64,000 bases of DNA from a virus (IMGVR_UViG_3300028653_000015:1-64000); one strand, 5' to 3'; positions 1 through 64,000 are shown, numbered from the stretch's first letter. The notes: a model not told the origin generated them from the sequence alone. Numbers and translations are program-made.

Positions 1-608
1 GTCTTCTGAACAGGTAGGGATGCTGATGTGGAACTGGTTGCGTGACGAGCAAGTTCACCCTTGCGTACGGAGAACTCAGCTACCGTGCCAGCCTGAACTG
101 TAGACCAATTCAGAGTGGTGACGTTGTGACCGTTGGCCTCTGCCTGGAGAGCCTGTACTGCAGCCTCGATGTGGATGCAGAACTCACGGTCTTCGATCTC
201 TTGGATGTCCTTCACCGAGTTGTCTTCGATCACCTTGGTGATGGGCATTTCGTATGCCAGAAGTTCCTGCTCCGTCTTCTCGAACTTCTCCGAGGAGATG
301 GTGAAGAAGGCTACTTCAGCACGGGGTGCACGTACGAAACGTGCAGTGGGTTGACCACGGAAGGTCAAAGACATTGCCTTGCTCTTTGGCTCGATGTCGA
401 TGATCTTCACCAGTGTGTCGTGGTTGACGGACCTCTGGCAGTCTGCCCTGGTCACCTGTTGCGGGGGAATGATCTTCCTCGCAAAGGAAACTTCGCGCAA
501 ACGGTCACGAATGTACGTACCAGCGTACTCTGCGATCTTCTCTTTGCCCTCGCTGCTATCCAGCTTCTGGGTGAAGAGATCATTTAGGATTCTGGAAGGA
601 ACGCTCAT
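1..608 (-). CDS. Probable major capsid protein (3' end beyond window)
   Basis: An open frame starts at an ATG at 606-608 and runs off the left edge, so about 202 N-terminal residues are visible (MSVPSRILNDLF...). The start follows an AGAGG ribosome site. The visible part is soluble, charged and mixed alpha/beta, with no signal peptide or membrane segment. I did not recognise a decisive fold motif. The capsid call is an inference from position: it is the last visible gene of a head operon that reads protease candidate, low-complexity proteins, coiled coil, small beta-rich protein, then this gene, the usual order before a capsid gene. It could also be another abundant head protein. Confidence 0.5.
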   Translation of the reverse strand, partial: MSVPSRILNDLFTQKLDSSEGKEKIAEYAGTYIRDRLREVSFARKIIPPQQVTRADCQRSVNHDTLVKIIDIEPKSKAMSLTFRGQPTARFVRAPRAEVAFFTISSEKFEKTEQELLAYEMPITKVIEDNSVKDIQEIEDREFCIHIEAAVQALQAEANGHNVTTLNWSTVQAGTVAEFSVRKGELARHATSSTSASLPVQK

Positions 609-648
609 GTTGATTTACCTCTTGTTAGAGCCTGTTAATCAAACCCAA

Positions 649-1098
649 TTAGCCAAGGGTCTTGAGGAACCTTAGCCGACCACCATTGTTTGCTGGGAGG
701 CGAGTCACGTACCCGAGTACGATTCCGCCGCCAGATGCAATCAGACCTGACCTTGTCACACCATCAGATGTGACAACTGCACCCGAGATGGTCAGTGGTC
801 CACCAAGGGCAAGACCAGCAGCTGTGAACACGCGGGTGTCAGCTTCGTACGGCTTGTAGTACAAAACCGTCAGCTTTCCGATTGCCTGCACATCGAAACG
901 TCCTCTTTCCGCAAAAGTTGCGAAACCAAGAACGCCGTTGACAGAACGAACGAGCTGATAGTCCATATTCAGACTAAGAAACTCTCCGTCAACGATGCAG
1001 TTTGGGTTTGTTGGGTTCACGAGTGTCTTGTCAGCCACCGCGAAATCCCTGCGGCCGATGTCCTGGACATCGGATACGATCTCTAGATTTACGATCAT
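649..1098 (-). CDS. Small beta-rich structural protein, possible capsid decoration protein
   Basis: 149 residues, with an ATG preceded by AAGGAGA. The sequence is rich in short alternating hydrophobic stretches and glycine (for example GLALGGPLTISGAVV), which suggests a beta-sandwich. It has no membrane segment. It lies directly upstream of the putative capsid gene and downstream of scaffold-like genes, the slot often held by a head decoration or stabilising protein. The function is inferred from that position and composition only. No family was recognised. Confidence 0.4.
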   Translation of the reverse strand: MIVNLEIVSDVQDIGRRDFAVADKTLVNPTNPNCIVDGEFLSLNMDYQLVRSVNGVLGFATFAERGRFDVQAIGKLTVLYYKPYEADTRVFTAAGLALGGPLTISGAVVTSDGVTRSGLIASGGGIVLGYVTRLPANNGGRLRFLKTLG

Positions 1099-1140
1099 TG
1101 GGTGTCTCCTTGTGATGCTACTGTTACCTTCGGTGTCTAG

Positions 1141-1530
1141 CTACTGAGCTAGATCTCCAAGCAGATACGACTCAAGTGCGTTATCCCCATCCACACCTAC
1201 ATCCCCTGCTACCTTGGCCATCTCTCCATTTGGTGCAGTCATGTCAATCGCCTCTTCAATTGCATCGAGCGACCGACCACTGGCATGTGCCTCTTTGATC
1301 TTGGAGATACGCTCACCCAAGGAAAGGCCAAGATTGATCTTCTTGTCCTCCATTGTCTGAGCAATCTTCGTGATCCTGGTGGTCAACCTGTAACCATCCA
1401 ATTCCTTCTCCGCCTCTGCCAATTTCACCTGGAGTTGGTCCTTCTCAGAAGCAAGCTTCCGAAGGACACCAGGCACTTCGGCATAGACCTGAGCGGCCTG
1501 GGCTGCACTGATCTTAGTCTTGTTGTCCAT
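1141..1530 (-). CDS. Coiled-coil head-operon protein
   Basis: 129 residues. Residues about 20-60 form a heptad-rich, charged helix (RKLASEKDQLQVKLAEAEKE), a likely coiled coil. A second helical region and an acidic C-terminus follow. It contains RKLAS, TKIAQ and AKVAG, the lysine-x-alanine signature seen throughout the virion proteins here. Placed between a long disordered protein and the decoration/capsid pair, it may be a scaffold or internal head protein. The family is unrecognised and the gene itself looks secure (ribosome site GGAGGAACAC before the ATG). Confidence 0.5.
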   Translation of the reverse strand: MDNKTKISAAQAAQVYAEVPGVLRKLASEKDQLQVKLAEAEKELDGYRLTTRITKIAQTMEDKKINLGLSLGERISKIKEAHASGRSLDAIEEAIDMTAPNGEMAKVAGDVGVDGDNALESYLLGDLAQ

Positions 1531-1539
1531 GTGTTCCTC

Positions 1540-2640
1540 CTAGAAACTCGATCCTGTGTTGAACGGCGATGCCGTTCCCCCACTAAGCCCCTGACCCTCT
1601 TTTTCCTTCTGCTTGGACTCGACGATAGACCGAACCTTTTCGGCCCTCGCCTTATCTTCAGACGATGCGTCTGAAGCACAACCCGCCTCAGCAATCTTGC
1701 TGAGTAGGGCCCTCGCCGCTGCAGCCTTAGCTGAGGAGATTTTCACCCCAGCTTCGGATGTGTTGGAGAGGTTGTTCTGAAGGACAGCATCCGTCGACTT
1801 CTTCTGAGCTGGTTCATCAAGAACCTCACCCATCCGCTCTTTTGGCTCTGCCTTCGCGTCACGCTTAGTGTAGTCTCTTGCTGCTTCGTTGCTATCGATC
1901 ATCTTTCTCTGGGATGCAGCAGGCCCAGGGAGAGAAGGCACACTTTCCTCAGAAGCAGTTGCTTCAGGAGGAACATCTGCCAGCTTCTTCATGATGCCAA
2001 GTACACGGTCTACTTGGTTTACTGGAGCAGCTGTCTTTGCTGCCGCAGCTCTCTTCTGTAGAAGCTCTGCGGCACTCTGCTTCAGAATGTCCTTATCCTT
2101 CCAGGACTCATTTCCACCTGGGGGATTGTTGATATCAGTCTCCATGGCCGTACCAGTGTTGGTCTGACCTGGTGAAGCTGGGTCTGTACCTGGCTTCATT
2201 GGAGGCTGTTGCTGTTCTGTTGCCTGCCCTACCGCCTCAGTCTGTACACCTGGTGTAGGTGCATCTAGGTTGGTAGGAGTAGCACCAGTGCCCTCGCCAG
2301 GGCCTATCTTGGCCTCTGGAGTACCTGAAGGAGTAGGTGGAGTAATCTCTCCGACCGCCACCTTCAAGAAATTCTCATTGAGGAACTCAACTGCACTAGC
2401 CAGCTTGAGAGCCAGAGCAGAGGAGGTCTTTGTGTTCGGCTGCTCTGCATCGTTCCTTTCAGGAACAGTAGCCGGGTTATTGGGTGGTGTGTTGGATGCT
2501 CCGGGGCTCTTGCTCTTTGCATCCGAAATGTCTGTGTTCTCTCCGTTGTGTACGGCTTCGTCATCTGAAGCTGCAAGCTTCTCGCGCCTTTCGGCTTCAG
2601 ACACCGTTGCCGCAACCATGCTATGTAGCGAAAACTTCAT
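1540..2640 (-). CDS. Low-complexity head-operon protein, scaffold-like
   Basis: 366 residues, mostly disordered and rich in Pro, Thr, Asn, Gln, Glu and Ala, with short helices spaced along it (EKLAASDD, LALKLASAVEF, LLQKRAAAAK, KKLADVPPEA, SKIAEAG). There is no enzymatic motif. Its position upstream of the capsid gene and its charged disordered make-up fit a scaffold or prohead-core protein, but this is inference. The ATG follows AGGAGG with good spacing. Confidence 0.45.
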   Translation of the reverse strand: MKFSLHSMVAATVSEAERREKLAASDDEAVHNGENTDISDAKSKSPGASNTPPNNPATVPERNDAEQPNTKTSSALALKLASAVEFLNENFLKVAVGEITPPTPSGTPEAKIGPGEGTGATPTNLDAPTPGVQTEAVGQATEQQQPPMKPGTDPASPGQTNTGTAMETDINNPPGGNESWKDKDILKQSAAELLQKRAAAAKTAAPVNQVDRVLGIMKKLADVPPEATASEESVPSLPGPAASQRKMIDSNEAARDYTKRDAKAEPKERMGEVLDEPAQKKSTDAVLQNNLSNTSEAGVKISSAKAAAARALLSKIAEAGCASDASSEDKARAEKVRSIVESKQKEKEGQGLSGGTASPFNTGSSF

Positions 2641-2655
2641 CAGGTCCTCCTGGGA

Positions 2656-2937
2656 TCAAACTAAAGGTGGCGGTTGTTGTCGTGCCATGCCCCCAATGTC
2701 TGGATTGGCTCCTGCTGGAACCTCAACATTCGGTTGGGAGTAGTTAGGGCGCGGACCATACTTTGCCGCCGGTTGCACCAGCTTCAGATTCAATGGACCG
2801 GGTGCAGTCGGCGCTTTCGGGAATTGAGTGTTGGTCAGTTTGGCACGTGGAGCCCCAATAGTCTTGGAAGTCCAAGGACTATCAGGGGCACGGACTTCTC
2901 CGGCCACCTTGGTCAACTCTTCGAAAAACGCCGACAT
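2656..2937 (-). CDS. Short proline-rich protein of unknown function
   Basis: About 93 residues starting MSAFFEELTKVAGEV. I prefer the ATG at 2935-2937. The frame is open upstream to a TTG inside the preceding gene, but an N-terminal amphipathic helix beginning at this ATG looks natural. There is an in-frame ATG at 2952, and neither has a strong ribosome site. The remainder is proline- and asparagine-rich and probably disordered. It is probably a virion or head-assembly accessory protein, judging only by its operon. Confidence 0.4.
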   Translation of the reverse strand: MSAFFEELTKVAGEVRAPDSPWTSKTIGAPRAKLTNTQFPKAPTAPGPLNLKLVQPAAKYGPRPNYSQPNVEVPAGANPDIGGMARQQPPPLV

Positions 2938-2963
2938 GCAAATACCGGTCATTGGGGTTGTTG

Positions 2964-3782
2964 TTATTCGTTCCAAGTCACTGGGTAGCCGCTAGCTTCC
3001 AGCATCTCGAGAGCTCTACGCTCTACAGCCAGGTCCAGGGGGGACGCTGTCTTGGTTTCTTCTGCAGCAGGTGCAGGAGGAGCAACAAGGTTGCCCTCTG
3101 GATCTACCCAGCCGGCTTCCTTAGCCATGGCTAGTGCACGCTGCTCAGCAAGAGCATCAAGGGCTGCTTGATCTGCCTCACCCTTCTTCTCTTTCTTAGA
3201 TGCTCTGCCAGCTACTCCACCAGCTGCACCCCCGGCTGCAAAGCCAGCACCAGCTGCAGCAAATGGATGCTTCTTAACGCCTTCAACTGCAGTCTTACCA
3301 GCAGCAACACCCTTGTTCTTCAAGAATGCTGGAAGGCCCTTAGCAGCACCAACTGCCTTGTCCTTGAGCCCGGCTTCCTTTTCGATCTCCTTGCACTCTT
3401 GTGCAAACGAGTGAGCCATTACACGGCCCAGGAAGTCAGCTTCTGCCACCTTCTCAGCAGCTTCGGCTTTCTTGTCTTCTGGGGATTCCGAAGAGGATTC
3501 AGCAGACTCTTTCGATTCTGGAGTCTCCTTGGACTCTGTCTTCTCGTCCTTCTTCTCTTCTCCCTCTTCCTTCTTCTGGAACTGTGGAGGAAGTTCTGCT
3601 TCCTTCTGCAATTCCGCAACCATATCAGCTACTTCTTGATCGCTGAACTGGCTAAGGTCCACGTTGTTGTCCCCTGCCAGCTTAACAAGAAGCTCAGCAG
3701 CAGCCAACTTCACCTGATCATCTTCAGCATTAGCCGACTGGCCAGTGCCATAGATCTCTGCTAGTTGTGCATCCATGCTCAT
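2964..3782 (-). CDS. Charged low-complexity virion-operon protein
   Basis: 272 residues with an ATG after AGGAG. The N-terminus has two helices (VKLAAAELLVKLAG). The middle is an extreme Lys/Glu/Ser tract at about residues 65-115. Then come a helical part and an Ala/Gly-rich stretch (residues about 170-192), hydrophobic enough to resemble a membrane or pore segment, and a C-terminal helix. Five K-x-A motifs are present. No enzyme family was recognised. Position suggests a prohead core or internal protein. The 80 bases upstream contain a short GGGG/CCCC inverted repeat but no clear terminator. Confidence 0.45.
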   Translation of the reverse strand: MSMDAQLAEIYGTGQSANAEDDQVKLAAAELLVKLAGDNNVDLSQFSDQEVADMVAELQKEAELPPQFQKKEEGEEKKDEKTESKETPESKESAESSSESPEDKKAEAAEKVAEADFLGRVMAHSFAQECKEIEKEAGLKDKAVGAAKGLPAFLKNKGVAAGKTAVEGVKKHPFAAAGAGFAAGGAAGGVAGRASKKEKKGEADQAALDALAEQRALAMAKEAGWVDPEGNLVAPPAPAAEETKTASPLDLAVERRALEMLEASGYPVTWNE

Positions 3783-3862
3783 TTGGTAACTCCTGTGTGT
3801 CTCGGTTGATCGTTAGGTTCCATGATCGGTTTCTGTTTCTTCGGGGTACGAGGCCCCTAACA

Positions 3863-5710
3863 TCACCGAGGTGTTACTATCTTCTCTCCCATCCTGGTCA
3901 ATCTTGCTATCAAATCACCCGGAAGGGAAGATCCTTCTGAGTGTAGCATACCCAATCCAGCCAAAGCTGCCAGTATGTGGGGATGCTCTGCAGCCAAGTC
4001 GGTCAGAAAGCCCACTTGATCTCCCTTTTGGTCTGCTTGCCTTCTCTTGTAGGCAGCAAGAGCAGAAAGTATCTCAGCGGCTCCCATTGCTCCCAAAACT
4101 GGACCAACTTCAGAAGCTGTCTTACAGAACATATCCCCCAGCCCCTGGCCGTAGACTTTGTTCCAGAGTGTTGTGTCGGAGCTGATAGCATAGGGAATTT
4201 CATGCAAACAGTGGGCTAGCTCTTGTAGGTACCCATTATAGGACGCAGCTATCTTCAGTAGGAAGCGGTCTGATGATGCTATTTTTTCATCCTCTGGCTC
4301 CCCCTTTGGACCGCCCATTATGGTGATTCTGACCATCCTTCTCTTGGCTATTGGCTCCAGGAAACTCTTGTCCTCCATAAAGGGCAACAGTATCTTCTTG
4401 AGCACATCACTCATATGCTCTGAACCCATCTCCCCTGGGCTCTCTACATCATCCGTGGGCCCAAACACCATGCTGTGCCTGTCTAGCTCATCAGCTAGTG
4501 GCTTGTTCCCCATGTGTATGATGGTGATTCTCTGGAACTCCCGAGGCTTGAGAAGCATGCCCATCATCGCAGGAGTAGAAAGAGCTTCACTCAAATCAGA
4601 GGAGCCAAGTCTATCCAGGACTTCATTAGGTAGGTCCGGTCTAGCCGAAACAGCCTTACCGCCGAACTGAGAAGGAGTGATGTCTTTTTCTATCTCGCCA
4701 GATTTGATCTCAGCAACCTTAGCCCTAGGCTTCAGATGACCTATAGGCTTCTTGGTATCTACGGTACCTGTAAAGAAACCACTTCCATCAGGCAGCTCTA
4801 CTGCGTGCGCTGCCTTTTCCATCTGCTCCTCCACATCTGGAAGGTACCCTTCATCCTCCGCCACCCTCCACGATGGTACTGCCTCTCCTGCTCCTACTGA
4901 GGCTAACTTGGCCATCACCTTCGCCGTCTTGTCCGCACCTATGAACACTACTGAGATGTCGAAGAACCTGGGGTAATCATTGATGGCATAGTTCTTCACC
5001 CCATTCGGCATGATCTTATTGAGAGCCTTGCGCAGGTGCTCGCAATAGTCATTGCGAGTAACAGATATACCTCTGATGGGCTGCTGCTTATGTACTGCCA
5101 ATACCGCATCGGCTATGCTCTTGTGTACGTGCGGATCAAAAGTAGCCTTGGCTGTCTCGTACCGTTTCCAGTCTGTACAGTATGAGCACAGATCATAAGG
5201 AACCTTGCAGCCCATGCTGACGTCTGGAAATATACCTTGGTCTATCTTGTCACAGACATCTACAGCGCCAACTTCAAATGCCTTGTCGCGATCTATCTCA
5301 ATCACCAACTCTACCCGCTTCATCATATCGTTCCATACGGACAACAGTATGGTACCGAAGCTACGGGATGGGTCCTTGTTCACATGGTGTTTGAACAAAC
5401 CAGCAGTTCTGAAAGTCTCGTAGCCATAGTCAGAACCCTTATGAAGTAGAGCAACTTCCGGGAAGTAGTCTCCATTGATGTTGGAGCCCCAGTATTCCCC
5501 AGCTCCCAGGGCATTCACCAGGATGACTATCTTACGCGGGCTGGACTTAATGTTCTCCAGCAAGCTCTTAACGGATGGAAGGAGTGGGGCTGCAGTCTTA
5601 CCCATACCGAAAAAGGCTGCAGCCTTATCCATGTCCCCCGGCTGGAAGACTTGAATGAGTCGCTCACCGCTAGGCTGGTGAGCTTGATACTGACAGACCT
5701 TTATGATCAT
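3863..5710 (-). CDS. Probable prohead maturation protease
   Basis: 615 residues. The N-terminal 250 residues are compact and look enzymatic: NINGDYFP (78-85), a histidine pair in LFKHHVNKD (H108/H109), RVELVIEIDR (132-141) and VSMGC (S165). The order His, then beta strand, then Ser-x-Gly resembles the His/Ser pair of HK97-type prohead proteases (family S78). The second half is helical and could be a fused scaffold or core region. It contains six K-x-A motifs, possibly its own substrates. The ATG overlaps the stop of the upstream gene (TAATG), implying translational coupling. The serine assignment is inference; a cysteine pair at CSYC could instead be structural. Confidence 0.5.
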   Translation of the reverse strand: MIIKVCQYQAHQPSGERLIQVFQPGDMDKAAAFFGMGKTAAPLLPSVKSLLENIKSSPRKIVILVNALGAGEYWGSNINGDYFPEVALLHKGSDYGYETFRTAGLFKHHVNKDPSRSFGTILLSVWNDMMKRVELVIEIDRDKAFEVGAVDVCDKIDQGIFPDVSMGCKVPYDLCSYCTDWKRYETAKATFDPHVHKSIADAVLAVHKQQPIRGISVTRNDYCEHLRKALNKIMPNGVKNYAINDYPRFFDISVVFIGADKTAKVMAKLASVGAGEAVPSWRVAEDEGYLPDVEEQMEKAAHAVELPDGSGFFTGTVDTKKPIGHLKPRAKVAEIKSGEIEKDITPSQFGGKAVSARPDLPNEVLDRLGSSDLSEALSTPAMMGMLLKPREFQRITIIHMGNKPLADELDRHSMVFGPTDDVESPGEMGSEHMSDVLKKILLPFMEDKSFLEPIAKRRMVRITIMGGPKGEPEDEKIASSDRFLLKIAASYNGYLQELAHCLHEIPYAISSDTTLWNKVYGQGLGDMFCKTASEVGPVLGAMGAAEILSALAAYKRRQADQKGDQVGFLTDLAAEHPHILAALAGLGMLHSEGSSLPGDLIARLTRMGEKIVTPR

Positions 5711-6327
5711 TTAGCGTATCTGTCTCCAGAGCTGGGATCTATCTGCTTGACCGCACCTGACATCATGCCCAGTGCGGGTGATTGAGCAGGCAACATACCC
5801 CTGTCCTTCTGTACGCCAGATACTGACTTCTGGATGCCGGCCAACATGTTGGCTGTTTCCATTGGTACTGCTGGGCTACCTTCTGGGCCTCTATCAAGCA
5901 AATTACGAACGAATGACCCTGCAATCACAGGGTCAGCAGCCATGTGTGGGGACATGTGCCTGAGGGAGTTGTAGTAGGCTTGAACTCTTCCAGCATCTTC
6001 CTTTTGTAGCTCAGGATGGGCTTCGATCATAGCCTTGTACTCCATAGGCTTTTTGACCTTGTCCACACCCAGGTTTATCATCTGCCTGGCACCACGAATG
6101 CCGGCATCTAGCGCAAGACCGGCGGTTCCTACCACAGCAGCAGTCTGTAGGTTACCACCAAGGTTGTAGCCGAACCTCTGTGCATGTGTCTCTAGGGGTG
6201 AGGTTCCAGAGCGTAGGCCATCTAGTATGGACCTCAAGAGCCCAGGTGCCCTCTTTGCGACGCCCTCTCCTACCTCACCAACAACAGAAGCAGACTTATC
6301 CTGAAGAAACTCTTCTACTGGGTTCAT
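5707..6327 (-). CDS. Unknown virion-operon protein
   Basis: 206 residues, helical and alanine/glycine-rich, starting MNPVEEFLQDKSASVVGEVG. Residues about 60-85 (LQTAAVVGTAGLALDAGIRG) form a weakly hydrophobic segment. It could be an internal virion or ejected protein. The ATG comes directly after the stop of the upstream gene (TGATCAATG overlap region). No family was recognised. Confidence 0.45.
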   Translation of the reverse strand: MNPVEEFLQDKSASVVGEVGEGVAKRAPGLLRSILDGLRSGTSPLETHAQRFGYNLGGNLQTAAVVGTAGLALDAGIRGARQMINLGVDKVKKPMEYKAMIEAHPELQKEDAGRVQAYYNSLRHMSPHMAADPVIAGSFVRNLLDRGPEGSPAVPMETANMLAGIQKSVSGVQKDRGMLPAQSPALGMMSGAVKQIDPSSGDRYAK

Positions 6328-6632
6328 TGATCATACCCCTGTGCTCGTAGCTGTCTTTGGTACTTCCACTCATCTAGCTTATTCTTTGCCCCAGTGACAC
6401 CCTTGTAGGCCCCGTATCCTGCTCCTAGTGTAGGAGCAGCTGTGATAAGGCCCGTCAAGGCTGCTGGTGCTCCAACACTACCTAGATGCCCGGCTGTAGC
6501 CTGTGCGCCTGCATTCGCAGCATTCCACAAGTGACCTGTAGTTTTGCCCACAAAGCCAGCAGCATCTCCCACAAGACCTGCTGTCTTGCTACGAAGGATA
6601 CCTAGTACCTTAGCGTACTGGGATGGCTGCAT
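6324..6632 (-). CDS. Small Gly/Ala-rich protein with hydrophobic segment
   Basis: 102 residues starting MQPSQYAKVLGILRSKTAG. I choose this ATG because GGAGAGG lies six bases before it; the frame is open further upstream but only inside the preceding gene. The middle is Gly/Ala-rich and hydrophobic (APAALTGLITAAPTLGAGYG), a possible membrane-active segment. The C-terminus is basic and charged. It overlaps the 88-residue membrane protein gene by 23 bases. Function unknown; it may act in the virion or at the membrane. Confidence 0.45.
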   Translation of the reverse strand: MQPSQYAKVLGILRSKTAGLVGDAAGFVGKTTGHLWNAANAGAQATAGHLGSVGAPAALTGLITAAPTLGAGYGAYKGVTGAKNKLDEWKYQRQLRAQGYDQ

Positions 6633-6876
6633 GGAATTCCTCTCCAGGCACTGATTCTGGGGGACTCTCTGGGTCTTCGCGAACAACTCTATTCTTAGAG
6701 CGCCCCTTACCCAGTTCTTTCATCCAATCTTCCACATGCTTACGTGTATACAGTGGGCACTGCCAATGCTTTGAACATATCTTCAAGCCCAGATACGTGC
6801 CCACTACTGAGCCGAAAGCTGAGGCTATCAAACTCAGTATCACTATCCAGGGTATCGCGGACTGCCAGGTAATCAT
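6610..6876 (-). CDS. Small single-pass membrane protein
   Basis: 88 residues. Residues about 9-32 (PWIVILSLIASAFGSVVGTY) are one strong transmembrane helix near the N-terminus, followed by two cysteines (CSKHWQC) and a charged tail. No lysis-protein family was recognised, but a holin- or spanin-like role cannot be excluded. The start ATG overlaps the stop of the upstream gene (ATGA), so it is translationally coupled. Confidence 0.45.
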   Translation of the reverse strand: MITWQSAIPWIVILSLIASAFGSVVGTYLGLKICSKHWQCPLYTRKHVEDWMKELGKGRSKNRVVREDPESPPESVPGEEFHAAIPVR

Positions 6877-7817
6877 TGGATCATCTCGTGCAGCTTAGAA
6901 CGAACTGCTGTCAACTGTTCGTCTAGCACTTCGATGCTCCTTTTAAGCACACGATGACCGTGTGCTATCTTGGTGAAGGCCACAAACTGCTCCACCAGGG
7001 GATGTGATGGGTTAGGTAGCGTTCCGGCACTGGCTGTCTTGCTGAACGATTTAGCCAACTCCTCTTCCGAGTGCCCACGGCTCTGTAGATGCTTGACCAC
7101 TATAGCCGTGGCCTCCTTTAACAGCAGTGCACTAGGTGCATAACCAGCCCACACTCGAGCTATGTCCCCCATGGGTGTACCAGTTTCAAGCTCTTGTGCT
7201 GCGGTCTTACAGAGGTCTGAGGACACATCATCATAGACCACACCGGAAGTAGAGAGCTTACTGATCATAGTCTCCCTAGTTCCCTCCAGGCATAGTCTCA
7301 AATCATTGAGCTCGTCTACTGGATTGTAGTGGCTCATATGATCTCTAGACACCTCTGCATGTACTGATGCAGTCTTTTCCTTGTCCCCAGCCTTGATGCC
7401 GAATGCCTCAGCAAGGGCTTCATCAGTAACTCCAGCCGTCTTGTAGTGCCCAGCTGTATCATGCTGGATGTAGTCACTAGATCCTACCTTGCTGAGCATA
7501 GGGTTGCCTCCGTCGTTCAGGTCTTTCAGGACCACACTGGGATTAGCTGGGCCACCTTCGAAGGTGACATTCCTCATCTCCCCGGCCTTCTCAAATTCGG
7601 AGAGGTAGGCATTGGTATTGGCGAACTCGCAGACCCTCTTCACCTGTTCTGGTGATAGCATGGCCTCTTTCACCACTTCCACCACTGCATCGGAGAGTTT
7701 GATACCCCGGTCGCTGTAGGCGGCAGCAGCACGTTTACCCATCAACTCTAGCTGTTCTGGGTCTACTGGTTTTGCTGCCTGTTGTAAAGCCAGGCCCAGT
7801 GGTAGAGAATCGCTCAT
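6873..7817 (-). CDS. Unknown virion-operon protein, first gene of the head transcript
   Basis: 314 residues, largely alpha-helical, with an ATG after AGAGGAGA. It contains repeated K-x-A motifs (VKEAM, YKTAG, EKTAS, CKTAA, SKTAS, TKIAH). There is no membrane segment or enzyme signature. It is the promoter-proximal gene of the 7817-to-1 minus-strand operon, behind a sigma70-like promoter. It could be an internal head or portal-associated protein; the family is unrecognised. Confidence 0.5.
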   Translation of the reverse strand: MSDSLPLGLALQQAAKPVDPEQLELMGKRAAAAYSDRGIKLSDAVVEVVKEAMLSPEQVKRVCEFANTNAYLSEFEKAGEMRNVTFEGGPANPSVVLKDLNDGGNPMLSKVGSSDYIQHDTAGHYKTAGVTDEALAEAFGIKAGDKEKTASVHAEVSRDHMSHYNPVDELNDLRLCLEGTRETMISKLSTSGVVYDDVSSDLCKTAAQELETGTPMGDIARVWAGYAPSALLLKEATAIVVKHLQSRGHSEEELAKSFSKTASAGTLPNPSHPLVEQFVAFTKIAHGHRVLKRSIEVLDEQLTAVRSKLHEMIQ

Positions 7818-7837
7818 TGATTTCTCCTCTTAGAGGT

Positions 7838-7867
7838 ATGATACGGAGTGCACTAGTTGCGTGTCAA
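7838..7867 (-). promoter_or_regulatory. Sigma70-like promoter with overlapping palindrome, head operon
   Basis: Reading the minus strand: TTGACA (7862-7867), an 18-bp spacer, TATCAT (7838-7843), then the first gene starts 21 bases further on. A perfect inverted repeat TGCGT/ACGCA (7858-7871) covers the -35, and two CACTAGT copies (7851-7857, 7884-7890) flank it 33 bases apart, suggesting a regulator site. The same TTGAC-N18-TAnnAT layout recurs upstream of 31902 and 61598. Confidence 0.6.
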
Positions 7868-7911
7868 CGCACCTGACATACTTCACTAGTGATAGCATGG
7901 AGCACAAAGAC

Positions 7912-8430
7912 ATGGGAAGCAAAGCAGACGAGGCCGAACACTCTACAAGACTACTCGATGCAAGGATGGATGGTCTAGAGAAACAGGTAGCTTTCCTACT
8001 GCGCGTGAATGGTCTGGATTTATCCCACTTCCGCACAGTGAAGGATGATGCATTGTTGCAGCTATACCAAGATGCTGTTCAATTGGTAGCTGTAGTGCAA
8101 AAAGGGGTGGCTCTAGAGGTAATAGATCGATGGGCCGAGTATTTCATACAGCTTTCAGAGTACGAGTTTACCAGACTACAGCCAATAGTGTCTTTTGATC
8201 ATACCTGGGAGCCATTCTTCCTGCTTTGTACCAAGATGATGACCCAGGTACGACAGGACCCCAAACTCCCAGACAGTGCTCGTATACAACAGCTATACGC
8301 CCTACTTGATAAAGGCAGAAAGAACCTACGGGATGCTGCTGTAGTCATGTGTAGGAAGTATCCAGGCACACTTACCAAGAGGGGCACGGTTATGATCAAA
8401 GACGGTGACCTCTTAGCCAGCATATCCTGA
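7912..8430 (+). CDS. Unknown protein of small-gene island
   Basis: About 172 residues starting MGSKADEAEHSTRLLDARMD. I chose the ATG at 7912, nine bases after GGAG; alternatives are ATG 7897 and GTG 7861. Residues about 10-35 are a likely short coiled coil and the rest is helical. No family was recognised. It is transcribed divergently from the head operon. An inverted repeat TGACC/GGTCA (8442-8460) follows the stop and may end the transcript. Confidence 0.5.
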   Translation: MGSKADEAEHSTRLLDARMDGLEKQVAFLLRVNGLDLSHFRTVKDDALLQLYQDAVQLVAVVQKGVALEVIDRWAEYFIQLSEYEFTRLQPIVSFDHTWEPFFLLCTKMMTQVRQDPKLPDSARIQQLYALLDKGRKNLRDAAVVMCRKYPGTLTKRGTVMIKDGDLLASIS

Positions 8431-8477
8431 AAAGCAAAAAATGACCCCCTAAAGTGGTCAAAAGCCACGTTTTAGGC

Positions 8478-8506
8478 GCAAAAACAGGGCTCTAGTAGGG
8501 TATAAG
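8478..8506 (+). promoter_or_regulatory. GCAAAA-N17-TATAAG promoter candidate
   Basis: GCAAAA (8478-8483), 17 bp, then TATAAG (8501-8506) preceded by GGG. It lies about 90 bases upstream of a well-supported start. The same arrangement occurs at 9219, 12837, 24304, 31966 and 51609. Downstream of several copies a second shared element, close to GAAGATCTAACCC, begins 12-16 bases after TATAAG. The leader (8524-8560) can fold as CCTAG/CTAGG or as GGTTGGC/GCCGACC, which overlap. Confidence 0.55.
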
Positions 8507-8595
8507 TATATTGATCCAGAAGACCTAGCCCAGTTGGGTTGGCTTCTACAAACTAGGCCGACCTGTAATTGGGCGACCCCTACAAGGAGAGCATC

Positions 8596-9033
8596 ATGAA
8601 AACCCCATCCGAAGAGACCGAAAGGACCGAGAGCACAGAGACCAAGACCACCCACCACAGCAAGGGAGCTGAGCCTGCGATCTTCCCCAGCGACAAGGAA
8701 CTTGCAGCCCATGGCTTCTTCCAACGTGGCGGCAACTGGGGAGTAGGGATGATCCAGGATTTCAGGAACATCCGCCTTGCCCCCGCTGGTGACAAGTCGT
8801 ACCACTTCTTCGCTGGTTCAGCCAAGGCAGTTTTCTACATAACGGCCGCTGAAGGTGCCTACAGCATCGGCAAGTGGTGCCTGGCAAAGCTTGCTGCCAG
8901 GAAAGCTGCTGCGAAATTGGCAAGCAGGCTGACTGGGTTGGAGGTAGGGGACTCTGCTGAAGTGTCAATGACAGCTACTGCAGCATCGTACTGCGACCGT
9001 GGCTGGATTCAGAAGTTCAGGTCCTCGCTGTAG
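8596..9033 (+). CDS. Unknown protein with hydrophobic C-terminal half
   Basis: 145 residues starting MKTPSEETERTEST. I chose this ATG because AAGGAGA precedes it with ideal spacing. The N-terminal 30 residues are Thr/Glu/Ser-rich and disordered. The centre (GFFQRGGNWGVGMIQDFRN) looks folded, and residues about 85-125 are Ala-rich and helical. No family was recognised. It is the only coding gene between the 8478 promoter and the 9191 terminator, followed by a structured 3' region. Confidence 0.5.
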   Translation: MKTPSEETERTESTETKTTHHSKGAEPAIFPSDKELAAHGFFQRGGNWGVGMIQDFRNIRLAPAGDKSYHFFAGSAKAVFYITAAEGAYSIGKWCLAKLAARKAAAKLASRLTGLEVGDSAEVSMTATAASYCDRGWIQKFRSSL

Positions 9034-9180
9034 GACCTCACAAGATTCTCCTCGTGGTCTGCTCTGGGCTCGGGCGAAAGCCTCGGGGGTCAAACCAGGG
9101 CAGGCCACAGGGGGTTATGCGCCCTCTGTCCAGCAGAGAAGAACTGGGCTACTGCATAGGGAGCGTTCGGCATCCTGTGC
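9019..9180 (+). ncRNA. Structured non-coding RNA or 3' UTR candidate
   Basis: Between two genes the plus strand holds a row of stems: AGGTCCT/AGGACCT (9019-9038, spanning the stop codon), a GGC-GAAA-GCC tetraloop hairpin (about 9073-9082), ACAGGGGG/CCCTCTGT (9107-9129) and GCATAGG/CCTGTGC (9154-9180). A terminator hairpin follows. The region is more GC-rich than its neighbours. An open frame crosses it but has no ribosome site and low-quality composition. It is not recognisable to me as tmRNA, RNase P or tRNA. Confidence 0.4.
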
Positions 9181-9190
9181 GGCGCCTTCG

Positions 9191-9214
9191 AAGAACCCAT
9201 ATGGGTTCTTCTTT
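9191..9214 (+). terminator. Rho-independent terminator
   Basis: A perfect inverted repeat AAGAACCC-ATAT-GGGTTCTT is followed by CTTT. It separates the upstream gene and structured RNA from the next promoter, which starts five bases later. Confidence 0.6.
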
Positions 9215-9218
9215 AGCT

Positions 9219-9247
9219 GCAAATTAGGTACCCCAGTCGGGTATAAG
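9219..9247 (+). promoter_or_regulatory. GCAAAT-N17-TATAAG promoter candidate
   Basis: GCAAAT (9219-9224), 17 bp, then GGG-TATAAG (TATAAG at 9242-9247). It is directly after a terminator and 55 bases before a gene start. The GGGTA is half of an inverted repeat, TACCC-N5-GGGTA. The downstream sequence GAAATCTAACCCC matches the secondary element seen after other copies. Confidence 0.55.
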
Positions 9248-9301
9248 AATATTAGATCAAGGAAATCTAACCCCAGATTTAACCCCTACAAGGAGACAGT
9301 C

Positions 9302-9652
9302 ATGTTGAATGCTGGAGATCGTGTACGCTGCAAACGTTATGTGGAGCTCGGGTCAGGCAATGAGATCTTCCAAGCGGGAGACATTGTTTGGATCAAAGAG
9401 ATTGTATGCAACACGTTTGTACGTGTGTCCGGCACTGGTGACAAGCTTGGTTACATTGGTCTTGGACTGGTAGAGGACTTCGAACCTGCTCCGATCTCTG
9501 ACCGACCGGCCATCACTCTGGAGCAAGCCTACGGCCGATACTTTGGCAGACTGCCTGAGGAGTCCAGGAGAGAGCTGGCAGAACTCGACTCAACAAATCT
9601 GATGGACCTGGCCATGCATCTACAGCCGGAACTTGACTGTAAGATCGTTTGA
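9302..9652 (+). CDS. Small unknown protein, SH3-like beta N-terminus possible
   Basis: 116 residues starting MLNAGDRVRCKRYVELGSG, with AAGGAGA before the ATG. The first 60 residues alternate short beta strands (GDRVRCKR, GDIVWIKEI, TFVRVSG, KLGYIG) in an SH3-like pattern, and the rest is helical. No family was recognised. It forms a single-gene transcript bounded by its own promoter and a terminator. Confidence 0.55.
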   Translation: MLNAGDRVRCKRYVELGSGNEIFQAGDIVWIKEIVCNTFVRVSGTGDKLGYIGLGLVEDFEPAPISDRPAITLEQAYGRYFGRLPEESRRELAELDSTNLMDLAMHLQPELDCKIV

Positions 9653-9686
9653 TTCCGGACACAGGCGCTCGAAAGGGCGGACCTGT

Positions 9687-9728
9687 AGAGAAGCCACTCG
9701 CTAACTCCGACCGAGTTGGCTTCTCTTT
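9687..9728. terminator. Terminator between converging genes
   Basis: AGAGAAGCC (9687-9695) pairs with GGCTTCTCT (9718-9726), and an inner CTCG/CGAG extends the stem. The plus-strand side is followed by TT. It lies between a plus-strand gene end and the 3' end of the terminase gene, so it probably serves both directions. Confidence 0.6.
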
Positions 9729-9745
9729 AGGCCACAATTGCACCC

Positions 9746-12700
9746 TCAGAAGCTGTAATTCTCCATAAGGCCGCTGTCCTGCATAGGTGCAAAGATGTCT
9801 GGACGTGGTCTCTCTATGCAAGATGCCAACAAGCACAGAAGCATAGAGTGGAATGCATCATCCGTCTTTCCCGGCGGCTTCTTGTACTCGTTCATCCTGA
9901 GTCTCTCGTTGTGCTCGGTGAAGATGTTGAGGATGTCTGTACCATGTGGGTCCTGGTAGTCCTCCCACCTGGGCAAGTCTATCTTCTTTGCCTTCAGAGC
10001 ATTGAACCCATCGCTCATTACCTCTGTACGATGGCACATCCAGCGACGCAGGTTTGGCTCCCAATAGATCTTCTTTTTTTGCCTAGGATTGTACTGGTAC
10101 TTCATTACCTTGTTGGCGCCGAAACGCTTGATGAGCTTGTCGTTCTGATAGAAACCACCACCGTAGTCTACACCTATGATCTTAACGTGTACCTGAGACA
10201 ACATCTGCGTGAGTAGGTCCAGCTGCCGTTCTGGGTCTAGGTCTTGCCCAGTAAATCGATGACACCAGAAGATGGAGAAGTTGCCTGTGCCGAAGTATCC
10301 ACCAAATGAAACGTGAGTGAAGCTGGCGTTCTCTCCAGGACCCCAGTCCACTCCAGCATAGATGGACATACCCTGCGCTAGTCTACGAAAGGACTCTATG
10401 TCACCCAGTACGATCTCAGGCTTGCACACAGCCTGCAGTTGAGCTCGGGTGATTGGTCGTACACCGGAGTCATAGGACCTACCAAGCTTCTCATTCATGA
10501 ACTGGGAACGGGAGTATTGCTCTTGGGCTACTAGTACCTCTTCCCAGTCTACCCAGGGGACCATGATCTGAGGAATGCGGTATCCCTCGAAGGTAACCTT
10601 GTCCTTGTTGTCCTCCCGCATGGGGTTCATGGCAGCCCACTGTGCCATGGGATGCCGTGCGGTTATAGACTCCCCACACTTGTCACAGATGAGCCCCGTA
10701 GACCCTATGTTCTTCTCCGTTAGAACATTCCAATGCCAGGTACTCGAGTCACTGGGTAACCCATGCCGCTCACAGGGTACTACCCACTCGTTCTGTGAGG
10801 AGAACTCAGACCAGTAGAATTCTATGGTGTTATCTACTGACTTGGGTGTGCCTGAGTACAAGAATAGCTTGTAGCTAGAGTGGAAGGCACACTGCTCGAT
10901 GACTGGGATGTTATCGATCAAAACGTCTTGAAGCTCGTCGATCAGTACCATGTCTGCAGGAATACCACGAACACGGTCTGCAGTTAGATACGCATAACGA
11001 AGTCTGATCTGAGAGTAGTTGATAAACTTCTTGAAGAAGACAGCCTGGTTGATCTTAGCTGAGGTGTAGGACCTCAGCATGGGGGACGCATCTATGACAT
11101 CCTTGATGCGGTCATTGGAAAAGACCTTCGCCTGTTCCGCTGAAGGAGCTACGTACAGGGACCTGAAGTTGTTGGTGAGGGCTGAGTAGCAGAGCAGCCG
11201 GTTGCCCAGTGTAGTCGAGTTGTGTGTGATGAGTCCATCTACCACGAAGCTGTCAGTACCATCCACAGTGATGTCATAACAATCCTGCTCTCCCACCTCT
11301 TCGATACTCACTATCTCATCCCAGTACAAATCCGTGCTCAGGTGTTGAGCAAGGGCAGATGTTTTATCTTGATCAAATCTTGTGTCTGATCTGAAGAAGT
11401 CTACATACTGTTCAAGTTTGTCATGACTCAACAAGTACTTAGGTTTCTCCCTAAGTCCGGCAGATCTTAGGGATGGTTGTGGTACGTAGGGCCCGCTGCG
11501 GAAGCCGTTTCTAGACCTGTGTATGATAGCTATATCCTCCACAATACCAGCCGGGTACACATCCCTGTTGGAGTTAGTATCTACGTCGATGATTGGAATG
11601 TCCTCTGTCTTTCCAAGAGCACCAATGTCTTCTATGAATCTGACAGCCCCAGCTTGTGTTTCTATCCGCAGCTTGTACGCCCACTTGTCAGTACCTTTGT
11701 ACAATGTGGGTTTCCATCTACGTGTACTGGAAGGAATGCCAAACTTCCATAGAAGACGCTGCACATCTTTGATCAAGTGCTCAGAAATAGAATCGTACTC
11801 CAGGTGGTACGATGAATCTTGCAAACTTGCATGGCCATCGCCGGCCCATAAACGATTGATGAATAGGGCTGTTTGTCTTTGATCTAATCCCCACACAAAG
11901 TCTGGTACATGCTTGTCTGCAGACAACTCTCCCCAGATACCACACTCCTTCACCAGTTTTAGTACGGCAGACTCTGCATTGAATCGAATACTCCACAGGC
12001 CAGGCTTTCTCTCATTGGGGCTATAGTCATCACCTGCAACCAACTCTAGAAACTCCTGCAAGACTGGCCCTTCGCCCTGAGTAAAGGTACACGTATCTTG
12101 CTCGGGCAAGTACCCTTCTGCAATCATGTACGCTGCTAAGATCACCTTTCTATCTGGCGGAGTAGAAGTACTTGTAAACTCCCCAGCTCTCCGAACTGCC
12201 GCAATATGCTCCTGCTCAGAGAGACCACCAGAGATTGACCAGCCACCCCAGGTGCGCATTGGATGGGTCAATGCCACCACCACAGTATGGCCCTGTCTAG
12301 TCTTGATCTTTACGCAAGTCTTTCTAAGTTTTGCAGACTTCCAAGTTACTGATCCTATTTGTGTATGCGCACCATCAGGAGACATGCCTACTACTTTGTC
12401 TCCTACACAAATCTTCTCTAGGGGTGTTACACCGCCGTCTTCCATAGAAATCATGCTTGCTGCGAGACAGCATTTCTCTACCTGCCGGCCGCAAAGCATG
12501 AGAACTTTGTTTGCAGGCGTATCATATATCTTACGCAGGTACTCACGACCGGTAAATGAGAAGTCACCTATCCTACCCGCTTCAGGAACTCGAATCGCCG
12601 TCTCTGCGAAGTCGGATGGAGATACACCAAGCATCTCTGTAGAGGTAAGAGCACTAGAGGGGTCTACTTCTTCAGGCTCCTCGTCTATACCAAAGTCTAC

Positions 12701-12826
12701 AGCCTCGCCACCCTCATCATAATCAAAGATAGGTTCGACTATTCCATGATCATCAAAACAGTATGAGAGTGGAATGGTGTGTGCAGATCTAAGAAGTTCA
12801 GCCTCTGCCAGTGTGATTGTGGCCAT
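9746..12826 (-). CDS. terL: Terminase large subunit with in-frame intein
   Basis: DNA-packaging motor: an ATPase that pumps DNA into proheads plus a nuclease that cuts concatemers. The frame is 1026 residues, of which residues 119-536 are an intein; the spliced product would be about 608 residues. The exteins rejoin as CGRQVEK-STTLGN, the Walker A motif. Walker B is VLIDEL (628-632). A zinc-ribbon-like set (C685, C714, C717) lies between the ATPase and nuclease. Nuclease acidic residues are D827 (YAGVDWG), D887 (IIGVDYGG) and D989/D990 (KTDDAFH). It is downstream of unknown virion genes, with no recognised small terminase. The ATG lacks a strong ribosome site. Confidence 0.93.
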   Translation of the reverse strand: MATITLAEAELLRSAHTIPLSYCFDDHGIVEPIFDYDEGGEAVDFGIDEEPEEVDPSSALTSTEMLGVSPSDFAETAIRVPEAGRIGDFSFTGREYLRKIYDTPANKVLMLCGRQVEKCCLAASMISMEDGGVTPLEKICVGDKVVGMSPDGAHTQIGSVTWKSAKLRKTCVKIKTRQGHTVVVALTHPMRTWGGWSISGGLSEQEHIAAVRRAGEFTSTSTPPDRKVILAAYMIAEGYLPEQDTCTFTQGEGPVLQEFLELVAGDDYSPNERKPGLWSIRFNAESAVLKLVKECGIWGELSADKHVPDFVWGLDQRQTALFINRLWAGDGHASLQDSSYHLEYDSISEHLIKDVQRLLWKFGIPSSTRRWKPTLYKGTDKWAYKLRIETQAGAVRFIEDIGALGKTEDIPIIDVDTNSNRDVYPAGIVEDIAIIHRSRNGFRSGPYVPQPSLRSAGLREKPKYLLSHDKLEQYVDFFRSDTRFDQDKTSALAQHLSTDLYWDEIVSIEEVGEQDCYDITVDGTDSFVVDGLITHNSTTLGNRLLCYSALTNNFRSLYVAPSAEQAKVFSNDRIKDVIDASPMLRSYTSAKINQAVFFKKFINYSQIRLRYAYLTADRVRGIPADMVLIDELQDVLIDNIPVIEQCAFHSSYKLFLYSGTPKSVDNTIEFYWSEFSSQNEWVVPCERHGLPSDSSTWHWNVLTEKNIGSTGLICDKCGESITARHPMAQWAAMNPMREDNKDKVTFEGYRIPQIMVPWVDWEEVLVAQEQYSRSQFMNEKLGRSYDSGVRPITRAQLQAVCKPEIVLGDIESFRRLAQGMSIYAGVDWGPGENASFTHVSFGGYFGTGNFSIFWCHRFTGQDLDPERQLDLLTQMLSQVHVKIIGVDYGGGFYQNDKLIKRFGANKVMKYQYNPRQKKKIYWEPNLRRWMCHRTEVMSDGFNALKAKKIDLPRWEDYQDPHGTDILNIFTEHNERLRMNEYKKPPGKTDDAFHSMLLCLLASCIERPRPDIFAPMQDSGLMENYSF
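11219..12472 (-). mobile_element. Intein with LAGLIDADG-type endonuclease domain in TerL
   Basis: 418 residues. It begins at Cys119 of the frame (block A, CCLAASMISMEDG), has block B at about GHTVVVALTHP (180-189) and ends with block F/G, DCYDITVDG...GLITHN, followed by extein Ser537. All expected splice residues (Cys1, His-Asn, Ser+1) are present. Between the splicing blocks are two LAGLIDADG-like helices, VILAAYMIAEGYL (228-240) and ALFINRLWAGDGHAS (320-334), so it probably homes. It sits exactly between Lys and Ser of Walker A, so an unspliced protein could not bind ATP normally. Confidence 0.9.
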
Positions 12827-12836
12827 GAATGCTCGT

Positions 12837-12865
12837 GAAAAATAGTTCGAAAGATCGGGTATAAG
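12837..12865 (+). promoter_or_regulatory. GAAAAA-N17-TATAAG promoter candidate without a downstream gene
   Basis: GAAAAA (12837-12842), 17 bp, GGG-TATAAG (TATAAG at 12860-12865), then GGAAGATAGCC downstream as at the other sites. It points rightward, away from terminase, into a stretch with no plus-strand gene. Any transcript would be non-coding or antisense to 13067-13585. Confidence 0.45.
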
Positions 12866-13066
12866 TACTTTGACAGGAATGGAAGATAGCCATCACACCA
12901 TTCTTCGCAGAACCCACTCGGTAAAAAAATAGAAACAACAACGAGTAAGGGATCTTAGCAATCATAACACGTGGTTGGTAGGGTGTGTAGGCAGGTGTTA
13001 CTGCTTGTGGTGGCCTTTACTCGTAAGCCTAGGCCGGCAGAGCCGGCCAACAATTACCCCACAATT
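12866..13066 (+). ncRNA. Possible non-coding RNA downstream of an orphan promoter
   Basis: About 200 bases between the terminase start and the 3' end of the next gene, with no credible coding frame on either strand. On the plus strand it contains GGCC-TTTAC-TC-GTAA-GCC (about 13010-13030) followed by the perfect stem GGCCGGC-AGA-GCCGGCC (about 13032-13050). That last hairpin may end both this RNA and the minus-strand transcript. I see no tRNA-like T-loop. RNA existence is inferred only from promoter resemblance and folding. Confidence 0.3.
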
Positions 13067-13585
13067 TTAGCCAGCTACTGCTTGCCCCAACCTGTGCGCT
13101 ACATTGAGTACGAAAGCAGCTACATGCTCCGGACTTTGTACACCAAGTGGCATGGTCTCCATAGGCATTACCACTGACCAGCTGTCTACTTCCGATACGT
13201 ACTTCACACTGGACGGGGTGTCTCTGAATTGATCTGATATTGCAGCCATTAGGCATGCCTGCATACCAGGCCACCAAGGCGTCGCCTCTAGAGCATTGTT
13301 TGCCAGCTCTGCTATGGACTGCCTATCTTCAGCAGAGCAGCCACCATCCAACTTACTTGTGGCAGAATCGAATATGTGCTTTCGATCTGTGTGGTAGAGG
13401 TGATAGATCAACAAGCCATCTTTAGCCCCAAACTCCACAAATAGTTTGCCTATGGTACATTCTTTGAACTTCGGAATGGCGCTGGCAAGTGCCCCTGCAG
13501 TGCAAGGGGCAGTAGGTAGCGTACCTACTGCAGCACACTCATTCTCATCAGCTTTGAACGGTACAATCTCTAGTTTCTCAGCCAT
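13067..13585 (-). CDS. Unknown protein upstream of terminase
   Basis: 172 residues starting MAEKLEIVPFKADENECAAV. The ATG follows GGAGGAAGCTG; the frame is open further upstream but within the preceding gene. The protein appears globular, mixed alpha/beta, with several cysteines (C33, C43, C59, about C102). No family was recognised. It overlaps the upstream gene by eight bases. Confidence 0.5.
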   Translation of the reverse strand: MAEKLEIVPFKADENECAAVGTLPTAPCTAGALASAIPKFKECTIGKLFVEFGAKDGLLIYHLYHTDRKHIFDSATSKLDGGCSAEDRQSIAELANNALEATPWWPGMQACLMAAISDQFRDTPSSVKYVSEVDSWSVVMPMETMPLGVQSPEHVAAFVLNVAHRLGQAVAG

Positions 13586-14486
13586 CAGCTTCCTCCAGTA
13601 ATCGGTCGGCCTCAGACAGCACATCAGTCCCACTACCAGACTGGCTGTAGTTTACACCAGCCACATCTTCGATAGCAGGAACTCTGTGATTGTCCTTCTT
13701 CATTCGGAACTTCTCGAAGGCATTCAGAACCTCACGCAGAGCCACGTCACTCTGGCGCATCTCGTCCTCAGCTGCCTTGATGACAGACATGTACTTACTC
13801 ATCATGTTGGCATGATCTAAAGATGCTGGCTCTCTTTCTATCTCCAACACCTTCAGGAATGCTACGTCACGCATACGGCGTGCTACAGCTCCAGTGTTGA
13901 TGTTGGAAGGAGGGCCCGACATCCCAGCCAACCAAGGCACAACCATGTCTGCTATGTCTGGTGATGCCTTCAGAGTAACGATACGGGAATAGGCCGCAGG
14001 CTTGTCATCCATGTACGCAACCCACTCCCCCATGGAGAGCAGCTTGCGATTCCAGAAGTAGTGGCCAAACGCCTCTACTCCTTCCACTGTCAGTTTGACT
14101 TTGTGATGCTCATTCAGTCTCCTGACTGTCTCCTCTATACGCAAGGGAGACAGCAGGAGCTGTTCAGTGCTTTCTCTTAGCCTTGGATTGCCTAGAATCT
14201 GGAAGGCTTCTTGAGCCCCCGCGCTGGGGTACCACAGGTCATGGATGCTGTGAGTACGTAGGTACTCTCTCGTAGCTAATTGCTCATCCTCAGTTCCCAG
14301 GTTGGGCGTTGGCGCCCAAGGCTCTGGAAAAGGAAGCATCTTTTCCTGTAGCTTCTCTATGTATCTACGATTGACAGAGTAGAGATTGTGATCTTCCAAC
14401 ACGTGGATAATAGTATCCACTGAGTGCTTCTGCTGACTGATCAAGAAGCAGATAAAGACCTCAGCTGGGGATCTGTTTATGTCCAC
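13578..14486 (-). CDS. Unknown protein near terminase, possible packaging accessory
   Basis: 302 residues from a GTG with AGGGGG ahead of it. The N-terminal 50 residues (PAEVFICFLISQQKHSVDTI) are helical and could be a helix-turn-helix. The central and C-terminal parts are helical and charged, ending in a long amphipathic helix. Its position two genes before TerL makes a small-terminase or neck role conceivable, but I see no diagnostic motif. Confidence 0.45.
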   Translation of the reverse strand: MDINRSPAEVFICFLISQQKHSVDTIIHVLEDHNLYSVNRRYIEKLQEKMLPFPEPWAPTPNLGTEDEQLATREYLRTHSIHDLWYPSAGAQEAFQILGNPRLRESTEQLLLSPLRIEETVRRLNEHHKVKLTVEGVEAFGHYFWNRKLLSMGEWVAYMDDKPAAYSRIVTLKASPDIADMVVPWLAGMSGPPSNINTGAVARRMRDVAFLKVLEIEREPASLDHANMMSKYMSVIKAAEDEMRQSDVALREVLNAFEKFRMKKDNHRVPAIEDVAGVNYSQSGSGTDVLSEADRLLEEADG

Positions 14487-14501
14487 GACAGCCCCCTAGA
14501 A

Positions 14502-16517
14502 CTATGCTTGTGGTAAGGCACCAAGTGTCTTCAGACCAGCAACCACCTTGTCTAGATGAACCATGGACCGTTGTAGAGCACCCTCATCCACGGAGTTGAG
14601 ACCCATACGTGTAGCCACTAGTAACTCTGCTAACTTCCGTATAACTGCCTCGAACTCTGGCACGTAGCTAGCAAAGATGGTGACGTTCTCTGGGTTGATG
14701 AACCCTACCGACAGTATCTTGTCTACTGATATCGGGTCCTCGAGCATGGCCGCTTCCTTGAGCAGGTAAGCCCGTAGGTTAGGTAGGCTCTTCAAGTAGT
14801 CAGCAGCTGCTGACTTGGCCTTCTGGAAGCAGTCCTTGAACAGCGTAACTGGTCTAGCAGAGAACCACATCTCCTGGCTTGCCTGCTTACGCATGCCTAC
14901 CAGGTCCTTCTCAAACTGTACCGGTTCTTGCCCTAGTACCGTGCCCAAGAAGACGGCACCATCCTTGTCCAAACACAAGGACTCCATGACACCTGCCAAC
15001 TTGTCTATGGCCTCCCCCTGGAATGTAAAGTTGATCCCACTGTCCGTTATTACCCGGACAGCAGTCGGCAGAGCTCTAGCCTCTGCCACCTTGGTGTACT
15101 CATCCGGAGACGAGGCCAAGTCAACTACTTCGTTGAAGGACAGGAATCCGCAGTCCTCAGGAATTCCGTAGTGTCCTTCCTCAATCACAGACACCTCCTT
15201 CAGACCAGGCACCTTGGTTATGATCAGCTGTTCACCAGTAACAGTGTCACACTTGAACCCAGTGCCCTCTGGGGTCTCAACAGTCGCATGAATGTTGACG
15301 GGTACAAATGCGATGGCACCCTCTGGAGTGGCGTAGTAGAAGGAGCCAAAACCCTCTGGGTCTGTGTCCAAAAGGTCTGTGTGCCGACCAAGTGGCACAC
15401 CAGCAATGTTCTCTTGCATTGCCGACTCGCTACCATTCGTAAACAGCGCCATCGGTAGAAGTGTGCCACTGAAGTCCATGACCTTCGGGAACACCCACCC
15501 TACTAGCTCTCGGTTCTCATCCTGTGTCTTCACCTTGTAGAGACCGAATTTGTTGACCACTTCGATCTGAAGATCAAGAAGAGTCTCTTTGACCACAGGT
15601 TGAGTAGTGATGGTCGTAGTGCCATCAGCCTCTACTCTGGACACCATGTCTCCACCCAGCGCACCTACTGCTGCTGGACGGGGAATGTCTTGAGAGTCTG
15701 GAATGAGTGCTTCTGAATTCGCAGTCTTGATCCTAAAGCCACCTTCGATCTTTTGAATTTGCATGACGTTGGGTATGATGGCTCCAGCTACCTTCCTCAG
15801 GTAGTCAGGTCCAGCAGCCTCCGCCAGGCTTGCACTACCCAGCTTGTGAAGGAACTCACCAACTACTGGGTTCTTCGTCACTTGTGCATACACAACAGAG
15901 TTGTCTGCACCCATCTTCTCGATAACGTCTGCAGCTTGTTCCTCTGTGATGGTGGGTAGAATGGCATCGAATAGGAATGGTAGCTGGGCGCTACTCTCCT
16001 TGCCCATACCGGCAGCACCTATGTCCGCCATCATAGGACCACGAGCACCGCCATACTGCCTGTGCGGTGGGTACAGCTGCTCAATCAAAGAGATGTCCCC
16101 AGGACGTTCACGAATAGCCTCGAACAGGTTGGGCCGGAACAGGGCCTTCTTCAACCGCTCATCCGTCAGGGGTTCTACCTTCCCATCGTACATCAGAACA
16201 TCCAGCGGCTTGAGCTTACCGTCCTGGATGATGACTGGAATCAGAGCCTTTTGTCTACCCTTCAACACCTCGGGAGTATCATCATCCCTAGGATTGATCG
16301 CCATCTTGTTGAGTAGTTCTATCTGACCAAGACCATACCTACGGTCTGCATCAATGGTGCGAAGCACGACCTTCGGCGCATAGTCACTGGCGTAGGGCAC
16401 CTGTCGATACAGTTCATCTAAGATCTGTTGAGGCCAGTCATTGGCATCTTCGCTCAAGCCTGCCTCCATGCCAGTCTTTTCGATCTGAATAGGCTCGTTG
16501 TCTAGAAACAGGTCCAT
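14502..16517 (-). CDS. Large unknown virion protein
   Basis: 671 residues starting MDLFLDNEPIQIEKTGMEAG. The ATG was chosen for GAGGAG ahead of it rather than an upstream in-frame ATG inside the neighbouring gene. The N-terminal 200 residues are helical, the middle (about 330-480) is beta-rich, and the C-terminal 150 are helical. It carries seven or more K-x-A motifs (RKVAG, IKTAN, TKVAE, DKLAG, RKQAS, LKEAA, RKLAE). There is no catalytic signature. Its size and neighbours (spike, terminase) suggest a major structural or internal virion protein. Confidence 0.5.
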   Translation of the reverse strand: MDLFLDNEPIQIEKTGMEAGLSEDANDWPQQILDELYRQVPYASDYAPKVVLRTIDADRRYGLGQIELLNKMAINPRDDDTPEVLKGRQKALIPVIIQDGKLKPLDVLMYDGKVEPLTDERLKKALFRPNLFEAIRERPGDISLIEQLYPPHRQYGGARGPMMADIGAAGMGKESSAQLPFLFDAILPTITEEQAADVIEKMGADNSVVYAQVTKNPVVGEFLHKLGSASLAEAAGPDYLRKVAGAIIPNVMQIQKIEGGFRIKTANSEALIPDSQDIPRPAAVGALGGDMVSRVEADGTTTITTQPVVKETLLDLQIEVVNKFGLYKVKTQDENRELVGWVFPKVMDFSGTLLPMALFTNGSESAMQENIAGVPLGRHTDLLDTDPEGFGSFYYATPEGAIAFVPVNIHATVETPEGTGFKCDTVTGEQLIITKVPGLKEVSVIEEGHYGIPEDCGFLSFNEVVDLASSPDEYTKVAEARALPTAVRVITDSGINFTFQGEAIDKLAGVMESLCLDKDGAVFLGTVLGQEPVQFEKDLVGMRKQASQEMWFSARPVTLFKDCFQKAKSAAADYLKSLPNLRAYLLKEAAMLEDPISVDKILSVGFINPENVTIFASYVPEFEAVIRKLAELLVATRMGLNSVDEGALQRSMVHLDKVVAGLKTLGALPQA

Positions 16518-16527
16518 GATGAACTCC

Positions 16528-16809
16528 TCACGTGATTTTTCCAGGTAGTGGTCCTGTAGGACCAGCAACCGTGACTATAGCTGCGGATAGTATCTGGTTA
16601 CATACTGCAGTGGCTACCGAGTCTGAGATCAGTCTTGCCAAAGTTGGGTCTAGTGTTACTGGTAGCATGCCCGTGACCGCTGACTTTACATCCACCGTCC
16701 CATCTGGTTTTGGTGTCTGCACAGGGGTCATCACAGGCTGCATGCCGATAGGCTTTGCTATCAGCAGAGTATAGATGGCGTCAGACATTGCGGAGGCAAC
16801 TAGTGGCAT
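16528..16809 (-). CDS. Small unknown protein following the spike gene
   Basis: 93 residues (MPLVASAMSDAIYTLLIAKP...), with an internal ATG at residue 8 as an alternative start. It ends with a Gly/Pro-rich tail (TVAGPTGPLPGKIT) and has a moderately hydrophobic N-terminal helix. The first ATG is four bases after the spike stop. It may be a baseplate or tail-tip accessory; this is inferred only from adjacency. Confidence 0.4.
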   Translation of the reverse strand: MPLVASAMSDAIYTLLIAKPIGMQPVMTPVQTPKPDGTVDVKSAVTGMLPVTLDPTLARLISDSVATAVCNQILSAAIVTVAGPTGPLPGKIT

Positions 16810-16812
16810 GAT

Positions 16813-18057
16813 CTATTTAAGCATCACTTTCTTGGATAGAATGGACTGCAATGTTCCCGCCTGTATGGGTGGAGAGTACGGCACATGTGTGTGGGTAGCA
16901 AGCCACTCCAACAACTTTAACCCAAGAGTGCCCGGCTCGGAAGCGTCAGGACCACCTATTTTTGTGAGGGGAGCATCGATTACCTTGATCTTAGCCCAAG
17001 TCTCGGTACTTGCATCCGACCCAGTGATGTTATGTTCACCTGTGATGGTCTCAGTAACCTTACCCTGCACAGTTACTGAACGGTCTCCGGTTACCTGAAT
17101 GGTTTGGTCTCCTTCAACAGTCAGGGAATCGTTACCCTTCACCTCCACCGTACGATTGCCAGCCTGCATGGAGTAGGAGTGGCCATCCTTAGATATCCTC
17201 AGTACGTAAGTTGGGTCTCCCGACACCTGGCCACTTGCTGGATCTATGTTACTGGGTGCAATCACAACCTCTATGAATGTTTTGTCATCACTAGGTCCGC
17301 CAGGAGGCTTAGGTTCTGAATTCAAAGAACCTACGCTAACCTTGATGGAGGCATTCCTGTCTTGTGCAAACTCCCTGGCCAGTAGGGTGAACTCAGTGGG
17401 TGCATTGCCCCCAGGATCTTTCTCGACAGGATGAACTAGCCAAGACAAAGAACCGGCCGCTGTGTTGAGCTCGTAGTTCTCACAGAAGTCACGAATGTAA
17501 TTGGCAATAGGGACATAGGCACGCTGGCATACGTTCGTAGATCCTATATGAAGAACTCCACCCCTCTTCAAGATCAAAAAGTTCTCATCCCTACCCTGTA
17601 TCCATATGTCGCCTGGATTCATTACAGGACGACCAGCACGATAGCTGGCGTCTGTAGTCTTGGGTGTGGTAGTACCACCTGAGTTGGTGGTCTGAGCAGA
17701 AGGCATGTCATCAGGACTCTCTACATCCGGGTCCTGCGACTCCTGTTGCACATTTCCAGAGGCAGCCCCTACTATTTCTGGAGCTGTGATGAAGCCCATG
17801 ACAAAAGGAGACTCCTCATCAGAGGGCCAGCACAACACGCAAATTGCCCCCACCTCCGGGCAGAAGTTGTACCCCTCCCCATTGTTGTAGTGCAGGTAGG
17901 GCGACATCACCTGTACTCCAGCCATCTGTTTTCCGCTGTGCTGTGCAGTCCAATCCACCGTCATGTTCTGGACGTTTACGCTGGCTATTACACCGGTCTC
18001 GAACCTTGCTGTTCTGTTACCAGTTCTAGAAGCGGAGTTCTTAAAGGAAGCAGCCAT
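16813..18057 (-). CDS. Baseplate spike / gp5-gpV-like protein
   Basis: 414 residues. Residues about 20-95 have an OB-fold pattern (PEVGAICVLCWP, then SPFVMGFI) as in phage Mu gp45, P2 gpV and the T4 gp5 N-terminus. Residues about 305-360 are short alternating strands (TVEVKG, DSLTVEG, DQTIQVTG, DRSVTVQG), the repeat of a trimeric beta-helix spike. No lysozyme domain is visible between them. Role: the membrane-piercing tip of a contractile tail, which supports a myovirus-type particle. It is placed directly after the RNA polymerase gene, with the ATG overlapping the end of that gene's leader. Confidence 0.72.
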   Translation of the reverse strand: MAASFKNSASRTGNRTARFETGVIASVNVQNMTVDWTAQHSGKQMAGVQVMSPYLHYNNGEGYNFCPEVGAICVLCWPSDEESPFVMGFITAPEIVGAASGNVQQESQDPDVESPDDMPSAQTTNSGGTTTPKTTDASYRAGRPVMNPGDIWIQGRDENFLILKRGGVLHIGSTNVCQRAYVPIANYIRDFCENYELNTAAGSLSWLVHPVEKDPGGNAPTEFTLLAREFAQDRNASIKVSVGSLNSEPKPPGGPSDDKTFIEVVIAPSNIDPASGQVSGDPTYVLRISKDGHSYSMQAGNRTVEVKGNDSLTVEGDQTIQVTGDRSVTVQGKVTETITGEHNITGSDASTETWAKIKVIDAPLTKIGGPDASEPGTLGLKLLEWLATHTHVPYSPPIQAGTLQSILSKKVMLK

Positions 18058-18060
18058 AGA

Positions 18061-21000
18061 TCAGTACCACTCCGGATGTTCTTTAGGTGGCTTGCCTAGC
18101 TCGGCGGCGTAAACGACCGCAGGAATTGGATGTAGGCCGTGTATATGGCTTCTCCATCCCTGTTGTGCTGCGCTGATCACAGTATCTGCCAAACCCTCGT
18201 GGTTGAGCTTGGCCATCCAATCTTCCTGCATGTCTAGTGGTAGTACATTCACACCCTTGAGTATGGGCTCATGAACTATAGGCCGTTCTCCCTTAGCCAT
18301 ACTTCTATTCAATGAGGACACGAATGTAGTGGGCGCAAAGTCACCTCGAATGAAGTGTGTGGAAGAGCCTGCATCCTTTATCTTGGTGAGGTTAGTGAGC
18401 GCCTTGATCACTACCTCATGATTACGTCTACGAATTCCTTGACCTTTGTACATGTCATCCAGATTATCTGCCAACATGACCTGTACTGGTTCAATTCCAG
18501 TCAGAGGCAGCATCTCATGCGGGTTCACCCTACCATCTGAGATGGGCAAGCCCTTCTTGACCTCTGTACCAACTACCAAAGGCTTTTTGTCATAGACTGG
18601 TACTCCTCTAGACAGCGGGATGTAGTGCCGCTCCCCCTCTATGAGTACGTTGTGACCTCCAGCCGTATCCTTTTCTATCTTGGTTACTTTACCAGATACT
18701 GTGCTCAGTGTTGCTGAACCTGGCAAATTCTTCGGGAACAGCAACAGGTCTTGCACCTGTTCAAACTGATCAACAAGTGCCGACTTCGATGAGGCAGTAC
18801 CACCAGTATGGAATGCTTTCATGGCTAGCTGTGTTGCACGTTCACCTATAGCCTGACCGGCAAGAATGCCTACGTTCAGTCCCCTCTCCGGTAGAGTTCC
18901 ATTCTCCGTCAGGCCATAGCACATCTGACACAGACCAGGTCCATGCAAACAACGCAGCGGAGATCTAACTACCACCTTACCCACATTGTTGTTCCTGAGA
19001 GCACTTCGCAACTCTGGGGTGATTAGTGTGCCTGACTTTACTATCCTGTTGCCAAGTCTGACATCTGCAGCTGTGAATCTATCTAGAATATCTTTCTCAT
19101 CTACGGATAGAGCGATCCCTTTGTTAGTACCACAGTCATGATCTAGAATGAGGTTATTCATCGTAGAGTTGATAACCTGCTTAGTGATATGACCAGGCTC
19201 TCTAACTGCCTGAACCTTCTGAATGACACCCTTGCGACCACCACTGGTAGCTGTCCAGTAACCGGCAATGTCTAAGCCCTCAGCATAAGACTTACGTACA
19301 GGGTTGGGTATGATCTCCCCTTTATGATTGGCCATGAGCATAGGTGCAGCTCTAGTCTGTCTTACGGTGTCCGTGCCACCCTTCATACCCGTGTTGTGCA
19401 ACAACATGAGATTGTTGCCCTCTTCTGGTACGGCCCTCAAGTGGGCATTTAACTCTTCTGTGGCCTTCGCATAGATCTCAATGGCTTTGGCGTCTCTAGA
19501 CGGCCCTGACAACTTCTCTACTCGGGCATCCGCCTTGGCTAGTATTTGATCTCTAATTTCCCGTATAGGAGCTACGTCTTTGAGACCAACTGAAAAGGCA
19601 GTCTGAGTGGCCCACATGTTGCCTAGATCTTTGAGCTTGTTGATGGACTGTCCGTACTCGTTCTTGTGCTCCTTCGCGATGCGTGTCATCAGCTCTTCTT
19701 GAGCTGATGCATTTAGAGGGTCCGTCTTCCCAAGATACTCTCCCCTCATAACCTCTGGTAATGCACCAGCGACCATGAACCTGCCAACTGTAGAGTGTAT
19801 ACCTCCAACCTTTATTTGGTCTGTGAGCTTTACCTCTCCCTTTCTGACCGCAGCCTCCACATCCTGAATCGTAGAGAATTCATGGCTGGTGACAGCTCCT
19901 ACACGTGTGAGTCCATACAAACCCAGCCTACTCTCTCCGGATGGGGAGTACATCAACTTACCAGTAGCGGGACTGAACAGGTTATTGGAGGGGAACATCT
20001 TGTGTGCTTCAGCCACGGCCTCTGAGCCTACAGGTACGAAGGCACCCATAGCGTCTCCATCGAAGTCCGCATTGAAACCACTGGTGACTAGTGGGTGGAT
20101 TTGAACAGCCTTTCCACCGACAATACGGGGCTTGAATGCTTGGATACCATACTTGTGAAGCACGGGGTCTCGCTTCAGGAGTATTGGCCTACTGAGGATG
20201 ACCCTATCTAAAGCTCGGTCTACTATCTCCCCACCCTCTTGCATTTTCTGCTGTGCCTGCAGAGGAGAGATGCCCATCAAATTTCGTAGTTCTCGAATCA
20301 CGAAAGGCTTGTACAGTTCTAGAGCTGCAGACTTTGGTATTCCAACCTCATCTAGGCTGAGTGAGGGCTCTGGGACAATCGTTCCACGCATAGTCATATC
20401 CTGTTTGCGTGTGACCAATTGCTCCTGGAAGAATCCCTCCTTTGGAGGGCCCACCTTGGCACCAGTACTGGGATCTACACGCTTGCCGGCAATGTAGTCC
20501 AAGATGCCTCTACGAATACCACGTGGGTAGCTGCCTATGCCCGCCAGCGCACGCAAACCATCATACACTTCTTGTCTCAGCTCCACCTTAGACTGATCAT
20601 CGTCCGGTATGAGCGGGGACATTTTTGCGTATCTGGATGCAGTCAGATGCAGATTCTTGTACAGACCATTCAAGTCATCTTCACTTATAGTACCGTTTGG
20701 AAGGATGGGCAAAGGACGCATGGATGGGGGAAGTACTGGCACACTCTGCATCATGTATGCATCACGGGGGCTGACACCGATCTTATCCAGCACCTTCAAA
20801 AACTTGACCCGTTTGTTTACGTCGTCTAGGTAGGACCCCTTGAGTGTTGGCTTCTGCAACTTATCCAAGGCAGCAACCAGGTCCTTCTTCACATTTATCT
20901 TTCCTAGTAGTGCAGCAAAAGCCTTACCACCCACTAGACCGCCCTTAATCTTCAGCGGGTCACCATACTTACCTGTAATGGGATCATAGGCTAGTGTACC

Positions 21001-24000
21001 TGCGATCAGTCCATCATACTGATTAGTCTTGAGTCCAGTCAGCTTTACTATGGCTCCCTCAAATACTGGATTCGGGAATGCTTCTGGCAATACGAAGTGA
21101 CTCCACTTATCCCCCTCCATACCACCTGTAATCTTCTGATCGAATAGACCACCTGGCTCAGGCCGCATGGTTTTAGCAACAGTCATCTTAGATGGATCTT
21201 TGAGCTCACCGTTGCTCATCTCGTGGACTTGCTTATCTGTCATAGGAGAAAGCGTCAGACTGTTTCCAGTCTTCTCTACATTCACATTCAGACCTTTGAT
21301 CAGACTGATGAACTTGTTGTACGCAAATGTAGGCTTTGGGGTAGGGAGCAGTTCTCCTGCTTGTAAAGCAGCCCAAAATTGATCTCCTTGGCCTGCATCA
21401 CTCTTCAATGTATTCATCTCGCGAAGGTTTGCTGTAGCTCCGTGAGCAAGCATAGAGTACAGACCCAACACTCCTAGAGACTGAGCGCCATGTGGACCAC
21501 CGCCTTTGGGTATCTTGTTCCTATCGTAGGCGTACCCATAACCCAGGGCTCGAGCACTGAGTTTCTTTTCTACCTGGTGGTGCAATTTGAGGACATGCAT
21601 AGGCCCTACTAGTGCATCTCCCATAGGTCTTCCGTTACTAGGATCGTAGACAGTTTCCTTATCCGTCAAGCCATGCTTAGCCAAATCCTGTGTAACCTGG
21701 GCATGTAAGTCTGCGCCTGGTTTGAAGTTCTTGGTAAAGTATGTCTTGCCTGTCTTTTCCGCAATCTTACCTGCAGCAACCTCCAACACCTGCCCTAGGT
21801 TGGTTCTACCAGTAACACCCAATGGGTTTAAGATCACATCTATGGGCCTACCATCTTTGGTATGTGGCGCCTCATGGTCAGGTATGATCTTAGTAATGAT
21901 GCCCTTGTTACCGTGGCGGCCTGTGATCTTGTCTCCAATCTCTAGAGTCTCTTCTGTCTTCACGTGAACGGCAACATTATGACCAGTCTTAACGACCTCT
22001 TTCACAACCCCTGGGTAGTCGTTGTCCCATGTAACACTGGCATCCTTAAATGGCCGTACAATCGACTTGTGCAGTTTGGATAGCTGCACATCCTCCCGCT
22101 TCTCTGACTCATTTGAAGCGCGTAGAGCAGCTATGAGAGTGTCACCAGGCATAACCACCGTGCCAGGCTTGATAACCCCCTCGTCATCAAGCTTCTCAGC
22201 TTGGGCTCTATTCATACCAGTGGGTATGTACGCCTGGAACTTACGCTTATCTAGGACGTGAGCCACATCCCTCTCGATTGAGTGCCTGTGTAAATGCTCT
22301 GACGTGAGCTTCTTAGCGGCACTCTCCGTAACTACAATACCATCTTCGTAGTTGTACCCCTTGTATGGCATGAACCCAACACGAAGATTGGTACCCAAAG
22401 CCAACACACCGTTCTTGGTGTAGTTGGTGTCGGCCACCGTCTGCCCAGCCGTTACCTTATCTCCCACCTTTACTATGGGTGTGGAGTGTAGAAAGGCTTT
22501 GTCCTCATTCAACGGAAAGTGATCATAAATCTGAACTTCGTGCCTCTTCCCATCTGCGCCTTTAATAACTACAGCATCTGATTTGATCTGAGCAACAGTG
22601 CCACTATCACGAGTATGGTGACTAGCAAAGCCTCCAACAAAGTGATCGAAGCTATGTACACCTGCCAAACTCTGTACAAGTGGGGCCTCTCTGTGCAGTA
22701 GAGAGACTGATTGCTCCATTTGCCGACCGGCCATTGTACTTCTGTTCGGGTGGTCAGCTGGCATGAAAGGGATGAGGTTCGATGCAAACGAGAACATTTG
22801 CATCGGGTCCTTCATTACATAGTCCGCACTCTTTATGGAGCCGTCATAGATCTCATTCTCAAGACCACTGATCTTTATGGAGGGTCCTATGGGTACTGGT
22901 TTGCCTTCTACCCACTTGACTTGGTCTGGAAGGACTACATGAGACCTGTAGGCAACTGTTGGGTTGACGTCCTCAGTCTTACCAGTATGTAGATTGTACA
23001 TACGGATGGTGACATCATGGCCGTTCTTGGTAACACCTATGGGCAGTCGTAGAGTGATGCCAGTCTCCTTGCCCTCTGGTGTGTGTATGGGATCCAGGTA
23101 GCCCAAATGGGACGGGTCTATCAGCTTCGCTTCATCAGAGACTGTGTGCTCGCTCTTGATACCACCATCTCCTGTGATGGTGGTCTTGAATTGAGCAGAG
23201 ATCATTTCAAGAGGATTGGTCTGGCTTGGTACTGAAGACAAAGAGTTCTTGGAGAACAGCTGCCGTATATGTCTATTGAAGATGTCCGGAGCTATGATGT
23301 CTCTGACCTTGTCCTTCTTGTCTACCGTATTTCCGATCTTACGTAAGATGTCTCTAGAGCCTCGAGTTATTCTCTCAGCTGCAAAGTCCTCCATCGAGTG
23401 AAGGTCCTTGAACATGATGGCGTCTCTAGGATCTGGCTTGGCCTCTCCACGAGAAATCTTGAGCAACTTGACGGAAGCATCTAGTAGCGTAGCACCAGTC
23501 ACGTTGGAGTGTGGCTTACCCAACGTGAGCATGTTGACGTCTGGATTCATCTTGGTGTTATCCATGACTTGCCAGAAGTGAGCACGCATATCCTCTGAAG
23601 TCATGATGGACGCGGGCTTGAGGCCCGTATCAGACTTGTAGAACTTAGCCAACGCCTTGGGCATGTCTGCGTGATTGGCAGCCGCAATATCCTTACCCCA
23701 CCTCTTCTCTACCTCCTCTTCCGGCATTCCCATAGCATGGAGTAAAGGCTTGAGAGGTATGTTGGAGTTACCATACCCCATAGAGAACTCACGAGTAGCT
23801 GGGTCAAAGTGGATCTTGAAACCACCTCCTGGTGCATTGAAGTGCGATTCTAATGCACCGTCAGCCTTGATCATATTGTATACGCCAGGCTTCAAACGCC
23901 ACTGGTTATCTACTTGGTACTCCTGACCATCAACTATGCTGCTGTATCGGTTAGTGATCTTAGGCAAGCTCATTAGCTTGATCTTCTGCCTATCTATCAC

Positions 24001-24240
24001 CTTACCCGTAGCATTGTCCTTCAAAGAGACCGTAGCCTCCACCGGTACCGCCCACGACTTACCCTCAAGTTTGGCCTCCTTCTGAGACCTGAAGTCACCG
24101 CTATCCAGGTTGTCCCTGACAGCTACGTCGTGAAGCTCTAGCGTGTTCTTCTTCCCTACTATCGGGAAGAGACCGCTGACTGCATTTTGTACTCGGTCTT
24201 TGAGGAGATCAAACCCCTCTGCCGGGACAATACGTGCCAC
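18061..24240 (-). CDS. Single-chain fused beta-beta' RNA polymerase
   Basis: 2059 residues from a GTG after TTTAGGAGAG. The first about 950 residues follow bacterial beta in order: HLGYLDPIHTPEGKETG (377-393), DHPNRSTMAGRQM (496-508), KGYNYEDGIVVTES (627-640), GDKITGRHGNKG (769-780, the active-site lysines K771/K779), LNPLGVTGRTNLGQ (804-817). From about residue 1025 it follows beta': GLFDQKITG, LPPSMRPLPILPNG, KRDPVLHKYGIQAF, then the Mg-binding NADFDGD (1390-1396), a bridge helix near 1617-1640, trigger loop near 1652-1680 and GQAIGERATQLAMKAFHTGG (1795-1814). Zinc site 2 is kept (C1703, C1764, C1771, C1774); the N-terminal beta' zinc site is absent. It is shorter than E. coli beta plus beta' (2749). 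Natural rpoB-rpoC fusions are known in Helicobacter and Wolbachia. No sigma, alpha or omega gene was recognised nearby. It lies among virion genes, so it may be packaged or late. Confidence 0.95.
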   Translation of the reverse strand: MARIVPAEGFDLLKDRVQNAVSGLFPIVGKKNTLELHDVAVRDNLDSGDFRSQKEAKLEGKSWAVPVEATVSLKDNATGKVIDRQKIKLMSLPKITNRYSSIVDGQEYQVDNQWRLKPGVYNMIKADGALESHFNAPGGGFKIHFDPATREFSMGYGNSNIPLKPLLHAMGMPEEEVEKRWGKDIAAANHADMPKALAKFYKSDTGLKPASIMTSEDMRAHFWQVMDNTKMNPDVNMLTLGKPHSNVTGATLLDASVKLLKISRGEAKPDPRDAIMFKDLHSMEDFAAERITRGSRDILRKIGNTVDKKDKVRDIIAPDIFNRHIRQLFSKNSLSSVPSQTNPLEMISAQFKTTITGDGGIKSEHTVSDEAKLIDPSHLGYLDPIHTPEGKETGITLRLPIGVTKNGHDVTIRMYNLHTGKTEDVNPTVAYRSHVVLPDQVKWVEGKPVPIGPSIKISGLENEIYDGSIKSADYVMKDPMQMFSFASNLIPFMPADHPNRSTMAGRQMEQSVSLLHREAPLVQSLAGVHSFDHFVGGFASHHTRDSGTVAQIKSDAVVIKGADGKRHEVQIYDHFPLNEDKAFLHSTPIVKVGDKVTAGQTVADTNYTKNGVLALGTNLRVGFMPYKGYNYEDGIVVTESAAKKLTSEHLHRHSIERDVAHVLDKRKFQAYIPTGMNRAQAEKLDDEGVIKPGTVVMPGDTLIAALRASNESEKREDVQLSKLHKSIVRPFKDASVTWDNDYPGVVKEVVKTGHNVAVHVKTEETLEIGDKITGRHGNKGIITKIIPDHEAPHTKDGRPIDVILNPLGVTGRTNLGQVLEVAAGKIAEKTGKTYFTKNFKPGADLHAQVTQDLAKHGLTDKETVYDPSNGRPMGDALVGPMHVLKLHHQVEKKLSARALGYGYAYDRNKIPKGGGPHGAQSLGVLGLYSMLAHGATANLREMNTLKSDAGQGDQFWAALQAGELLPTPKPTFAYNKFISLIKGLNVNVEKTGNSLTLSPMTDKQVHEMSNGELKDPSKMTVAKTMRPEPGGLFDQKITGGMEGDKWSHFVLPEAFPNPVFEGAIVKLTGLKTNQYDGLIAGTLAYDPITGKYGDPLKIKGGLVGGKAFAALLGKINVKKDLVAALDKLQKPTLKGSYLDDVNKRVKFLKVLDKIGVSPRDAYMMQSVPVLPPSMRPLPILPNGTISEDDLNGLYKNLHLTASRYAKMSPLIPDDDQSKVELRQEVYDGLRALAGIGSYPRGIRRGILDYIAGKRVDPSTGAKVGPPKEGFFQEQLVTRKQDMTMRGTIVPEPSLSLDEVGIPKSAALELYKPFVIRELRNLMGISPLQAQQKMQEGGEIVDRALDRVILSRPILLKRDPVLHKYGIQAFKPRIVGGKAVQIHPLVTSGFNADFDGDAMGAFVPVGSEAVAEAHKMFPSNNLFSPATGKLMYSPSGESRLGLYGLTRVGAVTSHEFSTIQDVEAAVRKGEVKLTDQIKVGGIHSTVGRFMVAGALPEVMRGEYLGKTDPLNASAQEELMTRIAKEHKNEYGQSINKLKDLGNMWATQTAFSVGLKDVAPIREIRDQILAKADARVEKLSGPSRDAKAIEIYAKATEELNAHLRAVPEEGNNLMLLHNTGMKGGTDTVRQTRAAPMLMANHKGEIIPNPVRKSYAEGLDIAGYWTATSGGRKGVIQKVQAVREPGHITKQVINSTMNNLILDHDCGTNKGIALSVDEKDILDRFTAADVRLGNRIVKSGTLITPELRSALRNNNVGKVVVRSPLRCLHGPGLCQMCYGLTENGTLPERGLNVGILAGQAIGERATQLAMKAFHTGGTASSKSALVDQFEQVQDLLLFPKNLPGSATLSTVSGKVTKIEKDTAGGHNVLIEGERHYIPLSRGVPVYDKKPLVVGTEVKKGLPISDGRVNPHEMLPLTGIEPVQVMLADNLDDMYKGQGIRRRNHEVVIKALTNLTKIKDAGSSTHFIRGDFAPTTFVSSLNRSMAKGERPIVHEPILKGVNVLPLDMQEDWMAKLNHEGLADTVISAAQQGWRSHIHGLHPIPAVVYAAELGKPPKEHPEWY

Positions 24241-24303
24241 GAATCTCTCCTAAATGTGTGTTGTTACCCCACCAAACTACCAGAGATACCCGACTGGTGG
24301 GTA

Positions 24304-24332
24304 TGAAATTGTAAGTCGGTAAGCGTTATAAG
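24304..24332 (+). promoter_or_regulatory. TGAAAT-N17-TATAAG promoter candidate
   Basis: TGAAAT (24304-24309), 17 bp, TATAAG (24327-24332), matching the spacing of the other sites but without GGG before TATAAG. An inverted pair ATACCC-N7-GGGTAT lies just upstream (24286-24304). It faces the plus-strand island and is divergent from the RNA polymerase gene. Confidence 0.45.
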
Positions 24333-24339
24333 GATAGTA

Positions 24340-24386
24340 CAGAAGTAAGATAACTTTACTTCTGGCTGTGTCTAAGGTTGACACAG
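24340..24386 (+). promoter_or_regulatory. Two tandem leader hairpins
   Basis: CAGAAGTAA-N7-TTACTTCTG (24340-24364) is followed one base later by CTGTGTC-N7-GACACAG (24366-24386). Both stems are perfect with seven-base loops. They lie between the promoter candidate and the first small gene, so they would be at the 5' end of the transcript, as an RNA-processing, stability or protein-binding site. As DNA they could equally be operators. Confidence 0.5.
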
Positions 24387-24418
24387 AGGCAACACCTAAG
24401 TACAGGGGTTATGTTTAG

Positions 24419-24541
24419 ATGCCTGAGTCCGACCACCAAGAAACCAGTGGACCTATGGATGATCTCAAGGACAGCCTTTTCGATGAGATCGAAGGTGGAA
24501 AAGAGGAGAACTACTCCGATGCAGGTCAAGACGAGAAATGA
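24419..24541 (+). CDS. 40-residue acidic protein
   Basis: MPESDHQETSGPMDDLKDSL... is a 40-residue, strongly acidic peptide. An AGGGG lies about ten bases before the ATG. Its stop overlaps the start of the next small frame (ATGA), the coupling style used across this genome. Codon make-up looks coding. Function unknown; small acidic phage proteins often mimic DNA or inhibit host factors, but nothing here shows that. Confidence 0.4.
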   Translation: MPESDHQETSGPMDDLKDSLFDEIEGGKEENYSDAGQDEK

Positions 24542-24645
24542 TTTGGCACTTTGTCTTCAGCCTTTTGGCGGCATATATGACAGTACTAATGATCCCCAGG
24601 AAACATGCTTGCGCCGCTAATCATCAGACCGAGCTTTGTCTGTAG
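24538..24645 (+). CDS. 35-residue putative membrane peptide
   Basis: Starts on an ATG overlapping the preceding stop. Residues 2-19 (IWHFVFSLLAAYMTVLMI) form one hydrophobic helix followed by a basic, cysteine-containing tail. It overlaps the next gene by 41 bases in another frame. No clear ribosome site, so expression would depend on coupling. It could be a chance frame. Confidence 0.25.
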   Translation: MIWHFVFSLLAAYMTVLMIPRKHACAANHQTELCL

Positions 24646-25108
24646 AATCTGTTCCTCTCCTATGGAGAACGACGACCCAGATGAACCTCCTGAGCCTATA
24701 GGAGCAGAGTTAGTAGTGATCGAAAATGGCAAGATACTCCCTATGCGCAAAGACCCGAACTTCTTTGTGTTCCACTCGTGGGCAGATGTGCCACCTGGTG
24801 AACTACCTGAGGGTATACAAGCGGAAGTATCTATCTGGCACAAAGAGTGCTTCGATAATGTCTACAACGAGGTAGATGACAGTGTGCACGCTATAAGCAC
24901 ACGATACTGTGCTGTGTGTGATGGAGATTTCGATGCCAATCCATACGGCAATCAGATCACATTAGGCAGGCTTGATCTAAGCGAGGAAGTGTTTGTAGAA
25001 GACGGCTCTGCCGCAACCAGAAAACTGTGTAGGCATTGTCTGCACAGGGTATTGGGAGAGGGAGACCCCGAGGAGGGGGCTGCCCTACTAGAGAACAGTT
25101 TGTTGTAA
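24605..25108 (+). CDS. Zinc-ribbon protein of unknown function
   Basis: 167 residues, with an ATG after AGGAAAC. Cysteine pairs at FVCRIC (C13/C16), HKEC, YCAVC and LCRHC suggest two zinc ribbons, with an acidic Pro-rich stretch between the first pair and a central domain. It may bind nucleic acid or a protein partner. It is a member of a plus-strand island wedged between RNA polymerase and portal, so it is probably expressed at a different time from both. Confidence 0.5.
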   Translation: MLAPLIIRPSFVCRICSSPMENDDPDEPPEPIGAELVVIENGKILPMRKDPNFFVFHSWADVPPGELPEGIQAEVSIWHKECFDNVYNEVDDSVHAISTRYCAVCDGDFDANPYGNQITLGRLDLSEEVFVEDGSAATRKLCRHCLHRVLGEGDPEEGAALLENSLL

Positions 25109-25121
25109 TACGGGAAGGACG

Positions 25122-25148
25122 AGGTAGCCCACAAGGTGTGGGCTACCT
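25122..25148 (+). terminator. Strong intergenic hairpin
   Basis: AGGTAGCCCAC / GTGGGCTACCT, an 11-bp perfect stem with a five-base loop, between two plus-strand genes. There is no T-run after it, so it may be a terminator needing other factors, an attenuator or an mRNA-processing or stability element. Confidence 0.4.
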
Positions 25149-25186
25149 ACCGTCCGACCATCACCACAAAGAAAGGAGGAACAGCT

Positions 25187-25615
25187 TTGCCAAGGTACAC
25201 TGGAGTCATAGATCCCACGGTACCAGAAGTCACATGGGAGAATTTCAGAGAGATGTGTTTTATGGTTGTTGAAAACCCACTGAATTTCTACCTAGAACTA
25301 CATAAGGGCGAATTCGGAATGCGGCCAGTATACGAACCCAGAGGACACAAAGAAGGACAACCAACAGAAACCTGGTGGTTCCCAAAGTTCATCGCAGAAG
25401 GATTCGTAGAGAAGTACAAGGCAAACATTCCATCAGTTGATCCGAATTGGCCAGACGAAATGGCGGCTGCAGTATACAAGGACTGCAAGCCGTATGAGGA
25501 ACACCTGGCACGACAGAAGACTGCAAGAACCTCGCAACACCAGAAGCGGTGGAGATACATAGTCTCCACAAAGCTGTCTGTGGAACAACAGAATAAGAAG
25601 GAAGATAGTGGCTAA
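25187..25615 (+). CDS. Unknown small protein
   Basis: 142 residues from a TTG preceded by AAAGGAGGAACAGC; the strong ribosome site decides this start over in-frame GTG 25136, which lies within the upstream hairpin region. The protein is basic, with many aromatic residues (VTWENFREMCFMVVENPLNF) and a Lys/Arg-rich C-terminus. No family was recognised. Its last four bases overlap the 3' end of the converging portal gene. Confidence 0.45.
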   Translation: MPRYTGVIDPTVPEVTWENFREMCFMVVENPLNFYLELHKGEFGMRPVYEPRGHKEGQPTETWWFPKFIAEGFVEKYKANIPSVDPNWPDEMAAAVYKDCKPYEEHLARQKTARTSQHQKRWRYIVSTKLSVEQQNKKEDSG

Positions 25616-27654
25616 ACCATCGCTGCTTCAGGTCCTCGCTGTGGAGGTCTCTGCATAGGCAGGGCTCTCGCAGACGCGGCTGAGGCAGCGGTGGGGCCAT
25701 TTGCTCCGCTCATCATTAGCCCAACAACCGTATCATGCAACTCTGGGCTGCGTTCTTGTAGACGTCTGAGCGTTACTGGCTTCTCTGCAGGAGTGAGCCT
25801 CGATATCTTGTCCGCCAGTTGTCTAGCCATGTACAGCAAGTCTACATTCATCCCACCCGCGATATCTGTGTTGGTGGCTGTAGCTGGATGTTGTTGAATG
25901 CTGCTCAGACTGAGTGGAGATGTGATCTCTTTTGGAGGTGAAATCAAGGATGGGTCTCTTGGTGTGGGTGCCATGTCTGGAGACTTCTGTGGTGCAGGCT
26001 GACCCGTTTGTGCAGCCGCTTGATCTTGCATCATTCCACTCTGAATCTCTGACTGGAATGTCATCTGTTCCTTGGCCGCTTCTGTCTGTATCGCAGCCTG
26101 CTCCACCATGGCCTTGGCTTGTGCTTTGTTCTGCCACTTGGCTGTGACAAGCATGGCCTCTCCCTCCATCTCCGCCTGTAGCAGTCGCTGCTTCTTCATC
26201 GCAGCTACCCTACGAGAAGCCTCCACTTCCATGATCTTGTCTTCTTTAGCCGAGTCGTAGTCAGCATCTGCCATCAAGGACTCATCAGACATCTTGCCAG
26301 CTTGGTTAAGCTGGAAGAGATATGCCTTCCTCTGTAGATCGTCCGCCATCTTGAACGGCTTGAACCTTGCCCCCACCTTGGGCCAGCTCAAGTAGGATGC
26401 TGTCCTGTCAATCACCCACCGCAATAGGGATAACTGGTCAGACAAGTAGCCCAAGAACATGTTCTCGAGCATGCGCAAAGACACGTTAGATCCTGAGTAG
26501 CTAAGCCCACCAAAGATCAATTCGTTGGGTACTCCCATACCAGCAACAATATGCTCAGACCATACCCGAATCTCTTGACTGAGAAGTAGGGCCCTGCCAT
26601 CGCCGCCTATCGTCTCTTGACCAATAGGAAGTGGTAGGATGGGTATGTAGTTGTTGTCTGCACGCCACCGACGTAGCTCGCCCGCAATCTGATCATGCCA
26701 GTCCTGCAAGTTGACTGTGGTGTAGGGGTCACTGGTGGCAGAACCCGACTGTGGGAACAGCATCCTCAGGGGAACGATATGCTCAAGAGCTATGGATTCC
26801 TGGGCCTTCCTGAGCACCTGCAGATAGAAGGTATCCTTCAGTACTGGCAAAATCATAGGAGTACCCCAGCCTCTATCTTTGCCGGCAAGGGTAGGCCGCT
26901 TGAAGTGGTAGATATTGTCCCTGCTGAACACGACAGCCTTCCTCAAACGAAGGGCGTCGATGAACAGCTGGGGCACACTCTCTACCGCCGATTTTTTGCC
27001 TATTATAATGTCGTTCTTCAGCTGCACCGGGATCGAATAGTAGTACTCGTACTCCCCGCTGATGTCGTTGTATCGGATGTCAATGTCTTCCGGATTCCAT
27101 CGTAGTAGCCTGATACCCTTGGGTGCCTTGATGTAATGGTCCCGGACCTTGGCTATACCAGAATGATCGCACTGCTCACACTGCCAGTGGAACTCGAAGT
27201 TCATGAACCTGTATATGGCATCAGATGCCTGCTTCTCGAATCCGCAGCGTGTGCAACGAAGAATCTTCACGAATGGATAAAAGATGCTGACAAGAGCATT
27301 CCCGTAGGTGTAATAGTCCAGACCTATTTCGATCTGAAAAGGACGGTACCTTAGTTGCTCATTGAGAAAGCTGTTCCAGCTCTCCTTCAAATCTTGCTTT
27401 TCGGTGTCTAGGATGATGTCTGTAATGGGGTAGTCTGCCATCTTGGAGACTACGGCATTGATCAGTGGATTCACCAGGAAGTAGTACCGACACCACCGGA
27501 ACATCTGCTTGACCGTAGCTGGCAAGTAGGTCTGTCCGATATCGAAGAACGGGCTAGGGTATTGCAGACCGTAGTCTGAGGAGCTACCGGTACGTCCTCT
27601 AGTCCTAGAGAAGCGGAGAGCAGAGGAATCTGCACCACCTAAACCTGCACTCAT
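25612..27654 (-). CDS. Portal protein with inserted zinc ribbon
   Basis: 680 residues. The portal is the dodecameric ring at the capsid vertex through which DNA passes. The fold is suggested by an N-terminal region ending in NPLINAVVSKMADYPITDI, a long central helix-rich wing and stem (IVAGMGVPNELIFGGLSYSG), then a helical Gln/Ala-rich and disordered C-terminus. Residues 134-162 contain CTRC...CEQC, a zinc ribbon inserted in the wing. The start overlaps the upstream stop (ATGA). It is the second recognised core head gene after TerL on this strand, with RNA polymerase downstream. Confidence 0.8.
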   Translation of the reverse strand: MSAGLGGADSSALRFSRTRGRTGSSSDYGLQYPSPFFDIGQTYLPATVKQMFRWCRYYFLVNPLINAVVSKMADYPITDIILDTEKQDLKESWNSFLNEQLRYRPFQIEIGLDYYTYGNALVSIFYPFVKILRCTRCGFEKQASDAIYRFMNFEFHWQCEQCDHSGIAKVRDHYIKAPKGIRLLRWNPEDIDIRYNDISGEYEYYYSIPVQLKNDIIIGKKSAVESVPQLFIDALRLRKAVVFSRDNIYHFKRPTLAGKDRGWGTPMILPVLKDTFYLQVLRKAQESIALEHIVPLRMLFPQSGSATSDPYTTVNLQDWHDQIAGELRRWRADNNYIPILPLPIGQETIGGDGRALLLSQEIRVWSEHIVAGMGVPNELIFGGLSYSGSNVSLRMLENMFLGYLSDQLSLLRWVIDRTASYLSWPKVGARFKPFKMADDLQRKAYLFQLNQAGKMSDESLMADADYDSAKEDKIMEVEASRRVAAMKKQRLLQAEMEGEAMLVTAKWQNKAQAKAMVEQAAIQTEAAKEQMTFQSEIQSGMMQDQAAAQTGQPAPQKSPDMAPTPRDPSLISPPKEITSPLSLSSIQQHPATATNTDIAGGMNVDLLYMARQLADKISRLTPAEKPVTLRRLQERSPELHDTVVGLMMSGANGPTAASAASARALPMQRPPQRGPEAAMV

Positions 27655-28487
27655 CCCACTACTCCTGCGTCAGGTGTAAGAGCTCCAGCACCGCTATTAG
27701 GCGCCAGTTGCCCAAGTGTTCGGCCGACACCCTCTCCTGCTTTCCCCGCCCAATGTCCCAACAGGTAGCTTGGCAAGAGGCCAGAGGGCCCTACTGTGTA
27801 GCCCACGGTACTTGCAGCATCGCCTAGGGTACGTTCTAGCCTGCCAGGCCCACCTGGTTCAGTAGGTCTGGCAGCATCCATAGTTATACCAACGCCGGCA
27901 GCACCGGTCAGTCCCTTCTCGAGCTGACCCATCCTATTCCAGGAATTGTGGAGCAGTTTTCCTGGGTGTGTAACCATGCCGTGTACTGCACCAGGAACAG
28001 TCAGCCAGCCCTGTTGGAATGCTTGTTGGTGGGCTGCATCTCTAGCCAGGTCCTTAGCGTGTGGCTTCTCCGCCAACTCTGGAAGCACCCCTAACTCCCT
28101 AGCTTTAGAAAGTTGTTCTGCTGGATTACCTTCTATACCGTGGCCTGTGAACTGGTACTTAGATCTGTCCCAGAACTTCTTGGTTGCTTTGCTGGCTGCT
28201 TCTCTACCACCCTTGGTAGCCAGCAACCCAGCACCAGTCAAACCACCACCAACTAAAGCCCCTCTAGAAGCGCCCTGAAGCCTTTCACCAGGCTCTGCAG
28301 TACCAGCTCCCACTGCTGCCCCCGCGCCAGCGCCTATCGCAAGCTTCCCACCATAGGTGCCCATCCTATTGCTAAGACCCTCACGCACCGCTGGAATTAG
28401 CTTACGAATGCCAGACAGCGGAAGAGCAGCCTCCTTCTGGAGCTGCTCAACCAGTGCATGCATGTGGGACTGGGTTATGTGTCTCAT
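27651..28487 (-). CDS. Gly/Ala-rich virion-operon protein
   Basis: 278 residues starting [20 protein letters not shown]. The ATG overlaps the upstream stop (ATGA), which decides the start over an in-frame start 57 bases upstream. Residues about 50-90 are a glycine/alanine-zipper-like hydrophobic stretch (LAIGAGAGAAVGAG...), followed by helical and Gly-rich parts. Such segments occur in ejected or membrane-associating virion proteins, but no family was recognised. It is immediately upstream of portal. Confidence 0.45.
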   Translation of the reverse strand: MRHITQSHMHALVEQLQKEAALPLSGIRKLIPAVREGLSNRMGTYGGKLAIGAGAGAAVGAGTAEPGERLQGASRGALVGGGLTGAGLLATKGGREAASKATKKFWDRSKYQFTGHGIEGNPAEQLSKARELGVLPELAEKPHAKDLARDAAHQQAFQQGWLTVPGAVHGMVTHPGKLLHNSWNRMGQLEKGLTGAAGVGITMDAARPTEPGGPGRLERTLGDAASTVGYTVGPSGLLPSYLLGHWAGKAGEGVGRTLGQLAPNSGAGALTPDAGVVG

Positions 28488-29350
28488 GACAACAACAGCA
28501 ACTGTTCCTTGAGTTGCTTGTTCCTTAAAGCTTGATAATCCCACGCAACCTTCAGTTTGGCTACCTGTATATCGACGGGGTTCTCCTCCAGCGTCAGACC
28601 CTCTGGGGTGCGTATTATTTCCCTGTACTTCTGCTGCACCTCTGTGATCATATCTGAGGACTCAAGACCCCTATCACTAAGGTATCTATTGATCTCGCTT
28701 TGACAGAACGCTATAGGGTGTGGTGCGTACATAACATTCTCGTCCAGCACGCTGGCAGCTACAAAACTTTGTGTCTCAAGTACAAATGCCTCACCAGACC
28801 TAACCATCTCCGCCGCATCCACACTGTTGAAGAGCTGTGCGATAGATGGCTTCTGAAGTACCTGCCAATCTGGAATGTTGTTGTTAAGTGCCTGTGTTAT
28901 CCAACAGAACACTTCCCAGTTTGTCCAGTACATCTGCCCTATGTGCAGGGTCTTAATCGCTTGAATCTTTGCCTTCGCATGATCTGATATAGATGGTACG
29001 TGGAAATCTTCTTTGATCTCTTTCCACAGAGTCTCCGATTCCCACTCAAACCAGTCTGTTCCGTACTTACGCAACAGTGCCACGTCAAACACCACAGGAT
29101 GAGAATCGTGGTGCACAAACAGATTCTTAGTTGTGACTGGAGTGGACTTCTTGTTCTGAATGTCTCCCACCATCACAGGAGGAAGACTGGCTACGTCGTT
29201 AAGAGTCAGAACGGGCTTAGTCTTGTCAGTAGTTTCAACCACCAGGTCTGCATCGAGGACAGCGGGTTCACCGGCATCTACGAAGAGAGATGGCTTCTGC
29301 TGGCCGACTTTTTCAAGTACGGCCAGCAGATCTGATTCGTGATCAGCCAT
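28484..29350 (-). CDS. Unknown protein upstream of portal
   Basis: 288 residues. The C-terminal two-thirds are helical with many Trp and Tyr ([29 protein letters not shown]), suggesting a compact fold. The N-terminal 60 residues are low-complexity. There is no known motif. It is coupled to the downstream gene by an ATGA overlap. It may be a neck, head-tail joining or other structural protein by context. Confidence 0.45.
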
Positions 29351-29370
29351 CTTGTACTGCTTACTCCAGA

Positions 29371-30531
29371 CTATTCACCAGCAGCTCCACTTGGTCCAGA
29401 AGGTCCACTTGGTCCAGAAGGTCCACTTGGTCCAGAAGGTCCACTTGGTCCAGAAGGTCCACTTGGTCCAGAGGGTCCTGTAGGTCCATCAAGCTCAACC
29501 GTAAGTGGGCTGGTGAATACACCATTCGATTGAACTCTGACAGCAACCATGTCTCCCGATGCACGAGGAGGATCAACATCCGTCATGTCAGGATTGATGA
29601 CTACTACACCACTGTCTATCCAAGCAGCAGCTCCAGCCGTGCCTGTAGTGTTCTTTGGCATGCAGGGGATACCAGCTACGGTCACACCGTTACCGGCATA
29701 GTTTCCTACTCCGCCAGCAAGTGGGGTCACTGGAACTGCAGTAGAAATACCTGTGCCAGCCGCCGTAGCAGCCGCACGAATGATGCCCCGGCAAGGAGAG
29801 CCATCAGCATTGATCAGTGTGGCCACTGCATTGGCTGTGCTACCACCCTGAGCAGGCTGTACAGTCAACAGCCGTACTGACACAAACGCCTTAGGTTCTA
29901 CTGGTGTGTAGACTCCACCACCTGCAGTACCAAGAGTAGCAGTGATACCAAATGCAGTTGCATTGATAGCATCAACAACATCTTGAGCAGTGCTTCCACC
30001 ATCAGCGAATCTGATAACCAGTCTGTTGTTTGGCGCATCGAAGGTCACACGCAGGGTTCCACCAGCGCCTGGCTGTATGATCTCAACCTGGAGACCAACC
30101 GCACTAGGATCGGTTGAAACCAGATTGATGACCGATGTTCCAGATGTCAGCACGCAAGTGAGCGTGTCAGAGTAGGCGATGGAGAGTGCACCAGATTCTA
30201 CTGGGGCAGCAAGTATCTGCGCCTTGATGCCACTCTTACCTGGCTTCATAGCAGTCAGCGTAAGGATGGCAGTACCAGAGACCAGAGCCGCATGATCGAA
30301 GGTCTGTCCCTGAAGAAGCTTACGACCAGCCAGTGTAATGACTCCACCGGTAGATACGGGAACAGCCCCCACCATAGCATCGAGCTCGGGGAATCCAACT
30401 CGTCCTTCCGAGTTCTCAAACCCAAGTTCTGTATCAACCCGGAGATCTGCAATCTCCCCCGGCAAACCTGTCTTACCACTGGCTACCAAATGTGGGATCT
30501 TTGCGCTAGCGAAACCGAATGATTGTGACAT
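29371..30531 (-). CDS. Structural protein with C-terminal collagen-like repeat
   Basis: 386 residues, with an ATG after AGGAGA. Residues 1-345 are beta-rich with repeated small domains ([27 protein letters not shown]...). Residues about 349-381 are eleven Gly-Pro-X triplets, nearly all GPS, ending GAAGE. Collagen-like Gly-X-Y runs form trimers and are common in phage fibres and capsid decorations. The protein probably is a trimeric head or tail fibre or decoration protein. It is second in the portal transcript. Confidence 0.6.
29389..29487 (-). repeat. Tandem 18-bp repeat encoding Gly-Pro-Ser triplets
   Basis: Eleven 9-base units. Two unit types (plus strand acttggtcc and agaaggtcc) alternate so that the true period is 18 bases, repeated about four and a half times without a mismatch, with variants agagggtcc and tgtaggtcc at one end. 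The near-perfect copies suggest recent expansion or contraction by slippage. Confidence 0.9.
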
Positions 30532-30546
30532 GTTGTTCTCCTTCTC

Positions 30547-31902
30547 CTACTGCGTATCGTTGAGAATCCTGGCGATAATCCGTTTCGAATCCAGTGGCAG
30601 AGAATCGAACACTTCGCTCGGTTTCTCTACTATCTCACTCGCCAGTTCGGGACCAAACTTTGCTTTTAATGCATGTATTTTCTGACTGTCGTGCACACCC
30701 TCCTGTAACTGATCTTGTGTCAGTCTATCAGCTCCCTGCTCCCATAGCCACTCCGCCCTTTTCTCCATCCCAAACACACATGCTACTGGGTCTACAATGA
30801 AGTCATCCCAGTATTGATCTAGGCCATGCTGCACATCGAATGCCGTAAGATCTATGCAGAACTGGTCTGGAGAAGCACTGGCATACTTATCCAGCATGCC
30901 CCTCAGTGCATCCCTCTCCGGCGCATCATCTACCCAGAACTGCATACGAGTACAGACCGAAGCTCGTACATCATCAGCTGAGGCAAAGTTCTTGCCAGCA
31001 TACTTCATGATGTTGTCAGTCACGGAGATATGAAGTTCATCAGCTCTGGCTGCGAGCTTGGTGCAGTACTCCCTACGCTCCTGTGGATGTAGGCTCTTAC
31101 CATTCTCTTCAAACCACTTGTTTGCCTCCAGGACTTCCCCGTAACTGTCGATGGGGAAGCGACCCTGGCCCAGCTTCTCTAGACAGTAGCGTGTGTGAGC
31201 CTTCTTCTCGAACTTCGGAGGTGGAGACTTACCAGTGGTATTCACATACAAATGATCAGCGTCCTTGGGTATGTGCATCTGTACCTTCTTGTCAAAGTCT
31301 TTCATGGCATTGAGCTTGCCAGAAGTGATTCTCATCTTCTTTACTAGATCTGATACTCCAGCTTTCTTCTCATCTGTAGCGTTGAGCTGGCTATCCGCAT
31401 CAGCCTCTTTGTTAGGATTGGACTGAAGAGGCATTACTTCTGATCCAGTCAAGTCCGCTGATTTCTTCTTGCCGCCAAACAACTCTTGGGACAGCTCTCT
31501 TCGCTCTGCGGATGGCATAGGCTTACCAGCATGAGTGAGAGTTACATGTTCCGCAGTCTTCTGTAGTTGCCAAGGCGGTTCGATCTCAAAAGCCTGGCAG
31601 TACTCCACCAGGTTGGCAGCAGCTACCTTCTGTGCCTCTTCCGGCAGCTTGTCCTTGTTCTCCAGGAAGTAGAGGGTGGATAGAGCAGTGTTACCCTTGT
31701 CCACACAGGCGAACTTTCTGATCTTATTACCCTGGTCTACCATAACCAAGGCAAAGGCATCATCAGGAAGAGCAGCCAGCTTCTCCTCTGACTGATAGTC
31801 AGCTTGCCGGATGTAGTCCGGGAGCTGAGCGAATGCAAGTTTGGTCTTCAGTACTGTTCCTGAAGGGTCGTCATAGAAATCGATGACCGTGCCTGTTTGC
31901 AT
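30547..31902 (-). CDS. Unknown virion-operon protein, first gene of the portal transcript
   Basis: 451 residues starting MQTGTVIDFYDDPSGTVLKT. The ATG follows TTGGAG; an upstream TTG in frame overlaps the promoter and is rejected. The protein is helical and charged, with a lysine-rich linker near residues 145-200 and K-x-A motifs (QKVAA, QKTAE, TKLAA, DKYAS). No catalytic signature. It may be a head or internal protein. Confidence 0.5.
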   Translation of the reverse strand: MQTGTVIDFYDDPSGTVLKTKLAFAQLPDYIRQADYQSEEKLAALPDDAFALVMVDQGNKIRKFACVDKGNTALSTLYFLENKDKLPEEAQKVAAANLVEYCQAFEIEPPWQLQKTAEHVTLTHAGKPMPSAERRELSQELFGGKKKSADLTGSEVMPLQSNPNKEADADSQLNATDEKKAGVSDLVKKMRITSGKLNAMKDFDKKVQMHIPKDADHLYVNTTGKSPPPKFEKKAHTRYCLEKLGQGRFPIDSYGEVLEANKWFEENGKSLHPQERREYCTKLAARADELHISVTDNIMKYAGKNFASADDVRASVCTRMQFWVDDAPERDALRGMLDKYASASPDQFCIDLTAFDVQHGLDQYWDDFIVDPVACVFGMEKRAEWLWEQGADRLTQDQLQEGVHDSQKIHALKAKFGPELASEIVEKPSEVFDSLPLDSKRIIARILNDTQ

Positions 31903-31920
31903 GGGTATCTCCAAGACTAG

Positions 31921-31950
31921 ATAGTACGAGCCACAAGGAAGCCGTGTCAA
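31921..31950 (-). promoter_or_regulatory. Sigma70-like promoter, portal operon
   Basis: Minus-strand reading: TTGACA (31945-31950), 18-bp spacer ending GCTCG, TACTAT (31921-31926), with the start codon about 19 bases downstream. The spacer end and -10 (CTCG-TACTAT) are nearly identical to the 61598 promoter (CTCG-TACAAT). Confidence 0.6.
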
Positions 31951-31965
31951 CTCCTATACTAGCGC

Positions 31966-31994
31966 AGCAAAAAGCTCAAAACCACGGGTATAAG
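31966..31994 (+). promoter_or_regulatory. AGCAAA-N17-TATAAG promoter candidate
   Basis: AGCAAA (31966-31971), 17 bp, GGG-TATAAG (TATAAG at 31989-31994), 70 bases before the next plus-strand start. A reverse-oriented TATACCCC follows at 32005-32012, giving an inverted GGGTATA/TATACCC pair. Confidence 0.5.
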
Positions 31995-32065
31995 CAAATC
32001 AGTCTATACCCCTGATAATGCCTACAGACAAGATTCTCAGAACAACTGCACAGCAAAGGAGATCA

Positions 32066-32476
32066 ATGGGATACGCAGAACGGTTCAATCTGAATGAGAC
32101 ACCAAGGTGCTTCGGTCACAACGAATGCTATGACGATGATGACACCGATTGCAAAGCCTGCAAACATCTTCATACGTGTCGACAGGAAGTCACCAGACAA
32201 TCGGCAGCAGCTATGCCACGAGTAGCAACTGCCTACACACCCTACCGCCCCTCCGCCTCCGCTCCTACACCAATCCGACCAGCCTACACTCCAAGCTACA
32301 ACTCGAACTATAGGCATGGTAGTTATCCAAGTGCTGATGTACCGACCTGGGAACCTGGGCCCATGAACGACAAAGATCCTGCGGTCACACGCTTCTTCAA
32401 AGATGGTGCCGCTGGTGCAGCTCGAGGTCTGTTCTTTGAGTTCTGGAGATTCTGGACCGTGTTCCGCCTCAAGTAA
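32066..32476 (+). CDS. Small Cys-rich protein
   Basis: 136 residues starting MGYAERFNLNETPRCFG; the start is set by AAAGGAG six bases before the ATG, against an upstream ATG without a ribosome site. The N-terminus has five cysteines within about 24 residues (C15, C21, C29, C32, C38), probably a metal site. The middle is Pro/Tyr/Ser-rich and disordered, and the C-terminus is aromatic and amphipathic (RGLFFEFWRFWTVFR). Function unknown. Confidence 0.5.
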   Translation: MGYAERFNLNETPRCFGHNECYDDDDTDCKACKHLHTCRQEVTRQSAAAMPRVATAYTPYRPSASAPTPIRPAYTPSYNSNYRHGSYPSADVPTWEPGPMNDKDPAVTRFFKDGAAGAARGLFFEFWRFWTVFRLK

Positions 32477-32485
32477 TAGATCAAC

Positions 32486-32519
32486 TTGACACAATGCAAT
32501 TAGACGCAGTCTAATTGCA
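32486..32519 (+). promoter_or_regulatory. Sigma70-like promoter overlapped by a palindromic operator
   Basis: TTGACA (32486-32491), 18-bp spacer, TCTAAT (32510-32515). A perfect 11-bp inverted repeat TGCAATTAGAC-GCA-GTCTAATTGCA (32495-32519) fills the spacer and covers the -10. A start codon with a good ribosome site follows at 32544. It looks like a repressor-controlled promoter for the replication operon; as RNA it could alternatively be a hairpin. Confidence 0.6.
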
Positions 32520-32543
32520 GCGCATCAAAATTTAGGAGACAAA

Positions 32544-33992
32544 ATGGCAAACCTGCATTTGATCAAGAGAGATCCTGACAAAGGTTACTTCGGTAGGCAA
32601 CTGTGGATACCGAAGAAACATGTGAATGTGAGATCGATCAAGGCAGGGCTAGAGTACCCTGTGATGGGGGATGAGGGTATTGCTTTTCTACAGCTCTGGG
32701 AAGAGAACGAAACGCACATCATTGTGCCTAGAGAGTTCATTCCCCGGGATCAATACCCGCTCCTTCAGTTTCCCATAGTGCGGGTAGGTCCTACCTCTTT
32801 TCCCACCATCAAATTCAAGAGCAGCATAGAGCTGGATAAGAAGAAACTCCATCTCAATATCCAGCGAGATGCCTTCAAAGCTATGTGCGCTTCTCGCAGT
32901 GGTATCTTGAACTTAAGTTGTGGCCGGGGGAAGACAGTAATAGCCCTGCACCACATAGCCGAGAAAAAAGTACCAGCTCTGATCATAGTGAACAATACCA
33001 CTCTGATAAACCAGTGGGGAGAGAGGATCGAACAGTTCCTGGAAGTAGCGGGGGGTGTAGGACTAGTACAAGGTCCTCCAAACACCTGGGACTGGGAAGG
33101 TAGGGGCATAGTTATAGCCATGCTCCACTCCCTTTCCTTGCGTTACGAGGAACTGCCTGACGGTTTTGATCGATACTTTGGTGGTGTCTACTACGATGAG
33201 ACTCACCATCTTTCTGCTCCACTCTTTGTCCGAGCCGCTCCTATGTTCTACGGAGCTAGGTACGGACTGACAGCAACAGTAAACAGAGAAGATGGACTAG
33301 AGTCCATCTATCAGTACCACATTGGTCCTGTGTTTTATAGAAATCTGATGCAAGACCTGAAGCCTCGCATCTACATCCAGGAGATGCCTGTGCATGTCAA
33401 CTTCCAGGACCCTGCGGTCATAAAGGAAATCACAGACAAGCGAGGCATGCCTAGTATCCCTAAGCTCCGGGGCTATCTGTGTACCCGGCCGGAAACTCTT
33501 GAGTTCATCTCAAGCAAGCTGCGTGTTCCTCTACATAAAGGACGTAAGGTCCTGGCACTCAGTCACTGCATCGAACAGCTATGTGCGTTGAACGCTATGT
33601 TTCCAGACTCCGGCCTGTGCATAGGTGATGTGCCACCACATGAAAGAATCGAAACTTTGAGGCATAAGCAAATCACATTTGGGACTCTGCAGTTAGTCAA
33701 GGAAGCTCTGGACGAAGAGACCCTGGATACCATATTCTTCTTGACCCCGTTCGGCAGTGGTGCCGTAGAGATGGGTGGAAAAAACTCTCTACAGCAAGGA
33801 ATGGGTCGTATCCTAAGGCCCCTTGAAGGTAAGAGGCATCCTATAGTTGTGATCGTAGACCCCATATACATACCCAAACTCCACAGGATGTGCAGTCAGT
33901 TGAAGAAGCTCATCAATGCCTGGCCTCAAGATGAGGGCGGGCCTTTTGAGTACACACTTCTAAGTCCATACGAAGGAGCCGAACCGAAATGA
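32544..33992 (+). CDS. Superfamily 2 DNA/RNA helicase
   Basis: 482 residues, ATG after TTTAGGAGAC. Helicase motifs in order: Walker A SCGRGKT (125-131), DETH box (218-221, motif II), GLTAT (241-245, motif III) and QGMGRILRP (motif VI, about 415-423). Residues 1-95 form an N-terminal domain. The overall layout resembles XPB/RAD25-like and T4 UvsW-type helicases, which remodel replication forks and recombination intermediates. It heads the replication operon. The specific subfamily is a guess. Confidence 0.85.
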   Translation: MANLHLIKRDPDKGYFGRQLWIPKKHVNVRSIKAGLEYPVMGDEGIAFLQLWEENETHIIVPREFIPRDQYPLLQFPIVRVGPTSFPTIKFKSSIELDKKKLHLNIQRDAFKAMCASRSGILNLSCGRGKTVIALHHIAEKKVPALIIVNNTTLINQWGERIEQFLEVAGGVGLVQGPPNTWDWEGRGIVIAMLHSLSLRYEELPDGFDRYFGGVYYDETHHLSAPLFVRAAPMFYGARYGLTATVNREDGLESIYQYHIGPVFYRNLMQDLKPRIYIQEMPVHVNFQDPAVIKEITDKRGMPSIPKLRGYLCTRPETLEFISSKLRVPLHKGRKVLALSHCIEQLCALNAMFPDSGLCIGDVPPHERIETLRHKQITFGTLQLVKEALDEETLDTIFFLTPFGSGAVEMGGKNSLQQGMGRILRPLEGKRHPIVVIVDPIYIPKLHRMCSQLKKLINAWPQDEGGPFEYTLLSPYEGAEPK

Positions 33993-34519
33993 TCAGTATG
34001 GATGATCTACTTAACATCATATGCACAGAAGCTTTTGAAGGTGGCAACACTAGTTCCTGTATTGATTATGCAAGTCCAGAAGAAGTACACAATCAACATC
34101 TAAAAGAGGGCGGAATAAAAATGAACCAAGACAACAAACGATTGATCATTCTAGGCAACGGTAACCTTCAACAGATGTACGTGGGGTACACCCTGTTCTC
34201 ACATGAGCAGATACTATACATGCTTAAAGAAGGACACCCCATCGGCCTCACAGAGGCCAGAATCTTTCAACACCTGATCATAAATATGATGAGCCCACAA
34301 GGGCCACTCACCAGCGTGAACACAAAGATCTTACCATTTCCCATAGACATGAGTGGCGGAGAGATTTGGATTAAGGCAACTGAGTACATAGATCCTGACA
34401 GTTCTAGAGCCGTATCTGAGGCCATCAAGAACCTACTGGGGACGTGCAGCCAGATAGAACAAGATGCGCGACTAAAGGACTCAGGATTAGTCCTAGCTTC
34501 CAGCATGCCAAAGGACTGA
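33989..34519 (+). CDS. Unknown protein, replication operon
   Basis: 176 residues; the ATG overlaps the helicase stop. An internal ATG at 34123 has its own GAGGGCGGA and would give a 132-residue product (MNQDNKRLIILGNGNLQQ). The C-terminal part is helical and charged. No family was recognised. Dual starts are possible. Confidence 0.4.
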   Translation: MISMDDLLNIICTEAFEGGNTSSCIDYASPEEVHNQHLKEGGIKMNQDNKRLIILGNGNLQQMYVGYTLFSHEQILYMLKEGHPIGLTEARIFQHLIINMMSPQGPLTSVNTKILPFPIDMSGGEIWIKATEYIDPDSSRAVSEAIKNLLGTCSQIEQDARLKDSGLVLASSMPKD

Positions 34520-34526
34520 GTACACG

Positions 34527-35258
34527 ATGAATAAAGAAGAAGCACTCAAGCAATTGAGAGCAGAGTGGGGTGACTGTAGACGTTGCGGTTTATGCAATAC
34601 ACGTAAGAACCTGGTCTTCGGTAATGGCAATCCCAATGCAGACATATTGATAGTGGGAGAAGGACCTGGGGAAACTGAAGACAAACTTGGTCTGCCCTTC
34701 CGGGGATCTAGTGGCGAGATTCTGAATCGATTCCTAGATGCTGCACAGATAGACAGGAACTCGGAACTGTATCTCACGAATGTGGTGTGCTGTTGGCCAT
34801 ACCAAGTTGTGAAAGATGAGAGGACAAACAGGGACCTTCGTGAGACCAGGTCCCCCACCAAGGAAGAAAAGCTGGCATGTAGAGAACGGTTACTGAAGAT
34901 TCTCTATATTGTAGACCCAATGATCATAGTAGCCCTAGGCAAGACAGCCATGCAGTCTCTGACCGGCAAGGGTACTGTAATTACAAAAGCACGTGGCGAG
35001 ATACTGGTGATGGAAATACAGGGTGTGCATACCAAGGTTCGTTACCCAGTCCTTCCCGTTTACCATCCGGCCTACCTAGCCAGAAGCATGGACTACACAG
35101 ATGATGGTCCATGGCATACAACGGAAATGGACTTCGGTCTTCTGTGTCAGGTGGTGGATTGCTTACGAGAAAAGTACTACGGTAAAGTACCCCCAGAAAG
35201 AGATCAAAAACATGAGCAACCGAAAGAAAAAGAAAACGAAGACAGAGACCACGATTGA
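34527..35258 (+). CDS. Uracil-DNA glycosylase family protein with Fe-S cysteines
   Basis: 243 residues. It matches family 4/5-type uracil-DNA glycosylases: Fe-S cysteines at C17/C20 (with C88 or C89 and C118), motif GEGPGETED (44-52), TNVVCCWP (85-92) and the HPAYL loop (180-184). Such enzymes remove uracil from DNA; related phage proteins can have other DNA or RNA roles. The Lys/Glu-rich C-terminal tail is extra. It overlaps the next gene by 47 bases. Paired here with ThyX and Nudix genes, it suggests control of nucleotide quality. Confidence 0.8.
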   Translation: MNKEEALKQLRAEWGDCRRCGLCNTRKNLVFGNGNPNADILIVGEGPGETEDKLGLPFRGSSGEILNRFLDAAQIDRNSELYLTNVVCCWPYQVVKDERTNRDLRETRSPTKEEKLACRERLLKILYIVDPMIIVALGKTAMQSLTGKGTVITKARGEILVMEIQGVHTKVRYPVLPVYHPAYLARSMDYTDDGPWHTTEMDFGLLCQVVDCLREKYYGKVPPERDQKHEQPKEKENEDRDHD

Positions 35259-35727
35259 CCAGCCACCATCAATGGCCGACAACAGCGCCAAACGGTACAG
35301 AGCTGCAGAAGCAGAATTAGCGGAGTTCATGAAGGACCCCGACGTTAGGGAGATACTAACAGAACTGTATCAGTTGGTTGATGAGAGGAATGCAACTCTG
35401 GATGAGGCCATTCGCAACATCAAGTCAGAACTACAGCGTTCTGATCAAGCGCAGCTTGTGCTTGGGGGACTAGGTGCACAAAAGAGGCACAAGAGGTGGT
35501 ATGATACTGACTTCTTGGCTGAGCATCTGCCACACAACCAAGCACAGCTGGTTCTCACATCACATCTTGAGTGGGAACTCAATCAAACACTACTTGAGCA
35601 ACTGCTGAGGCAGGGTGAGGTTGATGCCGAGGTAGTTAAGCAGGCGTTTCATGACGAACCCGATTCTCCTGCGGTACTACCTGGCACACCGAAACCATTC
35701 ATCCTTCCACCGCTACCAGTTGATTAG
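35212..35727 (+). CDS. Unknown helical protein
   Basis: 171 residues from the ATG at 35212 (MSNRKKKKTKTETT); ATG 35272 is an alternative. It has a basic N-terminus, then a helical charged region (LAEFMKDPDVREILTELYQL) and a repeated QAQLVL segment (two copies about 35 residues apart). Function not recognised. The start lies inside the upstream glycosylase gene. Confidence 0.4.
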   Translation: MSNRKKKKTKTETTIDQPPSMADNSAKRYRAAEAELAEFMKDPDVREILTELYQLVDERNATLDEAIRNIKSELQRSDQAQLVLGGLGAQKRHKRWYDTDFLAEHLPHNQAQLVLTSHLEWELNQTLLEQLLRQGEVDAEVVKQAFHDEPDSPAVLPGTPKPFILPPLPVD

Positions 35728-35735
35728 AGGGAACT

Positions 35736-36197
35736 ATGAAAAGATATGTGTTGGGTTTTGCATTTGATCCTACCCTGTACAAGGTGTTGCTAATTGAGAA
35801 AACCAGACCCGAGTGGCAGGCCGGACGCATGAATGGTGTGGGCGGGCACATAGAAGAGGGCGAACTCTCTTACGAGGCCATGAGGAGAGAGTTCATTGAG
35901 GAGACTAACATTTCGGCAAATATTGACCCAGCCTGGGTACAGTACGCCAAGCTACATGGAGTTGATAAGAGTGGAGAGCTTTGGGAGATAGACATATACC
36001 GAGGGATCATAGACGAGCTCGGTCCTATCGACAGCTACTATGCTACTACAGATGAGGGTGTTGTATCATTGGTGGCAGTTAAATGTCTAAATACCTGTCC
36101 GGTACTTCCAAACCTGTTGTACCTGATACCAATGGCAATCAACAACATAAATGGCACAGACAAGTGCGCATACTTTGACATCGCGGAAGTTAGGTAA
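35736..36197 (+). CDS. Nudix hydrolase
   Basis: 153 residues. A complete Nudix box, G37-x5-E43-x7-R51-E52-F-x-E55-E56-x2-I (GHIEEGELSYEAMRREFIEE), coordinates Mg2+ for hydrolysis of nucleoside-diphosphate-linked substrates. The enzyme length is typical for the family. Substrate is not predictable from sequence; oxidised dNTPs and NAD or mRNA cap-like substrates are known options. The ribosome site is GAGGGAACT before the ATG. Confidence 0.85.
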   Translation: MKRYVLGFAFDPTLYKVLLIEKTRPEWQAGRMNGVGGHIEEGELSYEAMRREFIEETNISANIDPAWVQYAKLHGVDKSGELWEIDIYRGIIDELGPIDSYYATTDEGVVSLVAVKCLNTCPVLPNLLYLIPMAINNINGTDKCAYFDIAEVR

Positions 36198-36199
36198 AC

Positions 36200-36937
36200 A
36201 TGGCACAGCTACTGACAGAAGATCTTACATGGTGTGTGAGTAGACTACCAAATCTGCTCAGGAAATTGATTAAGGAAAGGCCAAACCAACTGGTTGTGGC
36301 CGGGGGCTACATAAGGTCCTGCATAGCCAATGAAAAAGTAAACGACATAGATGTCTTCTCTCCAAGTGCAGGAGATGCACAACTGTGCGTGAGCATATTG
36401 AAACTGGCCGGACCCGATGTACTGAAGGTGGTAAAGACCGAGAATGCACTCACCATTTGTACGAAACCGTACCCAGTGCAGTTCGTGCACAAGTGGGTGT
36501 TCGCAAAACCGGAAGATGTAATCCCCAGCTTCGACTTCACCGTGGCTAAAGCAGCCATCTGGTACGATGGAAATAATTGGGTATCCCTGTGCGACGACAG
36601 GTTCTACCTAGACCTAGCTGCCAAGAGATTGGTCTACTGTTGTCCCATTCGAAATGAGTACGCTGGTGGTAGTATGTTGCGGGTGTTGAAGTTCTACCAG
36701 CGTGGCTACAGGATACCGCTAGACAGTATGGGCGCTGTCATAGCTAGACTGGTGCAAGGTGTGGGTATGCGGATGAACAGTACCCCACCAGAAAGCCAAG
36801 AGAAACAACTAGCAAAAGTACTGACAGGACTACTACGAGAAGTAGACCCTAGCGTCGACCCAGAGCACATAGCCCATCTTCCATCCACAGAACAAACTAA
36901 GGAGAGTGATGCCAGCACTAGTGATACCCGGACGTAA
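36200..36937 (+). CDS. Nucleotidyltransferase-fold protein (Pol beta superfamily)
   Basis: 245 residues. AGGYIRS (34-40) followed by NDIDVF (48-53) is the Gly-Gly...Asp-x-Asp signature of the Pol beta / CCA-adding superfamily, with a third acidic residue likely in PSFDFTVAK (about 111-119). The substrate is unknown; it could be a nucleic-acid end, a small molecule or a protein. The C-terminal 40 residues are disordered. Confidence 0.55.
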   Translation: MAQLLTEDLTWCVSRLPNLLRKLIKERPNQLVVAGGYIRSCIANEKVNDIDVFSPSAGDAQLCVSILKLAGPDVLKVVKTENALTICTKPYPVQFVHKWVFAKPEDVIPSFDFTVAKAAIWYDGNNWVSLCDDRFYLDLAAKRLVYCCPIRNEYAGGSMLRVLKFYQRGYRIPLDSMGAVIARLVQGVGMRMNSTPPESQEKQLAKVLTGLLREVDPSVDPEHIAHLPSTEQTKESDASTSDTRT

Positions 36938-37280
36938 AGTTATGGCCACTGTAGAAGGACGTGCTCAACAGATAGCCAAAGAAGACAACAACCGAGTACG
37001 ACGGAAGCAAGAGATTCGTGGAGAAGCAGAGCTCAACTTCTTCCCCGGAGATGGGAAAGCTCAAGTAGACAGCACCAGGGGGTTTAAGTCTTGGATCAAT
37101 GGTCGCAATGGTGGACTTACTGTGGAATCTACTGTTCGTGTCAGTGTGGCCTGTAACCAAGACCCAGAGTCCATAGAGGTTGCTATACAAGAGGCTGGGG
37201 CAGTAGCAGAGGCAATGGCGAAGAAGGGGGCTGAGGAGATGGGAGCATACGTAGATCACTTCGCAGAGGATGTGGGATGA
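36909..37280 (+). CDS. Unknown small protein
   Basis: 123 residues from ATG 36909, with AAGGAG five bases ahead. Residues about 60-115 contain strands and an Ala/Glu-rich helix (VAIQEAGAVAEAMAKKGAEE). No family was recognised. It overlaps the upstream gene by 29 bases and couples to the next by ATGA. Confidence 0.45.
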   Translation: MPALVIPGRKVMATVEGRAQQIAKEDNNRVRRKQEIRGEAELNFFPGDGKAQVDSTRGFKSWINGRNGGLTVESTVRVSVACNQDPESIEVAIQEAGAVAEAMAKKGAEEMGAYVDHFAEDVG

Positions 37281-37495
37281 AGACTTGTGCCGTATGCGAT
37301 AATACGTCAGAAGGCAACTACTCCATCCATAGATACGCAATGGATGTAGGTCGAGAAGTGTGGCTCTGTGATGGGTGTGGATCTAAAACAACACCCACAT
37401 GCGGACAGATATGGGATTGGCTGCGCGATAAGAAGTTGCCAAGGTCTGCCTTCGTCAAGAAACCTAGGAAGCCGAAAGCAAAGAAACGCACATGA
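37277..37495 (+). CDS. Zinc-ribbon protein with basic tail
   Basis: 72 residues. CAVC (C4-x2-C7) and CDGC (C31-x2-C34) form a zinc ribbon, and the last 20 residues are Lys/Arg/Pro-rich (KKPRKPKAKKRT). It is probably a nucleic-acid-binding accessory protein. Both ends overlap neighbours by four bases. Confidence 0.6.
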   Translation: MKTCAVCDNTSEGNYSIHRYAMDVGREVWLCDGCGSKTTPTCGQIWDWLRDKKLPRSAFVKKPRKPKAKKRT

Positions 37496-37845
37496 AAATC
37501 TGTGATGATGCTTGTTTGATCAATGCTCTACATGTAGTGGAGATAGCAATCAGCAATACCACCCCATACGTGGGTGGCAAAGGCATGCTCATGACTGCTA
37601 CCTATGCTCTTGCCATAGGAGATCCTAAGAACCAACAAATACAAAGCACGCACGGTAAGTGCACAGCAACACCACAAAACTGGTCAAAAGAAACACTAGA
37701 AAAACTAGTCGACTTGATCGACTCAATGGAACATGACCTACTACCAAGACACTTCGACAGAAACATCAACAACACACTAAGCAAGGGGATGCAAGATGAG
37801 ACAGGGCCTGAGACTGGAAGACTCGAAGAAACTCCTCAAATTTGA
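37492..37845 (+). CDS. Unknown small protein
   Basis: 117 residues; the ATG overlaps the previous stop. It shows mixed strand and helix with a helical stretch SKETLEKLVDLIDSMEHDLL and a polar tail. No family was recognised. The last 50 bases overlap the start of the next gene. Confidence 0.45.
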   Translation: MKICDDACLINALHVVEIAISNTTPYVGGKGMLMTATYALAIGDPKNQQIQSTHGKCTATPQNWSKETLEKLVDLIDSMEHDLLPRHFDRNINNTLSKGMQDETGPETGRLEETPQI

Positions 37846-38938
37846 ACTGGTACGACAGGAGGTCGCTGAGGAACACTATCTCAAGAACCCAGACATCGTA
37901 GTCAAGATGTCTGACTTGAGGATCACACCAGAGCTCCACATGGAAATCCCAAAGTTGGGTACGTTCAGCATGACAGATTGGTCCAAGCATCAGCTCGGTC
38001 AAATCCTGGGAATCCAGTGGAACAAGTGGTTCAATCCTGCCTTTGTCAACCACAGCGTCATTCAGGATGAGTTACAAAAGCGTTTTTCTTGGACCGGCAT
38101 GAGCCAGAAGCTCAGGACCAAGCAGTTCCGACCAGGAACTCCAGGGGTCAAAGGAGCCAACGGTTATCTACGTGCCGTTCTATCCCCAACATACGAGCCC
38201 ATAGATGACGAGAGGATCTTTGATAGGTGCGAACGCAGGTTCACATCTCAGCTCAGTGAGCTGGGCTTCATGAAAAATCACCTAACAAAGCATACACGGT
38301 GGGGTAATGACCACTGCAACTACTACACCATGGTTTCCAAACAGGAGATCAACCTTGGGGAGATTGACAGGAATAATCCCAACCCGGAAGTTCGACGTAT
38401 CTATGACCTGGCGGAAAGAGAAGGCAGACTCCCAGAAGCTGACTACATCTACCCAGGTCTGTCCCTGCGTAACTCAGAAGTAGGATACACAGCTGTCGTC
38501 ATAGATGAGTTCACCTTCCGCCTGGTGTGCTTGAACGGAGCCATCATGTGTGTGGGCGATAGCCGACTCATGTACCGACAACACCGACCCATCGAAGAGG
38601 CTTTTCTGGACAAACAACTGAACGAGGTATTCAGCAAGGTCGACAAGCGATGGCTTCAGACCAAGAATAACCTCCTCATGCTTTCCGGCATTCCCATCAA
38701 AGACCCAGACAATGAGATCCTCCTGCAGTTGACAAAGCTGGAGGCTTCTAAGAAGTTCATCACCGCTGCTCAAGAAGCATACAAACTCGAGCCCTTGGCA
38801 ACCATGTACGGTGTGTTCCAGGCTGTCACACGGGCAGCTCAGAATATCAACGAGGATATGGACAAGCGCTTCGACTTGGAAACTATGGCTGGACGTCTGG
38901 TATCTATGGCTCCAAAGCTTACCGCGTTGGCTGCCTAG
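37796..38938 (+). CDS. DUF932-like protein
   Basis: 380 residues, ATG after AAGGGGA. It shows the pattern of the phage/plasmid DUF932 family: LRAVLSPTYEPIDDERIFD in the middle (126-144), then PGLSLRNSEVGYTA and RLVCLNGAIM. The molecular function of the family is unclear; members are common on phages and plasmids near replication genes. A palindrome CCACAACCTGTTGTGG (38940-38955) lies just after the stop and may end the transcript. Confidence 0.6.
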   Translation: MRQGLRLEDSKKLLKFELVRQEVAEEHYLKNPDIVVKMSDLRITPELHMEIPKLGTFSMTDWSKHQLGQILGIQWNKWFNPAFVNHSVIQDELQKRFSWTGMSQKLRTKQFRPGTPGVKGANGYLRAVLSPTYEPIDDERIFDRCERRFTSQLSELGFMKNHLTKHTRWGNDHCNYYTMVSKQEINLGEIDRNNPNPEVRRIYDLAEREGRLPEADYIYPGLSLRNSEVGYTAVVIDEFTFRLVCLNGAIMCVGDSRLMYRQHRPIEEAFLDKQLNEVFSKVDKRWLQTKNNLLMLSGIPIKDPDNEILLQLTKLEASKKFITAAQEAYKLEPLATMYGVFQAVTRAAQNINEDMDKRFDLETMAGRLVSMAPKLTALAA

Positions 38939-39001
38939 ACCACAACCTGTTGTGGGTGGGGTAGGGGTACACCACAAGCAGTTGGGTTCATCAACACGTC
39001 G

Positions 39002-39034
39002 TTGACAGCCTCACTGCTTGGGGTACTCTTACCC
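39002..39034 (+). promoter_or_regulatory. Possible promoter with GGGTA/TACCC palindrome
   Basis: TTGACA (39002-39007), 16 bp, TACTCT (39024-39029). The -10 is embedded in GGGTA-CTCT-TACCC (39021-39034). The weak -10 and shorter spacer make the promoter uncertain, but the GGGTA half-sites repeat the motif seen at other intergenic regions. It is 30 bases before the next gene. Confidence 0.35.
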
Positions 39035-39063
39035 TTTCCACTTCTGTTGCAAGGAGAGATCAA

Positions 39064-39381
39064 ATGGCAGAACGAGGAAGAGCGTCAGGACCCGGTTCCG
39101 CACTACTGGGACTAACAGAACTGAACAACCGATTCACTGCGCTTCAAAAAGAGTTTGCGGAACTCAGAGATCAACTGAACGTCTTTGAGAATTGGAACTC
39201 TGAGATCAAGACGATGTACGGTAAGATGGTTGGCATTGACACCACAGATGGCAACTCCCGTACTGGTGTTCTTGTGTGGTCAGACCGCTACAATCTATGC
39301 ATAGAGCGGGTAGGTGGAGTTAAAGCGCACAGACAAATCATAAGCAAAGGTGCAATGGTCTCTATAGAGCTAGAGGAGTAA
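39064..39381 (+). CDS. Coiled-coil protein with possible Sm/Hfq-like domain
   Basis: 105 residues, AAGGAGAG before the ATG. Residues 18-50 are a likely coiled coil (NRFTALQKEFAELRDQL). Residues 53-103 read as a five-stranded Sm-like barrel: KMVGIDTTDG, a GVLVWSDRYNLCIE strand pair like the Sm1 motif (G-x-V-x-x-x-D-x-Y-x-L), then QIISKGAMVSIE, which sits where Hfq has its KHA-containing strand. RNA binding would follow from that, but the match is by eye. It could also be an unrelated small barrel. It is the first gene of the helicase-primase group. Confidence 0.4.
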   Translation: MAERGRASGPGSALLGLTELNNRFTALQKEFAELRDQLNVFENWNSEIKTMYGKMVGIDTTDGNSRTGVLVWSDRYNLCIERVGGVKAHRQIISKGAMVSIELEE

Positions 39382-39384
39382 CCT

Positions 39385-40899
39385 ATGGCAGCCAACAAAG
39401 ACATATCCTTGATAGCAAAGATCGCTGACACAGGCGACATCAGAACTGCGTACGATGCTGGTGTACGTGTAGAACGCTTTGCAGATACAGATGCCAGGCT
39501 ACTATGGGACTATGTCTATGGATACTGGAGAAACAAAGCTACCAGTGGTGATGTTCCCACCAGAGAGATGCTTCATGAGGCATTTCCCTCGGTAGACATT
39601 CCACCAGAGAATCGCATAAGCATCAAGTCAGCCGTAGATGAGTTCCTCAAGCACGACACTACAGCAAGACTCAAGAAACTTGGTACGTACATAGACGATT
39701 GGGCTGAAAGACCTGATGAGGCTATTGCGCATTTAGATCGTGAAATCAGAGAGATGCGTAAGATCCGTAGGAGTAGCACTGATATCATTGTCTCTGCTTC
39801 CGGCGAAACCGTAAAGCGTATGTACGAGGCGAACAAGCAGAAGAACGTACTCAGTGGTATCCCCTATCCGTGGAAGATACTGAATGATGAAACTCGAGGT
39901 ATGCAGGATGGAGAGTACATCATCTTCTACGGAAGACCTAAGAGTCTCAAGACTTACCTCGCTCTGTATGTTGCTACGTATGCATACGATTTCGCCAGCT
40001 GCAACATATTGATCTATACCCGCGAGATGTCTCCAGAACAGATGATGGTCAGAAGTGTGTGCTTCCTAATAGGCGCTCCATACGAGGCATGGAAGCACGG
40101 ACGACTGAACGAGATAGCGCATCCACACGGTGGTAATATGGAAGATCATTTCCATGCCACTATGGATACTATGTACGCAGATGAGAAAACCTGCAGTCTA
40201 GAGACTGGCAGAAACAAGAAGCTGATCATTACCAGTGACCGAGAGGACCGCAAGTACGGTGGTGCAATAGGTGGTCTACAGCGTAAGATGGAAGACTTCA
40301 AGCCAGACATGACTGTAGTAGACGCCGTATACCTCATGAAAAATGATCGTGATGGAGTAGGACAACGGTCAGTGAAGTGGGGAGACCAGTCCGCCATATC
40401 CCAAGATCTAAAGGACCTGGCACAAGACACCAAACGAGTAATCCTAGCTACGTTGCAGGCGAATAGGGCCAGTGAAAAACCAGACCAACGAGGACAGTCT
40501 ACAACTAACCTGGCCTACTCAGACTCCTACGCACAGGATACCGACTTGGCCATTGAGATCATAAAGAGGTACGTGGATAAAGAGCACAATGAGCTAGCCC
40601 TTGCTATCACTGCTTCCAGAGAAACAAATATAGCTGGGTTTGCCATTCATGGAAATCCATGCTGCGATTTCAGCATGTTGGAGCGAGAAGTTCGTGATGA
40701 CATGGGTGTCATGAAGAATCCTGATGGCACCAAGGTCATTCAGCCTGTTATCTTCCAGGACCCAAGAGACATCAAACAATTCTTCTGGAAGAATCACATA
40801 CCAAGCGTGTTGCCAAACTACGATGCACCTGAAGAGTCCTCTGGCGATGGAGGACGTAGAATGAAGGGCCCGCCCTCGTTGCATATCCCAGGTAGGTGA
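39385..40899 (+). CDS. DnaB-like replicative helicase
   Basis: 504 residues. The C-terminal RecA-fold has Walker A GRPKSLKT (183-190) and an acidic Walker B (MTVVDAVYL, about 310), followed by a conserved Gln/Asn region (LATLQANR). The N-terminal 140 residues are helical, as in DnaB/T4 gp41-type helicases. It unwinds DNA ahead of the fork with the primase encoded next. The ATG follows AGAGGAGTAAC. Confidence 0.82.
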   Translation: MAANKDISLIAKIADTGDIRTAYDAGVRVERFADTDARLLWDYVYGYWRNKATSGDVPTREMLHEAFPSVDIPPENRISIKSAVDEFLKHDTTARLKKLGTYIDDWAERPDEAIAHLDREIREMRKIRRSSTDIIVSASGETVKRMYEANKQKNVLSGIPYPWKILNDETRGMQDGEYIIFYGRPKSLKTYLALYVATYAYDFASCNILIYTREMSPEQMMVRSVCFLIGAPYEAWKHGRLNEIAHPHGGNMEDHFHATMDTMYADEKTCSLETGRNKKLIITSDREDRKYGGAIGGLQRKMEDFKPDMTVVDAVYLMKNDRDGVGQRSVKWGDQSAISQDLKDLAQDTKRVILATLQANRASEKPDQRGQSTTNLAYSDSYAQDTDLAIEIIKRYVDKEHNELALAITASRETNIAGFAIHGNPCCDFSMLEREVRDDMGVMKNPDGTKVIQPVIFQDPRDIKQFFWKNHIPSVLPNYDAPEESSGDGGRRMKGPPSLHIPGR

Positions 40900-40902
40900 G
40901 TC

Positions 40903-41970
40903 GTGGCACTACGTGAGGTCGTACTAGAATACGCTACTAAGTATCTGCGGTACGTAAGAACTTCAGGAACGGTTAACGTAGGTGGTCCTTGCCCTTTCCA
41001 TAAGGGAGGGCAAGAACGCACACCATCCTTCTACATCAATACCCAGAATGGGTTGTACTTCTGCCATGCGTGTGGCGAGAAGGGTACGTTCGCGCAGTTC
41101 ATGAAGCTAATGGGGGCTAGTGCTGAGAAGGTAGACCTAGTTCTCGAGCTAGCCAGACAAGAGCAACCGAAGAGACCGCCTAAGGCATCAGACCTTCATG
41201 GTGACCACTACCTGAACGAAAGCTTGTTGGGTGTCTTTGACTATTGCCCCGTAAAGCTGGTAGAAGATGGATTCGATGAGGTACTACTCCACAAAATGGA
41301 TGTGGGGTTTGATAAAGAGTACGAACGGATCACATTTCCTCTCCGCGACTTGTATGGGAATTTGGTGGGGTTTTCAGGAAGAACGGTGACGGATGGTTAC
41401 CCGCGATACTTGGTATACAAGAAAGAAGACCTGAAGAGGTTTTGCTCAGACAGACCAGAGGACATGGCCAAGTATGATTCGTATGACATCAAGAATCATG
41501 AGCATCTGTGGAACATGCACAACGTGTTCCCCAGTCTGTTCTATACCGAGCTGGATACTGTGATAGTGGTTGAGGGATTCAAGGCGTGTCTATGGATGAT
41601 ACAGCATGGGTTCGAGAATACCGTAGCTTTGCAAGGGAGCCGAATGACGGCAAAACAAGAGGCCATACTTTGCAAGTTTGGTGGGAGTGTGCTCTTCTTT
41701 CTAGACAACAACAAGGCAGGAAGGGATGGTACTAATGACGCAGGACCAAGACTAAAGTGTAGAGGACAGCAGTTCAAGGTTTGCTCCTACCCGGACTCTG
41801 TAGAAGAAGGAGCACAGCCAGACAATCTCACACAAGAAGAAATACAGAACAGTCTGGACACAGCAAAAACACTGAATGAATGGAGAACTGAAAATGGAAT
41901 ACTCCCCAAATCGAAGAATCTCAATAGGGCAAAGAATCCATGGGTACATGGCAACGCACAGCACAGGTAA
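40903..41970 (+). CDS. DnaG-type primase
   Basis: 355 residues from a GTG start. The zinc-binding domain is CPFH (C30-H33) with CHAC (C54-C57), the CHC2 type. A Toprim domain follows: VIVVEGFKA (about 222) and FFLDNNKAGRDG (about 266). It makes RNA primers with the DnaB-like helicase encoded three bases upstream. It is shorter than bacterial DnaG and lacks an obvious helicase-interaction domain. Confidence 0.85.
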   Translation: MALREVVLEYATKYLRYVRTSGTVNVGGPCPFHKGGQERTPSFYINTQNGLYFCHACGEKGTFAQFMKLMGASAEKVDLVLELARQEQPKRPPKASDLHGDHYLNESLLGVFDYCPVKLVEDGFDEVLLHKMDVGFDKEYERITFPLRDLYGNLVGFSGRTVTDGYPRYLVYKKEDLKRFCSDRPEDMAKYDSYDIKNHEHLWNMHNVFPSLFYTELDTVIVVEGFKACLWMIQHGFENTVALQGSRMTAKQEAILCKFGGSVLFFLDNNKAGRDGTNDAGPRLKCRGQQFKVCSYPDSVEEGAQPDNLTQEEIQNSLDTAKTLNEWRTENGILPKSKNLNRAKNPWVHGNAQHR

Positions 41971-43039
41971 GAGCAGCGGTTTCAAACGAAGCAGAGGCTC
42001 TTCCCTCAACATCAGGTGGGGTGCTAGGTGGAGGCCGCCGAAGGCACCAGCCACAGCTAAGATCCGACTGATACCAGGGAACTACAAGGGACTGGATGGA
42101 AACGAGTACTCATACTTCCAGTACGTTGAGTTCTACAGCGTGAGGGCCAACAGGAACTTCATCAGTTCCGCTGATTGGAAGATCGATGATGAGGGTAAGC
42201 TCATCAAGGTTGGTGGGAATTGCCTTGGTCAAGATGCAATGGATACGGAGATTGCAGAGGGTATAGACAGGGACCACCGTTCGATCTCTCGTAGACTTAT
42301 GCATGTGTTCAATGCAATACACCTGGCATGGTACCACCTGGTACCAGTAGAACGTGGAGATGGCTCACCAGCCATCTATGAGAATGGCAAGAACAAAGGT
42401 GAGCAGATACTGCAGAAGGTACCTTGTGATGGTCGCAAGTGTGACATGTGCCAAGAAAAACTCCCAAAGACATTTGGCAAGAAGTCACACTGGAGTCTGG
42501 GGTTCAATCACCTCGTGAATCTGTCCGGGTTCATTGACGAGATTGAAAAGGACTGTTCAGAGTGTGGTGGCAAGGGCACCATAGAGAAGGTTACCTACGA
42601 CTGCGGTGGATGTGGCACACCAATCGTTGTGTGTGCTGACTTCGATCTCCGGGATGAGAAGCAGGCAAATGAGTACGACAGGTTGATTGGTAGACCATAC
42701 GTCTGCAAGTGTGGCCTTACTGATATACCTGTGGCTCAGCTTGAGTGCACTGGCTGCAGAGACCCCAAGCCACTGGACATCTTTGACTGTGACATAGAGG
42801 TCAAGAGGCAAGGTGAGGGTACTGCCTCCACAGTACAGGTTGCTCGATGGGTGCCTACCGTGCTTACAGATGAATTGAAGGAAATGGCCAAGCCGTGGAA
42901 CTTCAGTGAGATCTTTGCACCTGACCCATTGAACATACAAGCAGACATCCTGAAGTGCAGGAATCCATATGCTACCGGCGGTGCCGAAGCCGGTAAAGAA
43001 CATGCCCGTGAATACGGTACAGCCGACTACAACAAGTAG
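41894..43039 (+). CDS. Multi-zinc-ribbon protein, possible ssDNA-binding protein
   Basis: 381 residues from ATG 41894 (GGAG nine bases ahead); ATG 41876 and 41948 are alternatives. At least three cysteine clusters are seen: CDGRKCDMC, CSECGGKG with CGGCGTPIVVC, and VCKCG with LECTGC. The basic Ser/Gly-rich N-terminus and acidic C-terminus flank a folded core. It lies between primase and DNA polymerase, the slot of an SSB or recombination mediator. T4 gp32 also binds zinc, but no homology is claimed. Confidence 0.4.
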   Translation: MEYSPNRRISIGQRIHGYMATHSTGKSSGFKRSRGSSLNIRWGARWRPPKAPATAKIRLIPGNYKGLDGNEYSYFQYVEFYSVRANRNFISSADWKIDDEGKLIKVGGNCLGQDAMDTEIAEGIDRDHRSISRRLMHVFNAIHLAWYHLVPVERGDGSPAIYENGKNKGEQILQKVPCDGRKCDMCQEKLPKTFGKKSHWSLGFNHLVNLSGFIDEIEKDCSECGGKGTIEKVTYDCGGCGTPIVVCADFDLRDEKQANEYDRLIGRPYVCKCGLTDIPVAQLECTGCRDPKPLDIFDCDIEVKRQGEGTASTVQVARWVPTVLTDELKEMAKPWNFSEIFAPDPLNIQADILKCRNPYATGGAEAGKEHAREYGTADYNK

Positions 43040-43054
43040 TGACTGAGTCTGTAG

Positions 43055-43094
43055 TCCCACCCTCCCTTCTGCCGGGGAGGGTGGGATTTTCTTT
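43055..43094 (+). terminator. Rho-independent terminator
   Basis: TCCCACCCTCCC (43055-43066) pairs perfectly with GGGAGGGTGGGA (43075-43086), followed by TTTTCTTT. It lies between the zinc protein and DNA polymerase genes, so the polymerase may be expressed at a lower level through read-through, or from a promoter I cannot see. Confidence 0.85.
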
Positions 43095-43117
43095 GTAGGC
43101 ACACTCAGGAGAATTCT

Positions 43118-45067
43118 TTGCAGCGCATACTACAGTTGAAACCGCCGGTTACCTACGTGGATAACCCCGAAGAGATGATGAAATTCGTCAAACACGTACA
43201 AGCCACCAAGGAGTGCGCACTAGATACTGAGACGACAGGACTCAACAGGTGGAAAGATCATGTGGTTGTGTGGTCTGCTTGTCCATCTGAAGACGCCCGA
43301 TACTGCTTTACCCGGCCTATGCTTCGCATCTACAACGAGGAGCTAGCCCAAGATACCAGCCTCACCTGGTACTTCACCAACCAAACATTCGATTTCTGCA
43401 TGCTTGCAAATTCTGGTGTCCTACCTCCTATGGGTGACTCCTATTGCACGCTGGCCATGGACTGGCTACACAACGAGAACCGACAAGGACGCCACGGTCT
43501 GAAGGACACCACGCTGGACTACACAGGTGCCGGCATGGAAGAGTTCAATACCGCTTTCCCAGGTCTGAAAGAAGAGAGTACGGAGGTACGCATACTCAGA
43601 GCTCTGGAAGTAGATTTCCGTAGGGCGATCAGTTATGCGTCTGATGATGCGTACGCAACCTTCAGAGTCTTCCATATTCTCCGCGACTTCCTAGACAAGG
43701 AAGAGATGGTTTATGAGAAGTCCTTGTGGGAGTACTTCCAAGAAGTAGAAATGCCATTCACTAGGGTCTTGTTCAATATGATCCGAAGAGGGATTATGAT
43801 TGATACAGGGTACCTAGAAGATCTGAAGCCGCAGCTGCATGGAAATATACAGCTGCTAGAGCGGAAGATTGTGAAGATGGCCGGTAAGGAGCTGAATCTC
43901 AAGAGCACTAAGCAGCTGGCATGGTTGCTCTTTGAGAAACTTGGTCTTAAACCGATCAAAAAGACAAAGAAAGGTGGCAAGCCATCTACGGATGAGGACA
44001 CTCTACAGCGGTACGCTGATGATGGTATAGAGATATGCAAGGAGATCATAAAGCTTCGTAAGCTCTCAAAGTTCAACAGCACCTACGTCGAGGGTCTGTC
44101 CAAGTGGTTAGATCCTGTGGGTCGTGTGCACCCCACACTCACCCAGCACGTGACAGTTACTGGACGGTTGAGCTCTGTAGATCCGAATCTCCAGAATATT
44201 CCGCGACCTGACAACGACGTGTTCCATATCCGTGAAGCATTCATTCCCAAAGAAGGTTATGCCTTCTGCGTCTTTGACTACGAGCAACTGGAGATGAGAA
44301 TACTGGCTCATATTTCTGGTGAGCCTAACATGATCCAAGTGATCAATAACGGGTGGGATATTCACACAGGCACTGCCAGCCTGATGTACAACTACCCGTA
44401 CGAAGAAATCATAGCTGCTGTGAAGAGGAAGAAGTCAGCATCCAAAGAAGGCAGCAACATCAAGCTCACGGAACTCGAGCTAGCGATGTGCTTTGGTAGA
44501 CAAGCCAGTAAGACAATAGGCTTCGGACTGCTGTTTGGTGAGGGGCCGAAGAAGCTGGCCAATACCCTAGGCGTGTCTATACCAGAGGCAAAGAGACTGA
44601 TAGAGAAATACTTCGCACCATATCCCGGTGTTCGAGAGCACATCAACAATGTGCACAGACTGATCAGAGAGGATTGTGTATACCGCACACTTATGGGAAG
44701 GCCCCGTAGATTCCCAGAGATGTCTCAGATAGGTGATAGACCCTATTGGGATTTGACCGGTGGTGAGAAGCTAGTTGTATCGCAGAGTGAGCGTCAATCG
44801 GTCAACTTCGGTACGCAAGGTGGGGCTGCTGACATACTCAAGAGGGCTATGATCTTGTGTGAGTTCGATCCACACCTCCGAGATCTAGGTGTGGAGATGC
44901 TACTTCAGATTCACGATGAGTTGATTTTCGAAGTGCCTATCGAATCCGTACAGGAGGCTATGCCAGCCATCAAACAACTTATGGAGCATCCACTTGGTTA
45001 CGAACTGGCAGTTCCATTGGCTTGTGATGGAGGTTCTGGAAACTCCTGGATGTCCGCGAAAGGCTAG
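43118..45067 (+). CDS. Family A DNA polymerase with 3'-5' exonuclease domain
   Basis: 649 residues from a TTG start behind TCAGGAGAA. The exonuclease N-domain has ALDTETTGL (36-44) with the DxE metal ligands. Polymerase motif A is FDYEQLEMRILAH, motif B RQASKTIGFGLLFGEG and motif C LQIHDELIFEV. The order and length fit phage Pol I-type replicases (T7-like or larger). It is presumably the replicative polymerase, with helicase, primase and recombinase encoded nearby. Confidence 0.93.
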   Translation: MQRILQLKPPVTYVDNPEEMMKFVKHVQATKECALDTETTGLNRWKDHVVVWSACPSEDARYCFTRPMLRIYNEELAQDTSLTWYFTNQTFDFCMLANSGVLPPMGDSYCTLAMDWLHNENRQGRHGLKDTTLDYTGAGMEEFNTAFPGLKEESTEVRILRALEVDFRRAISYASDDAYATFRVFHILRDFLDKEEMVYEKSLWEYFQEVEMPFTRVLFNMIRRGIMIDTGYLEDLKPQLHGNIQLLERKIVKMAGKELNLKSTKQLAWLLFEKLGLKPIKKTKKGGKPSTDEDTLQRYADDGIEICKEIIKLRKLSKFNSTYVEGLSKWLDPVGRVHPTLTQHVTVTGRLSSVDPNLQNIPRPDNDVFHIREAFIPKEGYAFCVFDYEQLEMRILAHISGEPNMIQVINNGWDIHTGTASLMYNYPYEEIIAAVKRKKSASKEGSNIKLTELELAMCFGRQASKTIGFGLLFGEGPKKLANTLGVSIPEAKRLIEKYFAPYPGVREHINNVHRLIREDCVYRTLMGRPRRFPEMSQIGDRPYWDLTGGEKLVVSQSERQSVNFGTQGGAADILKRAMILCEFDPHLRDLGVEMLLQIHDELIFEVPIESVQEAMPAIKQLMEHPLGYELAVPLACDGGSGNSWMSAKG

Positions 45068-45071
45068 AACA

Positions 45072-45260
45072 ATGAACAAAAAGCTAAGTGAGATACAGGC
45101 ATTCGTAAAGGCTGAGATGGCCAAAATAGACACTGACGAAAGGTATCATAACGAACCGGCACTGTTGCAAGTAAATGCACCCCTAACTTTGATCCAGCTT
45201 GAAATGAGTGCCAAGATGTTAATCCTAAAGAAGGTAAAGGCACTTCTAGACCAGCCATGA
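45072..45260 (+). CDS. Small unknown protein
   Basis: 62 residues (MNKKLSEIQAFVKAEMAKID), mostly helical. The ATG is five bases after the polymerase stop, and its stop overlaps the next start (ATGA). It probably is a helical accessory protein; no family recognised. Confidence 0.45.
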   Translation: MNKKLSEIQAFVKAEMAKIDTDERYHNEPALLQVNAPLTLIQLEMSAKMLILKKVKALLDQP

Positions 45261-45736
45261 CCTACCAGCAATTGATCGTGCACGTTGCAGAAGGCTCGAG
45301 CTACACAAAGCGTGAACTACGTAAGATCTTACGCCTTGTTAGCTCCGCCATCTGCAACGAGCTTGCTGGTGGTGGAGAGGTTGTGTGGAACGGTCTTGGT
45401 GCACTCAAGAACGTACCTAAAGCCCCACACCTCGTACGCAATGTCTTCACAGGAGAGCACTACAAAACTAAACCTAGTAGACGAGTCAAGTTCACTCCAA
45501 GTGCAAAGGTTAGGAAGCAGGTGAGAGCATCTATACACCTGTTCCAGGAACCTGACTTGGTTCAGCGCTATCTACCAAAGGAGAACAGTGGAAAAATACG
45601 CAGTACAGATAGACCCAACAAAAGTGGACAAGGAGAAGGAGAAGAACGCAGAGAAGGGGAAGACGTTGGACGACCCCAACTGCAATGTACCCCTAGATCC
45701 AATCGAGGGCTCAAAGCCTTTCGAAAAGGAAGCTGA
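45257..45736 (+). CDS. HU/IHF-like DNA-binding protein with long tail
   Basis: 159 residues. Residues 15-95 match the HU fold: a helical pair (KRELRKILRLVSSAICNEL), then VVWNGLGALKNVPKAPH and a beta-arm-like stretch with Arg and Asn before KVRKQVR. HU bends DNA and could shape the phage genome or origins. The last about 50 residues are Lys/Arg/Glu-rich and are overlapped by a 58-residue gene in another frame. No stop separates the HU core from this tail. Confidence 0.6.
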   Translation: MTYQQLIVHVAEGSSYTKRELRKILRLVSSAICNELAGGGEVVWNGLGALKNVPKAPHLVRNVFTGEHYKTKPSRRVKFTPSAKVRKQVRASIHLFQEPDLVQRYLPKENSGKIRSTDRPNKSGQGEGEERREGEDVGRPQLQCTPRSNRGLKAFRKGS

Positions 45737-45764
45737 GAAAGGCGCAAATGCCAAAGCCAAGTAA
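45588..45764 (+). CDS. 58-residue Lys/Glu-rich protein overlapping HU
   Basis: A GTG frame with AAAGGAG six bases ahead encodes MEKYAVQIDPTKVDKEKEKN..., a 58-residue highly charged peptide with Lys and Glu runs. It overlaps the C-terminal tail of the HU frame by 149 bases and the RecA-like gene start by 17 bases, in three different frames. The strong ribosome site favours real expression. Function unknown. Confidence 0.45.
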   Translation: MEKYAVQIDPTKVDKEKEKNAEKGKTLDDPNCNVPLDPIEGSKPFEKEAEKGANAKAK

Positions 45765-47091
45765 GACACCAGTCAAGAAGCCTACGTACACAGGGCCTGT
45801 GTACGTAGACCCCAATTCTATCCCGCGAGCTGATGCAAATGAGCTTCTGGATGTTCTCCAAGCCACGCTTGGCGGCGATGGTGTAATCCTGCAGCAGGGT
45901 ATAGAGGTAGAAGGTCGCTTAGATCTAAGACGACCAAGTGGAATCACCCAACTAGATATCGCGTGTGGTGGTGGTCTGCCAGCTGGTGGACTTTCTCAGA
46001 TAGATGGGGCTGATGGGGTGGGAAAGAACCTGCTGATGAACTACTACTTTGCCAAGCAGCAGTCCATTCATGGAGCCGCCACCAACCTGGCCATGGTGTG
46101 CCTAGAGAGTGGTTATGACAAGCTGTTTGGCAGGGCGGTAGGAGTCAAGGTAGCACTATCTCCATACGAGATTGAGGCAGAGGGCAGGCGTAGGCGCATG
46201 AAGGGAGAGCCTGAGCTCACAGTTGAGGAAGTAGCAGAGCTACAGTCTCAGGTAGGCAACTTCCACATCTTCCGTGGTGCCGCATCAGAAAAGATACTGG
46301 AGGCTGTGGTGCACTGTGTGTCATCCAACTCCTATCAGATCATAGGCATTGACTCTTGGGATGCCATGCTCACCGCAGCAGAGGAGGGTAAGGAGCTCGA
46401 GGACAACGCGAAAGTAGCCGATGCTTCGGGTATACAGACTAGATGGATGCGCAAGGTGTTTGGTGCCTTATCTCCCCAAAAGATCTGCCCGGACTGCTTT
46501 GGTAGGCCACTGGGATTCAAGCAGTATGGCAAAGGGAACTTCGACTACATCTGCCCAGAAAGCAAGTGCGGTTGGAAGGGTAAGAAACCCTACATGTGGG
46601 AGAACGAAACTACCCTCATAGGCATTCGGCAGATACGCGCCAACCTGAATAAGATGGGCATGCATGCTCGGGAGTACAAAGTCGGAGGTGCATATGCTCT
46701 TCGTCACGGCAAGATGATCGATATTGCCCTCAGGCGAGGCAAACCGATAGAGCTCAGCAATAACAACATCGGAAAAGAGATCAACTGGGAGCTTACAAAG
46801 GGCAAGGCAGGTACACACGAGGGTCTGAAAGGAGCATACGAATACTACTACGCTCCGCCAGGCATCGACCTGTCTTCAGATCTAGTCAACTACTGCTCGG
46901 CCAACAACATCATCCAGTATGGTGGACCAAAGGTTGGGTTCTACGTGACGTCTATGGATGGTAGTGAACAGGTTAAGTTGGGGACCAAGGAAGAGATGCA
47001 AAGGCGGGTAGAGGAAGACAAAGACATTGAGCACCTTCTTCGTGTTCTCAGCTTCAGAGAGGCCGGGCTAGGGAGAGTGCGGTTCAAGTGA
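45748..47091 (+). CDS. RecA-like recombinase with zinc ribbon
   Basis: 447 residues. Recombinase core at residues about 60-350: Walker A GADGVGKN (87-94), with Asn94 where Ser or Thr is standard, and Walker B IIGIDSWDAM (198-207). A zinc ribbon (C247, C250, C269, C274) is inserted in the core. It resembles RecA/UvsX/Sak4-type phage recombinases, which pair homologous strands. The Lys-Asn variation in the ATP site is unusual and may alter ATP use. Confidence 0.7.
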   Translation: MPKPSKTPVKKPTYTGPVYVDPNSIPRADANELLDVLQATLGGDGVILQQGIEVEGRLDLRRPSGITQLDIACGGGLPAGGLSQIDGADGVGKNLLMNYYFAKQQSIHGAATNLAMVCLESGYDKLFGRAVGVKVALSPYEIEAEGRRRRMKGEPELTVEEVAELQSQVGNFHIFRGAASEKILEAVVHCVSSNSYQIIGIDSWDAMLTAAEEGKELEDNAKVADASGIQTRWMRKVFGALSPQKICPDCFGRPLGFKQYGKGNFDYICPESKCGWKGKKPYMWENETTLIGIRQIRANLNKMGMHAREYKVGGAYALRHGKMIDIALRRGKPIELSNNNIGKEINWELTKGKAGTHEGLKGAYEYYYAPPGIDLSSDLVNYCSANNIIQYGGPKVGFYVTSMDGSEQVKLGTKEEMQRRVEEDKDIEHLLRVLSFREAGLGRVRFK

Positions 47092-47630
47092 ACACCATCA
47101 AATTAGAGCTGGCTGTACGATATGTAGGGTTCGGAAAGTCCTGTAGCAGTTGCGGACAGGTGAGGGAAACCACACACTATGCCCTCCAGAATACAGTGAG
47201 TGGTGATGTGCTACAGGACTTCCGACTCTGCGATAAGTGTCAAGACAAGGGGCACGTGATACGATTTGAAGTGGTGGGCTCTGCTGACACCAATAGAGCC
47301 AGAGGAGCGCGTAGAGTACGAATATCCAGAGAGCTGGAGAGGGGCCTTGCCAGGGATGTAGGAGGCAAGGTGCAGCCAGGATCTGGAAACCAAGATGATA
47401 AAGACGATGTGCGGGTGTTCGGAGAGTGGCGATTCGAACACAAGTACACGGACAACTGCAAGGACTACATACTGCACGCTTCAGATCTAATGGCGGTGGT
47501 ACGACATGCCAAACTGTCTGGAGAGTGGCCAGCATTCGTTCTGAACTTCCGCAAGCTCGGTAGGAAGTTTGTCACAATTCCATACGAGCTATTCCTCGAA
47601 CTAATGGAGAGACTGCGTGCCAATAGATAA
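47088..47630 (+). CDS. Possible PD-(D/E)xK Holliday-junction resolvase or nuclease
   Basis: 180 residues from a GTG overlapping the previous stop. The N-terminus has a zinc-like CSSC...CDKC arrangement. The C-terminal about 70 residues read WRFEHKYTDNCKDYIL...AFVLNFRKLGRKFVTIPYELF: a Glu-x-Lys after a strand, then strands and helix typical of archaeal Hjc-like and related resolvase folds. The first Asp of the nuclease motif is not certain (the acidic DDKDDVRV is nearby). It lies beside RecA-like and Cas4/RecB-like genes, which suits recombination. Confidence 0.4.
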   Translation: MNTIKLELAVRYVGFGKSCSSCGQVRETTHYALQNTVSGDVLQDFRLCDKCQDKGHVIRFEVVGSADTNRARGARRVRISRELERGLARDVGGKVQPGSGNQDDKDDVRVFGEWRFEHKYTDNCKDYILHASDLMAVVRHAKLSGEWPAFVLNFRKLGRKFVTIPYELFLELMERLRANR

Positions 47631-48498
47631 GCTGATGAGCGTAAAAGATCTGAGCACCTGCTCAAAGAAGGTGTTCCAAGAAATAACAGTAGTGAACAGA
47701 ATCGAATCTCTGCTGGAAGACATGAATGTCAAGGCAAGTTCGATGTCTGATCAGTTAATGATTGGAGACATGGTACGCATGACTCATGTGTTCCATGCCT
47801 CCGAAATTGGAAGAACCACAGGTAGGTCGCCTAGTGGCAAGTACCCTATGGGTTGTGCTAGAGCCCTATACTACAGTTACATAAATGCACCAGCTGAGGG
47901 TTCTTGGACTCCCAGAAACAGACGCATACTAGACACTGGTACTGCAATCCACAGTCAGCTACAGATGTACTTAGCGGAGGTAGCAAAGAAGAGGAAGAAG
48001 ACAGAGTCGTTCGAGAAGGAAGCTCTCATCTCTCCAGAGACAAACCCAGTAGCCGATGTCTTAGATCTATCCGGACATACTGATGGCATCTACAACATCA
48101 CTCTTCCGCACTTGCAAGTACGTTTTGGAATAGAAATCAAATCCATCAATGATGCTGGATTCAAGGCCACCAAATCAGTACACCCAGAGCACGCAGTACA
48201 AGGTACCATCTATCAAGCATGCTTGGATTTGCCGGTTATGCTGTTCCTGTACTACAGCAAGAACGATTCCAACATGGCCGAGTTCCTTCAGGTATTTGAT
48301 CCCAACATATGGGAAGAGATCAAAACAAAAATCAACTGGGTTAGGGAGTGTGTGTACAAAGGGGTAAGCCCCCAACAAGAGATAGGGTTTGGTTGCAAGA
48401 CCTGCAAGTACAAAGCGATCTGTAAGCCACCACAAAGGACAAGAAGGCCCATGGCAGTGAATGCATTCAGAACAAAGGGAGGTATGGCATGCGGATAA
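47617..48498 (+). CDS. Cas4/RecB-like exonuclease with Fe-S cysteines
   Basis: 293 residues from a GTG (GGAGAG ahead). A PD-(D/E)xK nuclease core: LDLSGHTDGIYN then FGIEIKSIN, and the QGTIYQACLD motif of RecB nucleases. The C-terminus CKTCKYKAICKP with an upstream CARALYY cysteine fits a 4Fe-4S cluster as in Cas4 and AddB. It could resect DNA ends to feed the RecA-like protein. It overlaps both neighbours slightly. Confidence 0.7.
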   Translation: MPIDKLMSVKDLSTCSKKVFQEITVVNRIESLLEDMNVKASSMSDQLMIGDMVRMTHVFHASEIGRTTGRSPSGKYPMGCARALYYSYINAPAEGSWTPRNRRILDTGTAIHSQLQMYLAEVAKKRKKTESFEKEALISPETNPVADVLDLSGHTDGIYNITLPHLQVRFGIEIKSINDAGFKATKSVHPEHAVQGTIYQACLDLPVMLFLYYSKNDSNMAEFLQVFDPNIWEEIKTKINWVRECVYKGVSPQQEIGFGCKTCKYKAICKPPQRTRRPMAVNAFRTKGGMACG

Positions 48499-49127
48499 TC
48501 AGACCTGGTGTAGAGCTAGTATCCTGCTCTACAAATCCAGAGAAATTGATCGAGCGTATGGGAAGAATTTGCTACAAGAGTGAGGACATGATCACAGAAG
48601 ATTCTGCCCCCAAGTTCATCAGAATGATCATGCAGCGGGGTCATGAATCTGTACTAGAGCATGCCGTTGCTAGCTTCATCATCACAACAGACCGTGGGGT
48701 TACCCACGAAATAGTACGGCACAGGCTTGCTAGCTACTCTCAGGAGAGCACAAGATACTGTAACTTCTCGCAGGATCGTTTCGGGGGAGAGATTACTGTT
48801 ATCGAACCACCCGGTCTAGGTGAAAGTATGGCTTGGGGTTTCTGGCATAGCGCTGTAGCAGTAGCTGAAGCCCAGTACTTAGCGATGCTCAATGAAGGCA
48901 TGTCACCACAGATTGCTCGATCTGTTCTTCCGAATTGCCTGAAGTCTGACATAGGGATGACAGCGAACTTTCGAGAGTGGCGTCACTTCCTCAAGCTGAG
49001 GACTAGCCCAGCAGCACATCCGCAGATGAGAGAAATAGCGAATCTGATAGCACAAATACTATGCGTCCTGTCTGCAACATGCTTCGGGGAATTCTTGGAG
49101 AAGACTGATGCCAATACTGGAGGCTAA
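48489..49127 (+). CDS. thyX: Flavin-dependent thymidylate synthase
   Basis: 212 residues with ATG after GGGAGGTA. The ThyX signature RHR-x7-S-x-R is complete: RHRLASYSQESTR (77-89). It methylates dUMP to dTMP using FAD and methylene-tetrahydrofolate. Family-typical length. The presence in the replication operon implies the phage boosts thymidine during replication. Confidence 0.93.
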   Translation: MRIIRPGVELVSCSTNPEKLIERMGRICYKSEDMITEDSAPKFIRMIMQRGHESVLEHAVASFIITTDRGVTHEIVRHRLASYSQESTRYCNFSQDRFGGEITVIEPPGLGESMAWGFWHSAVAVAEAQYLAMLNEGMSPQIARSVLPNCLKSDIGMTANFREWRHFLKLRTSPAAHPQMREIANLIAQILCVLSATCFGEFLEKTDANTGG

Positions 49128-49731
49128 CTACGAACAAGGCATGGCTGCCTATGAACAAGCAGCCGACAAGGGTGATGCGGAACTGATCAAGATGGGCTTC
49201 CCTAGGTCCCAAAGACCTATGGTAACTGTCGAGGGTGTGCAGCAGTTCGCAGATAGACCTACCCTACCTGAACGTCTCAGCGACTTGTCGATGTCAGACC
49301 TGCAGGACTTGCTTGGCTGGTTCACTGCCTGGCACTCGTATGCTGTGGAGCAGGTACCTCCAATGCGCATCATGAGAAACACAACAGAAGCTGCTCGCGA
49401 CTTTGCGTGGGCTAAGATCCGAAAAGAAAAGAAGGGTACAGTATCTGATAAGAACGATAACACCCGTACGGATATGAGGTACGTCCAGGCAAACACCGCC
49501 TATGAGACCTCAGACTACATGTACAATATGATCAAGGCCATAACAGATGGCCTGTACAGAGAGATTGAAACCATATCCAGAGCCATCTCAGGACTGGAAC
49601 AAAAATTCGGTGCAGAAGGACATCGTTTTTCAGGAGAGCGTCGCGGTGTTGGTGCACACTCTGGCCCCTCCTTCAAAACACCGTTCAAAGCTGATGTCAT
49701 GGCACGATTCCGTACAGGGACCAAGCGATGA
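49108..49731 (+). CDS. Unknown protein, replication operon
   Basis: 207 residues (MPILEANYEQGMAAYEQAAD), with TTGGAG before the ATG. It is largely helical, with a Trp-rich middle (LLGWFTAWHSYAVEQV) and a long C-terminal helical stretch then a basic disordered tail. No family was recognised. It overlaps the ThyX end and the next start. Confidence 0.45.
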   Translation: MPILEANYEQGMAAYEQAADKGDAELIKMGFPRSQRPMVTVEGVQQFADRPTLPERLSDLSMSDLQDLLGWFTAWHSYAVEQVPPMRIMRNTTEAARDFAWAKIRKEKKGTVSDKNDNTRTDMRYVQANTAYETSDYMYNMIKAITDGLYREIETISRAISGLEQKFGAEGHRFSGERRGVGAHSGPSFKTPFKADVMARFRTGTKR

Positions 49732-50237
49732 GCTTGGTGATCCCAAAATCGAAGAAAGTGCAAGAGGTTAGACATGTAGCAGGACTACATGTGTGGGTAC
49801 CCTTCCTGCCGCCATCCTCAAATGGCATCTACGTGAACATACCGGGCCACGGTAGAACTCTATCTACCCAGGCTCGGGCGTTCAAGGTGAAGGCCATGCG
49901 AGAGATTCAACAGAAAGGTAGGGTGGCCTTTCTGCAACTGAAACCCAATGTACCCTACCAACTGAACCTCACAGTATTCTTCGATCATATTGAAATCAAA
50001 AAATCAGCAAAGGGAAACAGGTACATAGTTAGAGACTTGAGCAACGTAGTGAAGTTGATAGAAGACACGGTGTCAGAGGCAGTAGGGATAGGAGATGAGC
50101 ACAACTTCAGACTGGTTCTAGAGAAGCACTGTGATCCTGAGAACCCCGGTATGTATGTAGACCTAATTCAAATATCTGAGAAGAGTGTAGGTCTGACAAA
50201 GAAGGAGTACGATCTTGGTCACACCACTAGTACCTAA
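49728..50237 (+). CDS. RusA-like Holliday-junction endonuclease
   Basis: 169 residues with the start overlapping the upstream stop. It shows PPSSNGIYVNIPG early on, strands with basic residues, then RDLSNVVKLIEDTVSEAVGI (about 104-123), matching the RusA catalytic pattern of an acidic residue, Asn, Lys and a later Asp (x-D-x-x-N-x-x-K-x-x-x-D), followed by GDEHNF. It probably cuts four-way junctions before packaging. Family membership is by motif only. Confidence 0.6.
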   Translation: MSLVIPKSKKVQEVRHVAGLHVWVPFLPPSSNGIYVNIPGHGRTLSTQARAFKVKAMREIQQKGRVAFLQLKPNVPYQLNLTVFFDHIEIKKSAKGNRYIVRDLSNVVKLIEDTVSEAVGIGDEHNFRLVLEKHCDPENPGMYVDLIQISEKSVGLTKKEYDLGHTTST

Positions 50238-50595
50238 AGTCGATGCAAACGACTTCTCACGTACGAACATCACAGAGTTGATTACTCTGTGCCAGCATGC
50301 CGGTATCCTTGGAGCACACAGGGGCATACCGCGCAAAACACTTATCGCACTGCTGAGAGGAGAGACAACAGCCAGAGCAGTAGACATGCCGGACCCTGTG
50401 GACAACTACAGGGAGATGATGCTCTATCTACAAGAGTCCATGCCAGACATTATCAAAGGGCAACTGAAGTGCAGTACTGATCACTACTTCTGCCCGGCTT
50501 GTCCGCCAGCAAGAGTGGTAGCATGTGCACTCGTGAACTTTGATGAAGGGTTCAGAGAGCAAATCTTGAAAGAGATGAAGATGGGGCAAGGATGA
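50215..50595 (+). CDS. Unknown small protein with SAP-like segment
   Basis: 126 residues from a TTG with AGGAG ahead. Residues about 14-50 (RTNITELITLCQHAGILG...) resemble a SAP-like helical motif. The C-terminal half has Cys at CSTDHYFCPAC (C-x6-C-x2-C) and a later C. It may bind DNA; not proven. Confidence 0.4.
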   Translation: MVTPLVPKVDANDFSRTNITELITLCQHAGILGAHRGIPRKTLIALLRGETTARAVDMPDPVDNYREMMLYLQESMPDIIKGQLKCSTDHYFCPACPPARVVACALVNFDEGFREQILKEMKMGQG

Positions 50596-50834
50596 ACCTC
50601 AAGAGTTGTGTAAGCTGTGACCGGCTTACCACCTGTCACGTCGTAGATGCAGACAAGTTGGAAATGGGGTATTGTTGCGATTCATGGGCCAAGACAAGCT
50701 CAAGTATCTTGTCAGGCCGCCTTCAAATTGCTAAAAGGTTCGGACCTTGGGCACTCAGGTACGAAACCATTCGACTGCAACCAGTAGGTGAGAGTGCTGG
50801 ACCAAAAATCAGGAGACGACACAAAAATGGCTGA
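50592..50834 (+). CDS. Small Cys-rich protein
   Basis: 80 residues beginning MNLKSCVSCDRLTTCHVV. Four Cys in the first 30 residues (C6, C9, C15, C28 and C29) suggest a small zinc site; the tail is basic (KIRRRHKNG). ATGA overlap with the preceding stop. Function not recognised. Confidence 0.45.
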   Translation: MNLKSCVSCDRLTTCHVVDADKLEMGYCCDSWAKTSSSILSGRLQIAKRFGPWALRYETIRLQPVGESAGPKIRRRHKNG

Positions 50835-51387
50835 CACGTACACTCGCGAAGATCTAGGAAAACTGAAGCGCTCTGAGCTGCGGGCCTTGGCTGTAAGTGA
50901 CAAGGTGGGCATGACGTTCCAAGAAGCAAGCACCGCACGATCTGAAGACATGGTGGAGATTATCCTCAAGAAGCTCGGAGGAGCAGGAGCTAAGAAGGGA
51001 GCACCCGCTCCCAAGGGAAAGCCAGCTGGTAAGCCAGCACCTACCCCAGAACCCGAACCGGAAGAGACACCAGAAGAAGAGGCCCCTGCGGAAGAAGAAG
51101 CTCCTGCAGAAGAACCCGAAGAAGTGCCGGAAAAGAAGAAGGGTGGCAGGGCCCTGAAGGAAGAGAATACGGTCATCCAACGGGTAGATACAATCGGCCT
51201 GTTGGTCGAGGAAACATCCAAGAACGTGGTAGGTCTGACTGAGAAGTTGGGTGCCCTGCAGAAGCAGTCCTATGTTGCACTCAGCTTGCTCAAACTGCTG
51301 TTGGGTGCCAACATGGAACCTGATGAGGTGGACAAGGCTATCGACGAAGCCTCCACAGAATTCGATGGTGGCGAGGGAAAAGAGTAA
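50827..51387 (+). CDS. Disordered acidic protein with helical ends
   Basis: 186 residues starting MADTYTREDLGKLKRSELRA; the ATG is placed after AGGAGAC. A small N-terminal helical domain is followed by a Pro/Glu/Ala-rich disordered linker (about residues 55-110) and a C-terminal helix likely to be coiled coil (VGLTEKLGALQKQSYVALSL). SAP-like or Rho-N-like N-terminus is possible. Function unknown. Confidence 0.45.
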   Translation: MADTYTREDLGKLKRSELRALAVSDKVGMTFQEASTARSEDMVEIILKKLGGAGAKKGAPAPKGKPAGKPAPTPEPEPEETPEEEAPAEEEAPAEEPEEVPEKKKGGRALKEENTVIQRVDTIGLLVEETSKNVVGLTEKLGALQKQSYVALSLLKLLLGANMEPDEVDKAIDEASTEFDGGEGKE

Positions 51388-51455
51388 AGGGGATAGACCC
51401 CATACCTCCGTCTGCTGAAGACGTAGTCACATTCAGCTTCAGCAGCCTAGAGAGA

Positions 51456-51566
51456 ATGAGTGTCAAAGAACTTCTGATGGTGATCGAGTCTGTTGTATCT
51501 GACCGACCACCACCAGGAGCTACTAAAGAGCAGCTCCTGCACTTCATTCATCTCAACTCGATCTAG
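51456..51566 (+). CDS. Small 36-residue frame, start uncertain
   Basis: MSVKELLMVIESVVSDRPPP... 36 residues from ATG 51456, with a weak site GAGAGA ahead. The same frame is open for about 70 bases upstream and reads plausibly there (IDPIPPSAEDVVTFSF) but has no ATG, GTG or TTG. Either the true start is at 51456, or an unusual start is used, or it is not expressed. Its stop is followed by a terminator. Confidence 0.3.
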   Translation: MSVKELLMVIESVVSDRPPPGATKEQLLHFIHLNSI

Positions 51567-51578
51567 TTTCGAGTAGAA

Positions 51579-51608
51579 GGGAGCCCACCGGGGGCTCCCT
51601 TTCTTTTG
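51579..51608 (+). terminator. Rho-independent terminator
   Basis: GGGAGCCC (51579-51586), loop ACCGG, GGGCTCCC (51592-51599), followed by TTTCTTTT. It ends the long replication operon immediately before a GGGTATAAG promoter. Confidence 0.85.
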
Positions 51609-51637
51609 CCAAAATACATACCCTACGAGGGTATAAG
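51609..51637 (+). promoter_or_regulatory. CCAAAA-N17-TATAAG promoter candidate
   Basis: CCAAAA (51609-51614), 17 bp, GGG-TATAAG (TATAAG at 51632-51637). An ATACCC-N5-GGGTAT inverted repeat lies over it (51619-51635), and GAAGATCTAACCC follows 12 bases later, matching the downstream element at 9239. Confidence 0.55.
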
Positions 51638-51682
51638 GATTATGAGTAGGAAGATCTAACCCACAAACCGAAAGGATCAGCC

Positions 51683-52042
51683 ATGAGTATGCTAATGCCG
51701 AAAGACATCCGAAGTGATGTGCGGAGAATTCTAGCCAGTGCTGCCACTGGAAAGCCCGTAGGATGGAAGCCTCAGTATGTTACTGCCTATCAGATCTTTC
51801 GACGGCTTCCCTCCGCAATCAGACACAGACTGGTAGCTGAAAGGGGGAAGCCTGGGAAGGGTAGCGGCAACGAGTTTGCAGCGGCGAGTGTTGTTGCCAT
51901 GGCATGCAGGGGCATGCCTGACGTACGTATCCGACGTCTGGACACCGAAGGTATCACCTTCGAAACCGGCACAAACAGAATCGCGAAAGCAGGGTACAAG
52001 GTGTGTGGCATCTACAGACTGCTACCACACCAGAACAACTAG
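51683..52042 (+). CDS. Unknown small protein
   Basis: 119 residues (MSMLMPKDIRSDVRRILASA), with GAAAGGATC before the ATG. It appears alpha/beta, basic overall (many Arg), and lacks a known motif. It is the first gene after the GGGTATAAG-type promoter, separate from the replication operon by a terminator. A host-takeover-type small protein would fit but is not shown. Confidence 0.5.
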   Translation: MSMLMPKDIRSDVRRILASAATGKPVGWKPQYVTAYQIFRRLPSAIRHRLVAERGKPGKGSGNEFAAASVVAMACRGMPDVRIRRLDTEGITFETGTNRIAKAGYKVCGIYRLLPHQNN

Positions 52043-52060
52043 CACAGGAAGGATTGGAGG

Positions 52061-52309
52061 ATGACAGAGAACGGGAAGACGTATTGGGTACACAAGTCAG
52101 AAGAGCGGACGTGGTGCAAGTTGTTGCCGCAACAATGGTCATTGCATGTAGAGCCCTCATTCCTAGCCAGGTACATCTACACTGGCTATGTGGCGATCAG
52201 AAACGAGAAGGTAATACAAAACATCGGCGCTGACGATGTGACCGAGTGTCAGCAACTGGTAGAGCAGAAAGCTAAAGAGTATCTGACAGCACTGCTGTCT
52301 GCTCTATAA
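52061..52309 (+). CDS. Unknown small protein
   Basis: 82 residues (MTENGKTYWVHKSEERTWCK). Two short strands then a C-terminal helix (ECQQLVEQKAKEYLTALLSA). The ribosome site AGGAAGGA precedes the ATG. It shares the short unit with the preceding gene. Confidence 0.45.
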   Translation: MTENGKTYWVHKSEERTWCKLLPQQWSLHVEPSFLARYIYTGYVAIRNEKVIQNIGADDVTECQQLVEQKAKEYLTALLSAL

Positions 52310-52346
52310 TGGTAATGACCTTTGAAAAAAAAAAGAACGGAGGGAC

Positions 52347-52406
52347 ATGCGCGAAAGACTCTTGGCTGTGGTAGCAGTACAGAGATCGGTGCGTACACAA
52401 CTGTAG
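52347..52406 (+). CDS. 19-residue micro-ORF with strong ribosome site
   Basis: MRERLLAVVAVQRSVRTQL, preceded by CGGAGGGAC. It follows a run of ten A at 52325-52334. It is too short to classify. It may be a leader or toxic peptide, or chance. The hairpin at 52420-52448 comes next. Confidence 0.25.
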   Translation: MRERLLAVVAVQRSVRTQL

Positions 52407-52419
52407 ACTTGCGCTAGAC

Positions 52420-52448
52420 CCCTCTCCCCGCTGCTGGCGGGGAGAGGG
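52420..52448. terminator. Strong hairpin between converging transcripts
   Basis: CCCTCTCCCCGC (52420-52431), loop TGCTG, GCGGGGAGAGGG (52437-52448): a 12-bp perfect stem. Neither side has a T-run. It lies between plus- and minus-strand gene ends, so it probably blocks both transcripts. Confidence 0.6.
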
Positions 52449-52468
52449 ACCATACGCTAAACCTTAGC

Positions 52469-53770
52469 CTACAGAGGTATCTGACCCTTCTCTAGCTTCC
52501 GCACTATGTTCAGCACTCTGCGTATTCCTCGAACATCCTGACTGGCCTCAAAAACAGGATTGGTGGGCTGCACAGTAGGCGCACCTGGAGCAGGAGCAAC
52601 AGGTGCTGGTGGCCGAATATCAAGAGCCCCCACCTTCCGAAGACTCGCAGGCATCTTGAACTTGGGTACCCTTGGCTCCTTCCCGAATACCTCAGGACCT
52701 GCCTCTAGAACCGCATCAGCTCGCTTCTGTAGGGCGTTTGCTATCTTGACCAGCTTCCCCTTCTCCTTAGCCAACTCACGCAGCCTGTCCATGGATATCT
52801 CCACCATGCTACCAAAGAACTTGGGGTTGTCGTAGTGGTCCAGGTATGCCTCTTTGGCGTCTTCAGCAGTGTCCCAGCCAAGCAATATCTTGTCCTCGTC
52901 GTACTTGCCTGTGTCTGGCCTCTGCTGGTGTACTACGAAAGCCTTCTCCGCATCCGGGTTGGGCCCTACAAAGACATCCAGGCCCTCTCCGTCCGCTCCC
53001 TTGGTGCCTCTGATGTAGCCATAGGCATATCTGAAAGTGGTAGCCCACTCGTGGCCGTCCTTGTCTTTACCTCTCCGTACACTACCCGCTGTGTGCTCTA
53101 TGTCTAGTGGCAAGCCTTGGAACTCCATCTGTGAATCTAGCTTGTAGGCTGCTGTCTTTGCCTTCAGCCACAACTCTGCCATCCCACGCTTGTCCAGGCC
53201 CTTAGCCTGACGTACTCGGGCATCCTGTGGCTCTTGTGGCTCTACCTCTGTGGTGGGGTTATCATCAGTGTCACCGGAACCAAGACCAGTGTCCCTGGTA
53301 GCCACATCAGAGTCATGCTTCATGTCACGGGCAGGAGGATTGAAACTGTTCTGATCAACTACTGGCACACTCCCAGGCAGGTCTGTGGGACTGCCTGTGT
53401 GTTTATTTGCTCCTCGGCCTACAAACTCTGGCGAGCTCTTCTCTTCCGGCTTTTGATCTTGGGTTGGTGGGTTCAATCTACTCTGATACATGGCTCCGGT
53501 ATCTTCGATGTCAAAGTTGGAGTAGTCAGCTCGCTTTACTACCGACCCGATTTTGAAAATGCGATTCAGATGGGGTTGAAGCTTAGTCCCATCACCCATG
53601 AATCCGCCGCCATCGTAATCAGACATCTTCTCCTCCCCGGTTTGGGTGGGGTCCATACGAGTACCTTGGAGTTGATGGCCAGAGATTTCTCTGGCCTGCT
53701 CCTCGTTATCACCGTTGGGACCGTCCAGCTTCCCTAGAAGCTTTTTGTCCTGGGAGGGGTCTTCTATCAC
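52469..53770 (-). CDS. Virion-operon protein with InPase-like domain
   Basis: 433 residues from a GTG overlapping the upstream stop (GTGA). Residues 1-190 are disordered, with Asp, Asn and Pro. Residues about 215-345 show GYIRGTKGADGEGLDVFVGP, FVVHQQRPDTGKYDEDKIL and AKEAYLDHYDNPKFFG, the pattern of an inorganic pyrophosphatase-like domain (Pfam InPase) found in phage polyvalent proteins, often injected with DNA. The C-terminus is Pro-rich with a short helix. No pyrophosphatase activity is shown. Confidence 0.55.
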   Translation of the reverse strand: MIEDPSQDKKLLGKLDGPNGDNEEQAREISGHQLQGTRMDPTQTGEEKMSDYDGGGFMGDGTKLQPHLNRIFKIGSVVKRADYSNFDIEDTGAMYQSRLNPPTQDQKPEEKSSPEFVGRGANKHTGSPTDLPGSVPVVDQNSFNPPARDMKHDSDVATRDTGLGSGDTDDNPTTEVEPQEPQDARVRQAKGLDKRGMAELWLKAKTAAYKLDSQMEFQGLPLDIEHTAGSVRRGKDKDGHEWATTFRYAYGYIRGTKGADGEGLDVFVGPNPDAEKAFVVHQQRPDTGKYDEDKILLGWDTAEDAKEAYLDHYDNPKFFGSMVEISMDRLRELAKEKGKLVKIANALQKRADAVLEAGPEVFGKEPRVPKFKMPASLRKVGALDIRPPAPVAPAPGAPTVQPTNPVFEASQDVRGIRRVLNIVRKLEKGQIPL

Positions 53771-54189
53771 TTTGCCTTTGAGGGAGTTACTGGTTTTGGT
53801 GCTGGATGTGTGAGACGTACTGGAGGGGTAACGTGTGTGGGCATTGGTCGTGGCATTCCTGGGTGGCCTGTACGCATAGCTGGTGGTACGGAGTTGACTA
53901 GTGCGCCCACCTCTACAGCCAGAGGGTCTGTAGCAGACACACGTGACAGTGCCCTACACATCTGCCCGGCCGCCATGGCGGAGAGGGTCAAGGTCTGTGG
54001 GGTAAGAGGCTTCCCAGCTGCAATAGCCGCTGCGGCATCAAGTAAACCCAACTCCTTCAATGCTGCTACAGCAGCTAGCGTAGGCGCATTGATTTGGATA
54101 AGTCTCTGCTGTACTGCTGTACTCAGTGTGACAGTCACCTGTGCCTTAACTACTGCTTTAGGGGTGGGTGGGGTCGGTGTAGTTGCCAT
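53767..54189 (-). CDS. Ala/Pro-rich protein
   Basis: 140 residues with AAGGAGATC before the ATG. Thr/Pro-rich N- and C-termini flank a helical Ala-rich core (LAAVAALKELGLLDAAAAIA). No family; probably a tail or baseplate accessory by context. Confidence 0.45.
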   Translation of the reverse strand: MATTPTPPTPKAVVKAQVTVTLSTAVQQRLIQINAPTLAAVAALKELGLLDAAAAIAAGKPLTPQTLTLSAMAAGQMCRALSRVSATDPLAVEVGALVNSVPPAMRTGHPGMPRPMPTHVTPPVRLTHPAPKPVTPSKAK

Positions 54190-54198
54190 ATGATCTCC

Positions 54199-56070
54199 TT
54201 AAACTGTTCTTGCTACGTGTCCCTCTGTATGCATCTCTGCATAATCCAGATAGACGGAACTAGTAAAAAAGCCCCCAGTTTTATGAAGTCTCATAGGTTG
54301 GAAACTCCACACAGCGGAGGGGTCGGGGTTGAATGCTGGTACTACGTTTGTAACTTCTCCGTTGATCGTTAACGTAAGCTGTCCAAACCCAAACGAGATC
54401 TTACAGTCGTAGTACTCGTTTGGATTCAGTTCTGTTGAAATGTCGTCAGCCCCTGTAGTAGCTACCCCATCAGAGTAGTACAACTTTATGAACAGATCAT
54501 CCGTGATACTTATGAACGCATAGACTGGTCCACTATCCAGGTTGAATCCCGCTTTGATCACAAAGGCTTCACCTGTTGTATCAGACAATAGGGGCATATC
54601 AAAACCCACACTGGCCGACAATTTGGCAGCATCCACATTTTGCATGGTAGGTCCTACCAAAGTTACCTGATCGCCACCTGTGTTACCGCCGAGTTGGATG
54701 ACAGTAGAACGACCGTCTACGACATCCGCCGTGCTGATGAATGAGTCTCCACCTGCTTGGACAACCAGATTACCAATGAATGTGGCGCTTGATACATCAT
54801 ACAAACTGGAAAATCCGAAATCCTCCATGAAGGAGTAGTCTACTACTGGCTTCAGAAGTGGTATCTGATAATCACCATCAAGAATCTGGTGATTAACATG
54901 CATCTGATCAGACATCATATTCAGATCAGATACCCATAGGTGATTCCATGGACTGACCTCGAGTCCCAGATCTAACTGAGCTCCAGTACCTGGGCTCAAT
55001 GATGCCGTACCTGCATCCAGTATGACCAAGTACTCCAGCTCACGGATGGGGTCAAATAATTCGATCTTCAGTGCAGGGCTGCTAGTGCCATAAGTCAAAA
55101 GCTGGATGTAGGAAGAGCTACTGGTGCTCGCATCTAACCAGCACACCCCAAAGATTTCCGACTCTGATGTGGGCGGTATGAGTGTCAACGTACTGAAGTT
55201 ATACAAGCCAGAGGCAGAGCCATCAAAGCCATCGGTAGCATATACTGGGCCATGGCCGCTGTTGTTTATGCCTATGAATCCAACAAGGCCATATACAGAT
55301 CTAGCGTCTAGTGTGTCTTCTACCAGAACCCCATATTCCTCATTGCTGATGCTGGCACAAGATACAAGATCGTGCCCCCCTAGACTCAAGTCCCCGGCCA
55401 TTGGCAAAGAACCATCTAGCAGTAGAACACCAGATGGAATCTCCTCACCTGACATCACTTTGTACCTGGTGAATGCATCAACAGGCAGGTCTTCTAGTGA
55501 GCTAGCCACACCATATGCGATACGCACTACTTGTGCAGAAGGAATTGGATATGGGTCTGATACTACCGCGCCAGTACTAGGGTTTACTGTGCAGAAGTGT
55601 ACCCATGGAGACTGCACAAACCCTGTACCATAAGCTGGGCTCGTATCAGTGGTCTCCATTACCTGGCTTACTCGTACCTCATTGCCATTCTCATCTGTCA
55701 GAGCATTGTACTGATCATCCAGCACAGAGAACAGTAGCATCAGACCCTCAGCTGCAGTAGGAGGGTAGCTAACGTCCCCACAGAACACGAGAGTGCTCAA
55801 GTGATAACTGCTGTCGCCTGCAGACGTAAACTTATCCACCTGAGGTACAGCTATCGCAGAAGCGTACTTCTGGTAGATATAATCTATGTTCAGCGACAGG
55901 GCCCAAGCCGATCTATTAGCTATGGCAGAGGTTGCATTTTCGCCAAACCCTATGAACCTACCACCCGCGTACCCTGGGGTGTCATGCTCATCGTAGTTGT
56001 TGCCATTCGCAATCTGCCCTGGCCCTGAACCGTGAGGAAATGGTAGATGGGAAACAAATGGGATTGACAT
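54199..56070 (-). CDS. Tail fibre or tail-tip protein with beta-sandwich domain
   Basis: 623 residues; AGGAGATC before the ATG. It is beta-rich. The C-terminal about 200 residues look like a LamG/concanavalin-type sandwich (MPLLSDTTGEAFVIKAGFNL, YYDCKISFGFGQLTLTING). N-terminal and central segments are strand-rich with Asp/Gly/Ser turns. It likely binds surface sugars or forms a fibre, by comparison with phage tail proteins. No enzymatic motif was seen. Confidence 0.5.
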   Translation of the reverse strand: MSIPFVSHLPFPHGSGPGQIANGNNYDEHDTPGYAGGRFIGFGENATSAIANRSAWALSLNIDYIYQKYASAIAVPQVDKFTSAGDSSYHLSTLVFCGDVSYPPTAAEGLMLLFSVLDDQYNALTDENGNEVRVSQVMETTDTSPAYGTGFVQSPWVHFCTVNPSTGAVVSDPYPIPSAQVVRIAYGVASSLEDLPVDAFTRYKVMSGEEIPSGVLLLDGSLPMAGDLSLGGHDLVSCASISNEEYGVLVEDTLDARSVYGLVGFIGINNSGHGPVYATDGFDGSASGLYNFSTLTLIPPTSESEIFGVCWLDASTSSSSYIQLLTYGTSSPALKIELFDPIRELEYLVILDAGTASLSPGTGAQLDLGLEVSPWNHLWVSDLNMMSDQMHVNHQILDGDYQIPLLKPVVDYSFMEDFGFSSLYDVSSATFIGNLVVQAGGDSFISTADVVDGRSTVIQLGGNTGGDQVTLVGPTMQNVDAAKLSASVGFDMPLLSDTTGEAFVIKAGFNLDSGPVYAFISITDDLFIKLYYSDGVATTGADDISTELNPNEYYDCKISFGFGQLTLTINGEVTNVVPAFNPDPSAVWSFQPMRLHKTGGFFTSSVYLDYAEMHTEGHVARTV

Positions 56071-56079
56071 ATTGATCTC

Positions 56080-56787
56080 CTAGAATTCTAGATCCCAGCG
56101 GAACTCGAGTGAAACTGTAGGTGTCTTGGTTATGGGTGCGAAGTTGTTGTAGGCAATGATACGCTGCCTATTAGCATCCCCTATGTATGGAGGGGTGCTG
56201 TAGTCATAGACGGCACCTGTTACCTGAGACATGACTTGGTCTGAGAGTACCATACCAACCTCACTAATGGGTATGGCTGGATACGCGCCTCCGAGATGCA
56301 AGTCTGTCTGCTGTAGAGTCACTTGAAACTCTACCACTGACGAAATCCCATTCAACTGTGCTGGAAATGCCGGAGGTATGATATCCAGCTGCTGCCCCCA
56401 TACCCCCATAGATGTGTGGCTTGGTGGGTTATCTGGAGTTCCTGATACCATCACTGGCCTCTCCAGGTACAGTGTTTCGTGGGTACCCTTATCGTAGGTG
56501 TTACCGCCTGGATAAACTTGATCTAGTGTGGGGTAGAAACTGGAGATGTTTACTGTCTGCTTGTTTCCGCCGATCCCAAATGTAAAGTACTGAACCCAGT
56601 TTGGACATACCGGTCCTGTAACATCCCCAGAAAGAATAGCCGAAGGAGATATCACTCTAGGAAGATACCATCTTCCTAGATTTACCCAGATGTTGTGACT
56701 CTCCCTGCACATGCTCGGTACCCTCTTACCACGCTCGTACGCGGTGATGAACATGTTCGATTTTGCTTGTATACGATCAGTAAACAT
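56080..56787 (-). CDS. Unknown tail or baseplate protein
   Basis: 235 residues from ATG 56787 (AGAGAGG ahead), rather than an ATG 51 bases upstream in the neighbouring gene. It is beta-rich with aromatic residues and has no known motif. Between the 1590-residue protein and the fibre-like protein, it may be a baseplate connector or a fibre-attachment protein. Confidence 0.45.
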   Translation of the reverse strand: MFTDRIQAKSNMFITAYERGKRVPSMCRESHNIWVNLGRWYLPRVISPSAILSGDVTGPVCPNWVQYFTFGIGGNKQTVNISSFYPTLDQVYPGGNTYDKGTHETLYLERPVMVSGTPDNPPSHTSMGVWGQQLDIIPPAFPAQLNGISSVVEFQVTLQQTDLHLGGAYPAIPISEVGMVLSDQVMSQVTGAVYDYSTPPYIGDANRQRIIAYNNFAPITKTPTVSLEFRWDLEF

Positions 56788-56825
56788 GCTGTTCCTCTCT
56801 ACGCATTGTAGAACGAAATCGTGAC

Positions 56826-59800
56826 CTAAAGATACCACCCTCTTGAGTAAATGCCGTCAGTCAAACCAGCCAGCCCTCCAGGTAGACCCATATCGAATGA
56901 TAGCAGGCCCACCAACGGACCATAAGGCGGCGGAGGTGGGGTAGGTGCTGGACCACTCAAAGGGACTATATCCATGCCTCCTCCATCATCAAATGCCCAG
57001 ATGGAGTCAAACTTGGGAGTTCCAGATAGAGGCTCAGCAACATAGACTGACAACTCATCTGTGGCTGGAAATAGGAGGGGTCTGTCGTGCGCAAAATATA
57101 CTGGATCATATAGGTGGGCATTAGCTAGTGCGCCTATGGCCCAATCTATGCCGCCCACTATAAGTACATTGCCATCTAGAAGAACAGATGCAGCATTGCC
57201 AGAATTGGCTACTGTGGTTTGATCTACTATGATGAACCGACCAGAACTCGGTTCATAGAGCTCCACAACTGGGGTGCTGCCTCCCACCACATCACCACCA
57301 ACGACAAGCACTGAACCGTCCTGCAGCAGAGATGCTGTGAAATCCCCTCTTGCCACATTCAAATCCCCAGTGGCGCTGAACGTGCCTGTGCTGGGATCAT
57401 ACAGTTCAGATGTACCAACAGGTCCGGACATACTCCAGCCACCAGTAATGAGCACCTTGCCGCTCTGTAGCAGTGTAGCTGTATGATAGCATCTACTAGT
57501 CAGCATTGAGCCAGTAGCTACAAACTCATTTGTAGCTGGGTCATACAGCTCAGCGGTGTCTGTGATCGTCGATCCGTCAAAACCACCAGTGAGCAATACC
57601 ATGCCGTTTGGTAGTAGTACGGAGGCAAACAAATCCCTATAGAATATCGTAGAGCCTACGCTAGAAAAGGTGCGGGTATTGGGGTCGTACAGATCTGCAC
57701 TTCCTGAACCTGCAACCAATACCATGCCATCATCTAGTACGGTAGCAGTGGGCGACCCTCGATAATCAGTCATGTCACCCACGGATTGAAACAGCCCAGT
57801 CACAGTGCTGTACAACTCCGCAGAGTTGACTGGCGATGTACTGCCGTCCGTACCACCAGCTATCAACACATACCCCGCACCAACCATAACAGCTGCTGCT
57901 TGGTACCTCTGTACTATGGGCTCTGCGGCACTATGAAACGTCTTAGTTCTTGGATCATACAGTTCTGCTGCCCTAGCCTCTATGGATTGGGCCCCACCAA
58001 CAACGAGCACCTTTCCACTGGGTAGCAGGGTAGACGTTGGCCATATGCGAAGCCCAGAGGAGCTCAGCTCCTTAACAGAGGTATTCACTGCATCAAAGTG
58101 TTGCTGGCATTCCCCATCTGTATACAGTGAATCATGTGGAGGATCAAACGCCTCTCCAGAAACGTCATCATCGTATCTGTACGCACCGATGTTCTTGGTG
58201 TCTGGAGTAGATACGATCAACTTACGTACCGTAGTCGTTAACTCATCCACCACATCTATGGTGTCTGGCGGAGTTGCAACATTCTTCAGAATGATAAATG
58301 TTGGATAGGTGTAGTGGGGCTTGAACTTCAGCATGAAGTCAATCGCAAACGTGAGGTTTGCGATATCGAAAGCATCCACATTGGCTCTGATGGCAAAGCG
58401 AAAGAACTTCTCTACCTCTGAGAAGACAGAACCATACACAGACCCCCACTCAGCACCATTCAACCAGTCCAATACCTCTACACCGGTACTGAGTGGTGCA
58501 AATTGATCTATCTTATCCCCCACAGCTATGGTCTTATGTGTCTCCTGATTTATGGCTAAGCCTAGGTGACTGGTGGTGGGGTAGTAGTACCCACGAACAA
58601 GCGCTGGGTTACTTGCATCCTGTATAAAGATCCTACCTTGCTTGGCACTGAAGTTTTGGTTGATGTCCTTTACGATTCCTGCCTCTTCCGAAAATGGAAG
58701 ACCTAGAAGTATATGAATGCCTACACGTATGTTCTCAATAGAGGGGCCACCAAAGTAGGCGTACCAAAGTCCTCGAACAGCAGACAGATAGTCCAAAGAC
58801 TCTGAGATACCTGTAGACTCAGATGCTGTGAATGATACCAGCGTACCAAAGTTGGCCTCTATAGCTGGGCTGTTATCTAGATATGTGATCTCCGCCCACA
58901 GTCTGTCTGGAGGAGGGTCTCCTATGGAGTATGTGCCAGGAGCAAACTGTATGGTGTTCTGCCCAGCAATCTTAGTGATGGTGTAATCTTTGTTGCCTAC
59001 GAGGCGAGACTGTGGGTCTTTGATCACCTCCTGCAGACAGGGTATATCTACTACCAGTGCATCTACCGGCACGTTCTTGAGTCTGCTCACACCTACAAAT
59101 GTAGTAGTGAAGTCCTCAGGCTTACCGTTGTAGTACATCAACAGCGGAGCAGGGTTAAAGCCCAACCTCTCATGAGCTACACCCACTACCGGGCAATGGA
59201 CGATGGTAGGCACTCCAGTTGCAATGGGGGTGACTTCAAATCTAGCCAGGTCCCCTACTGAGATCAGTTGAGCAGTGAAGTCATTGACCTCCGATACCAC
59301 AACTGATGGTATCAACCAATCCCTAAATATCACAACACGACCAATTGCTGGATCTACAGGCACGTATTTGGCAGGTATGGGATCTAACAGCACAACATCG
59401 AGGTATACTGGTGACACTCTTTGATAAACTGGGCGCAGACCTATGTCTTTGATCCTAAGTGCTATCCTATCTTGTGGCACATTGGGTGGGTAAATGATTG
59501 TTCCCGTGAACACATCTTCGGGGCCTACTCCGTAGTACGATAGATCATAGGTAGGTAATCCAGGATCGTTATTTACTCCTTGATCAAAAGTGGAATGTAT
59601 CTCGATATTAACTTGGGGCCCTGGAGGAAAGCTGCGGAATTCAGGAGTATATGCAAACGAGTAGATCTCGTAGGGAGTGTATGTATCAACTGCTCGTAGA
59701 TCATTCTGCATATACGCAGTAGAAAAGAAGCCAAAACTGGAATTTGCCGTTCCATTTGGCGTGAGTCTCAGCAATCTATTAGGGTAATCAAAAGCGAGTA

Positions 59801-61598
59801 TCCAATCGTTACGAACATTAGCTAGTGGTGTGTCTGTCGTAGAGAAACCCAGCTGTTCATTTACTTGCCGGGCCAACTCCTCTGGAGACAGTGGATTACC
59901 TGGTGTTCCAATGAATGTAACTGTCTCAATCTTTCCATTGTCAAATACGAACTCCAATGTTAAGCCAGCCACATCCTTCGGGCCACCCCAGGGGCATAGG
60001 ATACCCCCACGTAGGATTCGAATGGTGGATGTAGTAGGATCGTCTGTAAGGAATGTATTGTACTCCAGCCATCTACGTTGAAAGACCCTCTGAATGTCTT
60101 TCAAGCTCTTGTTGTAGTCTATCTGCCAAACTGTCATCAGGATGTTGGCTGCAGCCTGAGCGAACCCTGACCACACTGTCTCTATCTTATCTTTGTCCTC
60201 CAGTAGGTTCCAAAAGTCGGATAGGTGCCTCCAGATGAAGGAGACATCTGGAATCTCTCCCAGTGTCAAGGATGTCTGGGACACGTTCAGAAGTGCGAAC
60301 TCCGGTATGCTATCCAGTTCTCCATCGTTCACCACCAGCTGTGGTTCATACAAACCAGCGGCATCTGGAGTAGCATCTGGAGTGGCGTGTGTCTGGTCGC
60401 TGAAGAATGTGGCAGAGTGACATATGACCCAAGCCTGGTTGCTCAAGTTATCCGGCAGTAGCTCCGCTGTTATAGCTATGGTGTTGTCATCAATCCAACC
60501 GCCCCCAACAATGTTACGCACCCACTTGCTGGTGCGCAGATCTAATGTCCACATTGGTGTCTGACCAACGACACCAACGGCTACTGTGTACTGTTGGCCA
60601 CCTACTAGTAGTGTGTCCCCAGGCTGAAGTACCGGAGCTTTGTCAACACTGAAAGACCCCTCTGAGTCGTAGAAAAAGTAGGTGAATCCATCAGCATTGA
60701 AGTCAGGGCTGGTACTGCCAGCTACGCTAGATATCTTGAACTGTGATCCATCTGGTGCATCAATCAAAGACCAGAAGTAGGTAAGAGGCGAGCCCTCAGG
60801 ATCGTAGCTGCCAGAGCCATCAAACCGAACAGTAGCTCCTACAGATACACCCTGATCTGTACCTGGTACTGCTACAGGCCGCTGATTGGGCACCATCATC
60901 GCGTGCCCGTTAAATCTGACAGTTTGCACTGTGATCTGAGCTGGTATAGACCCAGTACCCAGTGTGGCTATGACTACCCCATTACTAGAGTCTGGCGGTG
61001 ACTGAATCGCACCGGTGGTGAATCGTAGTTGATGGCCCTTTATAGGTATCAGATCAGTCTTGGTAACATAGATGTTTGTTACATCCAGTTCTGCGCTCAC
61101 TGCTATACGAATGGTGTAGTAGTCACTACCTTCCGGGATCAAAGACTGGCTTCCTGGAATAGGAAAGGCGGCACCTGTTGGGGCGGATACGATAGCAAGA
61201 CCTGCTCTGGAGATAACAAGACCACAACCTGGGCCCTGCATATCGTACGCACCTATGAAGAGCCTATAGATATCCAGGTTGCTCAAGTCTGGTGGCAGTC
61301 TATCTGGTCGGAATGTAACCTCGAGTGTCCAGGACTCACTAGTCTCAAGATCTATGCTGATGGCTGTTTCAGCATTTCCATCATCCATGATCCTGAGCCC
61401 TAGGGCTGTAGGATCATACACAATCCAAGGAGCGCCCTTAGTAGCGCTTACCTCTATATAGTCCGGCAAAATGGCTATCGTACTAGCGCTGTCTACATCA
61501 GCGCTAGGGAACTCTGGGGATGTGGGTATGTGCTCACTTGGAGAACCAACAGAACCCCAATGTGCACTACCCCACGGACTATTTCCCCAGCCAGCCAT
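56826..61598 (-). CDS. Giant baseplate/tail protein ending in a seven-bladed Kelch propeller
   Basis: 1590 residues. It starts MAGWGNSPWGSAHWGS, a WG-rich head often seen in phage tail proteins. Residues about 30-230 have a LamG-like sandwich and about 240-445 a PKD-like domain (VRFDGSGSYDPEGSPLTYFW). A helical-rich middle (about 450-560, 950-1170) may anchor it in the baseplate. From residue 1183 to about 1510 seven units of 41-49 residues repeat a ...L-x-x-G-x-VL-x-x-GG...x-ELYDP-x-T-x-x-F pattern, a Kelch-type beta-propeller (57069-58052). The C-terminus is Gly/Pro-rich. It is most likely the receptor-binding element. CAGGAG precedes the ATG. Confidence 0.7.
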   Translation of the reverse strand: MAGWGNSPWGSAHWGSVGSPSEHIPTSPEFPSADVDSASTIAILPDYIEVSATKGAPWIVYDPTALGLRIMDDGNAETAISIDLETSESWTLEVTFRPDRLPPDLSNLDIYRLFIGAYDMQGPGCGLVISRAGLAIVSAPTGAAFPIPGSQSLIPEGSDYYTIRIAVSAELDVTNIYVTKTDLIPIKGHQLRFTTGAIQSPPDSSNGVVIATLGTGSIPAQITVQTVRFNGHAMMVPNQRPVAVPGTDQGVSVGATVRFDGSGSYDPEGSPLTYFWSLIDAPDGSQFKISSVAGSTSPDFNADGFTYFFYDSEGSFSVDKAPVLQPGDTLLVGGQQYTVAVGVVGQTPMWTLDLRTSKWVRNIVGGGWIDDNTIAITAELLPDNLSNQAWVICHSATFFSDQTHATPDATPDAAGLYEPQLVVNDGELDSIPEFALLNVSQTSLTLGEIPDVSFIWRHLSDFWNLLEDKDKIETVWSGFAQAAANILMTVWQIDYNKSLKDIQRVFQRRWLEYNTFLTDDPTTSTIRILRGGILCPWGGPKDVAGLTLEFVFDNGKIETVTFIGTPGNPLSPEELARQVNEQLGFSTTDTPLANVRNDWILAFDYPNRLLRLTPNGTANSSFGFFSTAYMQNDLRAVDTYTPYEIYSFAYTPEFRSFPPGPQVNIEIHSTFDQGVNNDPGLPTYDLSYYGVGPEDVFTGTIIYPPNVPQDRIALRIKDIGLRPVYQRVSPVYLDVVLLDPIPAKYVPVDPAIGRVVIFRDWLIPSVVVSEVNDFTAQLISVGDLARFEVTPIATGVPTIVHCPVVGVAHERLGFNPAPLLMYYNGKPEDFTTTFVGVSRLKNVPVDALVVDIPCLQEVIKDPQSRLVGNKDYTITKIAGQNTIQFAPGTYSIGDPPPDRLWAEITYLDNSPAIEANFGTLVSFTASESTGISESLDYLSAVRGLWYAYFGGPSIENIRVGIHILLGLPFSEEAGIVKDINQNFSAKQGRIFIQDASNPALVRGYYYPTTSHLGLAINQETHKTIAVGDKIDQFAPLSTGVEVLDWLNGAEWGSVYGSVFSEVEKFFRFAIRANVDAFDIANLTFAIDFMLKFKPHYTYPTFIILKNVATPPDTIDVVDELTTTVRKLIVSTPDTKNIGAYRYDDDVSGEAFDPPHDSLYTDGECQQHFDAVNTSVKELSSSGLRIWPTSTLLPSGKVLVVGGAQSIEARAAELYDPRTKTFHSAAEPIVQRYQAAAVMVGAGYVLIAGGTDGSTSPVNSAELYSTVTGLFQSVGDMTDYRGSPTATVLDDGMVLVAGSGSADLYDPNTRTFSSVGSTIFYRDLFASVLLPNGMVLLTGGFDGSTITDTAELYDPATNEFVATGSMLTSRCYHTATLLQSGKVLITGGWSMSGPVGTSELYDPSTGTFSATGDLNVARGDFTASLLQDGSVLVVGGDVVGGSTPVVELYEPSSGRFIIVDQTTVANSGNAASVLLDGNVLIVGGIDWAIGALANAHLYDPVYFAHDRPLLFPATDELSVYVAEPLSGTPKFDSIWAFDDGGGMDIVPLSGPAPTPPPPPYGPLVGLLSFDMGLPGGLAGLTDGIYSRGWYL

Positions 61599-61638
61599 TA
61601 GCTTGCTCCTGTTGTCGTGTGGTACTCACTTACGTAGG

Positions 61639-61668
61639 ATTGTACGAGTGTACAGCGCTCTAGGTCAA
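61639..61668 (-). promoter_or_regulatory. Sigma70-like promoter, tail operon
   Basis: Minus-strand reading: TTGACC (61663-61668), 18-bp spacer ending ACTCG, TACAAT (61639-61644). It shares the N18 spacer and CTCG-TAC-AT core with the promoter at 31921. A start codon with CAGGAG follows about 40 bases on. Confidence 0.6.
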
Positions 61669-61706
61669 CTGTTGCCGCAAAGTTACTATTGGCGTAGTGT
61701 ATCACC

Positions 61707-62024
61707 ATGGACCTGAAACCCGCTGACCCCCGCGTCATTCTTAAACTGTTGGAAGGTAAGAGGGATGTCATAACTCCTCTAGCTGAAAAAAGAGATGCGT
61801 TCTACTTGGGCCAGACATGTATCAGGTGTGGTGGCACAGCCCTGACCAAAGTGGCCAATGCTGCTACGCTTTTTCGAGCCAATGATCCTATGCCACGCTA
61901 CCTGCTGCAGTGCCAGGACTGTACGTGTCTGTTTGATCCGCATACTGGTCTACTCTTGTCTATGGGTAACCTTGGAAAAGCCTTCTTACCTGCTGTTCCT
62001 CTTCTTGACGGCCCAGAGGACTAG
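61707..62024 (+). CDS. Zinc-ribbon protein
   Basis: 105 residues (MDLKPADPRVILKLLEGKRD). CIRC (C38-x2-C41) and CQDC (C73-x2-C76) form a zinc ribbon, with an N-terminal helix. No ribosome site precedes the ATG, so the start or expression is uncertain. It is the only plus-strand gene among the tail genes, divergent from the 1590-residue gene and converging with the next one (four-base overlap of stops). Confidence 0.5.
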   Translation: MDLKPADPRVILKLLEGKRDVITPLAEKRDAFYLGQTCIRCGGTALTKVANAATLFRANDPMPRYLLQCQDCTCLFDPHTGLLLSMGNLGKAFLPAVPLLDGPED

Positions 62025-64000
62025 CCTCTAGATGAATCCTGGATGATATTGATGCTGCCCTCAAAGAAGGTAGACAGCTTTCCCTTGGACACGGAGTTGT
62101 AAGATCTGTCGACAGAGATGTTCCTGTATTCGTCGTATGCTACAGCCAACAGTGTGATAGGACTGGTGACAGAAGAGGCCCCACGTCTGGAAGCTTTATC
62201 CTGAATGACAGAGGCTACTACTCTCTCATTTGGGGTGAGAGCATCTAGATAGGACAAAACGTCCGCAGTGACTACATCTGCACTAGAACCGCCTACATAG
62301 TGCATATCGAAGTTGATGTAGGTTGGGAACAGATGACGAACAAGGATACTGGCGGTAAGAACTCTATCTAGATCTGAGGAGGCGAAGGATTGTATGTCTG
62401 CCACTATGCCGGCCTGCTCGTATTCGATCTGAATGTTACTGCCAGCAAGTTGTATCTTGTTCTCTGGACTGTCTGTCTCACCCACCTCCAGCATGCTGGG
62501 AGTGAGGATCATACTTAGTTGCTCCTGTGTGGAGTAGGACAGGTTACTGTCTGCTACCTCCAGTCTGTAGCCATCGGATGTGTGACCAGTGACAAAGAAC
62601 ACGAGACCTTCTGGTATGTTCCATAGGTCACCAGAACCATCCGAGATCAACTCGATATCAACGTATCTAAGCCCACTCTCTACCTGCTTGCTCATGTCTG
62701 TAGAGGAGATTCGTTGTACTCCCTGACGTAGTACTCGAAAGTGGTTGGCCTGCTCAAAGTATCCGGTAGTTGGTACGAGTGGTGGGTTACTATCCATATC
62801 CTGTATCTCAATCTGAAATCCCCTAGTCGGATCATAGGGGTTTGCATTGAGACTGATTACCTTGTACAAGCCCTGTGTGTTGCTTTGATGAAAGAAGGAC
62901 TCGTTATTTACAGTTGTTTGACCAGGTGGAGGTGTGAACCCCAGTATAGAGTTAGCCGTTCCAGTAGACAGTATGACTATGGGCACGTCTGCCTCAAGCA
63001 TCAAGTACTGTGAATCACTGTAGTTCGTGATGAAGGCTATATCTACACCAACAGCTTTATTGATCTCGCTAGCAACCACATCGGTTGTGGTTGCATTGAC
63101 GGAGAATGTGATCGTAGTTTTCTTGTCATCTACCTTTAGTATGAGTGTGTAGTTAACGAGTGCAGTAGGAGTGTCCGCTAGCAAAGCCTTAACATCGGTC
63201 ACACCCTGTAGAGGCTGATACGTTATCTGGATCAAGTCTCCTACTTGCACGCCCATAGCTACAAAGTCTATCACTGGGCTTCTGTTGTCATATCCCAGAA
63301 TGCTTGCAAGCACTTCCGATGTTACAAAGCCAGAAGTTGGTCCTGAGGTGATGGTCAGGTTGTTGGGTATTACGGTGTTTCCGGCTTCTGGAATCAGGGT
63401 ATGCCTCAGCGAAGGGTCTGGAATGAATCCCAACTCCGCCCCATTGATCGTAGTGGTAAAGCGAGTTACGGCTGGTTCATTTTCCGCTATGGTACCGCCA
63501 TCTATACTTGTACCTACAGCAGCTGCATTTGCTGGGAAAACCGAAGAGCTCTTCAGAGCAGGTCTGTACGCACCACGAGCTTCGAATGAGGTTGGGTCCA
63601 AGAAGTAGACTCTGGCTGTACCTGTAGATCTACTGCCGATGCTCAGCTCCACACCCATATCTGGCTGCAGGAAACGAACAGTACCAGTTGTCTCATCGAA
63701 ACCAGTGACCATGATCTTATGGTTCACATCGTCAATCACCACAAAGTAGTAGTTGCCGACATTCAGACCTGAGGTTATGGACACTACGTCGAGTGCTGGA
63801 CGAAGGTCATACTCAGGGGCTTCCCATGGAAAGGACAAATCTGATGCATGACGTATCTGGCGGCTGTCATCTCCGCCAGTTAGGCCCAAAGAGACACCAG
63901 CTGTAGTTGTGATTCGTATCCATCTATCACTTGAACGCAGAGTCAGATATTGCTCTTCATTATCTCCGATGAAAGTCCCAGCTAGATGTGGGGTTGCAGT
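62021..64000 (-). CDS. Large beta-rich tail/baseplate protein (5' end beyond window)
   Basis: The frame is open from the right edge, so the start lies outside; 659 residues are visible, including GTFIGDNEEQYLTLRSSDRW upstream of an in-frame TTG at 63889. It is strand-rich with Asp/Thr/Ser turns, and has no recognised enzyme motif. Adjacent to baseplate genes, it is likely a baseplate or fibre component. A helical portion near the C-terminus (SSDLDRVLTASILVRHLF) may be the assembly region. Confidence 0.5.
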   Translation of the reverse strand, partial: TATPHLAGTFIGDNEEQYLTLRSSDRWIRITTTAGVSLGLTGGDDSRQIRHASDLSFPWEAPEYDLRPALDVVSITSGLNVGNYYFVVIDDVNHKIMVTGFDETTGTVRFLQPDMGVELSIGSRSTGTARVYFLDPTSFEARGAYRPALKSSSVFPANAAAVGTSIDGGTIAENEPAVTRFTTTINGAELGFIPDPSLRHTLIPEAGNTVIPNNLTITSGPTSGFVTSEVLASILGYDNRSPVIDFVAMGVQVGDLIQITYQPLQGVTDVKALLADTPTALVNYTLILKVDDKKTTITFSVNATTTDVVASEINKAVGVDIAFITNYSDSQYLMLEADVPIVILSTGTANSILGFTPPPGQTTVNNESFFHQSNTQGLYKVISLNANPYDPTRGFQIEIQDMDSNPPLVPTTGYFEQANHFRVLRQGVQRISSTDMSKQVESGLRYVDIELISDGSGDLWNIPEGLVFFVTGHTSDGYRLEVADSNLSYSTQEQLSMILTPSMLEVGETDSPENKIQLAGSNIQIEYEQAGIVADIQSFASSDLDRVLTASILVRHLFPTYINFDMHYVGGSSADVVTADVLSYLDALTPNERVVASVIQDKASRRGASSVTSPITLLAVAYDEYRNISVDRSYNSVSKGKLSTFFEGSINIIQDSSRG

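Follow-up and report, generated by a model that had tools for sequence, protein, structure and literature searches.

Phage-encoded relatives of the cellular RNA polymerase (RNAP) have been described in several forms. Those of the jumbo phages phiKZ and AR9 spread the core over four or five polypeptides, with two RNAPs per phage, one form of which is carried in the virion (PMC7598289); no sigma factor has been found in phages of this type (PMC7824862). The crAss-like gp66, the P23-45 proteins gp96/gp64 and YonO have both barrels on one chain and are highly divergent (PMC10770324). P23-45 gp96 is a virion RNAP (PMC10770324), and the crAss RNAP gives no detectable match to HMMs for cellular beta and beta' (PMC7481178). 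The RNAPs of the mReC tailed phages (Weinheimer & Aylward 2020, PMC7481178) are recognised by such HMMs; the text treats beta and beta' as subunits and mentions fusion solely for crAssphage, and all MCPs detected in mReC are PF07068. A natural collinear beta-beta' polypeptide, the RpoBC of Helicobacter and Wolinella, is a cellular bacterial enzyme and a functional one (PMC9696931, citing J. Biol. Chem. 1998; J. Bacteriol. 1999). The RNAP of Salmonella phage Arash (Gp206+Gp216, OQ632216) is described as made of ordinary beta and beta' subunits, and a fusion is not noted in that description (PMC10585845).

The DNA analysed here, referred to as the window, is a 64,000-nucleotide stretch of an IMG/VR virus contig whose source record has 79,115 bases. 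It contains an RNAP gene that is a single uninterrupted frame, with a GTG start and zero internal stops, in which the halves of a bacterial-type RNAP are collinear, beta first, then beta' (Table 1). Pfam identifies beta domains (Rpb2_3 at residues 339-398; Rpb2_6 at 546-900, 4e-62) and beta' domains (Rpb1_2 at 1279-1415, 1e-25; Rpb1_3; Rpb1_5 at 1655-1958, 5e-20), and alignment to E. coli RpoB+RpoC puts the beta/beta' junction near residue 989, practically linker-free. The near-complete, collinear, one-frame fusion of 2059 residues that had been predicted is thus confirmed by frame, Pfam and alignment alike. Having one chain, and one RNAP per record in 20 related records, it differs from the phiKZ/AR9 enzymes and, in its single chain, from those of mReC, which it resembles in lying on a tailed-phage contig and being recognised by cellular beta/beta' models; its strong Rpb2_6 match contrasts with the divergence of the crAss, P23-45 and YonO proteins. 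Unlike Helicobacter-type RpoBC, which is a cellular gene with both beta' zinc sites and alpha in the genome, the window's enzyme is phage-encoded and has lost the first of these zinc sites, and no alpha has been found. Precedents exist in phage RNAPs close to the cellular ones (mReC, 2020), in the fused RpoBC of Helicobacter and in the single chains of crAss and YonO. The original prediction was correct in setting this enzyme apart from the phiKZ split subunits and the YonO type and overstated its novelty, since it missed the mReC phages, the Helicobacter-type RpoBC and the part-fused, virion-borne Arash homologue. No report of a near-complete, widespread phage beta-beta' fusion was found in the literature, subscription papers and supplements being outside the search.

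Table 1. Features of the window (residues are those of the 2059-aa RNAP)
Feature	Position	Strand	Basis
Single-chain beta-beta' RNA polymerase gene, 2059 aa	18061..24240	-	open frame, Pfam, 72 fused relatives
Beta-homologous part, residues 1-989	21274..24240	-	alignment to E. coli RpoB
Beta'-homologous part, residues 990-2059	18064..21273	-	alignment; model of residues 1000-2059
Beta active-site block GDKITGRHGNKG (769-780), lysines K771 and K779	21901..21936	-	alignment
NADFDGD (1390-1396), catalytic Mg-binding Asp triad	20053..20073	-	triad invariant in 45 full-length relatives
Clamp-helix equivalent, about residues 1189-1232	20545..20676	-	aligned to E. coli beta' 260-309; helices in model
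Bridge helix, about residues 1658-1693	19162..19269	-	36-residue predicted helix
Trigger loop 1800-1814, M1807 and H1811	18799..18843	-	alignment
Second zinc site C1703, C1764, C1771, C1774	18919..19134	-	alignment
Portal protein gene, homologous to Arash gp204 (portal)	25612..27654	-	iterated profile search, E 5e-182, 69 loci; PHROG portal weak
Baseplate hub/lysozyme-like gene, directly downstream of RNAP; homologue of Arash gp238 (annotated structural)	16813..18057	-	
Structural-module gene, homologue of Arash gp219	13578..14486	-	
Terminase large subunit	9746..12826	-	phrog_675, 2e-54
Homologue of Arash gp220 (in Arash virion)	6873..7817	-	
Homologue of Arash gp221 (in Arash virion)	5707..6327	-	
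Homologue of Arash gp222 (in Arash virion)	3863..5710	-	
Promoter motif GCAAA-N17/18-TATAAG, GGG before TATAAG	8478..8506	+	
Promoter motif GCAAA-N17/18-TATAAG	9219..9247	+	
Promoter motif GCAAA-N17/18-TATAAG, just before replication module	31967..31994	+	

The catalytic elements map one-to-one onto E. coli RpoB+RpoC: K771 and K779 align with beta K1065 and K1073, E632/D633 with E813/D814 and D1392/D1394/D1396 with beta' D460/462/464, and R1357 is also among them. The DxDxD triad and the lysine pair, hallmarks of the two-barrel family, are found in 45/45 full-length relatives compared, and the trigger-loop His is likewise conserved among full-length relatives, some only ~27% identical. Clamp helices, flap and second zinc site are retained in the alignment; the second-zinc Cys set is replaced in three relatives (L022, L057 and L099). 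The same alignment shows no counterpart of E. coli beta' 67-98, which forms the first zinc ribbon, or of three E. coli inserts (228-359 and 932-1035 in beta, 944-1130 in beta'), and the Rif pocket has the substitutions Q513S, D516S, H526A, R529K and S531T (E. coli numbering). The original prediction had located the metal-binding motif at its exact position and had anticipated the pair of active-site lysines, the survival of the second zinc site and the loss of the first, together with other lineage-specific domains; alignment agrees with it on each.

AlphaFold2 was run on fragments, residues 490-1665 and residues 1000-2059 (42 sequences). The first model (pLDDT 89) matched beta' over about 780 columns and the second (pLDDT 85) matched bacterial beta' over its whole length (TMq 0.84, E 5e-68). 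The lack of a two-barrel fold, which would have spoken against the prediction, is not seen in these models: the fragment folds are confident and the beta' half is predicted to resemble bacterial beta'. Among 50 matches listed from a viral structure library there was no fused entry, the best being separate phage beta' chains.

Relatives were gathered from viral contigs and from one contig in a Deltaproteobacteria MAG. Seventy-six distinct relatives (27-100% identity) matched over the full length; 72 of them have one continuous frame over both halves (table 11) and the other 4 have in-frame stops. Ten further relatives break at residue about 1478. A separate record of 133,510 bases, G001, overlaps window positions 1-30346 (30,346 bases) at 99.95%, and together it and the source record come to ~182 kb, as against 180.8 kb for Arash and 186.7 kb for D69. 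The same open fused frame in 72 distinct relatives, with the overlapping record, rules out a frameshift or assembly artefact that joined two genes. The window's genes for terminase, portal-like and baseplate proteins, DnaB, primase, PolA, UvsX, a Cas4-type exonuclease and thymidylate synthase, with a gene block common to cultured phages, similarly rule out a cellular contig. Both had been named beforehand as ways in which the prediction might fail, and a chimera, artefact or cellular origin now deserves next to no credence. The single-chain fusion is real and widespread in phages.

In Arash and in Vibrio phages D69, D181 and D148, beta and the N-terminal part of beta' form one protein of about 1525 aa that ends after the DFDGD barrel (it is further interrupted in D181 and D148). 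These RNAPs are 31-34% identical to the 2059-aa RNAP over most of its length, and the phages, with genomes of about 181-187 kb, likewise have a portal gene upstream of the RNAP and have virion genes in common with the window. They differ in that the C-terminal part of beta', from about residue 1480, is a gene of its own, of about 610 aa. A tree of phages and bacteria only, built on 1876 columns and rooted on the bacteria, separates the two with SH-aLRT 100, a branch apart as in mReC, and nests the Arash type inside the fused group. A clade of fused forms excluding the Arash type is rejected by the AU test (p 1.6e-8); a clade that unites fused and Arash-type forms and leaves out the separate-subunit Cobetia/Yersinia phages is not (p 0.43). 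Since the Arash type sits within the fused group and the fused-only clade fails, the two-gene form is best read, on this sequence comparison, as a later, secondary split. Long branches (L091, Cobetia/GN1) make the deepest branching order unsafe.

The PF07068 (gp23-type) capsid was found in 0/20 records, while the Rhizobium, Cobetia and Vibrio Va2 phages used as positive controls do match, and the fused-RNAP phages are therefore not assigned to mReC. Metagenome 3300017989 is the source of two published mReC representatives and also of one fused relative (L060). That these phages make up a large unrecognised lineage whose only phage RNAP is a one-chain, alpha-free, bacterial-type enzyme that travels in the virion together with its own sigma, and in which the single chain is ancestral and the Arash type arose from a later split inside beta', is a possibility to which we give slightly less than even weight.

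The RNAP gene belongs to the structural block and follows the portal gene, away from the replication genes. No other gene of the same strand stands between the two, only opposite-strand genes, and this order is common to the window and Arash, in which gp204 precedes the RNAP. Mass spectrometry of purified Arash particles gives Gp206, the beta-beta'N protein, as the most-detected protein, with complete coverage, and also finds Gp216 (beta'C), the sigma factor Gp10 and Gp220-222 (PMC10585845).

No alpha subunit domain scored above the cut-off in the 20 related records. Two sigma-like genes are present in G001, one for a 202-aa sigma that has regions 2 and 4, the other for a 157-aa protein that has region 4; region 4 went undetected in 11/20 related records, which as fragments cannot prove its absence. 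In bacteria the clamp helices are the binding site of sigma region 2. Several E. coli beta' sigma-contact residues (R275, L282, E295 and A302) are not conserved in the aligned 2059-aa RNAP, and how sigma would dock is for that reason uncertain. The virus has a bipartite motif of GCAAA, 17 bp (N17/18 at its sites) and TATAAG, the latter usually preceded by GGG: GCAAA-N17-GGGTATAAG. Searched as GCAAA-N(14-18)-GGTATAA, it has 8 exact sites where Markov simulations expect 0.03, and a reversed-pattern control gave zero in G000 and G001. Several sites stand shortly ahead of plus-strand genes, the start of the replication block included; none of the exact form precedes the RNAP gene or the structural genes. 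In relatives the motif is only sporadic, and it is accordingly peculiar to this virus or to close relatives of it.

The reading that we favour, and consider rather probable, is that an alpha-less single-chain RNAP core is made late, packaged in the virion and, partnered by a phage sigma, acts on early promoters of the form GCAAA-N17-TATAAG. The gene product would be the one-chain catalytic core of a two-barrel DNA-dependent RNA polymerase, its two double-psi barrels folding as halves of one molecule; because beta passes into beta' with hardly any linker, the alpha dimer, we propose, may be unneeded for joining the halves. Synthesised with the structural gene block and packaged, the enzyme would enter the cell alongside the DNA and there transcribe early phage genes from these promoters, together with a sigma-70-type factor that the phage encodes. 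We infer that the 2059-aa RNAP is active, packaged and injected, that it has the phage sigma as its partner and that it, and not the host RNAP, is the user of the motif. Since more than 70 related viral sequences are fused and a cultured relative has its homologue in the particle, the enzyme is probably used to start viral transcription. Counting against this reading is the fact that the Arash enzyme is in two pieces, and against use of the motif by the phage RNAP, that its TATAAG is sigma-70-like and readable by host RNAP with a phage sigma.

That the host RNAP could use this -10 element also suits a different account, which we think unlikely: a true single-chain RNAP with no virion role, whose targets would be middle and late genes, the early genes falling to the host RNAP and the enzyme in particles being passive. 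The single RNAP per record fits this account, and the Arash authors themselves offer the alternative that abundant enzymes could enter particles passively (PMC10585845). Placement of the gene behind the portal, not among the replication genes, argues against it, as do the detection and complete coverage of Gp206 in purified particles. Dependence of an active RNAP on host alpha, omega and sigma, or a merely modified host-like holoenzyme, might be read from the retained clamp helices, flap and second zinc site and from the lack of any alpha gene found in the phages; we hold it to be improbable, given that the fusion removes alpha's assembly role and that there are sigma-like genes and a promoter motif particular to the phage. 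That the Arash homologue is so abundant in particles (PMC10585845) would even accommodate a catalytically dead derivative serving as a structural virion protein, but the invariance of the Asp triad and both lysines, and the conserved trigger-loop His, in relatives so distant make that very improbable indeed.

If active, the 2059-aa enzyme would be a self-contained bacterial-type RNAP core on one polypeptide without alpha, so close to the cellular one that all catalytic elements can be compared between the two. Such an enzyme would offer a natural test of the roles of alpha, of omega and of the missing first zinc ribbon of beta', and a simple expression system for studies of bacterial-type transcription. 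If it is injected, an RNAP of roughly 225 kDa must traverse the phage tail. The idea is testable because part-fused relatives already exist in cultured Salmonella and Vibrio phages.

Split, fused and intein-bearing forms all occur within this one RNAP family, and together they show RNAP subunits fusing and separating over evolution. In one record (G003) RNAP beta appears as two matches in one frame, divided by an insert. In the Deltaproteobacteria MAG that has a relative, the cell's rpoB stands as a gene of its own.

In several relatives the polymerase gene carries in-frame inserts of about 320-510 residues, located on the most conserved motifs of the enzyme (NADFDGD, HGNKG and the trigger loop), and in some relatives one gene holds several of them. 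The inserts that were scanned, those of L009 and L017, match LAGLIDADG models and, weakly, intein-splicing models. In Vibrio phage D181, beta is split near residues 401-496 by a homing endonuclease gene lying inside the polymerase gene.

Two relatives on contigs of 102 kb (L070) and 210 kb (L098) have polymerase genes with a GC of about 0.35, and every in-frame stop in these genes is TGA. Several of the stops fall on conserved tryptophan columns, and the pattern suggests that TGA is recoded as Trp. In three others (L022, L057 and L099), the cysteines of the second beta' zinc site are substituted as a set, in a coordinated loss.

The phage promoter motif GCAAA-N17-(GGG)TATAAG is strongly enriched, with sites mostly upstream of plus-strand genes, and is also present in L141 and in the overlapping record G001. 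A near-perfect inverted repeat, TGCAATTAGACGCAGTCTAATTGCA, recurs in G001 and is possibly an operator.

Inserts (residues of the polymerase) and other features (window positions unless stated)
Feature	Position	Strand	Occurrence
Insert	about 1396		L009, L011, L014, L015, L017, L019, L096, L103
Insert	about 783		L017, L036, L089
Insert	947		L059, L076
Insert	1772-1812		L059, L080, L089
Promoter motif	8478, 9219, 31967
Promoter motif, relaxed form	51630
Inverted repeat	32495-32519; also record position 69612
Small gene	24605-25108	+	conserved in 18 loci
Small gene	25136-25615	+	conserved in 8 loci

The two small genes lie between the portal and polymerase genes, on the strand opposite to both. 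Beyond the window, the virus carries 37 tRNA genes (in G001, from about 94293).
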